From NCBI GenBank assembly GCA_949292785.1, contig CASFBK010000004.1, forward strand, positions 186,001 to 250,000: a stretch of DNA of 64,000 nt, in the 5' to 3' direction. Within the stretch, counting starts at the first letter, position 1. Each line of letters begins with the position of its first letter. The DNA comes from an uncultured Eubacteriales bacterium. GTDB lineage: Bacteria; Bacillota; Clostridia; Lachnospirales; Lachnospiraceae. The notes below the pieces were generated by a model. It had not been told where the DNA came from. It did not search any database and saw nothing but the letters and a program-made list of their open reading frames with translations. The translations under genes were made by a program, and so were the position numbers. Positions 1-64,000 of the stretch are shown here, one piece after another.

Positions 1-1
1 C

Positions 2-448
2 GGAGCAGATGATATCTTAGACTTGTTCCGTAAGATTCAGGCAGAGCATAAGAAGGCAGAGAGCCTGCGCAAAGAGAGCCAGTTCGTTCCATTAGAAAAG
101 GCAATCAACGGAGAGAAGCCGGCAGAACAGCCGACGGAAGAAACCGTAGTCGTAGATATTACCAAGCTGTTTGTGTTTGACGGATTTGATGAAGTGAACC
201 GTCTGGCGCATGTGCTGAAAGGTTTTTATAATGGCTGTAATGTATTATATAAGAACAAATTAAACCGGAAATATTATCTGGTAATCAGTAAGAGCCAGCA
301 CAGTCCGGAAGAATTTAACAAAGTATGCAATATTTTATCGGAATACGCACATCAGGAAAAATATTCTAATGCAATCAGAGCATATTTTGAAGAACATTAT
401 GATACCATATTGAGAGAAAATGCATTGCAGATATTGAGCGAAATATAG
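2..448 (+). CDS. mecA: MecA-like adaptor protein, C-terminal part (5' truncated by window edge)
   Basis: The reading frame is open to the first base of the window, so the N-terminus lies outside; the first visible residues in frame are G-A-D-D-I-L-D-L-F. MecA proteins are adaptors that bring substrates to the ClpC unfoldase. The C-terminal half resembles the MecA C-terminal domain: a beta strand (KLFVFDGFDEVNRLA), the stretch YYLVISK, and a final helix with the YA...AYFEEH pattern. A linker rich in Glu and Pro (about residues 35-50 of the visible part) separates it from the preceding region. A strong terminator follows directly, so this is the last gene of its transcript. Family assignment rests on overall pattern only. 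Confidence 0.7.
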   Translation, partial: GADDILDLFRKIQAEHKKAESLRKESQFVPLEKAINGEKPAEQPTEETVVVDITKLFVFDGFDEVNRLAHVLKGFYNGCNVLYKNKLNRKYYLVISKSQHSPEEFNKVCNILSEYAHQEKYSNAIRAYFEEHYDTILRENALQILSEI

Positions 449-458
449 TAATGAAAGC

Positions 459-490
459 GAACCCCTTGTGCTCATGCATAAGGGGTTTTT
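459..490 (+). terminator. Intrinsic terminator after the mecA-like gene
   Basis: AACCCCTTG and its inverse CATAAGGGGTT form a 9-bp stem around a short loop, followed by a run of T. It separates the mecA-like gene from the GH18 gene. Confidence 0.85.
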
Positions 491-542
491 AACAGGAAAC
501 GGAGTATTTTCTATTCCCAAAGGGAGTACATAGGAGGACATC

Positions 543-2375
543 ATGCCAGAGATAGATAGACGAAGACCCGGACAGAATCCGGGTAGAGTTCCAAATAGAA
601 GACCGGTAGGAAATCGAAAACACAAGAAGAGTAATACCTCAGTGATTGCAGCGGCAATTTTTATTGTGGTAGTCATATTGATTGCCGGTATCAGTATGCT
701 GATAAAGAAATACACTCCAAGCAAAGAGCGGGTAGATATCAACGCCTATTATAATATCCAGAACGAAGATGATATGGCGATTCTGTTGGATAATGAACGA
801 TTAGAAGATATGGCAAAATATTGGGATGGCCATGTATATCTGGAATACCAGACAGTACATGACAAGCTCAATCAGCGTTTTTACTGGGATTTCAATGAGA
901 ATATCCTGCGATATGTGACACCGTCAGATGTAGTATCCGTCAATGCGGGAGAACAGAGCTATACGGTGACAAAGACCAGTGAAAACACCGATTATACGAT
1001 TGTCAGAGTAGATGGAGAAAACATGTATCTGGCGCTGGATTTTGTTCAGAAATATACCAACATTGACTTTTTGGTATCTCAGGAACCGAACCGGGTGATT
1101 ATTACCAGCAAATGGGGAGATAGAAAGACTGCCCAGGTAAAAGGAAATACGCAGATTCGTCAGAAAGGCGGCATTAAAAGCCCCATCGTTGCTGATGTAG
1201 CAAAGGGAAGTAAGGTGGTGATTCTGGAAAGCGGAGATAACTGGAGCAAGGTTGCCACAGAAGATGGCATGATTGGTTATATAAAGAATAAACGATTGGG
1301 AGAAGAACAGACAGAAACCTTAACCCGAGCATTTGAAGAACCGGTATTCAACCATCTTTTAAAGGACAAGACCATCAGTCTTGGATGGCATCAGGTCACT
1401 AATCAGGATGGAAATAACCGGGTGGCAAATGTGCTGCAATCCACCAAAGGAATTAATGTGCTCTCTCCTACCTGGTTCTATTTGAACGATAATGATGGAA
1501 ATATCTATTCTCTGGCAAGCCACAGCTATGTGGATTACTGCCATCAGCAGGGCGTAGAAGTGTGGGCATTGGTCAGCAATCTGGAGAATCCGGACGTGGA
1601 TACCACGTATGTACTGAGTCATACTTCCATTCGGGATAAGCTGGTAAAACAGATTATTTCAGCAGCCATTGAATATGACCTGGATGGTATCAATCTGGAC
1701 TTCGAGGCGCTGCAGGCGTATAATGAAGATGGTGCTTATGTAGGAGATTCGTATATTCAGTTTATCCGGGAATTGTCCATTATGTGTGAAAATAATAACA
1801 TTGTATTATCGGTAGACAACTATGTGCCGTCTTCTTACACTGCTTTTTATAATCGCAGCGAGCAGGCTCTGTTTGCAGATTATGTCATTATTATGGCATA
1901 CGATGAACATACCAAAGTATCAGAGGATGTAGGTCCGGTTGCATCTATCGGATTTGTAAAAGAGGGAGTGGAAAACACCCTGAAGGAAGTTCCGGCAGAA
2001 CAGACCATTTTGGGAATGCCGTTCTACACAAGAGTGTGGGAGCTGACGCCGAAGGAGGGTGCCGGAGAGGATGTGGAATCCACTGCGGAAGATTATGTGC
2101 CTTATACCTTTACCTGTAGTGAAGAAGGCATGCAGACCGTAGAGAACCGTTATACTGTAAACGGAGCGCAGCCCACCTGGGATGAAACAACGGGGCAGTA
2201 TTATGTAGAGTATGAGAATAGTGGAAAGACGTATAAAATCTGGATTGAAAACGAGACTTCTTTGGAAGAAAAGCTGAAGGTCATGAAAGAAAATTCTCTG
2301 GCAGGTGCAGCCTATTGGAAGCTGGGATTTGAGCGGGCAACTGCCTGGGATACGATTATTAAATATGTGAATTAA
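543..2375 (+). CDS. GH18-family glycosyl hydrolase with SH3 domain, membrane anchored
   Basis: A 610-aa protein probably acting on cell-wall or other N-acetylglucosamine polymers outside the membrane. Order: Arg-rich cytoplasmic tail (1-30), one transmembrane helix (about 32-54), a copper-amine-oxidase-like/stalk region (60-190), a bacterial SH3 domain (about 196-253), and a GH18 TIM barrel (about 270-610). The GH18 catalytic signature DGINLDFE is present, with Glu-388 as the expected acid. The architecture resembles YaaH/SleL-like cortex or wall hydrolases, but LysM repeats are absent and SH3 takes the wall-binding role. The start is supported by AGGAGG just upstream. Single gene after a terminator. 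Substrate is not determined. Confidence 0.85.
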   Translation: MPEIDRRRPGQNPGRVPNRRPVGNRKHKKSNTSVIAAAIFIVVVILIAGISMLIKKYTPSKERVDINAYYNIQNEDDMAILLDNERLEDMAKYWDGHVYLEYQTVHDKLNQRFYWDFNENILRYVTPSDVVSVNAGEQSYTVTKTSENTDYTIVRVDGENMYLALDFVQKYTNIDFLVSQEPNRVIITSKWGDRKTAQVKGNTQIRQKGGIKSPIVADVAKGSKVVILESGDNWSKVATEDGMIGYIKNKRLGEEQTETLTRAFEEPVFNHLLKDKTISLGWHQVTNQDGNNRVANVLQSTKGINVLSPTWFYLNDNDGNIYSLASHSYVDYCHQQGVEVWALVSNLENPDVDTTYVLSHTSIRDKLVKQIISAAIEYDLDGINLDFEALQAYNEDGAYVGDSYIQFIRELSIMCENNNIVLSVDNYVPSSYTAFYNRSEQALFADYVIIMAYDEHTKVSEDVGPVASIGFVKEGVENTLKEVPAEQTILGMPFYTRVWELTPKEGAGEDVESTAEDYVPYTFTCSEEGMQTVENRYTVNGAQPTWDETTGQYYVEYENSGKTYKIWIENETSLEEKLKVMKENSLAGAAYWKLGFERATAWDTIIKYVN

Positions 2376-2445
2376 GATACCGTTTCTTGGCATCTGTAAT
2401 CCTGCTTCGGAATTGATACGGAAGCGTAGAAGGGAGAAGCGAAGT

Positions 2446-3147
2446 GTGAAATATCAGGAATTAGCAAATAAGATTATGAAAAACATAGAGGATGGTGTAT
2501 ACAGAGGGGAGGAAAAGCTTCCCACAGAAAGTACACTGATGGAACAGTATCACGTATCAAGGTATTGTGTAAGAAAAGCTGTGAATATCCTGATAGAGTT
2601 TGGAGTCGTATATGCAGTGCAGGGAAGCGGTATGTATATCAGGAAAAGCAAGCGTGAGGGGTGTCTTAGTCTTAGAAGTACAAGAGGAATGACCGCCGAG
2701 CTGTGGAACCAGAAGGTTGAGACCCAGGTGGCGCATCTTGAAGTTCTTCAGGCGGATGAAGGGATTGCAAATCGTATGAAATGTAAGCCCGGGACACCCA
2801 TTTATTATCTGGTCCGTATCAGAAAAATGAATGGGGAACCCTTTGCGGTAGAATATACATATTACAACAAAGAGATTGTACCAAATATTGATGAAAAAAT
2901 TGCATCTGGGTCATTGTTCGGTTATGTACAAGGCGTATTGGGGCTTAATATAGGCTTTGCAGATAAAATTGTATCCTGCGATAAGCTGCCGGAAGAAACG
3001 GCGGGATATTTGCTGTTAGAGCCGGGAGAGCCGAGTATCGTCATTGAAGATGATGTTTACCTCACAAATGGGCGCATGTTCAATGCTTCAAAGGTTTATT
3101 ATCACAAGAAAACCAAATTCTTCGATTTGGCAGAAGTGAACAATTAA
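2446..3147 (+). CDS. GntR-family transcriptional regulator with UTRA ligand domain
   Basis: About 233 aa. The N-terminus has the GntR winged helix (KYQELANKIMKNIEDG, then LPTESTLMEQYHVSRYCVRKA) and the C-terminus the UTRA sugar-phosphate-sensing fold (PGTPIYYLVRIRKMNGEPF, VEYTYYNKEIVP). I chose GTG at 2446 because AAGGGAG lies at a proper distance and the protein then starts as GntR proteins do; an in-frame TTG at 2413 would add a basic stretch. It stands directly upstream of PTS operon 1, whose promoter carries two TTCGAA-centred palindromes that fit a GntR dimer. I infer it is the local repressor responding to a phosphorylated beta-glucoside. Confidence 0.88.
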   Translation: MKYQELANKIMKNIEDGVYRGEEKLPTESTLMEQYHVSRYCVRKAVNILIEFGVVYAVQGSGMYIRKSKREGCLSLRSTRGMTAELWNQKVETQVAHLEVLQADEGIANRMKCKPGTPIYYLVRIRKMNGEPFAVEYTYYNKEIVPNIDEKIASGSLFGYVQGVLGLNIGFADKIVSCDKLPEETAGYLLLEPGEPSIVIEDDVYLTNGRMFNASKVYYHKKTKFFDLAEVNN

Positions 3148-3150
3148 GAG

Positions 3151-3189
3151 AGTCTGTATTGTAAAGAAATTTACAATGCAGACTTTTTT
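3151..3189 (+). terminator. Intrinsic terminator after the gntR gene
   Basis: AGTCTGTATTGTAAA pairs with TTTACAATGCAGACT (one G-T pair) with a GAAA loop and a T-run. It isolates the regulator from the PTS operon. Confidence 0.9.
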
Positions 3190-3248
3190 ATATTAGAAAT
3201 AATGCTCAAAAAATCGAAAGATTTTTAATGAATAAAAACGAAAATAGA

Positions 3249-3324
3249 ATTTGTTCGAATGAATTTGTTGACGTGACATAGGATTGTGATATAATTAAAT
3301 TACAAAATACGTTCGAACAAATTT
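3249..3324 (+). promoter_or_regulatory. PTS operon 1 promoter with two GntR-type operators
   Basis: TTGACG at 3268-3273, 16 bp, TATAAT at 3290-3295. The box ATTTGTTCGAAT starts at 3249, just upstream of -35. Its inverse GTTCGAACAAAT is at 3311-3322, downstream of -10. The two inverted sites bracket the promoter, the classical layout for repression by a GntR dimer. Assignment to the neighbouring regulator is inferred. Confidence 0.75.
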
Positions 3325-3348
3325 TCAAAGAAATAAGGAGGAATCAAT

Positions 3349-3657
3349 ATGTTAGTGATTAGATTGTTTTGTAATCAGGGAATGTCAACCAGCTTGCTTG
3401 TTACCAAGATGAAGGAAGCAGCCGAAAAGCAGGGATTAGAAGTAGACATTGTTGCATATCCCGCAAATGAGATGGATAGTCAGCTTAACGGTGTGGATTG
3501 TGCCTTGCTTGGACCACAGGTAGGATACTTAAAGAGTAAAGCAGAAAAAATCTGCGGCGAAAAAGGTGTGCCGGTAGATGTCATACCAATGATTGATTAT
3601 GGAACATGTAACGGTGAAAAAGTGCTGGAATTTGCAAAAGCACTTGCCGGAAAGTAG
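3349..3657 (+). CDS. PTS lactose/cellobiose-family IIB component
   Basis: 102 aa, the normal size for a free-standing Lac-family IIB. It starts with a beta strand leading into the phosphocysteine loop RLFCNQGMST, giving Cys-8 as the phosphorylation site that receives phosphate from IIA and passes it to the sugar. The motif DCALLGPQVGYL is the usual second conserved block. AAGGAGG precedes the ATG. First gene of an operon IIB-IIC-IIA-GH1-HPr, behind a GntR-controlled promoter. Sugar is inferred to be a beta-glucoside such as cellobiose because of the GH1 gene in the operon. Confidence 0.92.
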   Translation: MLVIRLFCNQGMSTSLLVTKMKEAAEKQGLEVDIVAYPANEMDSQLNGVDCALLGPQVGYLKSKAEKICGEKGVPVDVIPMIDYGTCNGEKVLEFAKALAGK

Positions 3658-3670
3658 GAGGAAAGAAATT

Positions 3671-4975
3671 ATGAAAAACTTTTTAAATGACAAAGTAGTG
3701 CCTAAAATTATGGCATTTGTAAACACAAAAGCAATTCAGAGCCTTAAGAATGGATTGTTATACGCCATGCCAATGATGATGATTGGTTCTATCTTTCTGT
3801 TGATAGCGAACTTCCCATATGAACCATTTACAAATGCATTGTCAAAATGGGGAATTACACCAATCTTAAATCAGGCAAATGATGCAACCTTTGCAATCAT
3901 CGCAATTATTGCGGTGATTGGTATCGCATATACATATGTAAAAGATGAAGGTTATAACGGACTTCCGGCAGGAATCATTGCGTTATGTTCCTATATTTTG
4001 ATTCAGCCGGCTTCCGTTGAAACAGCAGATGGAAGCGCAGGCGTAATCTTAAAGTCATGGACAGGTGGGAAAGGAATGGTTGGAGCCATTGTCTGTGGTT
4101 TGCTTGTAGGATGGATTTATACCATCTTTATGAAAAAGAAAATTACAATTAAAATGCCTGCAGGTGTACCGGAGGGTGTGGCAAATGCATTCGTTGCTTT
4201 AATTCCGGGTGCAGTGATTATCACAGGAACAGCAGTAATTTATGCAGTATTTAGAGGAGCTTTTGGTACAACTCCGATGGAATGGATTTACAAAGCATTA
4301 CAGGCGCCATTACAGGGTATGACAGACTCCTTCGGCGGAATGGTTTTAATGGCATTTATGATACCGTTTTTCTGGTTCTTTGGTATTCATGGTTCAACCA
4401 TTATTGGAGATGGAATTATGGGACCGATGCTTCTTGCAAATTCAGCAGAAAACCAGGCAATTATAGATTCCGGATTAGAACTTACCATTGCAAATGGTGG
4501 TCATATTGTAACAAAACAGTTCCTGGACCAGTTTATCGTAATGACAGGTTCCGGTATCACCATTGGATTAGTTGTATTTATGGCATTTTTTGCAAAATCA
4601 AAACAGTTGAAACAGATTGGAAAGCTGGGAATTGCACCATCCTTCTTTAACGTAAATGAACCGGTTTTATTTGGTACACCGATTGTTCTTAACCCAATCC
4701 TTGCAGTTCCATTTATGTGCATGCCAATCTTAACAGGTATCATTGAATATCTGGCATTATACACCGGCTTGTGTCCGTTATACAGTGGAGTCGTTGTTCC
4801 GTGGACCTGCCCGCCAGTTATTTCAGGATTCCTGGTTGGAGGCTGGAGAACCGCACTGTTACAGGTTGTTATTCTGGTACTTTCCTTCCTTGTATATCTT
4901 CCATTTATCCGTATCATGGATAAGAGATATGTAAAGAGCGAAGCAGAATTAGCAGCAAAAGAAGCACAGCAGTAA
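3671..4975 (+). CDS. PTS cellobiose-family IIC permease
   Basis: 434-aa multispanning membrane permease of the lactose/cellobiose PTS family. The N-terminus FLNDKVVPKIMAFVNTKAIQSLKNGLLYAMP is cut here into MKNFLNDKVVPKIMAF and SLKNGLLYAMPMMM, both typical of CelB-type IIC. Further marks are FGIHGSTIIG and the FNVNEPVLFGTPIVLNP segment near the sugar site. I start at 3671, where GGAGGAAAG precedes ATG; a longer frame from 3593 would overlap the IIB gene by 65 bases and lacks a ribosome binding site. It lies 13 bases after IIB. Confidence 0.93.
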   Translation: MKNFLNDKVVPKIMAFVNTKAIQSLKNGLLYAMPMMMIGSIFLLIANFPYEPFTNALSKWGITPILNQANDATFAIIAIIAVIGIAYTYVKDEGYNGLPAGIIALCSYILIQPASVETADGSAGVILKSWTGGKGMVGAIVCGLLVGWIYTIFMKKKITIKMPAGVPEGVANAFVALIPGAVIITGTAVIYAVFRGAFGTTPMEWIYKALQAPLQGMTDSFGGMVLMAFMIPFFWFFGIHGSTIIGDGIMGPMLLANSAENQAIIDSGLELTIANGGHIVTKQFLDQFIVMTGSGITIGLVVFMAFFAKSKQLKQIGKLGIAPSFFNVNEPVLFGTPIVLNPILAVPFMCMPILTGIIEYLALYTGLCPLYSGVVVPWTCPPVISGFLVGGWRTALLQVVILVLSFLVYLPFIRIMDKRYVKSEAELAAKEAQQ

Positions 4976-4993
4976 AATATTGAGGTGAAACTT

Positions 4994-6759
<1,766 letters not shown>

Positions 6760-6799
6760 ATGACGGAAAAATAGTTCTGAGTAAGGAAAGGATAGAATC

Positions 6800-7057
6800 A
6801 TGAAGAGTTTTAAGTATGTTATCAAGGATGAAATTGGTCTGCATGCAAGACCGGCAGGTTTGGTTGCAAAAGTAGCAAAGGAAGTGTCATCCAAGGTTAC
6901 GATTACATGTAATGGAAAGTCTGCTGAGGCAACAAGACTTATGGCACTGATTGGACTTGGCGCAAAGTGTGGCAATGAGGTTACTGTCACGATTGAAGGC
7001 GATGACGAGGAAAAAGCGGCTGCTGTAATGGAAAAATTATTTCACGAGAATTTGTAG
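6800..7057 (+). CDS. HPr-like phosphocarrier of PTS operon 1, lacking Ser-46
   Basis: 85 aa with the HPr fold. His-15 in GLHARPAG is kept, so it can take phosphate from enzyme I. At the position where Gram-positive HPr has the HPr-kinase target Ser-46 (the KSIMG block) the sequence is TRLMA, with Arg-46. It should therefore not be shut off or turned into a CcpA co-effector by HPr kinase. AAGGAAAGGATAG precedes ATG. Last gene of PTS operon 1, followed by a strong terminator. The cell's general HPr is presumably elsewhere; this one looks dedicated to the operon. Confidence 0.9.
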   Translation: MKSFKYVIKDEIGLHARPAGLVAKVAKEVSSKVTITCNGKSAEATRLMALIGLGAKCGNEVTVTIEGDDEEKAAAVMEKLFHENL

Positions 7058-7079
7058 TTTCCAACAGGCACCTGGAAAG

Positions 7080-7130
7080 ATACGTTTATCTATTTAGGAA
7101 CAGTAAGAAATAGATAAGCGTATTTTTTTG
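7080..7130 (+). terminator. Terminator of PTS operon 1
   Basis: ATACGTTTATCTATTT pairs with AAATAGATAAGCGTAT with a 12-base loop, followed by seven T. It closes the operon behind the HPr gene. Confidence 0.92.
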
Positions 7131-7175
7131 CAGTTATGTTCATATCCTTTAATAACAGGATTTTCAGGTGAGGAT

Positions 7176-7898
7176 ATGAAGAAAAGATTGGAACTTATTA
7201 TGGCTGTCATCGTATTGGTGGGAGCCTATTTTTTAGCAAAAGAGGGCGCCCATATGGTAGAAAGCAAAAAAGCGGAAGAAGGAAAAATCTGTATTGTAGT
7301 AGATGCAGGACACGGTGGAGATGACCCGGGGAAAATAGGAATCAACGATGCCAAAGAAAAAGAAATTAACCTAAAGATTGCCAAGAACTTGAAAACGCTG
7401 TTAGAAGCAGATGACATTGAAGTTGTTTTGACCCGTACCGATGATAATGGATTATACAGTGAAGGCGCCAACAATAAAAAGGTAGAGGATATGCGCAAAC
7501 GCTGCGAAATTATCGAAGAGGCAAAGCCGGTCTTTACGGTAAGCATCCATCAGAACAGCTATCCGGAGGAATATGTCAAGGGTGCCCAGGTATTTTATTA
7601 TGGAGAGTCTGCGGAGGGAAAAAAGCTGGCAGATACGCTTCAGGCAAGTCTGATAGAGCAGTTAGACCCAACTAATCACAGACAGGCAAAGGCAAATGAA
7701 AGTTATTATCTGTTAAAGAAAACGTCCAGCCCAACGGTAATTGTAGAATGTGGATTTTTAAGTAATTCAGAAGAAGCCAATCTTCTCATTACTGAAGAAT
7801 ATCAGAAAAAAGTGGCAGAAGCCGTACATACAGGAATATTACAATACTTAAATCTGGACGAAAAAACGGACAGTAAAAGTGACAAAAAAGAGCAGTGA
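7176..7898 (+). CDS. N-acetylmuramoyl-L-alanine amidase (Amidase_3), CwlD-like
   Basis: 240-aa zinc amidase that cleaves the bond between MurNAc and the stem peptide. One N-terminal membrane segment (about 5-22) exports or anchors it. The catalytic domain starts at ICIVVDAGHGGDDPG (first Zn His), then a Glu in KEKEINLKIAK, a second His in SIHQNS, and the catalytic Glu in VIVECGFLSN. The small size and lack of wall-binding repeats fit CwlD, which acts in spore cortex maturation, but a vegetative role is possible. I start at 7176 behind AGGTGAGG; an upstream TTG at 7128 lies inside the terminator. Confidence 0.85.
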   Translation: MKKRLELIMAVIVLVGAYFLAKEGAHMVESKKAEEGKICIVVDAGHGGDDPGKIGINDAKEKEINLKIAKNLKTLLEADDIEVVLTRTDDNGLYSEGANNKKVEDMRKRCEIIEEAKPVFTVSIHQNSYPEEYVKGAQVFYYGESAEGKKLADTLQASLIEQLDPTNHRQAKANESYYLLKKTSSPTVIVECGFLSNSEEANLLITEEYQKKVAEAVHTGILQYLNLDEKTDSKSDKKEQ

Positions 7899-7912
7899 AA
7901 GATAGGAAAGTG

Positions 7913-7940
7913 TTGATAAAATCCCAGAAAGTGTTATACT
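7913..7940 (+). promoter_or_regulatory. Promoter of the sua5 gene
   Basis: TTGATA, 16 bp, TATACT, ending 33 bases before the ATG of the threonylcarbamoyl-AMP synthase gene. Confidence 0.65.
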
Positions 7941-7973
7941 AAAAAGATAAAATGTAAAATGGGATAGTGAAGC

Positions 7974-9029
7974 ATGAAGACGGTAATAGAGAAAATAACA
8001 GACCTCTTGACAGAGGAAGACAGGAAAAAAATACAGGAAGCAGGACGTATTTTAAAAGAGGGCGGTCTGGTAGCGTTTCCCACAGAGACGGTGTACGGAC
8101 TGGGGGCAGATGCACTGAACCCGGAGGCATCGAAAAAGATTTACGCAGCCAAGGGACGTCCTTCCGATAATCCGCTGATTGTGCATATTTCCAATATGGA
8201 AGCATTAGAGGGAATCACCTCTGAGATACCGGAAAAGGCAAAACAGATGGCAGAGCAGTTCTGGCCGGGACCTTTGACTATGATTTTTTCCAAAAGTTCT
8301 CAGGTTCCGCTGGAAACGACAGGGGGCCTGGAAACGGTCGCAGTTCGTATGCCGAACCATCCCATTGCACTGGCGCTGATTGATGCCGGAGGCGGATACA
8401 TTGCAGCACCCAGTGCCAATACATCGGGAAAGCCAAGTCCTACATTGGCAGAACACGTTGCACTGGATATGGATGGACGAATTCCGATGATTTTAGATGG
8501 AGGCGCAGTAGGAATTGGCATTGAATCTACCATTGTAGATTTTTCCGGTGAAGTGCCGATGATTCTAAGACCCGGATATATTACACCGGAGATGATTCGA
8601 CAGGTGATTGGCGAGGTTCGGGTGGACCCGGGACTTGCGGCAGATAATCCATCGGTTCATCCCAAAGCGCCGGGGATGAAGTACAAGCATTACGCTCCCA
8701 AGGCAGATTTGATTCTGGTAAACGGAGCACAGGAGAAGGTAGTAAAGAGAATCAATGAACTGGTCCGCGAAGCAGAAAAGTCCGGAAAGAGAACGGGGGT
8801 TATCGGAACGGACGAAACATGCGGTCTGTATCAGGCTGGAGTGGTAAAAAGTATTGGCAGCAGAAAAGACGAAGATACGATTGCCCGTCATTTATATGGA
8901 ATTTTAAGGGAATTTGATGAGTTAAATGTGGACATGATATATTCGGAAAGTTTTTCCACGCCCAGAATTGGACAGGCAATTATGAACCGTATGTTGAAGG
9001 CGGCAGGACATCAGGTAATTGAGGTCTAG
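7974..9029 (+). CDS. L-threonylcarbamoyladenylate synthase (Sua5/TsaC type)
   Basis: 351 aa, the long Sua5 form. It makes threonylcarbamoyl-AMP from threonine, bicarbonate and ATP, the first step of t6A37 formation in ANN-decoding tRNAs. The YrdC domain (about 20-205) shows GGLVAFPTETVYGLGADA, then KGRPSDNPLIVHI and APSANTSGKPSPT; the linker PGMKYKHYAPKA leads into the C-terminal Sua5 domain (about 240-351). The order sua5, LMW phosphatase-like, upp, then ATP synthase resembles the ywlC-ywlE-upp-atp neighbourhood of Bacillus. Essential housekeeping gene. Confidence 0.94.
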   Translation: MKTVIEKITDLLTEEDRKKIQEAGRILKEGGLVAFPTETVYGLGADALNPEASKKIYAAKGRPSDNPLIVHISNMEALEGITSEIPEKAKQMAEQFWPGPLTMIFSKSSQVPLETTGGLETVAVRMPNHPIALALIDAGGGYIAAPSANTSGKPSPTLAEHVALDMDGRIPMILDGGAVGIGIESTIVDFSGEVPMILRPGYITPEMIRQVIGEVRVDPGLAADNPSVHPKAPGMKYKHYAPKADLILVNGAQEKVVKRINELVREAEKSGKRTGVIGTDETCGLYQAGVVKSIGSRKDEDTIARHLYGILREFDELNVDMIYSESFSTPRIGQAIMNRMLKAAGHQVIEV

Positions 9030-9045
9030 AATGGAAGGAAGCAGA

Positions 9046-9552
9046 ATGAGAAAATACAAGAAAATTATCTTTGTATGTGACAGCGGAACTGCGCGGGCAC
9101 CTATGGCAGAAGCCATTATGAAAGAGTATATGATAAGGTATCCGTTAGAAATTGAAAGCAGAGGACTTGTGGTGTTATTTCCGGAGCCGGTAAATCAAAA
9201 AGCAGAAGCTGTTTTAATTAGTAATGGAATCAATCCGGAGAATCAGATGTCAAGACAACTGGAGCAGGAGGATTTAGAGCCGGACAACCTTGTGGTTGCC
9301 ATGGCAGGAGAACAGAAACAGAAGATATTAGAGACCTATGAGATTCCGCAAGGAACTCAGGTGGAGGTCTTGACAGAGCTTACGGGGGACGAGCTTGAAA
9401 TTATCAATCCCTATGGAGGAACCTTGCAGTCCTATGGACTTTGTTATGAAACACTAAATAAGACCATTAAAAAATTGGTAAATCTGGTGAATGAAGGAGA
9501 GGAAGAAGATGGCAAAAGTAGTATTGATGGAGCATCCGCTGATTCAGCATAA
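9046..9552 (+). CDS. Low-molecular-weight phosphatase-like protein with altered active site
   Basis: 168 aa. The fold is that of LMW protein tyrosine/arginine phosphatases: the N-terminal strand KKIIFVC leads into the P-loop, followed by [11 protein letters not shown]. Cys and Arg of CX5R are kept (C-D-S-G-T-A-R), but the usual Asn is replaced by Gly and the residue after Arg is Ala. The general acid loop, normally DPYGG or DPFGG, reads NPYGG, so the acid Asp is Asn. It sits where ywlE (arginine phosphatase) sits in Bacillus, and overlaps upp by 44 bases. Activity may be reduced or changed. I start at 9046 behind GGAAGGAAG; ATG at 9031 is possible. Confidence 0.72.
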
Positions 9553-10138
9553 AATAGGATGGATTAGAAGAAGTTCTATCGGTTCGAAAGACTTTCGGAC
9601 CATGGTGAGCGAAATAGCAATGCTCATGTGCTATGAGGCGACAAGAGATTTGGAACTTAAGGATATTGAGATTGAAACGCCAATCTGTACCACAACGGTA
9701 AAAGAATTAAAGGGAAAGAAGCTTGCGGTAGTACCGATTTTGCGGGCAGGACTTGGCATGGTAGATGGTATGTTATCCATGATACCGGCAGCAAAGATAG
9801 GACATATCGGGCTGTATCGTGACCCGGAGACCTTAGAGCCGGTAGAATATTACTGTAAATTGCCGGAGGACTGCTCCGAAAGAGAAGTATTTGTAGTAGA
9901 CCCCATGCTGGCAACCGGAGGTTCTTCTGCAGCTGCCATTCAGATGCTGAAGGACAAGGGTGTAAAGAATATTCGTTTCCTTTGTATTATAGCTGCACCG
10001 GAAGGAGTGGAGCATATGAAACAGGTACATCCGGATGTAGATATTTACATAGGGGCTTTAGATGAACGGTTGAACGAACATGGATATATTGTTCCGGGAT
10101 TAGGAGATGCCGGAGACCGTATTTTTGGTACAAAATAG
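9509..10138 (+). CDS. upp: Uracil phosphoribosyltransferase
   Basis: 209 aa. Converts uracil and PRPP to UMP in pyrimidine salvage. The start [17 protein letters not shown], the [17 protein letters not shown] block and the PRPP loop [15 protein letters not shown] are diagnostic; the C-terminal [14 protein letters not shown] is the uracil-binding tail. AAGGAGAGG precedes the ATG, which lies inside the 3' end of the phosphatase-like gene, so the two are probably translationally linked. The next gene also belongs to pyrimidine metabolism. Confidence 0.97.
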
Positions 10139-10156
10139 AATATGGGAGGAAATGCT

Positions 10157-10636
10157 ATGAGTGAGAAACGTCAGGATTATATTTCATGGGATGAATATTT
10201 TATGGGAGTTGCCATTCTTTCCGGAATGCGTTCTAAGGACCCCAACACACAGGTTGGCGCCTGTATCGTAAGCCCGGATAATAAGATTCTTTCTATGGGG
10301 TATAATGGATTCCCGATGGGATGCTCAGATGATGAATTTCCATGGGCAAGAGAAGGGGAAGATAATAAATATTATTATACCACCCACAGCGAATTAAATG
10401 CGATTCTGAATTACCGGGGCGGAAGCCTTGAAGGAGCTAAAATGTACGTTTCCCTGTTTCCCTGCAACGAGTGTGCCAAGGCAATTATTCAGGCAGGAAT
10501 CAAAACGGTAATCTATGACAGTGACAAATATAAGGATACGCCGGCGGTTATTGCATCTAAGCGAATGTTCAAGGCGGCAGGTGTGAATTTTTATCAATAT
10601 GAAAGAACCAGTCGTGAAATTAAAATAACCGTATAA
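10157..10636 (+). CDS. dCMP deaminase (ComEB-like)
   Basis: 159-aa zinc deaminase converting dCMP to dUMP for thymidylate synthesis. The HxE motif HSELNAIL and the PCNEC motif supply the zinc ligands and catalytic Glu. MRSKDPNTQVGACIV is the typical substrate-binding start of the family. I start at 10157 behind GGGAGGAAA; an ATG at 10142 lies in that ribosome binding site. It follows upp by 18 bases and forms a pyrimidine pair with it. A terminator follows. Confidence 0.92.
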   Translation: MSEKRQDYISWDEYFMGVAILSGMRSKDPNTQVGACIVSPDNKILSMGYNGFPMGCSDDEFPWAREGEDNKYYYTTHSELNAILNYRGGSLEGAKMYVSLFPCNECAKAIIQAGIKTVIYDSDKYKDTPAVIASKRMFKAAGVNFYQYERTSREIKITV

Positions 10637-10652
10637 TTATCACAAAGAATGG

Positions 10653-10687
10653 AAAGAGTAACCAGAAAGAGCAGGTTACTCTTTTTT
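10653..10687 (+). terminator. Terminator after the dCMP deaminase gene
   Basis: AAGAGTAACC and GGTTACTCTT form a 10-bp stem, followed by a T-run. It is the boundary between the upp operon and the ATP synthase operon. Confidence 0.92.
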
Positions 10688-10692
10688 ACTCT

Positions 10693-10716
10693 ATAGGAAA
10701 TACCATAGGAAATACC
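10693..10716. repeat. Perfect 12-bp tandem repeat upstream of the atp promoter
   Basis: ATAGGAAATACC occurs twice head to tail; a related inverse (CCATTACCTAT) follows about 5 bases later. Function unknown; possibly a regulator site or chance. Confidence 0.6.
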
Positions 10717-10802
10717 GTTGCCATTACCTATGATATAAAAAACGCTTCTCGTTAGCTCTTATTGACAAAATAAAACATTTTTTTGAAAAATAGTGGAAAG
10801 AA

Positions 10803-10831
10803 TAGACATTTTAAGAAAAAATAGATATAAT
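10803..10831 (+). promoter_or_regulatory. Promoter of the ATP synthase operon
   Basis: TAGACA, 17 bp, TATAAT, 33 bases before the first gene of the operon. The upstream 60 bases are A/T-rich, like an UP element. Confidence 0.75.
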
Positions 10832-10864
10832 AGAACAGTATGAAAGTTGCAGGAGGTGTCACAT

Positions 10865-11113
10865 GTGAGATACAAAAAAAGCGTATATCAGTCGCTGGTT
10901 TTAGTTACGCAGTTTGGAATCAACATGCTGGTGCCTCTTTTGTTATGCTCACTGGCAGGTGTGTATATTGGAAAGCGGTTTGACATAGAGTGGATTGTAA
11001 TACCATTATTTTTTCTCGGTGCATTAGCGGGCTTTCGAAATATTCACATTATGGCAAAAAAGATTTACCAGCAAAAGGAAGAAAGGAAGCAGAGTCGTGC
11101 TAAAAAGGATTAA
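10865..11113 (+). CDS. AtpZ/AtpI-family small membrane protein
   Basis: 82 aa with two predicted membrane helices (about 11-32 and 42-62) and a Lys-rich tail. The VTQFGINMLVPLLLCSLAGVYIG block resembles AtpZ/AtpI-family proteins found at the head of ATP synthase operons, which help ion supply or c-ring assembly. AGGAGGTG lies seven bases before the GTG at 10865, which I use; the longer frame would start inside that site. Overlaps the next gene by 17 bases. Confidence 0.7.
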   Translation: MRYKKSVYQSLVLVTQFGINMLVPLLLCSLAGVYIGKRFDIEWIVIPLFFLGALAGFRNIHIMAKKIYQQKEERKQSRAKKD

Positions 11114-11498
11114 TCCGGTATTGCCGGAACTGATACTGGAACTGATTCTGTATGGATTGATAATACAGATTACGGGAGTGTGGTTTGTGGAAGACAAGCT
11201 TCGCTATAGTACAGGATTGTGGATTGGAATAATAGCGGCGGTGCTGATGGCAATCAACATGGCTGTAGTCATTCTGGACACGGTAGAATCGATGGCAGAG
11301 AAACGGGCTTCCAGAAAAAGCGCGCTGTTTTCGGCTATTCGCTATATTTTAGTAGTAGCAGCTTTTGCAGTTACTGGTATTTTTCATTTGGGTAATTTGA
11401 TTACCATGTTCCTTGGCGTAATGGGACTGAAGGTAGCAGCATACTTACAGCCTTTTACACATAAATTTATTACGAAATACACCAAACAAAGAAATTAA
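11097..11498 (+). CDS. ATP synthase subunit I-like protein
   Basis: 133 aa, four predicted membrane helices (about 12-30, 40-60, 78-98, 101-118). The position between the AtpZ-like gene and atpB, and the size, match AtpI, a chaperone for c-ring assembly. Sequence is poorly conserved in this family, so the call rests mainly on context. GTG start behind GGAAGCAGAG within the upstream gene. Confidence 0.65.
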   Translation: MLKRINPVLPELILELILYGLIIQITGVWFVEDKLRYSTGLWIGIIAAVLMAINMAVVILDTVESMAEKRASRKSALFSAIRYILVVAAFAVTGIFHLGNLITMFLGVMGLKVAAYLQPFTHKFITKYTKQRN

Positions 11499-11510
11499 GG
11501 AGGTGAGAGA

Positions 11511-12245
11511 GTGCATAGTTCAATTTTGCTGGCAGCCGGTGCAGATATTGATATTATGGTTCATGGACTATTTTCCTATGAATTATTCGGGCAGACATTC
11601 TGGATTACAACGACCCATGTATGCTTTTTTATTGTTATGCTGATTCTGTTGGTATTTTCTTTTGCAGCGAACCGCGCAATGAAGCATGCAACCGAGGTTC
11701 CTACGGGATTTCAGAATGTGGTAGAGCTCATTGTGGAAATGTTGGATAAAATGGTTCGTGGCGTTATGGGAAAGAAAGGGGAAAGATTTGTAAATTATAT
11801 TGGTACAATCTTTATCTTTATTCTGGTGAGCAATATTTCCGGATTGTTCGGATTAAGACCACCTACGGCGGACTATGGTGTGACACTGCCGCTGGCATTG
11901 ATGACGTTTTGCATTATTCATTTTTGCCAGTTCAAGTATCAGACACCGAAGCAGATATGGACAGACATGTGTTCCCCGCTGCCCCCGTGGCTTCCAATTT
12001 GGTTTCCGATTAACCTAATCAGTGAGATTGCAGTACCGATTTCATTGTCGCTGCGTTTGTTCGCAAATGTATTGTCGGGAACAATTATTATGGCATTGAT
12101 TTATGCGTTATTATCCAAATTCGCATACTTCTGGCCAGGAGCGCTTCATGCGTATTTTGATATTTTTTCTGGATGCATCCAGACCTATGTATTCTGTATG
12201 CTGACCATGACTTATGTCAGCAATGCAATAGGTGAAGAAGATTAA
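11511..12245 (+). CDS. atpB: F1Fo ATP synthase subunit a
   Basis: 244 aa, integral membrane stator subunit forming the ion half-channels. The essential Arg is in SLSLRLFANVLSG, and NLISEIAVPISLSLR is the usual helix before it. GTG start directly after AAGGAGGTGAG. The downstream c subunit carries Na+ ligands, so the channel should carry Na+. Confidence 0.95.
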   Translation: MHSSILLAAGADIDIMVHGLFSYELFGQTFWITTTHVCFFIVMLILLVFSFAANRAMKHATEVPTGFQNVVELIVEMLDKMVRGVMGKKGERFVNYIGTIFIFILVSNISGLFGLRPPTADYGVTLPLALMTFCIIHFCQFKYQTPKQIWTDMCSPLPPWLPIWFPINLISEIAVPISLSLRLFANVLSGTIIMALIYALLSKFAYFWPGALHAYFDIFSGCIQTYVFCMLTMTYVSNAIGEED

Positions 12246-12252
12246 GAAATAG

Positions 12253-12543
<291 letters not shown>

Positions 12544-12565
12544 GCAACGGAAAGGAGGACAAGCC

Positions 12566-13068
12566 TTGGAACAATTATTTGGCTTAAATCCTCAGCTTGC
12601 GCATGACACCATATTATCGATACTGGCAATTCTGTTTTTGTTTACAATGATGTCTTATCTGCTGTTTAATCCGGCACGTAAGATGTTGAAGGACAGACAG
12701 GAACGTATCAAAAATGACATTGATATGGCAAGTAAAGACCGAGAAGACGCGACTGCATTGAAGGAAGAATATGATGCAAAGCTCAAAGGTGTAGAAAAAG
12801 AGGCCGAGGAGATTTTAAGTGAGGCTCGTCAGAAGGCTTTGAAAAACGAAGCAAGAATTATAGACGAAGCGAAGGAAGAGGCAGCCCGTATCATAAAACG
12901 TGCAAACGAAGAAGCAACCTTAGAAAAGAAGCGTGTTATGGACGAGGCAAAACAGGAAATGATTGCCATTGCATCTATGATGGCAGGAAAAGTTGTGTCC
13001 GCTTCCATTGATACATCCGTACAGGATGCACTGGTAGAAGAGACATTGAAGGAAATAGGTGAGAGTAC

Positions 13069-13081
<13 letters not shown>
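12566..13081 (+). CDS. atpF: F1Fo ATP synthase subunit b
   Basis: 171 aa, peripheral stalk. One N-terminal membrane helix (about 9-30), then a long charged coiled coil with repeated Ala and Glu/Lys (residues 40-150). TTG start behind AAAGGAGG. Ends by overlapping the delta subunit start by 13 bases. Confidence 0.93.
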
Positions 13082-15137
<2,056 letters not shown>

Positions 15138-15155
15138 AACAGGTGGTGAAATGTT

Positions 15156-16013
15156 ATGGCTTCCATGAGAGATATTAAGAGAAGAAAAGGCAGCATACAA
15201 AGTACGCAGCAAATCACAAAAGCCATGAAGCTTGTTTCTACTGTAAAACTGCAGAAAGCAAGAAACCATGCAGAGCAGTCGAATCCATATTTTAATCACA
15301 TGTACCATACGGTGACCTCTATGCTGGCACGTTCCGGTAACATCAATCATCCTTATCTGAAGGCAGGGGATTCCGGTAAAAAGGCAGTAATCGCCATTGC
15401 CTCTAACCGTGGTCTTGCCGGAGGATATAACTCCAATATCGTAAAGCTGGTGACAGAAAGCGATATGAAAAAAGAGGATGTTGAGATTTACATGATTGGA
15501 CGTAAGGCAAAGGAGACCTTTGTACGCAAAGGCTATAATATCAAAGAAGATTACTCGGATGTGATAGAAGGACCGACCTACGAAGATGCAGCAGCTATTT
15601 GCAAAGAGGTCTTAAGAGCATTTACCGAAGGAGAAATCGGAGAGATTTATCTGGCATATACCCATTTTAAAAATACGGTAAGCCATGAACCGACTCTTAT
15701 GAAGCTTCTTCCGGTAGAGCTTGACGAAGCCCAGTTGGCGGAGGCAGACCAGAATGTACTGATGAACTACGAACCCAACGAAGAAGAGGCGTTAAATCTC
15801 ATTATACCCAAGTATATGACCAGCCTGTTCTATGGGGCGCTGGTAGAATCAGTTGCCAGTGAAAATGGTGCCAGAATGCAGGCAATGGATTCCGCAACAA
15901 GCAATGCAGATGAAATGATTAGTGATTTGACACTGAAATATAACCGCGCCCGTCAGGGCTCCATTACACAGGAGCTGACAGAAATTATTGCGGGAGCTGA
16001 GGCCATATCGTAA
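15156..16013 (+). CDS. atpG: F1Fo ATP synthase subunit gamma
   Basis: 285-aa central shaft. N-terminal helix ASMRDIKRRKGSIQST.QQITKAMKLVST and C-terminal helix SATSNADEMISDLTLKYN with the NRARQGSITQELTEI end are both typical. AGGTGG upstream of ATG. Followed by an unusual 197-bp structured spacer before atpD. Confidence 0.96.
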   Translation: MASMRDIKRRKGSIQSTQQITKAMKLVSTVKLQKARNHAEQSNPYFNHMYHTVTSMLARSGNINHPYLKAGDSGKKAVIAIASNRGLAGGYNSNIVKLVTESDMKKEDVEIYMIGRKAKETFVRKGYNIKEDYSDVIEGPTYEDAAAICKEVLRAFTEGEIGEIYLAYTHFKNTVSHEPTLMKLLPVELDEAQLAEADQNVLMNYEPNEEEALNLIIPKYMTSLFYGALVESVASENGARMQAMDSATSNADEMISDLTLKYNRARQGSITQELTEIIAGAEAIS

Positions 16014-16054
16014 AATGCAATGCATTTTTCGATATGACCTAAGCATAAATCGCA

Positions 16055-17602
<1,548 letters not shown>

Positions 17603-17613
17603 GGGGTGGACAA

Positions 17614-18021
17614 ATGGCAGAGGAAAGCAAATTTTTCCATTTGGAAATTATAACTCCGGACCGTAATTTTTACGAAGGAGAAGCCTCTATGGTAGAATTC
17701 ACAGCTGTAAATGGAGAAATGGGTGTGTATAAGCATCACATTCCCCTGACTACCGTATTGGCGCCTGGAATCGTAACCATTACAGAGGCGGAAGGAAAGA
17801 AAGAAGCGGCAATTCATGCAGGATTTGTGGAAATCTTACCGGATAAGGTAACGTTTTTAGCAGAGATTGCGGAGTGGCCGGAAGAAATCGATGTTGCCCG
17901 CGCAGAGGCGGCGCGTGCCCGTGCAGAAGAGAGACTTCATAACCATGCGGCAGAAGTTGATGTGGCTCGTGCAGAAATTGCGTTGAAGAAGGCATTGGTT
18001 CGAATTGATATTAGACAGTAA
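17614..18021 (+). CDS. atpC: F1Fo ATP synthase subunit epsilon
   Basis: 135 aa, normal length. N-terminal beta-sandwich with ITPDRNFYEGEA.SMVEF and GEMGVYKHHIPLTT, and a C-terminal helical pair (about 90-135) rich in Ala and Arg. GGGGGTGG precedes ATG. Last gene of the ATP synthase operon; a hairpin terminator follows. Confidence 0.95.
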   Translation: MAEESKFFHLEIITPDRNFYEGEASMVEFTAVNGEMGVYKHHIPLTTVLAPGIVTITEAEGKKEAAIHAGFVEILPDKVTFLAEIAEWPEEIDVARAEAARARAEERLHNHAAEVDVARAEIALKKALVRIDIRQ

Positions 18022-18037
18022 AATAAAGCAGTAGAGG

Positions 18038-18074
18038 AAAGGCTTTATCACGAGAGATTGTGGTAGAGCCTTTT
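18038..18074 (+). terminator. Terminator of the ATP synthase operon
   Basis: AAAGGCTTTATCAC pairs with GTGGTAGAGCCTTT and is followed by T. A near-copy with the same surrounding bases occurs at 32691-32728, ahead of the second regulator gene. Confidence 0.85.
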
Positions 18075-18326
18075 CGTAAAAATCAGAAATTATCGTATGA
18101 AGAGTATTATAATAAAAATGTAGATGGGATAATTAATTTAATAACAAGTGTAGAAAAGAAATAAAGTCAAAAAATTTTTGGGGGTATTATAGAGGTGTCC
18201 AAGTTACTATAGTAACTTGGAATTTTTCACAAAATATCATGTACAAAAACATATTTTTATAATATAATAAATAATTAAATTTTTAATATTACTTTGAGGA
18301 AAAGAAAACGGGGGGAGGTGTTGCAG
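18075..18326. other. Intergenic region upstream of regulator 1
   Basis: AT-rich, no ORF. It holds a perfect 24-bp palindrome (18198-18221) and the block ATCATGTACAAAA at 18238, also present near 32811 before the second regulator. A TATAAT at 18258 has no good -35. The ribosome binding site GGGGGGAGGTG ends the region. Confidence 0.6.
18198..18221. promoter_or_regulatory. Perfect 24-bp palindrome upstream of regulator 1
   Basis: TCCAAGTTACTA followed by its exact inverse TAGTAACTTGGA, then AATTTTT. It could be a dimer operator or a loop-free terminator-like hairpin. It has no counterpart in front of the second regulator. Confidence 0.6.
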
Positions 18327-19016
18327 ATGATAAAAATAGGAATTTGTGATGATGAGAAAATTATATTAGAAATATTGCAGGAAATTATATTAGAATGTTT
18401 GAAGGAATTAAATTTTAAAGCAGAAATTGTTTTATTTAACAAAGGAAAAGAGCTATTAGAAACAGAGATGGAATTAGATATTTTGTTTTTAGATATTGAA
18501 ATGCCGCAAATGGACGGAATTGAGGTAGGAAAGGAACTACGACGCAAGGGGGAGGAGTGTAAGATTATTGTGGCAACCAGCAGGAAGGAGCGCTTTAAAG
18601 AAGCTTTCTGTATTGATACCTTTCGTTTTGTTACGAAGCCCTTTGAAATAGAAGAAATTCGAGAGGCATTGGAAGAAGCAGTGACTGCCTTAGGAGGCAT
18701 GGAAAAAATAGAAGTCTACAAAGAACGTGTAAAGTGTGATATTTTGCAGAGAGATATTTTATACATCGAGGCAGTCGACAGTTCAGTGGAATTTGTATTA
18801 AATGAGGGGATATTCCGAAAAGAGACTTCTTTGACAGAATTAGAGAAAGAGTTGGATGAGAAAGTATTTTTTCGTATTAATAGGCAGTGTATTGTGAATA
18901 TGGCACATATTAAGAAGTATGAGAAGGGAACTGTTCTCATTAATGGTGAAAATAAGAAAGTATCTCAGAGAAGAAAAAAGGAGTTTGTAATGACATATAG
19001 GGAGTACATGGCATGA
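18327..19016 (+). CDS. LytTR-type response regulator 1 (AgrA/VirR-like)
   Basis: 229 aa. Receiver domain (1-120) with acidic DDE at 8-10, phospho-acceptor Asp-56 in LFLDIEMP and Lys in FVTKPF; LytTR DNA-binding domain (about 125-229) with MEKIEVYKERV, DILYIEAVDSSVEF and INRQCIVNMAHI. LytTR proteins bind pairs of direct repeats one or two helical turns apart, as found at 20300-20334. The start is set by GGGGGGAGGTG; a frame open from 18294 lies partly in this site. It overlaps the kinase gene by four bases. Paralogous to the regulator at 32879, almost colinear over the full length. Confidence 0.92.
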   Translation: MIKIGICDDEKIILEILQEIILECLKELNFKAEIVLFNKGKELLETEMELDILFLDIEMPQMDGIEVGKELRRKGEECKIIVATSRKERFKEAFCIDTFRFVTKPFEIEEIREALEEAVTALGGMEKIEVYKERVKCDILQRDILYIEAVDSSVEFVLNEGIFRKETSLTELEKELDEKVFFRINRQCIVNMAHIKKYEKGTVLINGENKKVSQRRKKEFVMTYREYMA

Positions 19017-20314
19017 GGATAATAATTTTTTTGGATTTAATTATGGAAATTATAAAATATATACTTGCGGGATATGCGTTGTTTGAAAGAAAAATCGAGA
19101 CACGATATGGTTTAGGCGCAATAGTAACCATAGGTGGCATTGCTTTGGTAGGAAATGCTGCCGATAGCGTGGAAACAATCTCGATGTTGGTACTTCCATT
19201 TCTTTTTGTTGGATTGCTTATTACTACAGATTTATCCATTAAAGAGGGTGTTATTTATGTATGTAAATTAACCTTTTTAATATTATGTATTGATTATGTC
19301 ATAGAAGTATTTATTAAACTTGTAGAGCCGGTTGGTGTCTGGGATGAGAGTGCGTGGTTGATAAGTAATTTGATTTCGGTGTTCGTGTATAGTTGTTTTT
19401 GTATGATACGAAGGAATAGGAAATTAAAAAACAATTTCAAGATTCGGGTATTGGGAAAAGTTATTTTGTATGCGACGATTGTGATGATGGCAGTTGCAAT
19501 GCCATTGACAATTTCCGGGTTAAGTTTTTTTGCAGAAAGAAGTAGGAGTTTGGAGTCAATAAAGGGGATTCAATTATTGTCGGCTATGTCGATGATAAGT
19601 ATGGTTATGCTTGTTATGTTTGTAATCTATATTAACGATACAAATAAGAAAATCAAACAGTGTTTGGAGATGGAAAGGGCACTAAAAGAAACCCAAAAAA
19701 ATTATTATGAAGCCATGATTCAAAAGGAAGAGGATACAAAAAAATTTCGTCATGATGTATCGAACCATATTATGTGCCTCCGCGAATTGGCAGAAAGAGA
19801 AGAGTTAAGAGGCGTAAAACAGTATATAGATGAGATGCAAGGAGAAATGAGAAAAATACAGAAACGATGCTATAGTATAGGAAATACAGTAATGGATGCT
19901 GTTTTGAATCATTATTCGCAAATGTTGCCAGAGAGTGTAGAAATTAAGATAAAGGGATATCTTGAGGAGAATTTGCTTATCAGTGATGTTGAGTTATGTA
20001 CTATTTTTTCCAATATAATGCGAAATAGTGTGGAAGAGATAAAAAAGCAACAGAGTGCAAATAAATATCTGAAAGTAAAGATTCATACAGGAAATGAGGA
20101 TTTTACAATAGAGGTATGTAATAGTGCTCAAGGAAAAAAAGAAAAGGGGAAAGGAGGTTTACCTGAAACAACGAAAGAGAATAAGAGCCGTCATGGAATT
20201 GGGTTAAAGAATATTAAAGAAACAGTGGAAAGGAATAAAGGAATATTCCAATGGGAATCAACATTAGAAGAATTCAGGGTAAAAGTAATTTTACCGTTAC
20301 GTTTACGGGGTTAA
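19013..20314 (+). CDS. AgrC-like membrane histidine kinase 1 (GHKL)
   Basis: 433 aa. The first ~210 residues form about six hydrophobic helices, as in peptide-sensing AgrC, PlnB and VirS kinases. The phospho-acceptor is His-247 in FRHDVSNHI. The ATPase part has an N-box NIMRNSVEEI and a G-box RHGIGLKNIKETV. Pairs with the LytTR regulator just upstream (ATG overlap). No agrB or agrD is nearby, but a 25-codon Trp-rich ORF starts 75 bases downstream and is my candidate ligand. AT-rich relative to the ATP synthase genes. The stop codon lies inside the first direct repeat of the following promoter. Confidence 0.9.
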   Translation: MRIIIFLDLIMEIIKYILAGYALFERKIETRYGLGAIVTIGGIALVGNAADSVETISMLVLPFLFVGLLITTDLSIKEGVIYVCKLTFLILCIDYVIEVFIKLVEPVGVWDESAWLISNLISVFVYSCFCMIRRNRKLKNNFKIRVLGKVILYATIVMMAVAMPLTISGLSFFAERSRSLESIKGIQLLSAMSMISMVMLVMFVIYINDTNKKIKQCLEMERALKETQKNYYEAMIQKEEDTKKFRHDVSNHIMCLRELAEREELRGVKQYIDEMQGEMRKIQKRCYSIGNTVMDAVLNHYSQMLPESVEIKIKGYLEENLLISDVELCTIFSNIMRNSVEEIKKQQSANKYLKVKIHTGNEDFTIEVCNSAQGKKEKGKGGLPETTKENKSRHGIGLKNIKETVERNKGIFQWESTLEEFRVKVILPLRLRG

Positions 20315-20334
20315 GGTGCTCGTTCACGGGGTTA
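20300..20334 (+). promoter_or_regulatory. LytTR-type direct repeats before the lanthipeptide operon
   Basis: CGTTTACGGGGTTA at 20300 and CGTTCACGGGGTTA at 20321, 13 of 14 bases equal, 21 bp start to start. Spacing and position just before a weak promoter match binding sites of bacteriocin LytTR regulators. Near-identical repeats occur at 35062-35095. Confidence 0.8.
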
Positions 20335-20337
20335 TTA

Positions 20338-20366
20338 TTGAAATATGGTATTTGTCGTGCTATTTT
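20338..20366 (+). promoter_or_regulatory. Predicted regulated promoter of the lanthipeptide operon
   Basis: TTGAAA, 17 bp, TATTTT preceded by GTGC. The second direct repeat ends three bases before -35, and its start is 40 bases before the -10. The same figures hold at 35082-35127. Weak -10, as expected for an activator-dependent promoter. Transcript would cover the 25-aa peptide and then the lan genes. Confidence 0.75.
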
Positions 20367-20388
20367 GTAGAAAAGGAGGACAAATACC

Positions 20389-20466
20389 ATGTTTTTAATT
20401 AATGAAGAAGTATCAACATATGGATGGGGATTTTGGGATGGAATCTGGAAATGGATATGTGGATAG
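20389..20466 (+). CDS. Candidate Trp-rich signal micropeptide 1 (25 aa)
   Basis: A 25-codon ORF with a perfect AAAGGAGGACAAATACC ribosome binding region. Residues: hydrophilic start MFLINEEVSTYG, then Trp at 13, 16, 20 and 22, Asp-17, Lys-21, and an Ile-Cys-Gly end. No double-Gly leader and no signal peptide. It is the first ORF after the LytTR-controlled promoter. A second ORF of the same kind (34989-35045) follows the second kinase, and both end D, one or two residues, WK-x-I-x-G. I infer a secreted or processed inducer for the AgrC-like kinase; a small membrane-active peptide is the alternative. No family known to me. Confidence 0.6.
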   Translation: MFLINEEVSTYGWGFWDGIWKWICG

Positions 20467-20538
20467 GATATATATTCGTAATTTATATGAAATAGTGTTA
20501 TAGCATGCTATCTTTAGAAGAAAGGAAGTATAGAAGTT

Positions 20539-20850
20539 ATGAAAAAGAGAGAATCTAAAAAAAATTCATATAGAGTGTGGTTTGGTATGGCGTTGATGTT
20601 TTTTTTGTTATACACACTCCCGATGATTTTGCATTTTAAAAAGTTTAATGTTGATTTTCGGTCATGTTTCTATACGCCAGAACTATTCTCTAAAAATGGA
20701 ATAATATTTTTGAGAGCATTTGTTTTTGAGTTACCATTTGCAGTGGTACGTTGGACGGTCAACATAGGAATGATTCCACTGGTAGTAATTTGTTTACTTG
20801 GAGGTATTATCTGTTTAACTAGAAAGCGAATAAACAAGGAGAAATCATGA
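20539..20850 (+). CDS. Small two-helix membrane protein of unknown function
   Basis: 103 aa, not recognised. Basic N-terminus (KKRESKKNSYR), helix 1 about residues 12-32, an outside loop with one Cys (residue 43), helix 2 about 73-93, and a basic tail RKRINKEKS. The topology, with both ends inside, is like small immunity proteins (LanI/LanH) or LanT accessory proteins. It is first among the larger genes of the lan operon and its stop overlaps the start of lanM1. GAAAGGAAG lies before the ATG. Confidence 0.7.
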   Translation: MKKRESKKNSYRVWFGMALMFFLLYTLPMILHFKKFNVDFRSCFYTPELFSKNGIIFLRAFVFELPFAVVRWTVNIGMIPLVVICLLGGIICLTRKRINKEKS

Positions 20851-23687
20851 AAACTACGGTTATGAAGACAGCAGAACTGATTGCAGAAGAATCGAAAGAA
20901 GTTTTTGGAAATTTTTATATTTTGTTTGAAAAGGCATTTATAGAAAAATTATATAAGCTGATAGAATCTATAGAATCCGAAATTGAGATACCAGATAAGG
21001 GTTCATTTATCATGCAACATGCATGTAGTATATTGCATGAATTTATGAGGATATCTGTTCGTGTGCTAATTATTGAACTTAATATTGCGAAAGAAAAAAA
21101 CCCAAATGAAAGTAAAGATATATATGAACAGTTTAATAGAGAGCTAAAAAGCAATGCGAAAATAGAGGAGTTAAAGTTAAAATATCCAGTATTATTCCGT
21201 TTGTTGTATGAGATAATTGATTATAGAATAGAACTGATTCATGATTGCTTATGTGCTTTAAGCTTAAACAAACAAGATATAAAAGATATGTTTCATATTA
21301 GTGTAAATACATTATATGAAATGGAAATATCCGATGGGGATAGTCATAATAAAGGAAAAAAGGTAGTGTTACTTAAGTTTCCAGAGGGGAAATTGGTTTA
21401 TAAACCACATGATTTAGGACCTGAAGAATTATTTCTTGAAATATTAGATAAATTAAACTCGAGTAAAAAGATTCGGCATGAACTAGTAGGGGCAAAAGTT
21501 CTTAATTATAAAAAATATGGATTTCAAGAATATATAGATCAGATTCCATGTAAATCTGAGGAAGAAGCAGCTATGTATTACTATAGAGTTGGTGCATTAA
21601 GCGCTATCTTTTATGCGTTGCATTGTGAAGATATTCATTATGAGAATCTGATTTGCGGTGGAACATCTCCATATATTATTGATTTGGAGACGTTGATTAA
21701 GAGTGGTTCGCCAAAGGACTCCTTGCTAGAAGTGCCAGAATTAGTACGGAAATCAATGCATGTTTTTGATGATTCAATTCTTGGGACAATGTTGTATCCG
21801 ATTAATAGTAAAATTTCTTTTTTAGATTTCGATATTGGAGGAATTTCAGGATATCCTAATCAAAAAAGTAGAAAATGGAAATTTTTCCAAGTGGAGGAAG
21901 CGGGTACAGAACGAATACATATTTCTCAGACAGTTGGAAATTCTGCTGAAAAAAAGAATCTGTTATATTATAAGGGGAAAATGGTGGATCCATATTATTT
22001 TTGCGATGAATTGCATCAAGGATTTCGGGATGCTGTTGAGGCAATGATTTATATGGAAGATGAGTTGGTTGAGAGTTTGAAAAAATCGGATGCGTCTGTA
22101 AGACAGGTGTTACGTCCAACCGCACTGTATGGAAAGTTTCTTGAGGTAGCAGAGGGACCTAAATATTTGGGTTCAGAGCAAGAAAGAGAACGGTTATTTG
22201 AAAAATTGTTTAAAGGTTTTAAAGAAAGTGAGCCAGAAAAGAAACGAGTGAGGTATGAAATAAAAGCTTTAATGAGAAATGATATTCCATATTTTGCTCA
22301 AAAGATTAATGAGTCATCATTGATTTGTAATATGGAATCTGTAATAGATAGATATAATATAAATACACCATTTGAAACAGCATACCGGAGAATCAAAGAG
22401 TTAAAAAATCTGAATATTGAAAAGCAGCTGTACTATATTGATGTTTCACTTGGGACGGTTAAGCCGGATGAACACGAAATTGAGAATTTTAGAAGAAAAG
22501 TTCCGACATACCGATTTGAAAATTCGAATTCTATCTTAAAGATGGCAGAAGAAATTGCGGATAAGCTAGAGCAGTTTGCAGAATATACAGAAGATGGAAA
22601 GGCTTGTACCTGGCTGACTGCCTTGTATTCAAACGGTTTAGAACTTGGGTTTTTAAATGAGCATATATATGAAGGGGGCGGAGTGGTACTTTTCCTTTTA
22701 TATTTATGGAAATATACAAACAATAAAAAATATTTGGCACTTGCAAAGTGTGGGATGAATGGTTTAGAAGCGATGGGAATGTGCAAACCATCTGAGGATG
22801 TTTCTTTCTTTACCGGAAGCGTATCGACCATGTATTTATACTATAGTTTTTATAGTATAACAAATGATGAAAGTTATAGAAAAAGCCTGGAGGTATATGT
22901 ACACAAGTGTTATATGCTTTATAGAGAAAGTATAGTAAATAATCTTCCTAAGACAGATGTAATTGCAGGTATATCAGGGGCAATACCAGTTTTATGCGAA
23001 ATGGTTAATAAATGTCAGATTCTTGAAATGAATGACTTGATAGATTTGTTGGCGAAACATTTGTATGATGCGGTATATTCCGGAAAAATAGTTGAAATGA
23101 CTGGATTTGCACATGGTTATGCAGGCATTGCTTTAGCATTATCCACTTATGGAAATTTTAGAAATAAGAGAGAATATCTTTCGATTGCTTTAAAAGTTAT
23201 AGAAAAAGAAAATGAATATTTTAGTGAAAAGGTTAGTAATTGGAAGGATCTTAGAAAAGATGATAGTTATGGAAACTATTGGTGTCATGGTGCACCAGGT
23301 ATTGGTTTGGCCCGATTAAAAATGCTGCCATATTTTGAACAGAAAGATGAAATTATGAAAGATGTAAGTGTGGGATTGAATTGTCTTAGGACGGTGGGGC
23401 TATCCAAGATTAAAGATGATAGTTTGTGCCATGGCTCTATGGGAAATATAGATATGCTTCTTTGGAATGGCAAAAAACTCGGTAGAAAAGATATTCAGGA
23501 GTTTGCTCAGAAAAAGGCAATTGAATTTGTGGACAAAATCAGAAAAGATGGATTTCGTGCAGGTATAGATGGAATGAAAGAGGCTCCATCCTTTATGCTT
23601 GGACTTCCAGGATTAGGGTATACGTTATTAAGATTATTACATCAAGAGATGCCGTCAATACTTGCTTTAGAAATACCAGAAGGATAA
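20847..23687 (+). CDS. lanM1: Class II lanthipeptide synthetase LanM 1
   Basis: 946 aa. LanM phosphorylates Ser/Thr of the precursor, eliminates phosphate to Dha/Dhb, and adds Cys thiols to form (methyl)lanthionine rings. The dehydratase part (about 1-560) shows the kinase-like Lys in KLVYKPHDLGPEELF and IHYENLICGG followed by IIDLETLIKSGSP. The cyclase part (about 590-946) has zinc ligands Cys-813 (YWCHGAPG), Cys-861 and His-862 (LCHGSMG), plus an earlier GFAHGYAG. Four-base overlap with the upstream gene and five-base gap to lanM2. Two LanM genes with two precursors indicate one enzyme per peptide; which pairs with which is not clear. Confidence 0.95.
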   Translation: MKTTVMKTAELIAEESKEVFGNFYILFEKAFIEKLYKLIESIESEIEIPDKGSFIMQHACSILHEFMRISVRVLIIELNIAKEKNPNESKDIYEQFNRELKSNAKIEELKLKYPVLFRLLYEIIDYRIELIHDCLCALSLNKQDIKDMFHISVNTLYEMEISDGDSHNKGKKVVLLKFPEGKLVYKPHDLGPEELFLEILDKLNSSKKIRHELVGAKVLNYKKYGFQEYIDQIPCKSEEEAAMYYYRVGALSAIFYALHCEDIHYENLICGGTSPYIIDLETLIKSGSPKDSLLEVPELVRKSMHVFDDSILGTMLYPINSKISFLDFDIGGISGYPNQKSRKWKFFQVEEAGTERIHISQTVGNSAEKKNLLYYKGKMVDPYYFCDELHQGFRDAVEAMIYMEDELVESLKKSDASVRQVLRPTALYGKFLEVAEGPKYLGSEQERERLFEKLFKGFKESEPEKKRVRYEIKALMRNDIPYFAQKINESSLICNMESVIDRYNINTPFETAYRRIKELKNLNIEKQLYYIDVSLGTVKPDEHEIENFRRKVPTYRFENSNSILKMAEEIADKLEQFAEYTEDGKACTWLTALYSNGLELGFLNEHIYEGGGVVLFLLYLWKYTNNKKYLALAKCGMNGLEAMGMCKPSEDVSFFTGSVSTMYLYYSFYSITNDESYRKSLEVYVHKCYMLYRESIVNNLPKTDVIAGISGAIPVLCEMVNKCQILEMNDLIDLLAKHLYDAVYSGKIVEMTGFAHGYAGIALALSTYGNFRNKREYLSIALKVIEKENEYFSEKVSNWKDLRKDDSYGNYWCHGAPGIGLARLKMLPYFEQKDEIMKDVSVGLNCLRTVGLSKIKDDSLCHGSMGNIDMLLWNGKKLGRKDIQEFAQKKAIEFVDKIRKDGFRAGIDGMKEAPSFMLGLPGLGYTLLRLLHQEMPSILALEIPEG

Positions 23688-23692
23688 TAAAA

Positions 23693-26600
23693 ATGCGTAC
23701 ATATGAAAAAGAAATAAAAGGTTATATGATGTTCATATATCCGGAGTTCAAGCAGTTTGAAGAATTAAAAATTTACTTAAAAGAAAACTGTGTGATGGAA
23801 GATGAGAAAATAATTACTGATTTCCAAAATTCACTAAAACAAGAGTCCGCTCCGGAAGCAATGTTTGTTTCCCAGGAAGACTATAATGAGGTGGTGAAAT
23901 TATTAAAAAAAGAGGAGAGGATTTTTTCCGAATATTTTGCATATTTCATTCAAACTCAGTACAGAGGATTAAAACAAGTCTTTTCTATGAACAAAAATTT
24001 GGAATTAGAGGATAGTCTATTTAATAAGGTCGTTCAATATATGTATAATACATGCTTTCAAAACGCAATACGGACGCTGCTGTTAGAACTTTCAGATGCT
24101 CGGGAAAACCATTTACTTGTTGGAAATAAATCAGTAGAACGTTTTCAATATTTTGAAAAAGAAATACTGGGTAACTGGAATAATTTTCAAATGTTTCATT
24201 CTGAATATCGAATGTTGTATTTATCACTATTAAGGTCTGTAAAATATATTTTAGAATATGTTACAGAAATTTTGGAACATACAAGCCAATACAGTGAGAA
24301 ATTAAATGAAATGTTTGGTGGCGATAAGGGAATTGGTAAATTAAAAGATATCCAGTTTTCAGCAGGAGATACACATAATAATTTTAGAAGTGTTGCAATT
24401 CTTGTATTTGAGAATACAAAAATTGTTTATAAACCACACTCCTTGCAAAGTGACAAAGCGTTTCAGGAGATATTAGAATACATTAATGAAGTGTCTCAAA
24501 AGGGACCGGTTCTAAGGACAATGAAAATAGTTTGTGGGGAGGGATTTGGATGGACGGAGTATATTGAACATAGGCCTTGTCAAAAAATGGAGGATGTATC
24601 TATCTTTTATCAAAAGGCTGGTGTTTTGCTTGGAATTCTATATCTTTTTAATGCAAGTGATTTTCATTTTGAAAATATGATAGCGGATGGAAATAATCCG
24701 GTTCTTATTGATTTAGAGACCTTATTTCATTGTAATATTCCAAATAAGACTTGTGAAAATGATCCGAAGAGTGGCTATGTAACAGCGTGTTGGCATTTAA
24801 ATCATTCTGTTTTTAGTATTGGAATATTGCCTACATACATGCATTTTAAGACAGGAGAAGAAAAAAGAATTCTCAATTTTGGAGGATTGTCAGAAAGTTT
24901 AGATCAAAAGAGCCCATTTTTTACTTATCACATAGAAGATGTAGGATTAGATACGATGCATTTTTCAAAACAGGGATATGAAATTGAAAAATCCCAAAAT
25001 AGTCCAGTGCATGAAGGCATGGATATGCTTCCGCAAAATTATAGCAAAGAGATTATGGAAGGATTTCGTTGGTTGTACGAAACAGTTCTACGAAAAAAAG
25101 ACATATTTACAAAGTTGGTTATTAGTAAGTTTCATTGTACCAGAAATAGAATCGTATTGAAAGCGACCATGACTTATAGTCAGTTGTTAAATATCGCAAC
25201 TTATCCGGATTTTCAAAGAGATGAGATATTTTCAAAGTTTTTATTTTCGCGGATTGGGCTAGTAGAAAGCGCTAGTCAGTGTGTTGATTATGAGATTCAT
25301 GCACTAATGGAAAGAAATGTACCGATATATTATGCGGACTTTTCAAAATGCGACATTATAAATGGAAATGGAGGAGAATATTCTCAGTTATTGAAGCATT
25401 CTCCGATGGAAGAGTTTCTCATGAAGATGCAGATGATATCAGAGGAAGATTTAGAAAGGCAATGTTCTTTTATTCGAACTAGTTATTATGAAAGAAATAT
25501 GGAAGCCAATTATATTAAGGTGGATTTTTTTCATGCAATCGGAGAAAATATTGAAAAAGAACGGTATCTCCAAACGGCGATAAATATAGGGGATTATTTG
25601 GTAGAAAAAAGAAGTTTTTCTGGAATTAATCAGAAAAAAAGGAGAGACCGATTTTGGATTGGTTGTTCACTTGAAAAAACAGAATTTGAGGATTGGATGA
25701 TAGGTCTTGTAGACTTTAAGATGTATGATGGCGCAAGTGGAATTGCACTTTTTCTTCTGTATTTAGCAAAGATATCTGGAGAAGAGAAGTATTTGAGGTA
25801 TGCATATGAAAGTATAGAACCAGTGAGATGTATTATTGAAGATGAGACTTATAATTATGAACGAGGTGTAGGTTCATTTAGCGGAATTTCAGGATATTTT
25901 TATGTATTGTATAAATTTGCTACAGTAAACAAAGATAAACAATTGATGGAATTAGTCAAAAAACGTATTGTAGTGCTTGCTGAATTTGCAGGGAATGAGG
26001 GTAATGAAAATCTGGATTTGATTTCTGGAATTGGTGGTGCAATTGCGGTATTAGTCAGAATAGAACAAACGACAGATGATTTTGAATTGAAGAAAATTGC
26101 ACTCAATACAGCATTATCTTGTTATGAAACATTATATCAAAATACGATAGATAAAAATGGTTTAGCTTACATAAGATATTCAGGATTTGCACATGGAATA
26201 GCAGGAATCATTCCGTATTTGTTTATGCTTTATAAAACAAGTGGAAGAAAAGATATTTATCATTATACAATGCGTTTGCTGGAATGTGAGAGACAACAAT
26301 TTCAAAAAAGAAATAAAGGTTTTTTGCAAGGGTGGTTTGGAGAGAAAAAAACTGAAAAAGTTGTAGCTAGTTGGTGTCACGGTTCTTGTGGGTTTCTTCT
26401 TGAGAGATTGTTATTAAAGCAAGCTGGTTATAAAGACTCATACATAGAAAAAGAAATTGAGTTTGCAGTGGATCATATTAAAAAAGAAGGGATAGGAACA
26501 ATTCCTGTGTATTGTCATGGAGACTTAGGAAATTTATCTATTTTAAAGATGTATGCAACTATTTATGGGGATAAGGAACTTTTTAAACGCTGCAATGAAG

Positions 26601-26761
26601 TTTTTTCACGGATTTTTGTGGATTATTTAGAACCCAAATGGAACAATCAAGAAGCTGTGTATTCAAAATATAGTGGTTTGATGGTTGGACAATCAGGAAT
26701 CGGTTATTCTTGTTTAGAAGCTATATATCCTGAAATATCTAATTTCTTATGGTTGGAATAG
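23693..26761 (+). CDS. lanM2: Class II lanthipeptide synthetase LanM 2
   Basis: 1022 aa, second LanM. Dehydratase marks: KIVYKPHSLQSDKAF, DFHFENMIADG, PVLIDLETLFHC. Cyclase zinc ligands: Cys-895 (SWCHGSCG), Cys-941 and His-942 (VYCHGDLG), with GFAHGIAG upstream. It is clearly diverged from LanM1 beyond these motifs, typical of two-component lantibiotics in which each synthetase serves one precursor. An insertion rich in Lys/Arg (about residues 640-660, NQKKRRDRFW) is not in LanM1. Ends 13 bases before lanT. Confidence 0.95.
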   Translation: MRTYEKEIKGYMMFIYPEFKQFEELKIYLKENCVMEDEKIITDFQNSLKQESAPEAMFVSQEDYNEVVKLLKKEERIFSEYFAYFIQTQYRGLKQVFSMNKNLELEDSLFNKVVQYMYNTCFQNAIRTLLLELSDARENHLLVGNKSVERFQYFEKEILGNWNNFQMFHSEYRMLYLSLLRSVKYILEYVTEILEHTSQYSEKLNEMFGGDKGIGKLKDIQFSAGDTHNNFRSVAILVFENTKIVYKPHSLQSDKAFQEILEYINEVSQKGPVLRTMKIVCGEGFGWTEYIEHRPCQKMEDVSIFYQKAGVLLGILYLFNASDFHFENMIADGNNPVLIDLETLFHCNIPNKTCENDPKSGYVTACWHLNHSVFSIGILPTYMHFKTGEEKRILNFGGLSESLDQKSPFFTYHIEDVGLDTMHFSKQGYEIEKSQNSPVHEGMDMLPQNYSKEIMEGFRWLYETVLRKKDIFTKLVISKFHCTRNRIVLKATMTYSQLLNIATYPDFQRDEIFSKFLFSRIGLVESASQCVDYEIHALMERNVPIYYADFSKCDIINGNGGEYSQLLKHSPMEEFLMKMQMISEEDLERQCSFIRTSYYERNMEANYIKVDFFHAIGENIEKERYLQTAINIGDYLVEKRSFSGINQKKRRDRFWIGCSLEKTEFEDWMIGLVDFKMYDGASGIALFLLYLAKISGEEKYLRYAYESIEPVRCIIEDETYNYERGVGSFSGISGYFYVLYKFATVNKDKQLMELVKKRIVVLAEFAGNEGNENLDLISGIGGAIAVLVRIEQTTDDFELKKIALNTALSCYETLYQNTIDKNGLAYIRYSGFAHGIAGIIPYLFMLYKTSGRKDIYHYTMRLLECERQQFQKRNKGFLQGWFGEKKTEKVVASWCHGSCGFLLERLLLKQAGYKDSYIEKEIEFAVDHIKKEGIGTIPVYCHGDLGNLSILKMYATIYGDKELFKRCNEVFSRIFVDYLEPKWNNQEAVYSKYSGLMVGQSGIGYSCLEAIYPEISNFLWLE

Positions 26762-26774
26762 TGGAGGCTAAGAA

Positions 26775-28913
26775 GTGAAAAAAAAGTATCATGTACCATT
26801 AGTCAAGCAGTTTTCACAGACAGAGTGCGGATTATGTTGTTGCTTGATGATATTAAAATATTACAAAAGCAGAGAAACTTTCAAACAGCTGCAAGATGAT
26901 GTGGATGTTGGAAGAGACGGTCTTTCGATACGAAAAATGAAAGATATATTAACATCTCGCGATATGGAAGCTTTCGTATATAAAGTAAAAACCGTTGAGG
27001 GGTTAAAGACGATAAAAAAACCGTTTATTGCTTATTGGCAGGAAAAGCATTTTATTGTAGTCGAAAAGATTAAAAAAAATAAATACTATGTAAAGGATCC
27101 GGCGGAGGGAGATTTGATTATTCCGGAAGATAAGTTTGCAGAAAGTTTTTCCGGTTATGTACTTGTGGCGTCACCGACATCAAACTATGTAGTGAAAAAG
27201 ACAAAAAGCCAGAATCCATGGCTAGATTCTTTTCAGAGCTTGATAAAATATAAGAGATTAGTGGCAGAAATATTGATTTTTTTGATTTTGTCGTATTTGA
27301 TTGGATTGTTTATGCCTGTCTTGATTCAGAAGATTATTGATAAAGCATTGATTTCAAATACAATATCGTCATTAAATGCTTTTTATTTACTGATTGCGGT
27401 ACTTTTGGTTGCGCATGTAGTCATGTCGATATTAAAAAGTTTTAAACTTACGAGGTTAAACATAGTTGTAGGTTACAGGCTTGAGGCAGATACATATAAA
27501 CATTTACTTAGTTTGCCCTATAAATTTTTTGAACAGAGAACTACTGGAGATTTGATATATAAGTTATCGAGTACAAGTGCAGTAAAAGAATTGATTGCAA
27601 CGCAGTTGATAGCGGGTGTTATCGATATTGGAACATTGGTTATTATGTTTATATATATGCTCTATAAATCAGTATGGCTTTCTTTGATAGCATTGTTGTT
27701 TTTTTTCTTAAATGTTTTGATTACAATGTATTTTCAGCCTTATATAACAAGAGCTGTGAAAGATGAAGTAAATGCAAGAACTAAAATGCAGTCTTCGCAG
27801 GTAGAGAGTATATATTCTATTCAATCAGTAAAATTAGCAAATTTGGAAAGTGCAATATATGACGTATGGAATAAAGAATACCAAAAATCTGTTGTAGCAT
27901 TTAAAAAGAAAATTATTATCAGCGGTTTTCAAAGTTGCGTGAATAGTACGATGTCAACGTTTGTGCCAATAGGAATACTTTTGCTTGGCATTTGGAATTA
28001 TTTTAACCATACGTTTTCTCTTGGTGAAGCAGTTGCGTTTGAATCAATTTGTGTTTCTTTTATGAGTTATACATCGCAGATTTTAAGTTGTTATATGCAG
28101 TTTGTTACAACAGATGAATATCTGCAGAGGATAGGCGACATCTGGTATAGTCAATCAGAAAGACGTGTTGCGAAAATACATTCTCCTATTGAGAAGGGAG
28201 AAATAAAAATTGAAAATGTTTCGTTTTCTTATAATAAAAGTGCAATGAATGTTTTAAAAAATATAAATATAGATATTCCAGCAGGGAGTAGAGTAGCATT
28301 TGTAGGGGCATCGGGTTCTGGAAAAAGTACATTAAGTAAACTGGTGACGGGGTTATATCGACCTACAAAAGGAGAAATTTATTATGATGGAGTTCCGTTG
28401 GAAAATTATGACAGAGAAATGATTCAAAATCAAATAGGAATTGTGCCTCAGGATGCAATGCTTTTTAATAAGACAATTTATGAAAATATTGTTATGAATT
28501 CGTTAGATGTTGAATTGGAAAAAGTGAAGGAATGTTGTCGTTATGCATGTATTGATAAAGAAATAGAACAGATGCCTATGGGATATAACACAATTATTTC
28601 AGAAATGGGATTGAATTTGTCTGGAGGGCAAAGACAACGAATATTGCTTGCAAGAGCTCTTTTGTCTCACCCTAAAGTAATTGTTTTAGATGAAGCGACA
28701 AGTAGCTTAGATAATAGAAATGAAGCAAGAATTACAGAATATTTGAGAAAAATCGGTTGTACTCAAATTGTGATTGCCCATCGATTGTCCACTGTGATTG
28801 ATGCCGACAGCATATATGTGTTTAATGAAGGTACTGTAATCGAATGTGGAACGCATGCTGATTTAATGAAACAAAAAGGAAATTATTACAAACTGTATAA
28901 AAGAGCATGCTAG
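26775..28913 (+). CDS. lanT: Lanthipeptide exporter/leader peptidase LanT (C39-ABC)
   Basis: 712 aa. N-terminal C39 peptidase (1-135) with Cys-18 (QTECGLCC), His-92 (KHFIVVEKI) and Asp-108 (YVKDPAEG), which cleaves double-Gly-type leaders. Six membrane helices follow (about 155-450). The C-terminal ATPase has Walker A GASGSGKST, signature LSGGQRQR, Walker B VIVLDEATSS and the switch His in IAHRLST. It processes and exports both precursors. GTG start behind GGAGG. No separate LanP protease gene was found in the cluster. Confidence 0.96.
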   Translation: MKKKYHVPLVKQFSQTECGLCCCLMILKYYKSRETFKQLQDDVDVGRDGLSIRKMKDILTSRDMEAFVYKVKTVEGLKTIKKPFIAYWQEKHFIVVEKIKKNKYYVKDPAEGDLIIPEDKFAESFSGYVLVASPTSNYVVKKTKSQNPWLDSFQSLIKYKRLVAEILIFLILSYLIGLFMPVLIQKIIDKALISNTISSLNAFYLLIAVLLVAHVVMSILKSFKLTRLNIVVGYRLEADTYKHLLSLPYKFFEQRTTGDLIYKLSSTSAVKELIATQLIAGVIDIGTLVIMFIYMLYKSVWLSLIALLFFFLNVLITMYFQPYITRAVKDEVNARTKMQSSQVESIYSIQSVKLANLESAIYDVWNKEYQKSVVAFKKKIIISGFQSCVNSTMSTFVPIGILLLGIWNYFNHTFSLGEAVAFESICVSFMSYTSQILSCYMQFVTTDEYLQRIGDIWYSQSERRVAKIHSPIEKGEIKIENVSFSYNKSAMNVLKNINIDIPAGSRVAFVGASGSGKSTLSKLVTGLYRPTKGEIYYDGVPLENYDREMIQNQIGIVPQDAMLFNKTIYENIVMNSLDVELEKVKECCRYACIDKEIEQMPMGYNTIISEMGLNLSGGQRQRILLARALLSHPKVIVLDEATSSLDNRNEARITEYLRKIGCTQIVIAHRLSTVIDADSIYVFNEGTVIECGTHADLMKQKGNYYKLYKRAC

Positions 28914-28977
28914 TAATTTTGTATTATCGTAGGGAATTTCCTACTTTAATAAATAGAATAACAAAGGAGGGAAAAAA

Positions 28978-29214
28978 ATGAGTAAAAATCCAATTTTCAG
29001 AAAAGAGATGAATTTGAATACAACTTCATGTGGTAATGTATTCGAAGAAATAACTCAGAATTCACAGACCATGGATACAATCAATGGTGCTGGCTGGAAA
29101 CAAACTATAGTTTGTACACTTACTCAGGGAACAATTGGTTGTGTTGCAAGCTATGCGATGGGAAATAGCGGCTATTGCTGTACATATTCCAAAGAATGCA
29201 CAAAGTGTTGCTAA
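28978..29214 (+). CDS. lanA1: Two-peptide lantibiotic alpha precursor (lichenicidin/haloduracin-alpha type)
   Basis: 78 aa. The leader begins SKNPIFRKE, like the KNPxxR start of lichenicidin alpha, and ends in G-A at 37-38 (INGA), a LanT site. The predicted core (39-78) ends GNSGYCCTYSKECTKCC, which aligns with the lipid II-binding C-terminal rings of lichenicidin and haloduracin alpha (GNxGxxCTxTxEC). Core Cys at 46, 55, 67, 68, 74, 77 and 78: seven, while lichenicidin alpha has four. Strong AAAGGAGGG. Highest-copy gene of the locus is expected to be this one. The protease site and ring pattern are inferred. Confidence 0.93.
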   Translation: MSKNPIFRKEMNLNTTSCGNVFEEITQNSQTMDTINGAGWKQTIVCTLTQGTIGCVASYAMGNSGYCCTYSKECTKCC

Positions 29215-29238
29215 TATCGAAAAGAAAGGGAAAAGCTA

Positions 29239-29436
29239 ATGAAAAATTATGAAGAAATTGCAGGAATTATTCCTGAAAGCGAGCTTGATGAACTCTTAGA
29301 GGACAAGACCGGTGCGGGAACACCTACACCAAGTTCATGGACTTGTATAACGGCTATAACAGCTATAACAGCTCAGCTTACAACGGGATGGGATTGTTGC
29401 CCTACCGGTGCTTGTACACATTCTTGCCGTTTTTAA
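29239..29436 (+). CDS. lanA2: Two-peptide lantibiotic beta precursor (lichenicidin-beta type)
   Basis: 65 aa. Acidic leader (EEIAGIIPESELDELLED) ending TGAG at 24-27; LanT should cut after Gly-Ala. The core starts TPTPSSWTCITA, nearly the start of lichenicidin beta (TTPATSSWTCITA), and ends with Cys-53, Cys-54, PTGAC and THSC, matching the CPTxxCTxxC end of beta peptides. An ITA triplet is repeated three times (38-46), matching a 9-base DNA tandem repeat. Five core Cys. GAAAGGGAAAAGC precedes ATG. Expected to act with the alpha peptide by making pores. Confidence 0.92.
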   Translation: MKNYEEIAGIIPESELDELLEDKTGAGTPTPSSWTCITAITAITAQLTTGWDCCPTGACTHSCRF

Positions 29437-29479
29437 TAAGCAAGAAAAAATAAGTATGATTTAACCAATGAATCATATT

Positions 29480-29526
29480 AACACTCTTATACATTTTTAA
29501 AAGAGGGATGTATAAGAGTGTTTCTT
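29480..29526 (+). terminator. Terminator after the precursor genes
   Basis: A 15-bp perfect stem, AACACTCTTATACAT with its inverse, around 13 bases, then TTTCTTC. The weak T-run would allow partial read-through into the flavoprotein and immunity genes, a common way to make precursors in excess. Confidence 0.85.
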
Positions 29527-29575
29527 CAATATAACATATAATTAAGAAAAACACAACAATACAAGAGGAAAAATT

Positions 29576-30286
29576 ATGAGAGTATTAGCTTATAGTGGAA
29601 GTATGAGAGGACATACATCTAAAACATATCAAATAATCAAGCAAATGACAGATGAGCTAAAAGAAAAGCGTATGGGGCATGTTGAAGTTGACATATTATG
29701 TGCGAATAATTTAAAACTTGAAATCTGTAGAGGATGCATGAATTGTTTTGAAAGTAAATGTAGTATTGTAGATGATTTGAGTGTAGTTTTGAATAAAGTA
29801 AAAAGTGCAGATGTTGTTATTTTAGGAAGTCCTGTTTATGTTCATCAAGTAACGGCGCCTACTAAAAATTTAATAGACCGTTTAGGAACGTTGTGTTACT
29901 TATTCCAACTATTGGGTAAACTTGGAATTACGCTAAGTGTGTCTAATACGAATGGAAACAAACCGGTCAATGCATATTTATATAAAATATTAGATACATG
30001 GGGAGCTGATGTGGTAGCAAATGTAGCAATTCAACAATATGTTCAGACAGAGGAACAAATAAATAATGCAATATCGGTAGCTGTGAATCGTGTATTAGAA
30101 GCTTATACAAAAAGAGAAAGAAATTGTAGTGAAAATCAGAAGAGATTATTTAATCTATATAAAAATGTGTTTTATAATTCAAAAGATTCAGAGTTAAAAA
30201 AATATTGGATAGAGAATCAATATTTTAAATTTGATGATGTGGAGGCATTGTTACATCAAAAAATGCAAGAACTGGATGTGTTGTAG
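29576..30286 (+). CDS. Flavodoxin-fold NAD(P)H-dependent FMN oxidoreductase
   Basis: 236 aa. The FMN-phosphate loop is YSGSMRGHTSK; a Cys cluster CRGCMNCFESKC with the IVDDL stretch is typical of clostridial flavodoxin-like reductases; VVILGSPVYVHQVTAPTKNLIDR is the second FMN-binding block. It lies between the precursor genes and the immunity ABC genes, in the same direction, so it likely serves the lanthipeptide. Possible jobs are reduction of Dha to D-Ala (as done by LanJ enzymes in other clusters), other redox tailoring, or thiol maintenance. No direct evidence chooses between them. Confidence 0.82.
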   Translation: MRVLAYSGSMRGHTSKTYQIIKQMTDELKEKRMGHVEVDILCANNLKLEICRGCMNCFESKCSIVDDLSVVLNKVKSADVVILGSPVYVHQVTAPTKNLIDRLGTLCYLFQLLGKLGITLSVSNTNGNKPVNAYLYKILDTWGADVVANVAIQQYVQTEEQINNAISVAVNRVLEAYTKRERNCSENQKRLFNLYKNVFYNSKDSELKKYWIENQYFKFDDVEALLHQKMQELDVL

Positions 30287-30315
30287 TAAATTTATCATTA
30301 AAAGGAAAAGAAAAA

Positions 30316-31209
30316 ATGGAAAATATAATTAGTGTTAATAACGTTAATAAAAAATTAAATGGTAAACGAGTAATTAGTGGTGTCAATCTTAATGTAAAAA
30401 AAGGGGATATATATGGACTTGTTGGCAAAAATGGTGCAGGAAAAACAACGTTGATGAGACTGATATTGTCTATGTTAAGTGTTGATTCCGGCACCATAGA
30501 TATTCCAAGTAGAATAATTACTGAAAAGAAAATTGGAGCATTAATTGAAAATCCAGCTTTTTATCCATATTTGACTGTAAAAGAAAATTTAAATTATTAT
30601 AGAATTTTAAAAAGTATACCGGATAAAAGCTGCGTAGATGAAATTATAGAGTCAGTGGGATTGAAAGACGCATATAATAAAAAATTTAAACAATTGTCAT
30701 TAGGAATGAAACAAAGACTAGGTATAGGTCTTACGCTTTTAGGGAATCCGGAATTATTGATTTTGGACGAACCGATTAATGGATTAGACCCGGAAGGAAT
30801 TATGGAAATGAGAGAGCTGTTTTTAAATAAGAATAAAACAGAGGGAATTACCATATTGATATCAAGTCATATTTTGACAGAGTTGTCACAGGTTTCAAAC
30901 CGATTTGGCTTTATTGATAATGGTGTGCTAATAAAAGAAGTTACAAAGGAACAAATTGAAAATGAAACTTCCGAACAGGCAATAATAAAGGTAGATGATG
31001 TTGAAAAAGCTATTATTATTTTGAAGGAAAATGGAATAAATAATGAAATTAAAGAGGGCAATGAGATTTTAATTGAAAGCAAAGATAAATCAATTTCTAA
31101 TATCAACCAGTTGATGTGTAATAATGGTATATGTGTATATGAATTAAAAAGAAATATTGTTTCGCTGGAAGAATATTTTTTAGAACTTTTAAAAGAGGGG
31201 GATAAGTAA
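30316..31209 (+). CDS. lanF: Lantibiotic immunity ABC transporter ATPase (LanF-like)
   Basis: 297 aa ATPase of the BcrA/LanF type. Walker A GLVGKNGAGKTTL, Q-loop region, signature LSLGMKQRLGIG, Walker B LLILDEPINGLDPEG. The Glu that follows the usual Q-loop is the LanF-type mark but I did not verify it. Together with the two membrane proteins that follow it should expel the lantibiotic from the producer membrane. Overlaps lanE by one base. Confidence 0.92.
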   Translation: MENIISVNNVNKKLNGKRVISGVNLNVKKGDIYGLVGKNGAGKTTLMRLILSMLSVDSGTIDIPSRIITEKKIGALIENPAFYPYLTVKENLNYYRILKSIPDKSCVDEIIESVGLKDAYNKKFKQLSLGMKQRLGIGLTLLGNPELLILDEPINGLDPEGIMEMRELFLNKNKTEGITILISSHILTELSQVSNRFGFIDNGVLIKEVTKEQIENETSEQAIIKVDDVEKAIIILKENGINNEIKEGNEILIESKDKSISNINQLMCNNGICVYELKRNIVSLEEYFLELLKEGDK

Positions 31210-31952
31210 TGGGGGCATTTATAAAAGCTGAATTAAGAAAAATAAAAAATAAAAAAAGTTGTTATATTATTCCGGTAATAATAAGTATTATAGGGTTAAT
31301 GATTGCCAGGTTTTTTGCAAAGGGCGCTATTGATTCTAAATTAATACTAAATAATTTGAGTATTGTAAATATACTTGGTTGTCTTATTTTGGTATTTGTT
31401 TTATATGTGGTATCGGAAGAGTTTTCATATGACACATTGAAGAATTATTATATATTAAACTATGACCTTGAAGATATTTTACTATGGAAGGTTGTGGTTC
31501 AACTAATAAATGCAATTATGCTATTTGTTTTTTTTGTAATTGTATTTGCTATTTCAATCTTTTTAATTTCGCCTAATGATGATAGTGTAAAAAAAATATT
31601 AGCTGATGCAATTATAAAATTGGTTATATCTGTTCCGGGCTATGTGTTTTCTATATTGATTTTGAATATGATTTTTTTAAAAATTAAAAGTGTAATAGTT
31701 ACGATTCTTATTTATTATTATGGTTTCATACAGATTTTTTTTATTTTGATGATTACAGGCGGTAGTTGTGAAAATAGAGTTATAAGAATAATGTTTCTTC
31801 CAATACAATTAGGATATTTGTTTGAAAATAAATTATCGGCTGATGTGGTGATATGTTCTTTTGTTTCGGAATTATTATATATGATAGCTTTTGGAATTTT
31901 ATATAAAATGGAAGTTGGTAAATTAGTAAATAAAGAGTTGCGTGGTCGGTGA
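31209..31952 (+). CDS. lanE: Immunity ABC transporter permease 1 (LanE-like)
   Basis: 247 aa, about six membrane helices, very hydrophobic, ABC-2 type. The N-terminus MGAFIKAELRKIKNKKSCY is the amphipathic start common to LanE/LanG permeases. Translationally coupled on both sides (one-base overlap with lanF, four with lanG). E versus G naming is by gene order only. Confidence 0.82.
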   Translation: MGAFIKAELRKIKNKKSCYIIPVIISIIGLMIARFFAKGAIDSKLILNNLSIVNILGCLILVFVLYVVSEEFSYDTLKNYYILNYDLEDILLWKVVVQLINAIMLFVFFVIVFAISIFLISPNDDSVKKILADAIIKLVISVPGYVFSILILNMIFLKIKSVIVTILIYYYGFIQIFFILMITGGSCENRVIRIMFLPIQLGYLFENKLSADVVICSFVSELLYMIAFGILYKMEVGKLVNKELRGR

Positions 31953-32671
31953 TGAAAGAAATTATATGTGGAGAAATTTTTAAAAGTAAAAAAAATAAAA
32001 GTTATAAAATTATATATTGGGTAGCTATTTGTTTAGTAACATTCTATTGTATTTATTTGAATCTATATATGAAAATTGATAAATGTGAGATTCTTTTTAG
32101 TTGCTATTTGGGAATTGTTGATTATATGTTTCCAATTATGGCGCTTTTCTGTTTAAATTTCTTTGAAGAGTATCGCGAAAATACGTTAAAAAATATGACT
32201 GTGATGAGGAGTAGAAAAGAAATTTTTAATGGAAAAGTCTTATTTCAAATAATGGAATCGGTGGTAATATACCTATCTGTGATTATAGTTTTTGTTATAT
32301 ATAGTTTAATTATGATAAAGGATCACGTTGATATGTTTACAGTAAAAGCATATATAGCGGGATTTGTTTTTGGATTGTTTCTTATAATAAGGAACGTTTT
32401 GTTTACAGATGTGTTAATTATGATAATTAAAAATGAAGTGCTTATTGTAATTGCATATGTTTTAATTACAAATTATGCAGATAGCATCCTTAAGTTTATT
32501 ACTAATGGGGACGGAAGTATTGGTGTTTGGTTATTCCCTAAGCAGGTCATATATTTGAAAATGTTTGATTTTTCGCAGGGAGATTATATTGCGAATTTAG
32601 CTGCGTGTTTGATTATGGTAATTGTCAATATGGTTTTGGGAAAGAGTGTTTTTTGTAAGTCTTCTATTTGA
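31949..32671 (+). CDS. lanG: Immunity ABC transporter permease 2 (LanG-like)
   Basis: 240 aa, about six membrane helices, ABC-2 type, beginning MKEIICGEIFKSKKNKSYK. Forms the heterodimeric membrane part with the preceding permease. Last gene of the lan locus; a hairpin terminator follows 20 bases later. Confidence 0.8.
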   Translation: MMKEIICGEIFKSKKNKSYKIIYWVAICLVTFYCIYLNLYMKIDKCEILFSCYLGIVDYMFPIMALFCLNFFEEYRENTLKNMTVMRSRKEIFNGKVLFQIMESVVIYLSVIIVFVIYSLIMIKDHVDMFTVKAYIAGFVFGLFLIIRNVLFTDVLIMIIKNEVLIVIAYVLITNYADSILKFITNGDGSIGVWLFPKQVIYLKMFDFSQGDYIANLAACLIMVIVNMVLGKSVFCKSSI

Positions 32672-32690
32672 TATGGGAAATTTAGAGGAG

Positions 32691-32728
32691 AAAGACTTTA
32701 TCGCAAGAAATTGTGATAGAGCCTTTTT
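32691..32728 (+). terminator. Terminator after the lan immunity genes
   Basis: AAAGACTTTATCGCAA pairs imperfectly with TTGTGATAGAGCCTTT and ends in a T-run. Near-identical to the atp terminator at 18038, so it belongs to the repeated regulator cassette. Confidence 0.82.
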
Positions 32729-32878
32729 CATTTTTTAGTAGTAAGTTATAGTAGAATTTTCAAATTTCGTACTCCGATTCAAGAATTGAGAATTAATTTT
32801 TTACATTTATCATGTACAAAAGAATTTCCATGAAATATAATAAAAAATAATGGGGGAAGAATCGGAGCAACAGCGCAA

Positions 32879-33577
32879 ATGATAAAAGTAGGAATCTGTG
32901 ATGATGAAAAGATTGTATTAGAATTATTGAAATCATTAGTAGAACAATGTCTAAAGGAACTAGAAGAAGATAGTACCATACTGACATTCGATTCCGGTGA
33001 AAAGCTATTAGAAGAAGCAAAGGGCTTAGATATATTATTTCTGGATATTGAGATGCCCGGAATGGACGGAATCGAAACAGGAAAAAGAATCCCAAGGCAG
33101 AATCCGGATTGTAAGATTATTATGGCAACCAGCAGGCAGGAACGTTTCAAAGAGGCATTCAAAATAAATGCATTCCGATTTGTAACCAAGCCTTTTCAAA
33201 AAGAAGAGATAAAAGAAGCATTAAAAGATGTATTTCAGACCAGAGTCGGTATGGAGAAAATAGAAGTGTATCGGGAACGGGTGCCCTATACTTTTTTTCA
33301 AAAGGATATTCTGTATATGGAATCGATGGACAGCTCGGTTGAGTTTGTTTTAAGGGAGTGTGTATTTCGAAAGGAAACCTCTCTAAAGGAATTAGAAACC
33401 ATATTGGATGACAGAATATTTTATCGGGTAAATAAGCAATGTATCGTAAATATGCAGCATATTAATACATACAAAAACGGAGTCATAAGGATTGGAGCAA
33501 CAGAAATAAGGGTTTCCATCAGAAAGAAGAAGGAATTTGAGAAGGCATATATTATGTTTGACGTAAGTTACAGATAA
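32879..33577 (+). CDS. LytTR-type response regulator 2
   Basis: 232 aa, paralogue of the regulator at 18327. Receiver with DDE at 8-10 and phospho-acceptor Asp-56 in LFLDIEMP; LytTR domain with MEKIEVYRERV, DILYMESMDSSVEF and VNKQCIVNMQHI. The two proteins share long identical stretches (KERFKEAF/QERFKEAF, FRFVTKPF, FRKETSL.ELE). With near-equal DNA-binding domains they may bind the same CGTTT-N-CGGGGTTA repeats and cross-talk. Starts behind GGGGGAAGAATCGGAGC. Confidence 0.92.
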   Translation: MIKVGICDDEKIVLELLKSLVEQCLKELEEDSTILTFDSGEKLLEEAKGLDILFLDIEMPGMDGIETGKRIPRQNPDCKIIMATSRQERFKEAFKINAFRFVTKPFQKEEIKEALKDVFQTRVGMEKIEVYRERVPYTFFQKDILYMESMDSSVEFVLRECVFRKETSLKELETILDDRIFYRVNKQCIVNMQHINTYKNGVIRIGATEIRVSIRKKKEFEKAYIMFDVSYR

Positions 33578-33589
33578 GGAGACCTATTA

Positions 33590-34909
33590 ATGAAAGAAAT
33601 CATATGTTTTAATTTTTTGCTGGAACTAACAAAATATTTCTTGTTTGCATATGTTCTGTTTGGAGTAAAATTTCAAAGAAAGTGGTTTGCTGTAAGTGGC
33701 GTAGTATTATATACGGTTTTCATACTGACAGGAGTTCTGCCCATAGAAAAACTGCAGAATGTATCGTATATTACAGTTCTAATCGTTGATGTTATTGTAC
33801 TTGTTGTTATGGATTCGCCAATAAAAAGTAGAATTTTTAATACATTAAAAGTGTTTTTCTTATTGATTTGTTTGGACAGTGCTGTAGGCGGGGTGGTAAG
33901 CATGATAGAAAATGATATGTTTTCCCTGGAATTGTCCTTGGAGAAGAAATGGGTGATTACCAATATCATATCTATCTCGGCATTATTGCTTGTTTTTTGG
34001 GGGAAGAAAAGGCAGATTATGGAGAATAACAGATGGGTGCAGTTGCTAAAAAAAGGCGCAATCTATACCTGTATTGTGATTATGGCTCTGGCAATACCCT
34101 TTACAATTACGGGATTAACGTATATGGCAGAAAGAATTAATGACCCAGTGCTTATGAAAGGAATGCAGATATTAAGAGCAGTGTTCTTTTTTAGTGTGAT
34201 AGCACTTGCTATATTTATTATTTATGTGAATGATACCAATAAAAAAATGAAAAAGTATCTGGAAATGGAAAAGACCTTAAAGGATACCCAGAAGAGTTAT
34301 TATGAGGCAATGTTGTCTCGGGAAGAGGATACCAGAAGATTTCGTCATGATGTATTAAATCATATAATCTGTATCAGAGAACTGGTGACAAAAGGAGAAA
34401 TAACGCAGGCAGAAGCCTATGTGGAGGAGATGCAGGGCAACATCGTAGAGATTCAGCAGAAGTGTTACAGTGTAGGAAATACCATTATAGATGCCTTTCT
34501 GAACTATTATGTACAGATGTTGGAAGAAGATGTGGAAGTAAAGATTACAGGATGTATGGCAGAAGAAGTTTCCATCAGTGATTTAGAGTTATGTACGATT
34601 TTCTCTAATCTTATTAAAAACAGTGTAGAAGAATTAAAGAAGCCTGGTGAAGGAAGAAAATATTTAGAGGTAAAAGTAAATTCCGGTCAACAGGCGTTTC
34701 AGATAGAAGTTTCTAACAGTATTTCAAAGCAGCTAGAAGAAACAAAAGAAAACCTGCCCAAAACCACCAAAAAAGATAAAAAAAATCATGGGATTGGATT
34801 AAGAAACGTGAAGGATACGATAGAAAAAAATCACGGAACCTTTCAGTGGAAGCGGGAAGAATCTGGATTTAAGACGGTGGTGACATTACCTTTGAAATGT
34901 AATATATAG
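33590..34909 (+). CDS. AgrC-like membrane histidine kinase 2 (GHKL)
   Basis: 439 aa, paralogue of the kinase at 19013. About six membrane helices in the first 215 residues, then a dimerisation helix with His-253 in FRHDVLNHI, N-box NLIKNSVEEL and G-box NHGIGLRNVKDTIEK. The sensor helices have diverged much more than the kinase core, as expected if each recognises its own peptide. AAGGAGACC precedes ATG. The 18-codon Trp-rich ORF follows 79 bases downstream. Confidence 0.9.
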   Translation: MKEIICFNFLLELTKYFLFAYVLFGVKFQRKWFAVSGVVLYTVFILTGVLPIEKLQNVSYITVLIVDVIVLVVMDSPIKSRIFNTLKVFFLLICLDSAVGGVVSMIENDMFSLELSLEKKWVITNIISISALLLVFWGKKRQIMENNRWVQLLKKGAIYTCIVIMALAIPFTITGLTYMAERINDPVLMKGMQILRAVFFFSVIALAIFIIYVNDTNKKMKKYLEMEKTLKDTQKSYYEAMLSREEDTRRFRHDVLNHIICIRELVTKGEITQAEAYVEEMQGNIVEIQQKCYSVGNTIIDAFLNYYVQMLEEDVEVKITGCMAEEVSISDLELCTIFSNLIKNSVEELKKPGEGRKYLEVKVNSGQQAFQIEVSNSISKQLEETKENLPKTTKKDKKNHGIGLRNVKDTIEKNHGTFQWKREESGFKTVVTLPLKCNI

Positions 34910-34933
34910 TAGATATATGTCGATATAAAATTG

Positions 34934-34962
34934 TTGAAAACAGGTTCTTTTTGTAGTATGTT
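34934..34962 (+). promoter_or_regulatory. Promoter of micropeptide 2
   Basis: TTGAAA, 17 bp, TATGTT (overlapping a second TATAA). No direct repeats upstream, so this promoter may be constitutive, unlike the one before micropeptide 1. Confidence 0.55.
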
Positions 34963-34988
34963 ATAAAAAAAGACAGGAGGACAAAGTT

Positions 34989-35045
34989 ATGTTACTGACG
35001 GGTGGTAGCTGGTGGTACGATTTTTGGAAAAAAATATTTGGATAG
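34989..35045 (+). CDS. Candidate Trp-rich signal micropeptide 2 (18 aa)
   Basis: Translation MLLTGGSWWYDFWKKIFG, behind ACAGGAGGACAAAG, a ribosome binding region shared with micropeptide 1 (GGAGGACAAA). Three Trp, Asp-11, and the end WK-x-I-x-G match micropeptide 1. There is no leader or secretion signal. Position right after an AgrC-like kinase suggests a signalling peptide. The WW pair recalls XIP pheromones of streptococci, but those act on Rgg proteins and I see no relationship. A short toxic or bacteriocin-like peptide is the alternative. Confidence 0.6.
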   Translation: MLLTGGSWWYDFWKKIFG

Positions 35046-35061
35046 TATTGACAAAAATCAA

Positions 35062-35127
35062 CGTTTGCGGGGTTAAGTCAACGTTTGAGGGGTTATTCTT
35101 GAAAAAAGGTATGCATTGTGCTATTTT
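35062..35127 (+). promoter_or_regulatory. Second LytTR-type repeat promoter (reads into non-coding DNA)
   Basis: CGTTTGCGGGGTTA at 35062 and CGTTTGAGGGGTTA at 35082 (20 bp apart), TTGAAA at 35099-35104, 17 bp, TATTTT at 35122-35127 preceded by GTGC. The geometry equals that at 20300-20366. Downstream GCAGGAAGAGAAATACC looks like a worn copy of the micropeptide 1 ribosome binding region, without an ORF behind it. Confidence 0.75.
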
Positions 35128-35133
35128 GAAAAA

Positions 35134-35289
35134 AGCAGGAAGAGAAATACCGGCATACAGAGGGGATATTTCAAGATAAGCAGAGGAGAAGTGTTGGGAA
35201 GGTAGCGGGAGAACTTAAAAATAAAGAATATAGGGTAAGGGAAATGTGTCTTGTTGTAAAATGAGAATTTTATAGCAAGGCACATTTTT
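35134..35289 (+). ncRNA. Possible LytTR-controlled non-coding transcript
   Basis: From the expected start of the 35122 promoter to the terminator is about 155 bases with no ORF longer than a few codons. It could be a small RNA under peptide control, or merely the scar of a lost operon. No known RNA family was recognised. Confidence 0.35.
35242..35289 (+). terminator. Terminator at the end of the regulator 2 cassette
   Basis: AAATGTGTCTTG pairs with CAAGGCACATTT (one wobble/mismatch), with an inner TTGTAAAAT/AATTTTATAG pairing and a T-run. Confidence 0.8.
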
Positions 35290-35336
35290 GGTGGAAAATT
35301 TCTGCAAAACCGTATGGCAATTATAGTGAAGGGGTG

Positions 35337-35355
35337 TTGCACGAGCATCGTGCAA
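35337..35355. promoter_or_regulatory. Palindromic operator before PTS operon 2
   Basis: TTGCACGAGCATCGTGCAA: 8-bp perfect arms about a 3-base centre. The same 19-bp frame (TTGCAC, 7 bases, GTGCAA) occurs at 40826-40844 and, with one change, at 43368-43386. I infer binding of the PRD regulator encoded at 38827-40746. Confidence 0.75.
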
Positions 35356-35441
35356 AAGCAACAGAACAAATTAGGAGAAAAATAGGTTAAGATGAGAGCA
35401 TGATATATATATATCTTAAAATAAAGAAATGAGGTGAATAA

Positions 35442-35777
35442 ATGGAGAATACACAGGAATGTATGGAAATGATTGCGAATGCGGGAGAAGCAAAGTCACT
35501 GGCACTGAAAGCACTTTCACTTGCAGGACAAAACGAGTTTGAACAGGCCAGGTTGGTTCTGCAGGAAGCAGAGGAGGCTTTAAATAAGGCGCACAGCGCA
35601 CATGCAAAGCTGCTGTTTTATGAAGCACAGAATCAGGATTTAAAGGTGACGCTGCTTATGATGCATGCAGGAGATCATCTAAATAGTGCAGATACGATTA
35701 AAGTATTGGTTGAAGAGATTGTAAGAATATACGAAAAAAATCAGAATACAGAAAAGGAAAAGGAGCAGGATTTATGA
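35442..35777 (+). CDS. PTS lactose/cellobiose-family IIA component, operon 2
   Basis: 111 aa, IIA-Lac family, with a Glu-rich C-terminal tail. The phosphorylated residue should be His-75 in LLMMHAGDHL. In this operon IIA is first, while in operon 1 it is third. GAGGTGAATAA precedes ATG. Overlaps IIB by four bases. The operon is expected to answer to the TTGCAC palindrome about 90 bases upstream. Confidence 0.9.
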   Translation: MENTQECMEMIANAGEAKSLALKALSLAGQNEFEQARLVLQEAEEALNKAHSAHAKLLFYEAQNQDLKVTLLMMHAGDHLNSADTIKVLVEEIVRIYEKNQNTEKEKEQDL

Positions 35778-36088
35778 TACGAATAGCATTGGTTTGCCAG
35801 CATGGAGCAAGTACAGGTTTATGTATGGAGAAAATGAAGCAGGCAGCAGAAAAAAATAATATAGAATGTACGATTAATGCATATCCATATTCAGAAATGG
35901 GTACGCTGGTTCAGTTTGCAGACTGCATTTTACTGGGACCGCAGATTGGCTTTAAAAAGGATTCTTTTATTGAACAATATCCACAGGCGGCAGAGCGTAT
36001 TATGGTAATACCGGCAATGGATTTTGGAATGATGAAGGGGGAAAAAATATTACAGGACGCCCTGAAAATAATACAAGGAGGAAAGTAA
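35774..36088 (+). CDS. PTS lactose/cellobiose-family IIB component, operon 2
   Basis: 104 aa with phosphocysteine Cys-8 in ALVCQHGASTGL and the second block ILLGPQIGFK. The active loop CQHGAST differs from CNQGMST of operon 1, hinting at a different sugar or partner. ATG overlaps the IIA stop. Confidence 0.92.
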   Translation: MIRIALVCQHGASTGLCMEKMKQAAEKNNIECTINAYPYSEMGTLVQFADCILLGPQIGFKKDSFIEQYPQAAERIMVIPAMDFGMMKGEKILQDALKIIQGGK

Positions 36089-36089
36089 G

Positions 36090-38758
<2,669 letters not shown>

Positions 38759-38769
38759 GGTAAAATAAT

Positions 38770-38800
38770 GCAAGAGCCGGATATCAATCCGGCTCTTTAA
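38770..38800. terminator. Bidirectional terminator between PTS operon 2 and the PRD regulator
   Basis: AAGAGCCGGAT-ATCA-ATCCGGCTCTT, an 11-bp perfect stem with T on the + side and A on the other. Confidence 0.9.
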
Positions 38801-38826
38801 GATGAAAGAATAAAATCAAATGGTCA

Positions 38827-40746
38827 TTAGAATAAATAGGATAACAGGAGTTTGATAAATTCCTGACAAGAGCTGGCTGTAATAAGTGTCTGCAGATAGT
38901 GGTTGTTTGCAATAATCTGCGTGACAAATGCAAAAATATCATTAAACAATATTTGATCAGAAGGATGTATGGCAAGCATAAAAATGATATTCACATTGTT
39001 TTGTCCCCAGTTTATAGGTGTGGGGTGGATGGAAACGGCAATTGCTGAACTTTTGGCACATCTTTCCAAAGGGTGCGGAATAGCGATATTCCCATAGGCA
39101 CTTGGTGAGATGCTTTCTCTTTCCAGAAGACGTTGCTTAAAGTCAGCAGGAACGATTCCCTGTTGCTCTAATTGATCAGAAAGAAAGGATATTGCTTCTG
39201 TTTCCGAATGAAATGGTTGATTGAAAAAGAACAGCTCTTCATTAAAGAGATAACGTAATTTCTGTTCAACAATAAGCTTCATTCGAAGTGCTTTGATTCG
39301 GTTGATATTTTCAATTACATTTGAAATATCCGTTGTACTAAACTGCTCTGATATATAGATTACCGGAACAGAGGGCAGCGGATAAATTGGAATCGTAGAG
39401 ATGATTACATCATAATCTTTGTAAAATGTCAACTCGTCAACAGAGGAAGCTATCCCTGTAATGATAGCATCCTGTTCCAGCAGAAGCTTGATTTTTTCAG
39501 CAAGATTCATCTGAAAAAATCCATATTGCGGATTTACAATAAGTACAGATACTTTATTGGAAAAAGCCTTTTGTTCTTCAATAAGAACGCCAATATGAAG
39601 CACGATATATGCGATTTCGTCCTCATTTAATTTAAAATGGTATTGCTGGTTGATTATATCCGCAATGGAAACCGCAATCTCATATACAAAGGCATAAGAA
39701 GTTTTGATCATGCCAATCTGCGGATTTCTCAAGCAAATATTATTTCTTATACGAAATAACATATTACTCAGATGCAGCTTAAAGCGAAGAGAAAACTTCT
39801 CGCTATTTAGATTAATGGAAAACAGGTGTCGTATTTTATTCTGGATTAATTCAAATAATGCGTTGACTTCTTCCGTAATCATACACTCAAAACCAGATGC
39901 CTGGGTATCAAGGATTTCCCGGGGATAAGTTTGTGACATAAGAAGAGCAGCAAGCTCGTTTTTATCTTCATCAGACAACTGAATATCAAAATACTGCATA
40001 ATTTCATTTGCAACAGAGTGGATGGCTTCTTTTATATTATCAGGAAATACGAGAGAGCCAGAGCCTGTGTTCTCAATGTGAAGGTATTCATCATGCGAGG
40101 AACGCTGCATGGATATTGCAACATGGATAATAAAGTTAAATAGCAGGAAATCATCCATAAATAAACTATTTGAAATCAGAGCATTAGAAATAATATGTTT
40201 TAAAATCTTAAGGTCAAATTCCGGAAAATAAGGCTGGATTGAAGGCAGCGTACAGTTAAAAGCCTTGGTTTCACGATAAATCATAGAAGAAATCAGCCTC
40301 TTTTTATTGCGTTCATTTCCGATAATATAAGCTATATTACTTTTTGTTTTAAGTACCAGATCGTAATTTGCAAGTTCAGATTTTAATGCTGCAAGTTCGT
40401 TCTGCAGCGTTAATGGAGAAACAAAGAGATCGTCTGCAAAACGATCCAAATCATAAGGGGTATCCTCTACTACAAGTTTTTTAATAATATAAGAGATTCG
40501 TTCTTCCTTAGTTTGCGGAAGCTCTGTATTAAGCTCTTTCATCAGTTCATTTGCATGTTCATAGTTGTTTAACAAAAAGCCTTTTTGCGAGGAAAGAATC
40601 ATATCTGGTTTCGTGGAATTAAGCTCATGAATATAGGATTTTATACTCCGGACAGAATAACCTAAGGCTGTTGAAATTTCAGATGCAGTTTTCCAGTTTG
40701 GATTTTTCTGAAGATAATTTAGAACATCAAGTTTTTTATTCGTCAT
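38827..40746 (-). CDS. PRD-containing PTS-controlled regulator (BglG/MtlR/LicR-like)
   Basis: 639 aa. Order: N-terminal HTH (KLDVLNYLQKNPNWKTASEIS, second HTH about 90-150), two PRD domains (about 190-400) phosphorylated by HPr/EII, an EIIB-like domain (about 410-490, VSVLIVNPQYGFFQMN; the usual Cys is not evident), and an EIIA-fructose/mannitol-like domain (about 500-639) with its His in NIAIPHPLERC. Such proteins are DNA-binding activators tuned by PTS phosphorylation. I start at 40746 behind GGAGG; the longer frame has no such site. Divergent from the HPr gene and convergent with PTS operon 2. Confidence 0.9.
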   Translation of the reverse strand: MTNKKLDVLNYLQKNPNWKTASEISTALGYSVRSIKSYIHELNSTKPDMILSSQKGFLLNNYEHANELMKELNTELPQTKEERISYIIKKLVVEDTPYDLDRFADDLFVSPLTLQNELAALKSELANYDLVLKTKSNIAYIIGNERNKKRLISSMIYRETKAFNCTLPSIQPYFPEFDLKILKHIISNALISNSLFMDDFLLFNFIIHVAISMQRSSHDEYLHIENTGSGSLVFPDNIKEAIHSVANEIMQYFDIQLSDEDKNELAALLMSQTYPREILDTQASGFECMITEEVNALFELIQNKIRHLFSINLNSEKFSLRFKLHLSNMLFRIRNNICLRNPQIGMIKTSYAFVYEIAVSIADIINQQYHFKLNEDEIAYIVLHIGVLIEEQKAFSNKVSVLIVNPQYGFFQMNLAEKIKLLLEQDAIITGIASSVDELTFYKDYDVIISTIPIYPLPSVPVIYISEQFSTTDISNVIENINRIKALRMKLIVEQKLRYLFNEELFFFNQPFHSETEAISFLSDQLEQQGIVPADFKQRLLERESISPSAYGNIAIPHPLERCAKSSAIAVSIHPTPINWGQNNVNIIFMLAIHPSDQILFNDIFAFVTQIIANNHYLQTLITASSCQEFIKLLLSYLF

Positions 40747-40788
40747 ATAGATTCCTCCATGTATCGACATAGTAACGCTTATATAATT

Positions 40789-40816
40789 ATTATATTTCAA
40801 AATAAGAGTTTAACAA
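40789..40816 (-). promoter_or_regulatory. Promoter of the PRD regulator
   Basis: On the minus strand TTGTTA (40816-40811), 16 bp, TATAAT (40794-40789). The TTGCAC palindrome lies just upstream at 40826-40844, so it may also control the regulator itself. Confidence 0.65.
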
Positions 40817-40825
40817 TAGGGGAAT

Positions 40826-40844
40826 TTGCACCAGTTTCGTGCAA
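40826..40844. promoter_or_regulatory. Palindromic operator between regulator and HPr genes
   Basis: TTGCACCAGTTTCGTGCAA, same 19-bp frame as at 35337. It sits between the divergent promoters, 16 bases before the TTGAGG element of the HPr gene. Confidence 0.75.
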
Positions 40845-40860
40845 ATATAAGAATGGAAAA

Positions 40861-40889
40861 TTGAGGCGTATGCGTTAAAATAGTAGTAT
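40861..40889 (+). promoter_or_regulatory. Promoter of the HPr gene of PTS operon 2
   Basis: TTGAGG, 17 bp, TAGTAT. Directly after it comes TAAAAATTCTGATATATTATG (40889-40909, here noted in parts TAAAAATTCTGA and TATATTATG), which recurs with one change at 43309-43329. Confidence 0.5.
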
Positions 40890-40942
40890 AAAAATTCTGA
40901 TATATTATGTATTACAGCAGATAGAGGAAAAGGAGAGAAAAA

Positions 40943-41200
40943 ATGTTAATATTTAATTATGTAATTAAAGATCCAATCGGTCTGCATGCAAGACCTGCCA
41001 CTTTGCTTGTAAATTTAGTGAAATCTGTAAATAGCACTGTAACGGTGGAAAAGGAAGGAAAAACAGCGGATGCAGAGAAATTGTTGGCGTTAATGGGACT
41101 GGCAATTACACAGGGAGATGAGGTGAAGGTCATAATAGAAGGTGAGGATGAGAAAGAGGCAGAAAAAAAACTGCAGAATTTCTTCCAAAAGAATCTCTAA
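40943..41200 (+). CDS. HPr-like phosphocarrier of PTS operon 2, lacking Ser-46
   Basis: 85 aa, HPr fold. His-15 in GLHARPATL is present. The Ser-46 region reads AEKLLALMG, with Lys-46, so HPr kinase regulation is not possible, just as in the HPr of operon 1 (Arg-46). AAGGAGAG precedes ATG. Transcribed away from the PRD regulator under a shared operator. I infer a dedicated phosphate donor for the IIA of operon 2 or for the PRD domains. Confidence 0.9.
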   Translation: MLIFNYVIKDPIGLHARPATLLVNLVKSVNSTVTVEKEGKTADAEKLLALMGLAITQGDEVKVIIEGEDEKEAEKKLQNFFQKNL

Positions 41201-41220
41201 GAATAAAGAGGAAAGCCCAT

Positions 41221-41257
41221 AAAAATGCTCCGGGAAATGTTTCCCGGAGCATTTTTT
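41221..41257. terminator. Bidirectional terminator between HPr and flavoenzyme genes
   Basis: AATGCTCCGGGAAA-TG-TTTCCCGGAGCATT, a 14-bp perfect stem with T-runs on both strands. Confidence 0.93.
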
Positions 41258-41308
41258 GTGTGTTGTTCCCGGCGGAGCACGTTTCTATCGGCTTGAACAC
41301 ATATATAG

Positions 41309-43273
41309 TTATAGAATTTCATCAAATTCCCGAAAAACATTTGCTCCAATAAAGTAAGCGCTATTAACAGCTTCCAGAATAGAAGCAACTTTATCGCAAT
41401 CGCCGACATAGTAGGTATCCGGAACAATGTTATGCAGGGAGGAAACGAGTTTGGTATTCGGACGAAAACCAAGTGACAGTATTACCTGCTCCCCTGCAAT
41501 ATGCGTGGAATTTTGACCGAGAGAGACAGTGACACCTTGTGAATCAATAGATTCGCAGGAAGCATTAAGAAATACATGAATATTGTCGTATTTTGCAAAC
41601 TGTTCCTGAAGGGCAAGTTTATATAAATCATTACTGGATGCAGCTAGTGTGTCAGTTTTTTCAATAAGAGAAATTTCTTTCCCCTTTTCTGCCAAATCTA
41701 ATGCAGTTTCACAGCCAACGCTCCCACCACCTATGATAATGTAACTATTGTGATGGATATCCGGTTCCTTTAAGAAATCAGATATCTGCATGCAGTTAGA
41801 GCCATTGGCACCGGGAATAGGCACGGATACAGGGGTGGCACCAACTGCGATGACACAAGCATCTGGATGCAGGGAACGGACGTATTCTGCGTCAGCTATA
41901 ATACCTGTGTGAATATCAATATCAGATTTTTGGAGCTGATAAAGCAGGTATTCACGATATCTGCTCAAATCTGCTTTATGAGTCCCATGACAGGCAATAT
42001 TCAGTTTTCCTGTCAGTACAGATTCTTGTTCAAGTAAAGTGACATGGTGGCCGCGTTTGGCTGCAGTCAGTGCACATGTAATTCCTGCAGGACCGGCTCC
42101 GACAACAACCAGATGTTTGGGAGAGGTGGTACACGGAAGGGAAAGAGGTACTCGTTTTTCACGGTTAAAGCGTGGATTGACAGAGCACTGGACATTTTTG
42201 TGATTCGAGGAAACATGATAGCATTGCAGACATCGAATACATGGTACGATTTCTTCACTGCGTCCGGTCTGTACTTTAATTGGCCAGAACGGATCAGCTA
42301 GTGTAGATCTGCCAAGCATTATAATATCGGCAAGATTTTTTTCAATGAGCATGGAGGCTTCATCCGGTGTCATGATAGAACCGACAACAGATAGCAGGCA
42401 TGAGGTTTTTGCACGAATTGCTTTTAAGGCTTCCAGATTAGTGATATGTGGCTCGAAAATAGTAGCAGCATGGTGAATATTAGCTTCACGAATCATATCA
42501 AGACCTCTGGAACAGTTTACGATATCTATATAAGGCTCGGCATGTTGGATAAATGTGATTACGTCATCCAGAGTCAGACGGTTGGTTGTTTTAATACATT
42601 CATCCGTTGATATACGCATTTCAATTGGAAATTGTTCTCCAACCGCCTCGCGTACATATTGAATGACCATCAATGGAAAACGCATACGGTTCTCTATACT
42701 ACCACCATATTCATCAGTTCGTGAATTAAAAAAAGGTGATAGGAATTGATGTATCAGCCATCCATGTCCAAAGTGCAACAGGATACTGTCAAATCCATAC
42801 TCCTTAGCTTCTTTGGCCGTATATGCAAAACGTTGTGCAATTTCTTCCATTTTAGCAGGGGTCAGTGCAGTAATTGGCTCTCCCTTATCCGTTGTTCCAC
42901 TGCATGGACCATAGATAATGCCATCCGCTTCTTTGCCATAGATGCCCTGGTGACAGAGCTCTGCTCCGGCTTTTGCTCCTTTTTGCTTCATAACGGATAA
43001 ATGTTCCTTGACCATTTCCCGTTTATATTTGGACAAGCCGTATTCTTTGTCGGAAGCAGGATTATCTAAAGAAGAGGGAAGGTTTAATCCTCTGTATAGG
43101 AGCGCAGCTCCGCCAAGAGAGCGGTCTAGCATGCTGAAACCGCCATATTCCAGGGCAGAGGGCTTGCAGGAAGGCTGACCTTCTCCGGGACCGGTCATTG
43201 GAGCACAGGCGATACGATTTTTTAAAATCATAGATTTTATCTGTAGTGGTTGAAATAAATTATTGTATTTCAT
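41309..43273 (-). CDS. Old Yellow Enzyme-type NADH:flavin oxidoreductase with Fe-S cluster (2,4-dienoyl-CoA/enoate reductase family)
   Basis: 654 aa. FMN-binding TIM barrel (1-340) with IACAPMTGPG, a catalytic-loop HFGHGWLIHQFLSP and GGSIENRMRFP; [4Fe-4S] Cys at 345, 348, 351 and 363 (one residue tighter than the common CX2CX3C); FAD site VVVGAGPAGITCAL at about 390; NAD(P)H site YIIIGGGSVGCETALDLAEKG at about 520. The family reduces activated C=C bonds (dienoyl-CoA, cinnamates, some flavonoids, 7-dehydroxylation intermediates). The TTGCAC-type palindrome upstream links it to the beta-glucoside PTS. GGAGG before ATG. Substrate unknown; a BaiCD/BaiH role is not supported by context. Confidence 0.9.
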   Translation of the reverse strand: MKYNNLFQPLQIKSMILKNRIACAPMTGPGEGQPSCKPSALEYGGFSMLDRSLGGAALLYRGLNLPSSLDNPASDKEYGLSKYKREMVKEHLSVMKQKGAKAGAELCHQGIYGKEADGIIYGPCSGTTDKGEPITALTPAKMEEIAQRFAYTAKEAKEYGFDSILLHFGHGWLIHQFLSPFFNSRTDEYGGSIENRMRFPLMVIQYVREAVGEQFPIEMRISTDECIKTTNRLTLDDVITFIQHAEPYIDIVNCSRGLDMIREANIHHAATIFEPHITNLEALKAIRAKTSCLLSVVGSIMTPDEASMLIEKNLADIIMLGRSTLADPFWPIKVQTGRSEEIVPCIRCLQCYHVSSNHKNVQCSVNPRFNREKRVPLSLPCTTSPKHLVVVGAGPAGITCALTAAKRGHHVTLLEQESVLTGKLNIACHGTHKADLSRYREYLLYQLQKSDIDIHTGIIADAEYVRSLHPDACVIAVGATPVSVPIPGANGSNCMQISDFLKEPDIHHNSYIIIGGGSVGCETALDLAEKGKEISLIEKTDTLAASSNDLYKLALQEQFAKYDNIHVFLNASCESIDSQGVTVSLGQNSTHIAGEQVILSLGFRPNTKLVSSLHNIVPDTYYVGDCDKVASILEAVNSAYFIGANVFREFDEIL

Positions 43274-43498
43274 TATAGTACATCCTCCTTTAAGGTATAG
43301 TTTAAGAGTAAAAATTCTGATATACTATGATTGTAAAACAAAAATCTGGAATAATAAGGTGTTGTTTTTGCACAGCACGCGTGCAGTTTTCAGAGAGAAG
43401 AGCCAATCATCATTTTCTTGTGAAATTAATGGCTTTGCAATAAATTTGAAAAAAGAGACATACTATTATAAAAAACGTGATTGAGGAAGGAAAACTAA
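43274..43498. promoter_or_regulatory. Divergent control region with TTGCAC-type palindrome (43368-43386)
   Basis: TTGCACAGCACGCGTGCAG at 43368-43386 keeps the 19-bp frame of the other two operators with one changed base in the right arm. A 21-base block shared with the HPr promoter region lies at 43309-43329. It separates the flavoenzyme (minus) from the amidohydrolase (plus); which promoter each gene uses is not clear. Confidence 0.6.
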
Positions 43499-44668
43499 AT
43501 GAAAAAAATGTTACTGATAAAACAGGGAACCATTTATGATGCAGTGCATGAAGAGCCATATGTGGCGGACATACTGGTAGAAGAAGGAAAGATTCAGCAG
43601 ATTGCACCGGTTTTGGAGGGGAAAATCATAAACGAAGCAGAGATATTGGATGCGTCCGGTCTTAATGTATACCCGGGATTCGTAGAGGCACACTGCCATC
43701 TGGGATTAGACGGATATGCTATTGGATTTGAAGGGGCAGACTACAACGAAATGACCGATTCTCTCACTCCCCAGTTATCTGCCATAGATGGACTAAATCC
43801 GCAGGATGAAAGCATTCGGCTGGCATTAGAGGGAGGTGTCACCTGTGTGGCAGCAGGACCGGGAAGCTCCAATGTACTGGGTGGAACCTTTACTGCATAT
43901 AAAACAACGGGAAAACGAATTGATGATATGGTCATCAAAAAGAAAGTGGCAATGAAGTGTGCCTTTGGAGAAAATCCCAAAAGATGTTATAAGGACAAAG
44001 ATAATTATTCCCGCATGAGTACCGCGTCAAAATTGCGGATTATGCTGGATAAGACCATAGAATATAAGAAGAAAAAAGAGGCTGCCGGAGATGATGTATT
44101 AAAGCAGCCTGCATACGACCCGAAATTAGAAGCTTTAATCCCGGTGATAAACGGAGAACTGCCGTTAAAAGCGCATGCACATCAGGCAAATGATATCTAT
44201 ACAGCCATTCGTATTGCCAAGGAATATCACGTAGGGCTTGCCATAGACCATTGTACCGACGGAGCACTGATTGCAGATGACCTGGCAAAGGAAGGGTTTC
44301 CGATAGCAGTAGGTCCGTCTCTGGGACATGCCACTAAGTTCGAGTTAAAAAATAAGAGCTTTACCACACCGGGGATTTTAGCAAAGGCGGGCTGTCAGGT
44401 ATCCATCATTACGGACTCCCCTGTGATTCCACAGCAGTATCTGGCTTTGTGTGCCGGACTTGCGGTAAAGGATGGTATGGGCGAATTTGATGCATTAAAG
44501 GCGATTACCATTAACGCGGCAAAGCATATCGGAGTATCAGACCGGGTCGGTTCCATTGAAGTGGGAAAGGACGCAGATTTCGTCATAGCGCAGGGAAATC
44601 CGATGGTTTCCGATACGAAGCTTGATTATGTCATCATTGATGGAATTGTAAGATATCCGGAAAAATGA
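43499..44668 (+). CDS. Metal-dependent amidohydrolase (imidazolonepropionase/dihydroorotase superfamily)
   Basis: 389 aa. Composite-domain start with IKQGTIYDA and IQQIAPV, then the TIM-barrel metal site: His-65 and His-67 in EAHCHLGLDG, later His in KAHAHQANDI, IDHCTDGAL, and the catalytic Asp in IITDSPVIP. C-terminal VGSIEVGKDADFVIAQGNP is the usual closing strand. Proteins of this type hydrolyse cyclic amides or N-acyl compounds; the substrate is unknown. GAGGAAGG precedes ATG. Followed by a terminator. Whether it belongs to the PTS 2 regulon depends on which way the palindrome acts. Confidence 0.85.
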   Translation: MKKMLLIKQGTIYDAVHEEPYVADILVEEGKIQQIAPVLEGKIINEAEILDASGLNVYPGFVEAHCHLGLDGYAIGFEGADYNEMTDSLTPQLSAIDGLNPQDESIRLALEGGVTCVAAGPGSSNVLGGTFTAYKTTGKRIDDMVIKKKVAMKCAFGENPKRCYKDKDNYSRMSTASKLRIMLDKTIEYKKKKEAAGDDVLKQPAYDPKLEALIPVINGELPLKAHAHQANDIYTAIRIAKEYHVGLAIDHCTDGALIADDLAKEGFPIAVGPSLGHATKFELKNKSFTTPGILAKAGCQVSIITDSPVIPQQYLALCAGLAVKDGMGEFDALKAITINAAKHIGVSDRVGSIEVGKDADFVIAQGNPMVSDTKLDYVIIDGIVRYPEK

Positions 44669-44698
44669 GCATGAACAGGAAATAGTCCTGTAAACGGA

Positions 44699-44730
44699 AG
44701 GAAAGCGTTGCCTTGCGACAACGCTTTTGG
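44699..44730 (+). terminator. Terminator after the amidohydrolase gene
   Basis: AAAGCGTTG-CCTTGCGA-CAACGCTTT, 9-bp stem with T-run. Confidence 0.88.
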
Positions 44731-45049
44731 GGGGAGTAAATTTATGAAATGTTTCATGGGGTGCCACATCTTGGGCGGTGGCACCAATCTATATGTATGA
44801 TTTGCAACTGTTGTTATAAGCAGTTACAATTATTTTTTGGCGAAGCCGATAACGGTGCGCGCTGTTTGCTATCAACTTCATTTGATATACCTAGTATAAA
44901 AAATAAATGTGTGCAAACTGTGGACAATTTCTAAAAGAAAAATAAAAAAGTCAAAAGAATTTATGAAGAAATAGTAAAGAAAATGGGAGAAAAATGGTAT
45001 ACTGGAAATAACAAAAGAATTGTTTTTAAAGTTGGAAAGGAGTTTTGAG
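44731..45049. other. Structured intergenic region without a clear gene
   Basis: Right after the terminator, GGGGGGAG precedes an 18-codon ORF (44744-44800, MKCFMGCHILGGGTNLYV) that I do not call a gene. Inside it GGTGCCAC and GTGGCACC (44760-44785) form an 8-bp hairpin. GCAACTG/CAGTTAC (44804-44827) followed by ATTATTTTTT is terminator-like. The remainder is A-rich with TATACT at about 44997 as likely -10 for the next gene. Confidence 0.5.
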
Positions 45050-46168
45050 ATGGAAAAGTCAAAAGTATATTTTACTACGTTTAAAACATCATTTACGGAG
45101 AATATTCCGGATAAGCTAAGAAGGCTGATATTAACAGCAGGAATAAAAGACATTGACTTTACCGACCACTATGCAGCAATTAAGATTCATTTTGGAGAGC
45201 TTGGAAATCTAGCATTTTTAAGACCTAACTATGCAAAAGTTGTGGTTGATATCGTAAAAGAATTAGGCGGAAAAGCATTTCTGACAGACTGCAACACGTT
45301 GTATGTAGGAAGCAGGAAAAATGCATTGGACCATCTGGACACCGCATATGAAAACGGATTCAGTCCCTTTTCCACAGGATGCCATGTGATTATTGCGGAT
45401 GGTCTGAAAGGAACCGATGAAGCGCTGGTTCCGGTAGAAGGCGGTGAATACATAAAGGAAGCAAAGATAGGACGTGCTGTTATGGATGCGGATATTTTTA
45501 TTTCCCTTACACACTTTAAGGGACACGAAGCCACCGGATTTGGCGGCGCCTTGAAAAATATCGGTATGGGATGCGGTTCGAGAGCAGGTAAGATGGAAAT
45601 GCACTGTGATGGAAAGCCTCATGTAAATCAGGACAAATGTGTAGGATGCGGTGCTTGTACCAGAGTATGCGCCCATACGGGTGTTACTGTTACCAATAAA
45701 AAGGCTTCTATCGACCATAATAAATGCGTAGGCTGCGGAAGATGTATTGGTGTCTGTCCCAAGGATGCAGTTTTGCCGGGGTCTGATAGCTCTAATGATA
45801 TTTTGAACTGCAAAATTGCAGAGTACAGCAAGGCAGTCTGCGATGGAAGACCGCACTTTCATATTTCCATCATCTGTGACGTATCGCCAAACTGTGACTG
45901 CCATGCAGAAAATGACATACCGATTATTCCGGATGTAGGAATGTTTGCGTCTTTCGACCCGGTGGCGCTTGACGTTGCCTGTGCAGATGCCTGCAACCGT
46001 CAGCCTGTCATTGCAGGAAGTGTTTTAAGCAAAAATAAAGAAGAGACCCACGATGAAGAGCATGACCATTTCCATGTGACCCATCCGGACACCAACTGGG
46101 AGTCCTGCGTGGAACATGCAGAAAAAATTGGTCTTGGAAGCAGGGAATATGAACTGATTGAGATATAA
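45050..46168 (+). CDS. DUF362 protein with two [4Fe-4S] ferredoxin motifs
   Basis: 372 aa. N-terminal and C-terminal DUF362 parts (KVYFTTFKTSFTENIP, FTDHYAAIKIHFGELGN, then THFKGHEATGFGGALKNIGMG) enclose a bacterial ferredoxin insert with CVGCGACTRVCAHTGV and CVGCGRCIGVCPKDAV. The C-terminal tail is rich in His, Asp and Glu (HDEEHDHFHV), which may bind metal. Common in anaerobes; function not established, probably redox. I start at 45050 behind AAAGGAG; the longer TTG frame is not needed. Confidence 0.88.
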   Translation: MEKSKVYFTTFKTSFTENIPDKLRRLILTAGIKDIDFTDHYAAIKIHFGELGNLAFLRPNYAKVVVDIVKELGGKAFLTDCNTLYVGSRKNALDHLDTAYENGFSPFSTGCHVIIADGLKGTDEALVPVEGGEYIKEAKIGRAVMDADIFISLTHFKGHEATGFGGALKNIGMGCGSRAGKMEMHCDGKPHVNQDKCVGCGACTRVCAHTGVTVTNKKASIDHNKCVGCGRCIGVCPKDAVLPGSDSSNDILNCKIAEYSKAVCDGRPHFHISIICDVSPNCDCHAENDIPIIPDVGMFASFDPVALDVACADACNRQPVIAGSVLSKNKEETHDEEHDHFHVTHPDTNWESCVEHAEKIGLGSREYELIEI

Positions 46169-46266
46169 AAAGTTGTCTTTGGTTGAAGATAAAAGGCAGC
46201 CTGGGAACTGCCTTTGGGAAATTGGGATAAAGAATAACCGGAAACTACCGGAGTGGAGAGTGCTAT

Positions 46267-48225
46267 ATGAAGAGAAAAAATATAAGATTATTAAGTGTGC
46301 TCCTGGTGCCGATACTGGCAGCAGGACTAATAGGAGTAACTACAATGGCGCAGGAAAAGAAGGAAAAAGAAGTAACTGTAGTATTTACCCATGACCTCCA
46401 TTCCCATCTGGAATCTTTTTATCTGGAGGAAGAGGGAGAGGAAAAAGAGGTAGGCGGATTTGCCAGAATTATGACTTTTCTCAAGGAAAAGCGGGCAGAG
46501 GATGAAAACCTGCTGTTTTTAGATGGCGGAGATTTTTCCATGGGAACATTGTATCAGACGGTGTTTGAATCACAGGCAGCAGAGCTTCGGATGCTGGGAT
46601 TTTTAGGGGCAGACGTCACCACTCTTGGAAACCATGAATTCGACTATCGAAGCAGTGGACTTGCCAATATGCTTACCACGGCAAAGGAAAGTGGCGAAAT
46701 CCTCCCTGCAATGGTGCTTTGTAACGTAGACTGGGAGAAGACGCTGGAAGGTGAAAATGCCGAAGACGGGGCGCTTTTGCAGAAGGCATTTGAAAGCTAT
46801 GGGATGAAGGATTATGTAGTCCTGCAAAAAGGTGACGTAAAAATCGCAGTAACGGGTGTGTTTGGAAAGGATTCTCTGGTTTGTGCGCCTACCTGCGTAT
46901 TAAGCTTCAAAGACCCCATAGAAGCAGTAAAGGAAACCGTAGAAGAGATACAAAAGAACGAAACTGTAGATATGATTGTGTGTGTGTCTCATAGTGGAAC
47001 CTGGGAGGATGAAAGCAAATCCGAGGATGAATTGCTGGCAAAGGCAGTACCGGAGCTTGATTTGATTGTCAGCGGCCATACCCACAGTATTTTGCAGGAG
47101 CCTATTATACATGGGAATACTGCCATTGTATCTACCGGGGAATATGGGGCAAGAGTCGGTTCTCTTAAAATGGTGCAGCAGGAGGATGGACGCTGGTCTC
47201 TTCAGGACTATACCCTGACTTTGATGGATGATACCTATGCAGCAGATGCCGCGGCAGAAGAAAAAATAGCAGAATTAGGCAAAAATATCGACAGTGAATA
47301 TCTGGCGCAGTTTGGGTATACCAGAGATCAGGTATTGACCTATAATCCATGGGAGTTTACCGAGATAAATGGTCTGGGAAGTGTTTTGCAGGAGGAAACA
47401 CTGGGAAACCTATTGGCAGATTCCTATTTGTATGCGGTAAACGGCAGCGACACAGGTGACGATAATCCCGCAGTGGTCGCAGTAGTGCCAAGCGGTTGTA
47501 TTCGTGATACCTTTCACAAAGATACGGATATCACCGTATCGGATGCATTTCAGACATTGTCTCTTGGGATTGGTCCTGACGGTGTGCCGGGGTACCCGTT
47601 GGTCAGTATTTATCTGACCGGAGAAGAATTAAAGACAATGGCAGAAGTAGATGCTTCCGTGTCGCCGATGATGACAACCGCACAGCTTTATACCAGCGGT
47701 ATCACATATACGTTGAATCCGAATCGTCTTATTTTAAATAAGGTAACAGATGTAGACTTACAGGATATGACTGGAAAAACAGAGGATTTGCAGGATGATA
47801 AGCTGTACCGTGTAGTGGCAGATTTGTACAGCGGTCAGATGTTAGGCGCAGTTTCCGACCAGTCCTTTGGAATCTTGTCTGTTACACCAAAGGATGCGCA
47901 GGGAAATGAGATACCCATAGAACAGTTAGAAGACTATATTGTACACAGGAACGGACAGGAGCTGAAAGCCTGGGTATGCGTAGCGGATTATCTGGATTCC
48001 TTTGAAAAAATAGATGGAAAATCAGTGATTCCTGAGTATTACAGTACCACTCAGAATCGAAAGAATATTGATGATGATAACAGCATAGGGGCGATTGTGA
48101 AGAACCCGAATAAAATCGCAGTTGCGATTGTAAGTATTGCGGCAGGAATCCTTCTTTTATTCATTGTAATCATTGTTCTTATTGTAAAAGGAATCAAACG
48201 TGTACGAAGAAAAAGAAGAGCATAA
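46267..48225 (+). CDS. Cell-surface 5'-nucleotidase/metallophosphatase (UshA-like)
   Basis: 652 aa. Signal peptide (about 1-28, LLSVLLVPILAAGLIGV), calcineurin-like metallophosphatase domain with THDLHSH, DGGDFSMG, GNHEFDY, VSHSGTW and SGHTHSI (about 35-290), then the 5'-nucleotidase C-terminal domain (about 340-580), and a C-terminal membrane helix (about 620-643) followed by RRKRRA. So it is held on the outer face of the membrane and probably releases nucleosides and phosphate from nucleotides. GGAGTGGAG precedes ATG. Confidence 0.92.
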   Translation: MKRKNIRLLSVLLVPILAAGLIGVTTMAQEKKEKEVTVVFTHDLHSHLESFYLEEEGEEKEVGGFARIMTFLKEKRAEDENLLFLDGGDFSMGTLYQTVFESQAAELRMLGFLGADVTTLGNHEFDYRSSGLANMLTTAKESGEILPAMVLCNVDWEKTLEGENAEDGALLQKAFESYGMKDYVVLQKGDVKIAVTGVFGKDSLVCAPTCVLSFKDPIEAVKETVEEIQKNETVDMIVCVSHSGTWEDESKSEDELLAKAVPELDLIVSGHTHSILQEPIIHGNTAIVSTGEYGARVGSLKMVQQEDGRWSLQDYTLTLMDDTYAADAAAEEKIAELGKNIDSEYLAQFGYTRDQVLTYNPWEFTEINGLGSVLQEETLGNLLADSYLYAVNGSDTGDDNPAVVAVVPSGCIRDTFHKDTDITVSDAFQTLSLGIGPDGVPGYPLVSIYLTGEELKTMAEVDASVSPMMTTAQLYTSGITYTLNPNRLILNKVTDVDLQDMTGKTEDLQDDKLYRVVADLYSGQMLGAVSDQSFGILSVTPKDAQGNEIPIEQLEDYIVHRNGQELKAWVCVADYLDSFEKIDGKSVIPEYYSTTQNRKNIDDDNSIGAIVKNPNKIAVAIVSIAAGILLLFIVIIVLIVKGIKRVRRKRRA

Positions 48226-48505
48226 TCGGAAGTGTGCATTTGTTTGCGTACATCAGTTGTATTTTGTGGAAAACCATGTTACGATAAGCTTGGTGCGTGG
48301 ATAGAGAAGTTCTTACCACAAACCATTGTCTCAAAAGAGATAGTTTAAATAATAAAAAGACCAGACCAGGAAGGATAGCCTGAGGGGGAAGGTGCAACGA
48401 TATAGAAGACCGGCAGAAATATTCTGGCGGTGTGGATTGCATACAAGCCCTGTACCTTTTTGGTGCGGGGCTTTTTAGATGAAAATAATGCACCAGGAGG
48501 ACAGC
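48226..48505 (+). promoter_or_regulatory. Long structured leader before hydE, ending in a terminator
   Basis: No ORF of note. The 3' half has CCGGCAG/TTCTGGCGG pairing inside an outer TGCAA/TTGCA pairing (about 48393-48442). A terminator (AAGCCCTGTACC pairing with GGTGCGGGGCTT, T-run, 48445-48476) stands 18 bases before the hydE ribosome binding site. The layout fits transcription attenuation or a riboswitch, but it does not match any riboswitch class I know by sequence. Confidence 0.55.
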
Positions 48506-49594
48506 GTGAATTTATCGGATTTGTATGGGAATCAAATAAATGGAAATCAAATAAATGAAAAACAATTAATTGATAAGCTGGAACAACAGCATTGTCTTAC
48601 AAAAGAAGAGTGGACAGAATTAATCAGCAGGCGAAATTCCCAAACAGCGGAATACCTGTTTGAAAAGGCGCGGTACTGGCAGCACAAATATTTTGGCAAC
48701 AAGGTCTATACCAGAGGATTGATAGAGTTCACGAATTATTGTAAAAATGACTGCTATTATTGTGGCATCCGAAGAAGCAACCGGCAGGCAGAGCGTTACC
48801 GTCTTACGAAGGAACAGATACTGGAATGTTGTGCCATCGGGTATGAACTTGGTTTTCGTACCTATGTATTGCAGGGGGGCGAGGATGGATGGTTCACCCA
48901 GGAAAAGCTAGAGGACATTGTAAGAACCATAAAGGAACGTTATCCTGACTGTGCCTTGACCCTGTCCATTGGAGAACGCAGCTTCGAGAGCTATCAGCGG
49001 CTGTTTGAAGCAGGTGCAGACCGGTATCTGTTGCGGCATGAGACCGCAGAAGATGCTCACTACCAGAATTTACATCCGCCGGAATTATCCTCAGAAAACC
49101 GTAAACAATGCCTTCGAAATCTAAAGGAAATTGGTTTTCAGACCGGAACAGGATTCATGGTAGGAAGTCCGGGGCAGACACCGGAGCAGTTGGCAGAGGA
49201 TATGTTGTTCATTCATGAACTGCAGCCGCATATGGTGGGAATTGGACCTTTTGTGCCCCATCATGAAACACCCTTTGCAAAAGAAACAGGTGGAACGGTA
49301 GAATTAACGTTATTTATGATAGGACTTTTAAGGCTGATGCAGCCGAAGCTGTTATTGCCATCCACCACAGCGCTGGGAACCATTGACCCATTAGGCAGAG
49401 AAAAGGGAATACAGGCAGGCGCCAATGTAGTTATGCCGAACCTGTCCCCCACCTCGGTACGGAAGAAATATGAGCTTTACGATAACAAAATCTGTACCGG
49501 AGATGAAGCCGCGGAATGTCGCATGTGCTTGAACCGCAGAATGGAAAGCATTGGATATGAACTGGTAACAGACCGGGGGGATTACCCCTTCTAA
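48506..49594 (+). CDS. hydE: [FeFe]-hydrogenase maturation radical SAM protein HydE
   Basis: 362 aa. Radical SAM CX3CX2C at Cys-79, Cys-83 and Cys-86 (FTNYCKNDCYYC), SAM-binding LQGGEDGWFT, and the biotin-synthase-like barrel. HydE takes part in building the 2Fe subcluster of FeFe hydrogenase. I choose GTG at 48506 because AGGAGG lies seven bases upstream; the ATG at 48479 is directly behind a terminator and has no ribosome binding site. Near the N-terminus a GNQIN repeat comes from a 15-base tandem duplication. hydG follows; hydF and the hydrogenase are not in the window. Confidence 0.93.
   Translation: MNLSDLYGNQINGNQINEKQLIDKLEQQHCLTKEEWTELISRRNSQTAEYLFEKARYWQHKYFGNKVYTRGLIEFTNYCKNDCYYCGIRRSNRQAERYRLTKEQILECCAIGYELGFRTYVLQGGEDGWFTQEKLEDIVRTIKERYPDCALTLSIGERSFESYQRLFEAGADRYLLRHETAEDAHYQNLHPPELSSENRKQCLRNLKEIGFQTGTGFMVGSPGQTPEQLAEDMLFIHELQPHMVGIGPFVPHHETPFAKETGGTVELTLFMIGLLRLMQPKLLLPSTTALGTIDPLGREKGIQAGANVVMPNLSPTSVRKKYELYDNKICTGDEAAECRMCLNRRMESIGYELVTDRGDYPF
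48526..48555. repeat. 15-bp tandem duplication inside hydE
   Basis: TGGGAATCAAATAAA followed by TGGAAATCAAATAAA, one base different, giving GNQINGNQIN in the non-conserved N-terminus. Confidence 0.85.
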
Positions 49595-49677
49595 GTGCTC
49601 ATAACAATACAAAGTACAAGGCTCGAAAACACCTCGCCAAGTGCTTATAACAAGAAGGAAAACAAGGAGGAAAAGAT

Positions 49678-51096
49678 ATGTATAATGTAATGTCACCCAA
49701 GGCAGAAGAATTTATTAGTCATGAGGAGATACTGGAATCTCTCGAATACGCTCAGAAGAACAAAAACAACAGGGAACTGATAGACCAGATTATTGAAAAG
49801 GCAAAAAAGAGAAAAGGGCTTTCCCACAGAGAGGCTATGGTGCTTCTGGACTGTGAATTGGAAGATAAGAATCAGGAAATCTATGCACTGGCAGAGCAGA
49901 TTAAAAAGGACTTTTACGGAAACCGCATCGTTATGTTCGCACCGCTGTATCTGTCCAACTACTGCATCAATGGCTGTGAATACTGTCCATACCATGCAAA
50001 AAACAAGCATATTGCACGTAAGAAGCTGACTCAGGAGGAAATTGTAAAAGAGGTAACTGCGTTACAGGATATGGGACATAAGCGTCTGGCACTGGAGGCA
50101 GGAGAAGACCCGGTAAACAACCCGATTGAATATATCCTGGAATGTATTCATACCATTTATGGAATCAAACACAAGAACGGAGCAATCCGCCGAGTGAATG
50201 TAAATATTGCGGCAACTACTGTGGAAAACTATCAGAAATTGAAGGAAGCAGGAATCGGAACTTACATTTTATTCCAGGAGACTTATAATAAAGAATCTTA
50301 TGAAAAACTTCATCCGACCGGACCAAAACACGACTATGCATATCATACGGAAGCCATGGACCGTGCCATGGAGGGCGGCATTGATGACGTAGGTCTTGGC
50401 GTGTTGTTCGGACTGAATAACTATCGTTATGACTTCGTAGGAATTCTGATGCATGCAGAACATTTAGAGGCGTATAAAGGAGTAGGACCACATACCATCA
50501 GTGTTCCAAGAGTGCGTCGGGCAGATGATATTGACCCGGATGTGTTTGATAACGGTATTTCTGACGAGACCTTCCAGAAAATAGTGGCATGTATCCGTAT
50601 TGCCGTTCCTTACACCGGAATGATTGTGTCTACCCGTGAATCTCAGGTCTGTCGTGAGAAGGTTCTGCACCTTGGAATTTCTCAGATTAGCGGCGGCTCT
50701 AAAACCAGCGTAGGCGGTTATGCAGACCCGGAACCGGAGGAAGAAAATTCCGCGCAGTTCGATGTCAGTGACAACCGTACCTTGGACGAAGTAGTAAAAT
50801 GGCTGATGGATATGGATTATGTACCGAGCTTTTGTACGGCATGTTACCGGGAAGGAAGAACCGGAGACCGTTTCATGAGTTTATTAAAGAGCGGACAGAT
50901 TGTAAACTGCTGTCATCCAAATGCATTAATGACATTAAAAGAATATCTGGAGGATTATGCGTCACCGGCAACCAAAGAAGTAGGAGATAAGCTGATTGAA
51001 AAAGAACTGGATGTCATTACTAACCCGAAGGTTCGGGAAAAGGTAGAAGCATATCTGGCAAATATTCATAATGGAGAAAGAGACTTTAGATTCTAA
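49678..51096 (+). CDS. hydG: [FeFe]-hydrogenase maturation protein HydG
   Basis: 472 aa. Radical SAM CX3CX2C at Cys-96, Cys-100 and Cys-103 (YCINGCEYCPYH), which cleaves tyrosine to give CO and cyanide for the H-cluster. The C-terminal auxiliary cluster motif CTACYREGRTGDRFM followed by the distant CC is present, which separates HydG from ThiH. AAGGAGG precedes ATG. The 83-base spacer after hydE holds an imperfect repeat (AAGTGCTCATAACAA, AAGTGCTTATAACAA). Confidence 0.95.
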   Translation: MYNVMSPKAEEFISHEEILESLEYAQKNKNNRELIDQIIEKAKKRKGLSHREAMVLLDCELEDKNQEIYALAEQIKKDFYGNRIVMFAPLYLSNYCINGCEYCPYHAKNKHIARKKLTQEEIVKEVTALQDMGHKRLALEAGEDPVNNPIEYILECIHTIYGIKHKNGAIRRVNVNIAATTVENYQKLKEAGIGTYILFQETYNKESYEKLHPTGPKHDYAYHTEAMDRAMEGGIDDVGLGVLFGLNNYRYDFVGILMHAEHLEAYKGVGPHTISVPRVRRADDIDPDVFDNGISDETFQKIVACIRIAVPYTGMIVSTRESQVCREKVLHLGISQISGGSKTSVGGYADPEPEEENSAQFDVSDNRTLDEVVKWLMDMDYVPSFCTACYREGRTGDRFMSLLKSGQIVNCCHPNALMTLKEYLEDYASPATKEVGDKLIEKELDVITNPKVREKVEAYLANIHNGERDFRF

Positions 51097-51127
51097 AGAA
51101 AAGACTGACAATAAAAGACGGATATGG

Positions 51128-51162
51128 AAAAGAGCTGTTGGATTAATCCAGCAGCTCTTGTT
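51128..51162 (+). terminator. Hairpin terminator after hydG, overlapping the end of the opposite gene
   Basis: AAGAGCTG-T-TGGAT and ATCCA-G-CAGCTCTT form a long stem with a short TA loop. It covers the last codons of the convergent PH-domain gene, so each strand uses the same structure. Confidence 0.75.
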
Positions 51163-52657
51163 GTAATCTGGGAATATCCTTCCGATGCATAAAAGGAAGC
51201 CGTAGTACATTATTCCCCAGTGATGCCAGGATATTGACATTGCCTTTGACAATACCAAACAGTTGGCAGAACGGATTTTGATGAAAGGTCACGAACTGAA
51301 TCTTTTGATATGGAATCAGCCAGGTCTGTTTTTGAAAGGCGCCGTTATGAATCACAAGCTGTTTTTCGTCAAGCCGGGTACCCATACTGAAATAGTGCAG
51401 CAGCTGGTACAAAAGAATAAAGAAAAAGACAGTGCCATAGGTAACCAGCAAAGGAACATCCATGAAATCCCTATCTGTCATGCAAAGATTGGCAAGCCAG
51501 AACCCTGTGCTGAAGCATACAAGAAAGAACAGGCAGGTAAGGAAATAGGTGATGCCGGAACCCTTAGGGAGTGTGTGGACTTCCCGGGCAGAATTTGTGG
51601 AAAACTCCGGCAATAATTCTTGTAAATGTGCAAAAAACTTCTCTTTTTTCATGCAAAGCGTAAGCTGTGGTTTTTCCGTATCAGAATCGCCGATTCCAAT
51701 GCAGATAAGCTGTGCCTGCATACGTCCTGTAAGACGGGCAAGGGGAGGTTGTACGATTCGGATAGCATTAATGCGTTCTAATGGGATGGTAAAATCCTGT
51801 TTTCGGAAAAAACCATACCGGATAATCAGGTCATTGCCCTGACGAAAACAGCAAAAATGATAAAAGGAAAATAATTGCTTTATCAGGGAATATCCATAAG
51901 TAATTACCAGCAAAAGAACTGCCAGAAAACGTCCCCAAAAGCTTGCATCATTCTCCGATATAATATCCCAGAAAGAAATATCGGCAAAGTGAGAAAGTAG
52001 TGGAAATCCTACTATCACAGCCAGCGCAAAAAAGAGAAGGAATGTGGAAATACTAAAAAAACAGTGAGAGAGAACCTGGCTGGTAGAAGCGTGAGAAACG
52101 TAGCATTCCTTAGTGTTCTCAGAGGTTTTTAATATTTCATTATCTGTACGGTCGGAAGTGTTGGAGGCAGAATCCCGTTTCATGAGAGTTAGAAGCTCTT
52201 TTTTCAAGTTTTCTGCTTTTTGAGCGGAGAGTACAATCGAAACGTCTGTGGAATTAGACGTGGAAAAGCTGTCCGTGTCCAGTTTCAGGCGATAAGTTTC
52301 AATCAGGCGTTCCAGTAAATTTTGTTCCAGATTGATATTGGAAATGCTGGAAATAACAAAGGTGCTCTTTTTTCGGTTTAAGGTGTTACGCTCTATGACA
52401 AAGGTATCGCCATCCAAATAAATAAAGGTCTTGCGCCATACCAGAAACTGATATCCCATAATGAAAAAAAGCAGGAAAATCAGTCCAAGACAGATAGGAA
52501 GAATATGGCGAAGCGCAGTAATATCAAAGTCAGGTGATGTAAAAACGTCAATAATATCATCTATCCAGTTCAGGGCAAGAATCACCCAGAAAACAAGAAA
52601 ACTTCCGGTTTTTTCAAATATAATACTGAAATGACAACGCATCTTATTTGTCTCCAT
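51143..52657 (-). CDS. Membrane protein with bacterial PH (bPH2) domains, YdbT-like
   Basis: About 504 aa. Several paired membrane helices (about 18-40, 55-75, 205-230, 245-270, 370-410) alternate with bPH2-type beta domains (for example FIYLDGDTFVIERNTLNRKKS, DLIIRYGFFRKQDFTIPLERI, KQLVIHNGAFQKQTWLIPYQKI). YdbS/YdbT proteins are encoded in pairs, as here; in Bacillus they protect against some antimicrobial peptides, but the role here is unknown. Start at 52657 behind GGAGGAAAG, inside the end of the upstream gene. Confidence 0.85.
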   Translation of the reverse strand: METNKMRCHFSIIFEKTGSFLVFWVILALNWIDDIIDVFTSPDFDITALRHILPICLGLIFLLFFIMGYQFLVWRKTFIYLDGDTFVIERNTLNRKKSTFVISSISNINLEQNLLERLIETYRLKLDTDSFSTSNSTDVSIVLSAQKAENLKKELLTLMKRDSASNTSDRTDNEILKTSENTKECYVSHASTSQVLSHCFFSISTFLLFFALAVIVGFPLLSHFADISFWDIISENDASFWGRFLAVLLLVITYGYSLIKQLFSFYHFCCFRQGNDLIIRYGFFRKQDFTIPLERINAIRIVQPPLARLTGRMQAQLICIGIGDSDTEKPQLTLCMKKEKFFAHLQELLPEFSTNSAREVHTLPKGSGITYFLTCLFFLVCFSTGFWLANLCMTDRDFMDVPLLVTYGTVFFFILLYQLLHYFSMGTRLDEKQLVIHNGAFQKQTWLIPYQKIQFVTFHQNPFCQLFGIVKGNVNILASLGNNVLRLPFMHRKDIPRLQQELLD

Positions 52658-53123
52658 GACTTTCCTCCAGTGCAATCGTGTTTATCTTTTTCTTCAAAGC
52701 GTCCGTGATGGAGCGGGCAGTTTCGTATTCCAGGAAATTGATGGAAGCATCTCCGCCGGCGGTGGTAACAATGACCTTGCTAAGACCAAAACAGCGGTCA
52801 ATCGGACCCTGTGACATGGCGATTTTGTGCAGACGTTCCAATGGAACAATGGTCTCTGTAATCCATAGAAATCCTTCACGGGTATAAATACATTCCTCGT
52901 CAATGGCATAACGATAGCGGCGATAGCGGAAAATGGGACCGAACAGGCAATCCGCTATGGCAAAGCCCAGAATAATCCAAAATATAATGGTAACAGCGGG
53001 CTTTGAAAAAAGTGAGGTATAGTAAAGAATTGCCGTTATAATGGTTATGACGATAACTGTGGTAAGAAAGGTTGTTGTGTACATACAGTACAGAGCTTTC
53101 TTGTTTAAATATTGAAATTCCAT
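52644..53123 (-). CDS. Bacterial PH-domain membrane protein, YdbS-like
   Basis: 159 aa. Two membrane helices (about 13-36 and 39-60) and one bPH2 domain (about 68-145, YAIDEECIYTREGFLWITET, IVPLERLHKIAMSQGPIDR). First gene of a two-gene operon with the YdbT-like protein, whose start it overlaps. GGAGAGGAG lies upstream. Confidence 0.87.
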   Translation of the reverse strand: MEFQYLNKKALYCMYTTTFLTTVIVITIITAILYYTSLFSKPAVTIIFWIILGFAIADCLFGPIFRYRRYRYAIDEECIYTREGFLWITETIVPLERLHKIAMSQGPIDRCFGLSKVIVTTAGGDASINFLEYETARSITDALKKKINTIALEESHGDK

Positions 53124-53238
53124 GAAAAATAACTCCTCTCCTGATATGATGTAATTGTAGATAGTATATGATAGAATTCTTAAGAATACAATGAAGTTTT
53201 CTTAACGTAACCTAAAATGAATCTGAAATGAAAAGTTA

Positions 53239-53267
53239 TTGCAACATAAATATAAATCTCCTATAAT
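53239..53267 (+). promoter_or_regulatory. Promoter of the coiled-coil protein gene
   Basis: TTGCAA, 17 bp, TATAAT, 35 bases before the ATG at 53303. Confidence 0.75.
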
Positions 53268-53302
53268 AAATGAGAACAAGAAAGGGATAGGAGACTCAAA
53301 AT

Positions 53303-54169
53303 ATGAGTATACAGGATAAGATAGAACGTATTTTAAAGGAGATACATGTACTGTTTTCCCAGAGCCAGACCTATGAAAAGGATACCAACAAGGTCGTAGT
53401 GGATAAACAGCAGGTGTTTCAGCTGTTAGAACAACTCAATATGGCGGTCTATGAGGTGATGGACCAATATGAAGTGACCAGTCAGAAGCACGAAATGTCG
53501 GAACGGCGCAGTCAAAAGCGCGGGGAAGAGATTATAGGCAAGGCGAACCGCCATGCGGACGATATTTATGCCGCCTCCATTATCTATACGGATGATGCTT
53601 TAAGCAGAATTCAGTATATCATGGAAGATGCCAATAAATCGGTGCAGAGAATTTTTCGGAAAATGAATGCAGAACTGAAGGATGAAAAAGAAAAGGTACG
53701 TCAGAATCAGTTTGAGTTAAAAGAGCAGCTGCAGGACTTTGCAGATACGCAGAAGTATCTTAAGGTAATCGAAGAACACAATCAGGAGCGGGAGAAAGAG
53801 TTACGGGAAAAGATAGGGAAGTCTAAGGGAAAGCGGATACAAAATGAGGGAAAGACGTATTCCGCTATCCAGCCGGAAATAAAGATAAACAAAGCATATT
53901 TTGACCAGGTCGGAAAACATTATGACGAGAACGGCAGTCTGGATAATCAAAATGAGGATGAAGTATCCCAAAGCCTCTCCAGATTGACCGGAAAGGAATT
54001 TGCAGAAAGCCTGCGCCAGAGAGCCTCCATGGGAGGGAACCGGGAGGAACAGGAAGAGCGTCCTGCTGTGCATACCGCGCCGGAAGTAAAAGTAAATCTG
54101 GATTCCGCATATTTTAAGCAGAAGCAGACAGAAAGTAAAGACAGGCGCTTTCCTTTTGGCAAAAAATAA
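53303..54169 (+). CDS. Coiled-coil cytoplasmic protein (DivIVA/ATPase subunit H-like), function unknown
   Basis: 288 aa, no membrane segment. Helical and highly charged from 30 to 185 (GEEIIGKANRHADDIYAAS, then EKVRQNQFELKEQLQDF), followed by a disordered tail. The tail has a short motif twice: PEIKINKAYFDQ (about 194-205) and PEVKVNLDSAYFKQ (about 262-275), each preceded by a flexible stretch. The helical part recalls DivIVA- or V-ATPase-subunit-H-like coiled coils that are common in Lachnospiraceae. Placed just before a two-component system. I do not assign a function. Confidence 0.75.
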   Translation: MSIQDKIERILKEIHVLFSQSQTYEKDTNKVVVDKQQVFQLLEQLNMAVYEVMDQYEVTSQKHEMSERRSQKRGEEIIGKANRHADDIYAASIIYTDDALSRIQYIMEDANKSVQRIFRKMNAELKDEKEKVRQNQFELKEQLQDFADTQKYLKVIEEHNQEREKELREKIGKSKGKRIQNEGKTYSAIQPEIKINKAYFDQVGKHYDENGSLDNQNEDEVSQSLSRLTGKEFAESLRQRASMGGNREEQEERPAVHTAPEVKVNLDSAYFKQKQTESKDRRFPFGKK

Positions 54170-54284
54170 TGACCTTTCGGAAATCTTAATAAATTTCCTG
54201 TTAGTAATTTAAAAATCAGCTGTTACAATAGGGACATACGTCAGAATAATATGGCAGATGTCCCTAACTTATGAGGTGAAGGAT

Positions 54285-54980
54285 ATGAAGAATATTTTAG
54301 TATGTGATGATGACAAAGAAATCGTAGACGCAATAGAGATATATTTGCAGCAGGAAGGATATAACATCCTGAAAGCATATGACGGGGAACAGGCGCTTTT
54401 AGTACTTCGGGAGAAAGAGGTGCATCTTTTGATTATTGACGTAATGATGCCCAAGTTAGATGGGATTCGTGCTACCCTAAAGATTCGGGAAGAAAGCAGT
54501 ATTCCAATTATTATTCTTTCTGCAAAGTCAGAGGATGCAGACAAGATTCTGGGATTGAATATTGGGGCGGATGACTATGTTACAAAGCCCTTTAATCCAT
54601 TGGAATTAGTGGCAAGAGTGAAGTCTCAGCTGCGGCGTTATACACAGCTTGGAAATGCAGCAGAAAACAGCCAGAGAATCTATCAGGTAGGTGGTCTGGT
54701 AATCAATGATGATTTGAAGGAAGTCACCGTAGATGACGAGATGGTCAAGCTTACTCCCATTGAATATAATATTCTGCTTTTGTTAGTGAAGAATCAGGGA
54801 AAGGTATTTTCCATCAACCAGATATACGAAAATATATGGAATGAAGATGCCATTGGTGCGGATAATACGGTGGCAGTACACATTCGGCATATTCGGGAAA
54901 AAATAGAGATTAATCCTAAGGAACCAAGATATTTGAAAGTTGTTTGGGGAGTGGGATACAAAATAGAAAAATCCAAATAA
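54285..54980 (+). CDS. OmpR-family response regulator (VanR-like)
   Basis: 231 aa. Receiver (1-120) with phospho-acceptor Asp-52 in LLIIDVMMPKLDG and Lys in YVTKPF; winged-helix DNA-binding domain (about 135-230) with LTPIEYNILLLL and VAVHIRHIREKIE. I start at 54285 behind GAGGTGAAGG. The sensor kinase follows after 12 bases. Confidence 0.93.
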   Translation: MKNILVCDDDKEIVDAIEIYLQQEGYNILKAYDGEQALLVLREKEVHLLIIDVMMPKLDGIRATLKIREESSIPIIILSAKSEDADKILGLNIGADDYVTKPFNPLELVARVKSQLRRYTQLGNAAENSQRIYQVGGLVINDDLKEVTVDDEMVKLTPIEYNILLLLVKNQGKVFSINQIYENIWNEDAIGADNTVAVHIRHIREKIEINPKEPRYLKVVWGVGYKIEKSK

Positions 54981-54992
54981 AGGAGTGAAGGA

Positions 54993-57719
54993 ATGAAGAA
55001 GCTTCGATATTCTACCGGATTAAAAGCGACTGTAGTAATTATCCAACAGATTCTTTTTGTTGTGCTGGTGATATCCATATTGTTGGTAACAACTCTTTTT
55101 CAGAAAAATATTCTGGATTTCGGAGATATCAAGAATAAGTCTTTTTCGACTTCAGCATATTTTTCCTCTCTGTTTCAGGAATCCGCGGAAGATATTTTTA
55201 ATTTTGTGGAGCTTCGTAAAAAATTTGAAACCGCGGGAAACTATGATGCCGAGAAACAGATTGATATTAAAAAGTATTATAATAGCCAGGGAAGAGTTGG
55301 AGATGTTTCCGAGGATAAGCTGACAGAGGATGAAACGCAGTCAAGACGTTATTACCTGGGAGAACTGGTAGAGTGGGCAAGAAGCTATACTACATCGGAT
55401 TACCAGTTTACCTCCACATTTTATATCAATAACGGAATCTATCAGAAGCAAAGTGTGAGCAGAGACGGTGCATCTGTTTTTAATCAGGAAAAGCAGATTG
55501 AAAGTCTGGGGGATATGAGCGCGGAATTACAGATGGTCATTGTTTCGCAGGTAGAGCGTTCCTATGGCGGTTCTTACAATGTTGCTTATTTGGAAAGCAG
55601 CGGAGTATTTAACAGTACAGAAGTGGCAGAAGAAAGTGACTTAGAAATAGAACCGTCCCAGGAGAGCGCTGACACAGAAGAGGGACAGCAGGAAGAACCG
55701 CTGGAGGAGATTATCCAAAGAGTCATTGCGGGAGAATTGTATGAATTAAACAGTGACGAACTGACCTTGTTACTACAGGATTTGGGAATGTTGAAGGGCT
55801 CTTATAGTAATGAATACAGTTTTGTGAATGAAGAATATCTTTCTGTAGACGGAAGCGGAATCTGGACAGATTTTATTCAGGGAAAATGTACAGAAGTTCA
55901 GATGCAGAAGATGTATGAGGCATTGGAATATACCCTGGAAAATATAGGACAGGAAGTAAATACCTATAAGAAATGCTTAAATCGTTATAATCTGGGAAAA
56001 GAAGGAAGCAACGTTTATTACTGGATAAAAAAGGGAAATGAAGATAGTATATACACCAATCTGGAAGACGTGGAAATCGAGGATTTCACAGAGTATGGAA
56101 AAGAAATGGGAAAATATTTCTTTTACAGAGAATCTGATATGCGTCTTGAGACCAATGTAAAGGGAATGGAAGATGTCTTTTACAATGGAATTGAACAGGT
56201 ATATGGTGGAAAGGGAAATATTTTGTTTATCTGCGTAAACACATCATTTCCACAGGAAGACAGTTTTTATCAAGCGAAGCAGGAATACAGTCAAATGTAT
56301 CCGTGGATTTATATAGGTACGGTCGCCATGGTAATCAGTGCATTGGGATGTCTTATTTGTTTTATCTATTTAAGCACCATTGCAGGAAAGACTGGGGAGC
56401 ACAAAGAGCCTGTCATATGCTGGTTTGATAAAATTCCCACAGAGCTCGTATTTATAGCCGCAGCAATCTGGGCCATTACATCCATTGTAATTTATGGTGA
56501 TGTGTTTTATCGATTCGGCGCTTCAGAGCTGGCAGGACTTTTGGTGATATCCGGGGTGCTTGCGTTTTTCAGTTTAGCGTTGTTTATGTTATTCTATCTG
56601 AGCTTTGTAAGAAGAATCCGTGCAGGCGTGCTTTGGAGCGGAAGTATTACCCATTGGCTCTTGCAGGGAATCGGAAGTGCATTTCATGCCCGTAAGCCGG
56701 CAACCAAGATGATTATCTGGTTCGGAATACATTTTCTGGGGTGTCTGATTATGATTCCGCTATTAATGGAATGGGATGAAGCATATCAGATGCTTGGGAT
56801 TATCTTCTTTATCGGCATGAGTCTGATAGAGGGCGTGTTCATTGTCCGGGAGGGCATTCAGCGCAACAAGGTGTTAGAAGGGATTCGCAATATTTCCGAA
56901 GGAGACCTTGAGTTTAAAATTGATACCAGGGAATTAAAGGGAGACAATAAAAAGCTTGCGGAGGCGGTAAATACCATTGGAGACGGATTATTCCATGCAG
57001 TAGATAACAGCATGAAGAATGAGCGTTTGAAAGCAGACTTAATTACCAATGTTTCCCATGATATCAAAACACCGCTGACATCGATTATCAATTATGTTGA
57101 TTTGCTGAAGCGGGAAGATATTCCAAATGAACGGGCGCAGAATTATCTTGAGGTATTAGAGCAGAAGTCCCAGAGATTGAAACAGCTGACAGAGGACCTG
57201 TTAGAGGCATCCAAGATAAGCTCGGGAAATATTACCCTTCAGATGGAACGGATTAATTTCGTGGAGCTGGTCTATCAGACCGGTGGTGAATTTAACGAAA
57301 AGTTTGAAGCAAAGGGATTAACCGCCATTACTAAACTGCCAAGAGAGCCGGTAGTCATTATGGCAGATGGCAGAAGAATATGGCGCGTAGTGGAAAATCT
57401 TTACAATAACGTGGCAAAATATGCTATGGCAAATACCCGTGTGTATGTGGATATGACGATGGAAGAGGACTGGGTAACGCTTTCTATTAAGAATATTTCT
57501 CAGAATGCATTGAATATTCAGGCGGATGAACTGACAGAACGTTTCATTCGTGGAGATGTATCGCGAAGCACCGAAGGAAGCGGTCTGGGATTGTCTATTG
57601 CCAAGAACCTTACGGAGCTTATGGGAGGCGAATTCGAAATCTATTTGGATGGAGACCTCTTTAAAGTCAGCATCAGTTTCCGGCGGGAGTCCACGGTAGA
57701 AAATGGCGCAGAAGATTGA
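54993..57719 (+). CDS. Large membrane sensor histidine kinase
   Basis: 908 aa. Membrane helix about 10-32, a long extracellular region (35-430) with an acidic stretch around 215-245, then about five to seven more helices (about 437-640), a HAMP-like linker and the kinase core: His-689 in NVSHDIKTPLTS, N-box VVENLYNNVAKYA and G-box GSGLGLSIAKNL. Such kinases with a big outside domain and extra helices are common in Clostridia; the signal is unknown. AAGGAGTG precedes ATG. The lipoprotein gene follows by 54 bases and may be a target or partner. Confidence 0.9.
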   Translation: MKKLRYSTGLKATVVIIQQILFVVLVISILLVTTLFQKNILDFGDIKNKSFSTSAYFSSLFQESAEDIFNFVELRKKFETAGNYDAEKQIDIKKYYNSQGRVGDVSEDKLTEDETQSRRYYLGELVEWARSYTTSDYQFTSTFYINNGIYQKQSVSRDGASVFNQEKQIESLGDMSAELQMVIVSQVERSYGGSYNVAYLESSGVFNSTEVAEESDLEIEPSQESADTEEGQQEEPLEEIIQRVIAGELYELNSDELTLLLQDLGMLKGSYSNEYSFVNEEYLSVDGSGIWTDFIQGKCTEVQMQKMYEALEYTLENIGQEVNTYKKCLNRYNLGKEGSNVYYWIKKGNEDSIYTNLEDVEIEDFTEYGKEMGKYFFYRESDMRLETNVKGMEDVFYNGIEQVYGGKGNILFICVNTSFPQEDSFYQAKQEYSQMYPWIYIGTVAMVISALGCLICFIYLSTIAGKTGEHKEPVICWFDKIPTELVFIAAAIWAITSIVIYGDVFYRFGASELAGLLVISGVLAFFSLALFMLFYLSFVRRIRAGVLWSGSITHWLLQGIGSAFHARKPATKMIIWFGIHFLGCLIMIPLLMEWDEAYQMLGIIFFIGMSLIEGVFIVREGIQRNKVLEGIRNISEGDLEFKIDTRELKGDNKKLAEAVNTIGDGLFHAVDNSMKNERLKADLITNVSHDIKTPLTSIINYVDLLKREDIPNERAQNYLEVLEQKSQRLKQLTEDLLEASKISSGNITLQMERINFVELVYQTGGEFNEKFEAKGLTAITKLPREPVVIMADGRRIWRVVENLYNNVAKYAMANTRVYVDMTMEEDWVTLSIKNISQNALNIQADELTERFIRGDVSRSTEGSGLGLSIAKNLTELMGGEFEIYLDGDLFKVSISFRRESTVENGAED

Positions 57720-57773
57720 CACAGGAGAAAAACAAGGTTACAATAGAAAAAAATAAACCAAAGGGGAAGAGAT

Positions 57774-58538
57774 ATGAAGAAAAAAGTTATTTCATGTATG
57801 TTAGCGCTGACACTGGCACTTTCTATGACAGCATGTGGAAGTGATGATAAGAATGTGGAAAAAGGAGCATTTGAGGCGAGCAAGCAGCAGAATGACGTGG
57901 ATGTGGAAGACCTGAATGAAGACGACTTGAATGAAGACGACATTGAGGAAGAGGATTTCGACGAAGAAGATATAGAAGTTGATAGCGAAGCAGTAACAGC
58001 AGAACGAGGAACCTTTGACGGAAATGTTTACACCAATGAGAGCATGGGAGTTCAGGCAACGATTCCGGAAGGATTTGTTTTGTATACGGAGGAACAGATT
58101 CAGCAGGCGTTGGGAGCTGGCGCAGAGATGATGGAGAATGCAGAATATGATAGTGATTCCATTCAGGAGAGCCTTGCCGGAACCATTTATGATGTAATAG
58201 CTGCAACAGAGGATAATTCAGCAAACATTCAGATTGTTATTGAAGAGACAAAACGTTCTATTGGTATGGAATTGGATGCAGATTCTTATGCAAAGCTTAT
58301 GGAAAGCAATTTGAAGACGACATACCAGAGCGCCGGTTACACCATAGAAGAAACTGACATTACAGAAGAATCACTGGGCGGAATGGATTTCACTGTTGTT
58401 TTCGTGAATGTAGCCGGAATGATGCAGAAGGCTTATATTCGTCAGGTAGGAAATTATGTGATGACATTTACCGTAACATATACAGATGCATCAGAAAGTG
58501 CTGTACAGGAATTTTTAAATTCTATCACAGCAATTTAG
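57774..58538 (+). CDS. Lipoprotein with acidic repeat linker
   Basis: 254 aa. Signal peptide with lipobox LSMTACGS, so Cys-21 should be lipidated and anchored outside. Next comes a strongly acidic stretch (about 40-75) of repeated DDLNEDD/EEEDFDEED units, then a compact domain (about 80-254) of unknown fold with YTNESMGVQATIPEGFVLYTEE, similar in outline to small extracellular domains of Firmicute lipoproteins. GGGGAAGAG precedes ATG. Probably in one transcript with the kinase. Confidence 0.8.
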   Translation: MKKKVISCMLALTLALSMTACGSDDKNVEKGAFEASKQQNDVDVEDLNEDDLNEDDIEEEDFDEEDIEVDSEAVTAERGTFDGNVYTNESMGVQATIPEGFVLYTEEQIQQALGAGAEMMENAEYDSDSIQESLAGTIYDVIAATEDNSANIQIVIEETKRSIGMELDADSYAKLMESNLKTTYQSAGYTIEETDITEESLGGMDFTVVFVNVAGMMQKAYIRQVGNYVMTFTVTYTDASESAVQEFLNSITAI

Positions 58539-58556
58539 TAAAAAACGTATTTTACC

Positions 58557-58633
58557 TTGCAATTCCTGCGGGAGACCAGTATAATACGTTAATAGGGAAA
58601 AGTAAAGTCGATGGGATTTCCCATCGGCTTTTT
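58557..58633 (+). promoter_or_regulatory. Promoter followed closely by an intrinsic terminator, before the hydratase gene
   Basis: TTGCAA (58557), 17 bp, TATAAT (58580-58585). About 20 bases later AGTCGATGGGA-TTT-CCCATCGGCTTTTT (58606-58633) is a strong intrinsic terminator. It may end the lipoprotein transcript, attenuate the hydratase gene, or both; no other promoter was seen between it and the hydratase start. Confidence 0.6.
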
Positions 58634-58665
58634 CATTATTAAATACCAAATTAGGAGGACAGATT

Positions 58666-60963
58666 ATGATAAAATTGCATGACGGCGGTGTATATCTGGT
58701 AAATGGCACCACTTTGGTGGAGGACAATGCACAGGCCGAAGCAGCCATTAATTCAGCCGTTGGAAAGAGTATTTCAAAAGAAGAAGCAGCAAAAAACACC
58801 ATTGCATACGGTATTCTTGCAGACCACAATACGTCTGGAAATATGGACAAGCTGAAAATCAAGTTTGATAAATTAACATCCCATGATATCACATTCGTTG
58901 GAATCATTCAGACCGCAAGAGCATCAGGATTAGAAAAGTTCCCGGTACCTTATGTACTGACCAACTGCCACAACTCCCTTTGTGCCGTAGGTGGAACCAT
59001 CAACGAGGATGACCACATGTTTGGTCTGACCTGTGCCAAGAAGTACGGTGGTGTTTATGTGCCACCTCATCAGGCAGTAATCCATCAGTTTGCAAGAGAA
59101 ATGCTTGCAGGCGGCGGAAAAATGATTTTAGGCTCTGATTCCCATACCCGTTATGGTGCATTAGGAACCATGGCAATGGGCGAAGGTGGTCCTGAATTAG
59201 TAAAACAGTTGTTAAACAAGACTTACGACATTAACATGCCAAAGGTAGTCGGCGTTTACATGACAGGAAAGCCGGAAAAGGGCGTAGGACCTCAGGACGT
59301 GGCGCTTGCCATTATCGGGGCAGTTTTTGCCAATGGTTATGTAAATAATAAAGTAATGGAATTCGTAGGACCGGGCGTGTCTAACTTAAGCGCAGATTTC
59401 CGCATCGGCGTGGACGTTATGACCACAGAGACCACCTGTCTGTCTTCTATCTGGAGAACAGATGATACCATTCGTGAATTCTATGACATTCATGGAAGAA
59501 CAGAGGAATATAAGGAATTAAATCCGGGACAGGTAACATACTACGATGGAATGATTGAAGTAGATTTAAGCAAGGTAAAACCGATGATTGCAATGCCATT
59601 CCATCCAAGCAATACCTATACCATTGAAGAATTGAATGCAAACTTAATGGACATCTTAGATGACTGCGAGAAAAAGGCATTAGTAAGCTTAGACGGCGCC
59701 GTAGACTTTACATTGAAGGATAAAGTGAGAAACGGAAAGCTCTATGTTGACCAGGGAATCATCGCAGGCTGTGCCGGTGGCGGATTTGAAAATATCTGTG
59801 ATGCAGCAGACATTTTAAAGGGAGCAAGCATTGGTTCTGATGAATTTACCTTAAGTGTATATCCTGCAAGTATGCCGGTATATATGGAACTGGTGAAAAA
59901 CGGAGCAGCAGCAACCCTCATGGAGACCGGAGCTATCTTAAAGACAGCCTTCTGCGGACCATGCTTTGGTGCAGGAGATACCCCAAGCAACAATGGATTC
60001 TCTATCCGTCACTCAACAAGAAACTTCCCGAACCGTGAAGGTTCCAAGCTTCAGAGCGGACAGATTGCATCCGTAGCCTTGATGGATGCCCGTTCCATTG
60101 CAGCAACAGCAGCGAATAAGGGATATTTAACACCTGCAACCGATATGGATGTAAACTACAGCAATCCAAAATATCACTTTGACAGCAATATCTACGCAAA
60201 CCGCGTATTTGACAGCAAGGGTGTAGCAGACCCATCCCAGGAAATCAAGTTTGGTCCGAATATCAAAGACTGGCCTGCAATGAGTGAGCTGCCGGAAAAC
60301 ATGGTGCTTAAGGTTGTTTCCGAGATTCACGACCCTGTTACCACCACAGACGAGCTGATTCCGTCCGGTGAGACCTCTTCCTATCGTTCCAACCCGTTGG
60401 GCTTAGCAGAGTTTACCTTATCCAGAAAAGACCCTGCTTATGTAGGACGTGCAAAAGAGATTCAGAAAGCACAGAAGGCAGTAGAAGCCGGAAAATGTCC
60501 GGTAGAAGCAGTAGAAGAGTTAAAGCCTGTCATGGCAGCTGTGAAAGAGAAATTCCCGGAAAAGGATTTCCACAAAGAGAGCAGTATTGGCTTCGGAAGT
60601 ACGATTTTTGCAGTAAAACCGGGTGACGGTTCCGCAAGAGAGCAGGCAGCTTCCTGTCAGAAAGTGTTAGGCGGCTGGGCAAATATTGCGAACGAGTATG
60701 CAACCAAGCGTTATCGCTCAAACCTCATTAACTGGGGTATGCTTCCATTCCTGATTCAGGAGGGCGAATTGCCGTTCACAAATGGAGATTATATTTTCGT
60801 GCCGGATGTTCGTAAGGCAGTAGAGGAACGCAAAACAGAAATTACAGCATATGTGGTAAAGGATAGCACTCTGAAAGAGTTTACCCTGAAAATGGGAGAA
60901 CTGACAGAGGATGAGCGTACCATCATCTTAAAGGGATGCTTGATTAACTACTACAAAGGATAG
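58666..60963 (+). CDS. Aconitase-family hydratase (YbhJ-like)
   Basis: 765 aa. The [4Fe-4S] ligands are Cys-369 (IAGCAGGG), Cys-430 and Cys-433 ([10 protein letters not shown]), spaced 61 and 3 as in aconitases. The N-terminal part has [19 protein letters not shown], the aconitase substrate loop, and the C-terminal swivel part is present. It resembles E. coli YbhJ, an aconitase-family protein of unknown substrate, more than AcnA/AcnB or LeuC. TTAGGAGG precedes ATG. The hydratase reaction is expected; the substrate is not known. Confidence 0.85.
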
Positions 60964-61012
60964 ACATTCTGAAATTAGAGCATTTCAAAATGAAAAGAAA
61001 AGAGGAATCATT

Positions 61013-62356
61013 TTGGAAGAGAATAGCAAAAAGACAGAAAATCGAAAAGCGAACTGGAACATTAAGCCCTATTTAGCGATAGGGCTTACCGCTTTTATTG
61101 TAATTATAGCAAGCATATCCGTATTTTTTCTAATCTATCGGTATGCCGGACTGGCAGAGCTGTGGAATAAACTGTTAAATATTCTACAGCCTATCACGAT
61201 TGGATTAATAATTGCTTATTTAGTAAATCCCATTGTAAAGTTTGAAGAGAAGCATTTACTGCCGCTTTTGAAAAAAAGAATGAAAAATCAGAAACGAGCA
61301 GAAAAATTCAGCCGCATGATAAGTATTTTGGGCGCACTGATATTCGTAGGATTAATCATTGGGATTTTACTGCAAATGGTAATTCCGGAGCTGTATAGCA
61401 GCATAGAAGGAATGATTGTGGATTTGCCAAAACAGGTAAATTACTTTACGGACTGGGCAGGAAGCTATATTGACGAGGAAAGCGAGATAGCGAAGTATTT
61501 AGAACAGGGACTTCGGCAGGGAATAACGTTTTTTGAAGATTGGGCGAAGACTGATTTTCTCCCGCAGACCAAAAATATACTTACGTCTCTTACCACAGGA
61601 GCCATTAGCGTGGTAAAGGTTCTGTTTAATGTAATTATCGGAATTATTATTTCTATTTATGTACTGATGAGTAAGGAAACCTTTATCGGACAGGCGAAAA
61701 AACTGGTATATGCATTATTTCCGGCAAAGCAGGCAAACGCAATCGTGCACACAGGACACAAGAGCAACAAGATTTTTGGCGGATTTATTTCCGGAAAAAT
61801 TTTAGATTCCCTGATTATCGGAATTCTTTGTTTTATAGGACTATCCATTTTAAAGATGCCATATACATTGTTAGTCAGCGTAATTGTAGGGGTTACGAAC
61901 ATCATTCCGTTTTTCGGACCATACCTTGGAGCCATTCCAAGTGCTATTTTGATTATGCTGTCAAGTCCGCTGCATGGATTGTATTTTATTATCTTTATTC
62001 TGGTGTTGCAGCAGGTGGATGGAAATATTATCGGACCTAAGATTTTAGGAGATTCTACAGGACTGACCTCTTTTTGGGTGGTGTTTGCCATTCTGATTGG
62101 AGGAGGGCTCTTCGGTGTACTGGGAATGATTATGGGAGTTCCTGTCTTTGCAGTAATTTATTATATTATCCGCAATATAATAAATTATGTACTGGAAAGG
62201 AAAAAACTTCCGAAAGAAACAAGTCAATATACCGATGTACGGTGTCTGAATATCCAGGAGCATAAATTGGAACACTGGGAGACAGATAAAAATCCGGAGG
62301 ATAAAAAGCAGAAAAATAAAAATCCGGAGGATGACAAAACAGAAGCCGGAAAATAG
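61013..62356 (+). CDS. AI-2E family membrane permease
   Basis: 447 aa, seven to eight helices (about 22-45, 52-72, 105-125, 205-235, 260-330, 340-395). The family marks GFISGKILDSLIIGILCF, FFGPYLGAIPSAIL and GPKILGDSTGLTSFWV are clear. The family contains putative exporters and Na+/H+ antiporters; the AI-2 link is not general. The Lys/Glu-rich tail repeats KNPED. TTG start behind AGAGGAATCATT. Followed by a terminator. Confidence 0.87.
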   Translation: MEENSKKTENRKANWNIKPYLAIGLTAFIVIIASISVFFLIYRYAGLAELWNKLLNILQPITIGLIIAYLVNPIVKFEEKHLLPLLKKRMKNQKRAEKFSRMISILGALIFVGLIIGILLQMVIPELYSSIEGMIVDLPKQVNYFTDWAGSYIDEESEIAKYLEQGLRQGITFFEDWAKTDFLPQTKNILTSLTTGAISVVKVLFNVIIGIIISIYVLMSKETFIGQAKKLVYALFPAKQANAIVHTGHKSNKIFGGFISGKILDSLIIGILCFIGLSILKMPYTLLVSVIVGVTNIIPFFGPYLGAIPSAILIMLSSPLHGLYFIIFILVLQQVDGNIIGPKILGDSTGLTSFWVVFAILIGGGLFGVLGMIMGVPVFAVIYYIIRNIINYVLERKKLPKETSQYTDVRCLNIQEHKLEHWETDKNPEDKKQKNKNPEDDKTEAGK

Positions 62357-62385
62357 TGGAAAGTGATTTTTTACACGTAACAAAA

Positions 62386-62446
62386 TATAGTATTTTGCAA
62401 AGAAAACCAATCAAAGATATGGTAGTTTGCAGGATACTATTTTTTT
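62386..62446 (+). terminator. Terminator after the AI-2E family gene
   Basis: ATAGTAT-TT-TGCAAA pairs with TTTGCA-GG-ATACTAT across a 31-base loop and ends in a T-run. Confidence 0.75.
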
Positions 62447-62454
62447 GGATAAAT

Positions 62455-62484
62455 TTTGACATATATAGGGTTCATATGTTACAC
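62455..62484 (+). promoter_or_regulatory. Promoter of the TPR protein gene
   Basis: TTGACA at the start, 17-18 bp, then TTACACT. It lies about 60 bases before the GTG start. Confidence 0.55.
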
Positions 62485-62545
62485 TAAATGCAATAAAGTG
62501 ATAATTAGGGAAGCTATACCTTTTATGGAGTTTGAGGTGACATAA

Positions 62546-64000
62546 GTGGATAAATATGAATACAAATTAAAGCTGGAACAGTTAAAAAACCTTGTAGCAG
62601 AAAAAGATTATAAGACAGCGGTAGAGATTGCAGATACGATTAATTGGCGTAAAGTAAAAAGTGCATCAACCCTTTGTATGGTGGGAGAAATATATGACCG
62701 GAATAAGCGGTATGAAGACAGCAGAGAGATTCTTCTGATGGCATATGACCGCTCTTCTGTAGGAAGAAATATTATTTATCGTTTGACGTTGGTTGCCCTC
62801 AAAATGGGAAATATTGAAGAGGCAAAGGAATATTATGATGAGTTTTTGGAGATTGCGCCTTACGATAATCTTCGTTATGTATTGCGATATGAAATTGCCA
62901 AGGTAGGCGGAGCCTCTCTTGGAGAACAGATTGATATTTTGGAGGAATTTAAGGAACGGGAATATACCGAAGAGTGGGCGTTTGAATTGGCATATTTATA
63001 TCACCGGGCAGGTAACAGTGAGCGTTGTGTTGCAATTTGTGATGAACTGATTTTATGGTTTGGTGATGGGAAATATGTAGAAAAGGCATTGGAATTAAAG
63101 ATGCTTTATCAGCCCCTGAATAAGTTTCAGGAAGATAAGTACCGTCAGTTCAAGCATCGAAAAGAGGGAATCGTAGAGGTTCGCCCTACCGATATGCTGG
63201 AATCCGGAGAAATTGTCCGGGAAACGGTTCAGATTCCCAAGGTGACAGCCAATACAGGTAAGTTCAATACGGTGAATCTGCAGGCTGAGCTTGCAAAGAG
63301 CATGCAGCAGATTATGGACGCAAGCTCTCAGGAAACCGTAACAGATACGATGGATAACATAAAGAAAATGGTAGAGGAAATACCATATCTGCAGATGCCG
63401 GCGGAGGAAGAGGGTGCCGAAGAAGAAAAATACGGACACATTGAAAGTGATGAAGAAATTGACGGTTCCTTGAAAATAAACTTTAAAGAGATGCTGGCGG
63501 AAGATTATGACGGACAGATTAGCCTGTTCGTACCGGAAAGCGGCAATCGCGAGCCACAGGTAAACGGACAGATGAGCATAGAAGATGTATTGTCAGAGTG
63601 GGAAAGAACCAAGCGGGCAGCGGAGGCTGCCATGGAGACCGCAAGACAGAGAAAGCTTGAGTCTGCCAAAGCAAAGGCACTTCAGGAGGCAGAAGGGATT
63701 ATGGAGCGCCTGACGGATGTAATGCCGAAGCTGGATGCCGGCGTTTCTCCACAGGAATTGATGGCAGAGCATTACTTACAGGGAACCGGAGAGCTGCCGG
63801 AGGTAGAGCTGCCGGAAGTAGAGCTGCCGGAGGATTTGTTAGAAGAGGAATTGCCATTACCGGAAGAAACAGAAGAGCCGGAAGAAACAGAAGAGCTGGG
63901 AGAAACAGAAGAGCCGGAAGTAATAGCAGAACCGGAGGATTTAGAAGAACCGCAAGAATTGTCAGAACCGGAGGAGACCCCGGAAAACGTACCGGAGCCC
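62546..64000 (+). CDS. TPR-repeat protein with acidic Pro/Glu repeat tail (3' truncated by window end)
   Basis: The frame is open from GTG 62546 to the last base, 485 codons. GAGGTG lies seven bases before the start. The N-terminal 190 residues are helical pairs of TPR type (DKYEYKLKLEQLKNLVAEKD, YDRNKRYEDSREILLMAYD, AKEYYDEFLEIAPYDNLRY). The middle has two short motifs, YDGQISLFVPE and NGQMSIEDVLSEWE, then a helix rich in Ala and Lys. The tail is made of DNA repeats that code for ELPEV and PEETEE units. Function not known; tail and TPR suggest a scaffold. Confidence 0.8.
   Translation, partial: MDKYEYKLKLEQLKNLVAEKDYKTAVEIADTINWRKVKSASTLCMVGEIYDRNKRYEDSREILLMAYDRSSVGRNIIYRLTLVALKMGNIEEAKEYYDEFLEIAPYDNLRYVLRYEIAKVGGASLGEQIDILEEFKEREYTEEWAFELAYLYHRAGNSERCVAICDELILWFGDGKYVEKALELKMLYQPLNKFQEDKYRQFKHRKEGIVEVRPTDMLESGEIVRETVQIPKVTANTGKFNTVNLQAELAKSMQQIMDASSQETVTDTMDNIKKMVEEIPYLQMPAEEEGAEEEKYGHIESDEEIDGSLKINFKEMLAEDYDGQISLFVPESGNREPQVNGQMSIEDVLSEWERTKRAAEAAMETARQRKLESAKAKALQEAEGIMERLTDVMPKLDAGVSPQELMAEHYLQGTGELPEVELPEVELPEDLLEEELPLPEETEEPEETEELGETEEPEVIAEPEDLEEPQELSEPEETPENVPEP
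63791..63927. repeat. Two tandem repeat tracts in the TPR gene
   Basis: GAGCTGCCGGAGGTA three times (15-bp unit, 63791-63835), then CCGGAAGAAACAGAAGAG and variants three to four times (18-bp unit, 63860-63927). Both stay in frame. Confidence 0.88.

What the first reader, a model, noticed from the sequence alone, without database searches (positions are those of the whole stretch)
20389..35045. Two tiny Trp-rich ORFs, one after each AgrC-like kinase: candidate new family of signalling peptides
Seen: ORFs of 25 (20389-20466) and 18 codons (34989-35045), each directly after an AgrC-like kinase gene, each with the ribosome binding region GGAGGACAAA, each Trp-rich and ending D, one or two residues, WK-x-I-x-G. 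There is no AgrB, AgrD or double-Gly leader nearby. Known: AgrC-type kinases with LytTR regulators sense small peptides. Inferred: these are unleadered or processed inducers for the cognate kinases, a signal type I do not recognise.
Basis: partly seen in the sequence, partly recalled or inferred. Interest (0 to 1): 0.85.

Follow-up and report, generated by a model that had tools for sequence, protein, structure and literature searches.

The report
Tiny Trp-rich peptides beside AgrC-like kinases
Gut bacteria of one large family carry, right after many AgrC-like sensor genes, a tiny gene for a tryptophan-rich helical peptide, usually behind what looks like the sensor's own switch; it may be an undescribed kind of chemical message that turns on antibiotic and other genes.

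Summary
Both ORFs are real and far from isolated. A third copy lies in the same genome, and I collected 62 kinase-peptide pairs by eye (47 from 42 G-handle genomes, 15 from named contigs). On named loci not seen when the criterion was set, 18 of 50 related kinases are followed within 250 nt by a tiny Trp-containing hydrophobic ORF; shuffles expect 3.3, the reverse strand gives 1. Ortholog pairs show purifying selection (pS 0.51, pN 0.13). In 51 of 62 loci a LytTR-type direct repeat with a 20/21-nt step lies between kinase and ORF (2.3 expected), so the peptide is usually the first gene of the promoter its kinase presumably controls. What follows varies: two-peptide lantibiotic (window), Clo7bot-like and other radical-SAM clusters, unknown proteins, or a predicted RNA. 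No AgrB was seen within 10 kb. In one other clostridial genus the same slot holds a double-Gly-leader-like peptide.

Best reading: leaderless amphipathic Trp-rich autoinducers for AgrC-like kinases, a new variant of peptide quorum sensing. Translation, export and kinase activation are untested. Rivals: PSM/delta-lysin-like effector, or intracellular kinase modulator. Not found in ten full-text searches of the held open-access library.

The parts
18327..19016 (+). LytTR response regulator 1
   Evidence: Response_reg + LytTR, Pfam
19013..20314 (+). AgrC-like GHKL histidine kinase 1
   Evidence: HATPase_c_5; the family profile matches the AgrC kinase module 6e52, E 2.2e-8
20300..20334 (+). LytTR-type direct repeat CGTTTACGGGGTTA / CGTTCACGGGGTTA, step 21 nt
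   Evidence: pattern search; part of the 51 of 62 pattern
20338..20366 (+). promoter TTGAAA-17-TATTTT with TG before the second hexamer, 3 nt between repeat and first hexamer
   Evidence: consensus scan; 1 found against 1.5 in shuffles, so supported by position, not by the scan
20389..20466 (+). tiny ORF1, 25 aa, MFLINEEVSTYGWGFWDGIWKWICG, candidate autoinducer; first ORF of the lanthipeptide operon
20539..20850 (+). 103-aa ORF of unknown function between ORF1 and LanM
   Evidence: no Pfam or NCBIfam family over its cut-off
20847..23687 (+). type 2 lanthipeptide synthetase LanM, copy 1
   Evidence: DUF4135 + LANC_like, TIGR03897
23693..26761 (+). LanM, copy 2
   Evidence: DUF4135 + LANC_like
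26775..28913 (+). C39-peptidase ABC exporter (LanT-like)
   Evidence: Peptidase_C39 + ABC domains
28978..29214 (+). lantibiotic precursor, plantaricin C family
   Evidence: NF000539, E 1.8e-13
29239..29436 (+). lantibiotic precursor, LchA2/BrtA2 family
   Evidence: NF038161, E 2.9e-10
30316..32671 (+). ABC transporter ATPase followed by two ORFs read as its membrane parts, possibly lantibiotic self-protection
   Evidence: ATPase resembles TIGR03740 below its cut-off; the two further ORFs only, no family search
32879..33577 (+). LytTR response regulator 2
33590..34909 (+). AgrC-like GHKL histidine kinase 2 (42% identical to kinase 1)
34934..34962 (+). promoter-like TTGAAA-17-TATGTT before ORF2, no such direct repeat upstream
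34989..35045 (+). tiny ORF2, 18 aa, MLLTGGSWWYDFWKKIFG
   Evidence: codons against L026: 9.5 synonymous differences at 9.3 sites, 8.5 nonsynonymous at 44.7
35062..35095 (+). LytTR-type direct repeat, step 20 nt, after ORF2
   Evidence: conserved in L026 and L027
35099..35127 (+). promoter TTGAAA-17-TATTTT, same form and 3-nt gap to the repeat as at 20338
35130..35290 (+). predicted short RNA ending in a 23-bp hairpin (35240-35289); no protein cargo
   Evidence: fold z -6.98, mostly that hairpin; conserved in L026 and L027; no Rfam match. The hairpin is A+U-rich and the terminator scan did not list it

Best explanation
Each tiny ORF encodes an unleadered, amphipathic, Trp-rich helical peptide (15-29 residues in the 62 collected) that is the autoinducer of the AgrC-like kinase encoded next to it. 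The peptide leaves the cell (route unknown) or partitions into the membrane, acts on the multi-helix sensor region of the kinase, the kinase phosphorylates its LytTR regulator, and the regulator binds a direct repeat with a 20/21-nt step whose promoter transcribes the peptide gene first and then the cargo, giving positive feedback. In the window, system 1 would drive a two-peptide lantibiotic, system 2 a short RNA, and the third copy in the same genome a Clo7bot-like RiPP cluster. Shown by sequence: genes, selection, repeat, order, cargo, no AgrB nearby. Inferred: that the repeat is the regulator's binding site, translation, export, receptor binding, activation.
For: Recurrence: 18 of 50 kinases on named contigs against 3.27 expected, 1 of 50 on the reverse strand; 25 of 60 against 2.98 and 0 of 60 in the family set; 4 of 211 after non-kinase genes. 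Purifying selection, pS 0.51 and pN 0.13 over 7 pairs. Repeat upstream in 51 of 62 against 2.27. The two own-genome kinases with AgrB next to them (L003, L004) lack the ORF, and 22 of the 42 G genomes with a pair have no AgrB match (6 of these 22 are under 90% complete). In 3 of 4 scored kinases of one other clostridial family (L246, L247, L251, one genus) the same slot holds what I read as a double-Gly-leader peptide. Cargo is unrelated between loci. Peptide divergence follows kinase divergence, somewhat more the sensor half (partial r 0.23) than the catalytic half (0.09).
Against: No exporter is seen to travel with the peptides in the neighbourhoods read. For ORF2 and its relatives L026 and L027 the repeats lie after the ORF, so autoinduction is not evident there. 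When close relatives are left out the co-variation nearly vanishes (partial r 0.06). Most related kinases pass no criterion (35 of 60, 32 of 50), and none of 25 outside the family, so much of the receptor family must sense something else. Amphipathic helices fit a membrane-active effector as well.
Confidence: 0.6

Rival explanations
1. The peptides are effectors, like phenol-soluble modulins, delta-lysin or leaderless bacteriocins: surface-active helices made under control of an agr-like kinase whose real signal is something else.
For: Size, lack of a leader, strong helical amphipathicity (37 of 62 in the top tenth of their own shuffles), LytTR-type repeats upstream, and in some relatives an ORF inside a predicted structured RNA, as delta-lysin lies in RNAIII (recalled).
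Against: It stands next to the kinase whatever the cargo; mean net charge -0.6, not cationic; no immunity or exporter gene was seen to travel with it; the signal gene would then be missing from nearly all loci.
Confidence: 0.18
2. The peptides stay in the producing cell and tune the kinase from within the membrane, as small-protein modulators do (MgrB and SafA with PhoQ, recalled); being made from the kinase's own promoter they could be feedback inhibitors.
For: No export signal or linked exporter seen; very hydrophobic; tied to the kinase; LytTR-type repeat upstream.
Against: In one related genus the same slot holds a double-Gly-leader-like, hence export-type, peptide. A pure inhibitor leaves the activating signal unexplained.
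Confidence: 0.14
3. The ORFs are translated leaders or RNA elements (attenuators, or spacers in a 5' UTR) and the peptide itself does nothing.
For: Several lie in conserved 5' regions; Trp codons recall the trp leader.
Against: Codon-level purifying selection, a helical pattern in the peptide, no tryptophan genes in the cargo read, Trp sometimes replaced by Phe.
Confidence: 0.04
4. Chance ORFs in leader regions.
For: Short ORFs are common; shuffles give 5-7% per locus.
Against: Five- to eightfold excess with near absence on the other strand, selection, shared core.
Confidence: 0.01

Closest known systems
Staphylococcal agr (AgrA, AgrC, AgrB, AgrD, RNAIII with delta-lysin)
   Same: GHKL kinase with LytTR regulator; paired-repeat operator; in some relatives a predicted structured RNA that encodes a short amphipathic peptide; gene order and mechanism of agr are recalled
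   Different: no AgrB seen near the kinase, so no cyclic thiolactone signal; the short peptide is proposed as the signal itself and sits behind the kinase
Double-Gly-leader inducers of bacteriocin and competence kinases (ComC-ComD, plantaricin A, BlpC; recalled)
   Same: linear peptide, kinase of the same broad class, LytTR operators, bacteriocin cargo; a peptide of that look occupies the same slot in L246, L247 and L251
   Different: no leader, no Gly-Gly cleavage site, no peptidase-transporter pairing; 15-29 aa in total
SIP-RopB of Streptococcus pyogenes (PMC6565748, abstract and passages seen)
   Same: secreted leaderless peptide signal
   Different: receptor is a cytosolic Rgg-type protein after re-import, not a membrane kinase; SIP has 8 residues
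SHP and ComS/XIP short hydrophobic pheromones of streptococci (search listings only; rest recalled)
   Same: very short hydrophobic ORFs; XIPs contain Trp (recalled)
   Different: cytosolic Rgg/ComR receptors, oligopeptide permease import (recalled)
Phenol-soluble modulins and leaderless class II bacteriocins (recalled)
   Same: short, leaderless, amphipathic helices
   Different: effectors; not one beside each kinase

Membership tests
agr quorum sensing | AgrC-type GHKL kinase with LytTR regulator | tested here: met
   Pfam for both window pairs, AgrC kinase module as best PDB sequence match of the kinase profile
agr quorum sensing | AgrB peptidase beside the kinase | tested here: not met
   PF04647 search of 69 genomes: none seen within 10 kb of the 47 pairs from G genomes (nearest on the same contig 10.4 kb, G002; some contigs end sooner), no match in 22 of their 42 genomes (distances read off the tables). 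The 15 named pairs were not tested
agr quorum sensing | AgrD-type precursor with conserved Cys and acidic tail | tested here: not met
   11 of 62 peptides contain Cys at all; for the tiny ORF itself only, no genome-wide AgrD search was made
Double-Gly-leader inducing peptides | leader of about 15-30 aa ending in GG or GA/GS | tested here: not met
   whole ORFs are 15-29 aa; where GG occurs it is mostly near the C end
Double-Gly-leader inducing peptides | gene next to the kinase under a LytTR-type repeat | tested here: met
   47-227 nt after the kinase (by choice of the pairs); repeats in 51 of 62
RRNPP / Rgg short pheromones | cytosolic receptor gene beside the pheromone | not tested
   pairs were found through the kinase; no search for Rgg-type genes was made
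PSM / delta-lysin | short amphipathic helix without leader | tested here: met
   37 of 62 in the top tenth of their shuffles
PSM / delta-lysin | sequence family match | tested here: inconclusive
   no NCBIfam or Pfam match for the 3 peptides tried; very short queries, so weak
PSM / delta-lysin | membrane-lytic activity | not testable with these tools
   needs synthetic peptide
Peptide autoinducer of a two-component system | extracellular peptide activates the cognate kinase | not testable with these tools
   needs an experiment

The most novel reading that the evidence does not exclude
A family-wide pheromone class of Lachnospiraceae: leaderless, Trp-rich helical peptides that act in the membrane directly on AgrC-like kinases, many different 'words' each tied to one kinase, switching on lantibiotics, radical-SAM RiPPs, secreted proteins or, in one branch, a 400-615 nt RNAIII-like RNA that itself encodes the signal. 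In that branch signal and regulatory RNA are one transcript.
Probability: 0.4. Interest if true: 0.9.

Novelty: new variant of a known kind. Interest (0 to 1): 0.78.

Why it matters
Lachnospiraceae are abundant in mammalian guts, and many of their AgrC-like kinases have no AgrB beside them. If these peptides are the signals, they supply the missing ligands for a large set of orphan kinases, show that AgrC-type receptors can use a leaderless gene product, and give synthesizable 15-29 residue keys to silent lantibiotic and RiPP clusters. The ORFs are shorter than usual gene finders report (general knowledge), which would explain why they are unlisted.

Tried and rejected
Search for the exact ribosome-binding string GGAGGACAAA-NNN-ATG genome-wide: 2 hits, ORF2 and a gene that looks like a lipoprotein binding protein (ORF1 has one base more of spacing and is not matched), so the string is not itself a marker. 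Trp attenuation: rejected, no trp genes in the cargo read and Trp is not obligatory. Class-wide survey (391 genomes): 28 kinases scored of 29 new loci; 1 positive, L243, which is the same locus as L083 in the window's own family; three of the 28 (L243, L244, L248) are in that family, 25 outside with none; only the best loci were fetched, further listed matches were not looked at. My note says 27 outside; 25 is right. Viral contigs: no relative (one scan). Plasmid and phage records: only distant kinases (under 60% identity); two plasmid records opened: L. eligens, where an AgrB gene precedes the pair, and R. albus pRUMAL03, with a RiPP cluster but no Trp ORF seen; the phage hits were not opened. 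AlphaFold of kinase 2: mean pLDDT 60.9, pTM 0.41, about seven N-terminal helices, so no fold search was run. Mantel test: positive overall, weak once close pairs are removed (four of the 62 kinases are fragments under 350 aa). The criterion was set after I had seen. One search applied it unchanged and gave 20 of 53 against 2.88 (reverse 1), but three of those 53 (L132, L133, L140) had been read; without them one search gives 18 of 50 against 3.27, which I use. Of these 18, L172, L181 and L212 do not look like the family, L084 and L099 likewise. The 62 pairs were picked by eye; some miss the strict criterion (for example L079, L087). Dropped before counting for too little sequence: L052 and L076, L219. 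In one search the L043 RNA was cut too short by my script; one search used a longer stretch. Prior description: not found (PubMed Central open-licence papers only; no preprints, most subscription journals missing).
Full report
WHAT IS THERE. The two ORFs are exactly as described: ORF1, 25 codons, and ORF2, 18 codons, each starting 75-80 nt after a kinase gene. Both kinases have the GHKL domain and both regulators a LytTR domain. The best PDB sequence match of the kinase family profile is the S. aureus AgrC kinase module (E 2.2e-8). That the host is a Lachnospiraceae member is inferred: contigs of two same-genus genomes (G023, G003) have the exact lengths of records titled Lachnospiraceae bacterium 3-1 and X68.

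SURROUNDINGS. ORF1 is the first ORF after a direct repeat CGTTTACGGGGTTA / CGTTCACGGGGTTA (20300-20334) and a promoter TTGAAA-17-TATTTT at 20338. Behind it lie a 103-aa ORF, two LanM synthetases, a C39 exporter and two lantibiotic precursors of the plantaricin C and LchA2/BrtA2 families: a two-peptide class II lantibiotic cluster. At ORF2 a like repeat and the same promoter form, with the same 3-nt gap, lie after the ORF (35062-35095, 35099) and would transcribe a short RNA of about 160 nt ending in a 23-bp hairpin (35240-35289; fold z -6.98), conserved in L026 and L027.

A THIRD COPY. Of 19 GHKL matches in the genome I read the downstream region of 11 (L003-L013); three have such an ORF: the two given and MVCLSVLGDFWKWFFGN in L006/L022, which stands between a perfect 11-nt direct repeat with a 20-nt step and a radical-SAM RiPP cluster resembling Clo7bot: the maturase scores 578 against a cut-off of 600, two small Cys-rich peptides 17 and 20 against 31. 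L003 (AgrB directly behind the kinase) and L004 (AgrB about 1 kb away on the other strand) lack the ORF.

RECURRENCE. With kinase profiles or sequences I searched 61 relatives, 397 family genomes, mostly one per genus (47 with a match at E 1e-60 or better), 29 genus genomes (21 with a match) and named GTDB contigs (177 relatives, best 80 kept). Criterion: SD-preceded start within 250 nt of the kinase stop, 12-30 aa, at least one Trp, at least 45% FILMVWYC. Family set: 25 of 60, 2.98 expected from dinucleotide shuffles, 0 of 60 on the reverse strand; own-genus and own-genome set, mostly used to build the profile, 21 of 25 against 1.60; kinases under 185 bits 0 of 11. The criterion was set after I had seen part of these data. 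Named contigs with the criterion unchanged: 18 of 50, 3.27 expected, 1 of 50 reverse; 15 of the 18 look like the family. After non-kinase genes of the window and 23 other loci: 4 of 211, none resembling the family. Outside the family, in a class-wide sample, 0 of 25. Of the 15 named pairs 12 carry a Lachnospiraceae label or a genus that I place there from memory; three labels are less specific.

THE PEPTIDES. Sixty-two pairs were collected by eye from these scans. Lengths 15-29, median 20; Trp 11.8% of residues; mean net charge -0.6; 37 of 62 are in the top tenth of their own shuffles for helical moment (6.2 expected), with no beta pattern. Across seven ortholog pairs, synonymous differences are 33.0 of 64.5 sites and nonsynonymous 44.0 of 343.5, with an excess at third codon positions (22, 19, 36); one pair (L038/L133) does not show it. 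In L041-L044, L048 and L132 the N-terminal half varies more than the core, which reads WELLKRLFGW or close to it.

THE SWITCH. In 51 of 62 loci the stretch from 40 nt before the kinase stop to the ORF holds an 11-nt direct repeat (9 or more matches) with a 20- or 21-nt step; letter shuffles expect 2.27, and the other steps from 14 to 31 give 0-3 loci each. L001 (ORF2), L026 and L027 are exceptions, with the repeats after the ORF.

THE CARGO. Beyond the window's own lantibiotic operon I listed the ORFs behind the kinase in 21 further loci (L022, L142-L161; several end early at contig edges, L158 at once). Pfam shows LanM in L161 and, behind what look like mobile-element genes, in L147, and radical-SAM proteins in L022, L153 and L156. 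Of ten proteins from seven other loci, seven have no Pfam match; that many look secreted is my reading of their N-termini. In L142, L143, L149, L150, L152, L159 and L160 I see no obvious protein cargo; L142, L143, L149 and L150 are loci with a predicted RNA.

SIGNAL OR SOMETHING ELSE. For a signal: the ORF stands by the kinase regardless of cargo; a positive-feedback position in most pairs; no AgrB seen within 10 kb of the 47 pairs in G genomes (nearest on a contig 10.4 kb, G002; short contigs limit this) and no AgrB match in 22 of these 42 genomes, six of which are under 90% complete; and, in 3 of 4 scored kinases of one other family (one genus), what I read as a double-Gly-leader peptide (MSKKNVCMDIKADQFEVLENDEAMYVDGG then a hydrophobic core in L246) in the same slot. 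Peptide distances correlate with sensor (0.55) and catalytic (0.52) distances, partial 0.23 and 0.09, but only 0.06 when close relatives are dropped, so this is mainly co-inheritance. Against, or open: no linked exporter seen, many kinases without the ORF, ORF2's operator position, and a form that would also suit a lytic peptide. I put 0.6 on autoinducer, 0.18 on effector, 0.14 on intracellular modulator; the checking of this report changed counts but not these odds.

AN RNA BRANCH. In L041-L044, L048, L132 and L039 the ORF sits near the 5' end of a predicted RNA of 400-615 nt: paired repeats right after the kinase, promoter, an invariant GACTTTCCGA, the ORF, copies of UACNAAAGA (1-5 in each of six RNAs), the complement TCGGAAAGT (TTGGAAAGT in L043) and a terminator-like hairpin. 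In the five RNAs folded at full length (L041, L042, L044, L048, L132) the two elements pair in the minimum-energy fold at 8 or 9 of 9 positions, z -3.0 to -4.2. Rfam gave nothing convincing: for 11 loci two chance-level matches far below their cut-offs, for window 18000-36000 none. This resembles RNAIII with delta-lysin (recalled) and is the boldest part of the novel reading; no covariation test was made.

KNOWN OR NEW. Ten searches of the held open-access papers (listed in Tried and rejected) gave no description of leaderless peptides for AgrC-type kinases or of this family in the listings I saw. I saw passages of PMC6565748 (SIP-RopB, a leaderless signal with a cytosolic receptor), PMC8895600 and PMC13289728; the rest were seen as listings only. 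I rate it a new variant of peptide quorum sensing: known receptor class, new kind of ligand gene.

Noticed in passing
L041:1005-1404, L042:2782-3187, L043:966-1389, L044:1011-1411, L048:803-1417, L132:806-1417, L039:2789-3334: Predicted 400-615 nt structured RNA with complementary 5' and 3' elements and repeated UACNAAAGA motifs, encoding the tiny ORF near its 5' end; no convincing Rfam match.
   Followed up: partly
window 28978-29436 with 20847-28913: Two-peptide class II lantibiotic cluster (plantaricin C and LchA2/BrtA2 families) with two LanM and a C39 exporter.
   Followed up: partly
L022:7816-12027: Clo7bot-like RiPP cluster (maturase just under its cut-off) behind the third kinase-peptide pair of the same genome.
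   Followed up: partly
L246, L247, L251, just after the kinase: Double-Gly-leader-like peptide MSKKNVCM.IKADQFE.L.N.EAMY.DGG in the slot where Lachnospiraceae carry the tiny ORF; one genus of another family.
   Followed up: no
L129 after kinase stop: Paired repeats kept but the tiny ORF stops early (MVLSSNDRF), where L038 and L133 read a full peptide: a possible natural loss.
   Followed up: no
window 20539-20850: 103-aa ORF without a family, between ORF1 and LanM.
   Followed up: no
window 43499-46168 and L142, L143, L150: The kinase-2 type and the divergent L041-type kinase loci both sit near the same amidohydrolase gene and, in the window, L143 and L150, a 4Fe-4S protein gene, as if different kinase-peptide systems occupy one chromosomal slot.
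   Followed up: no
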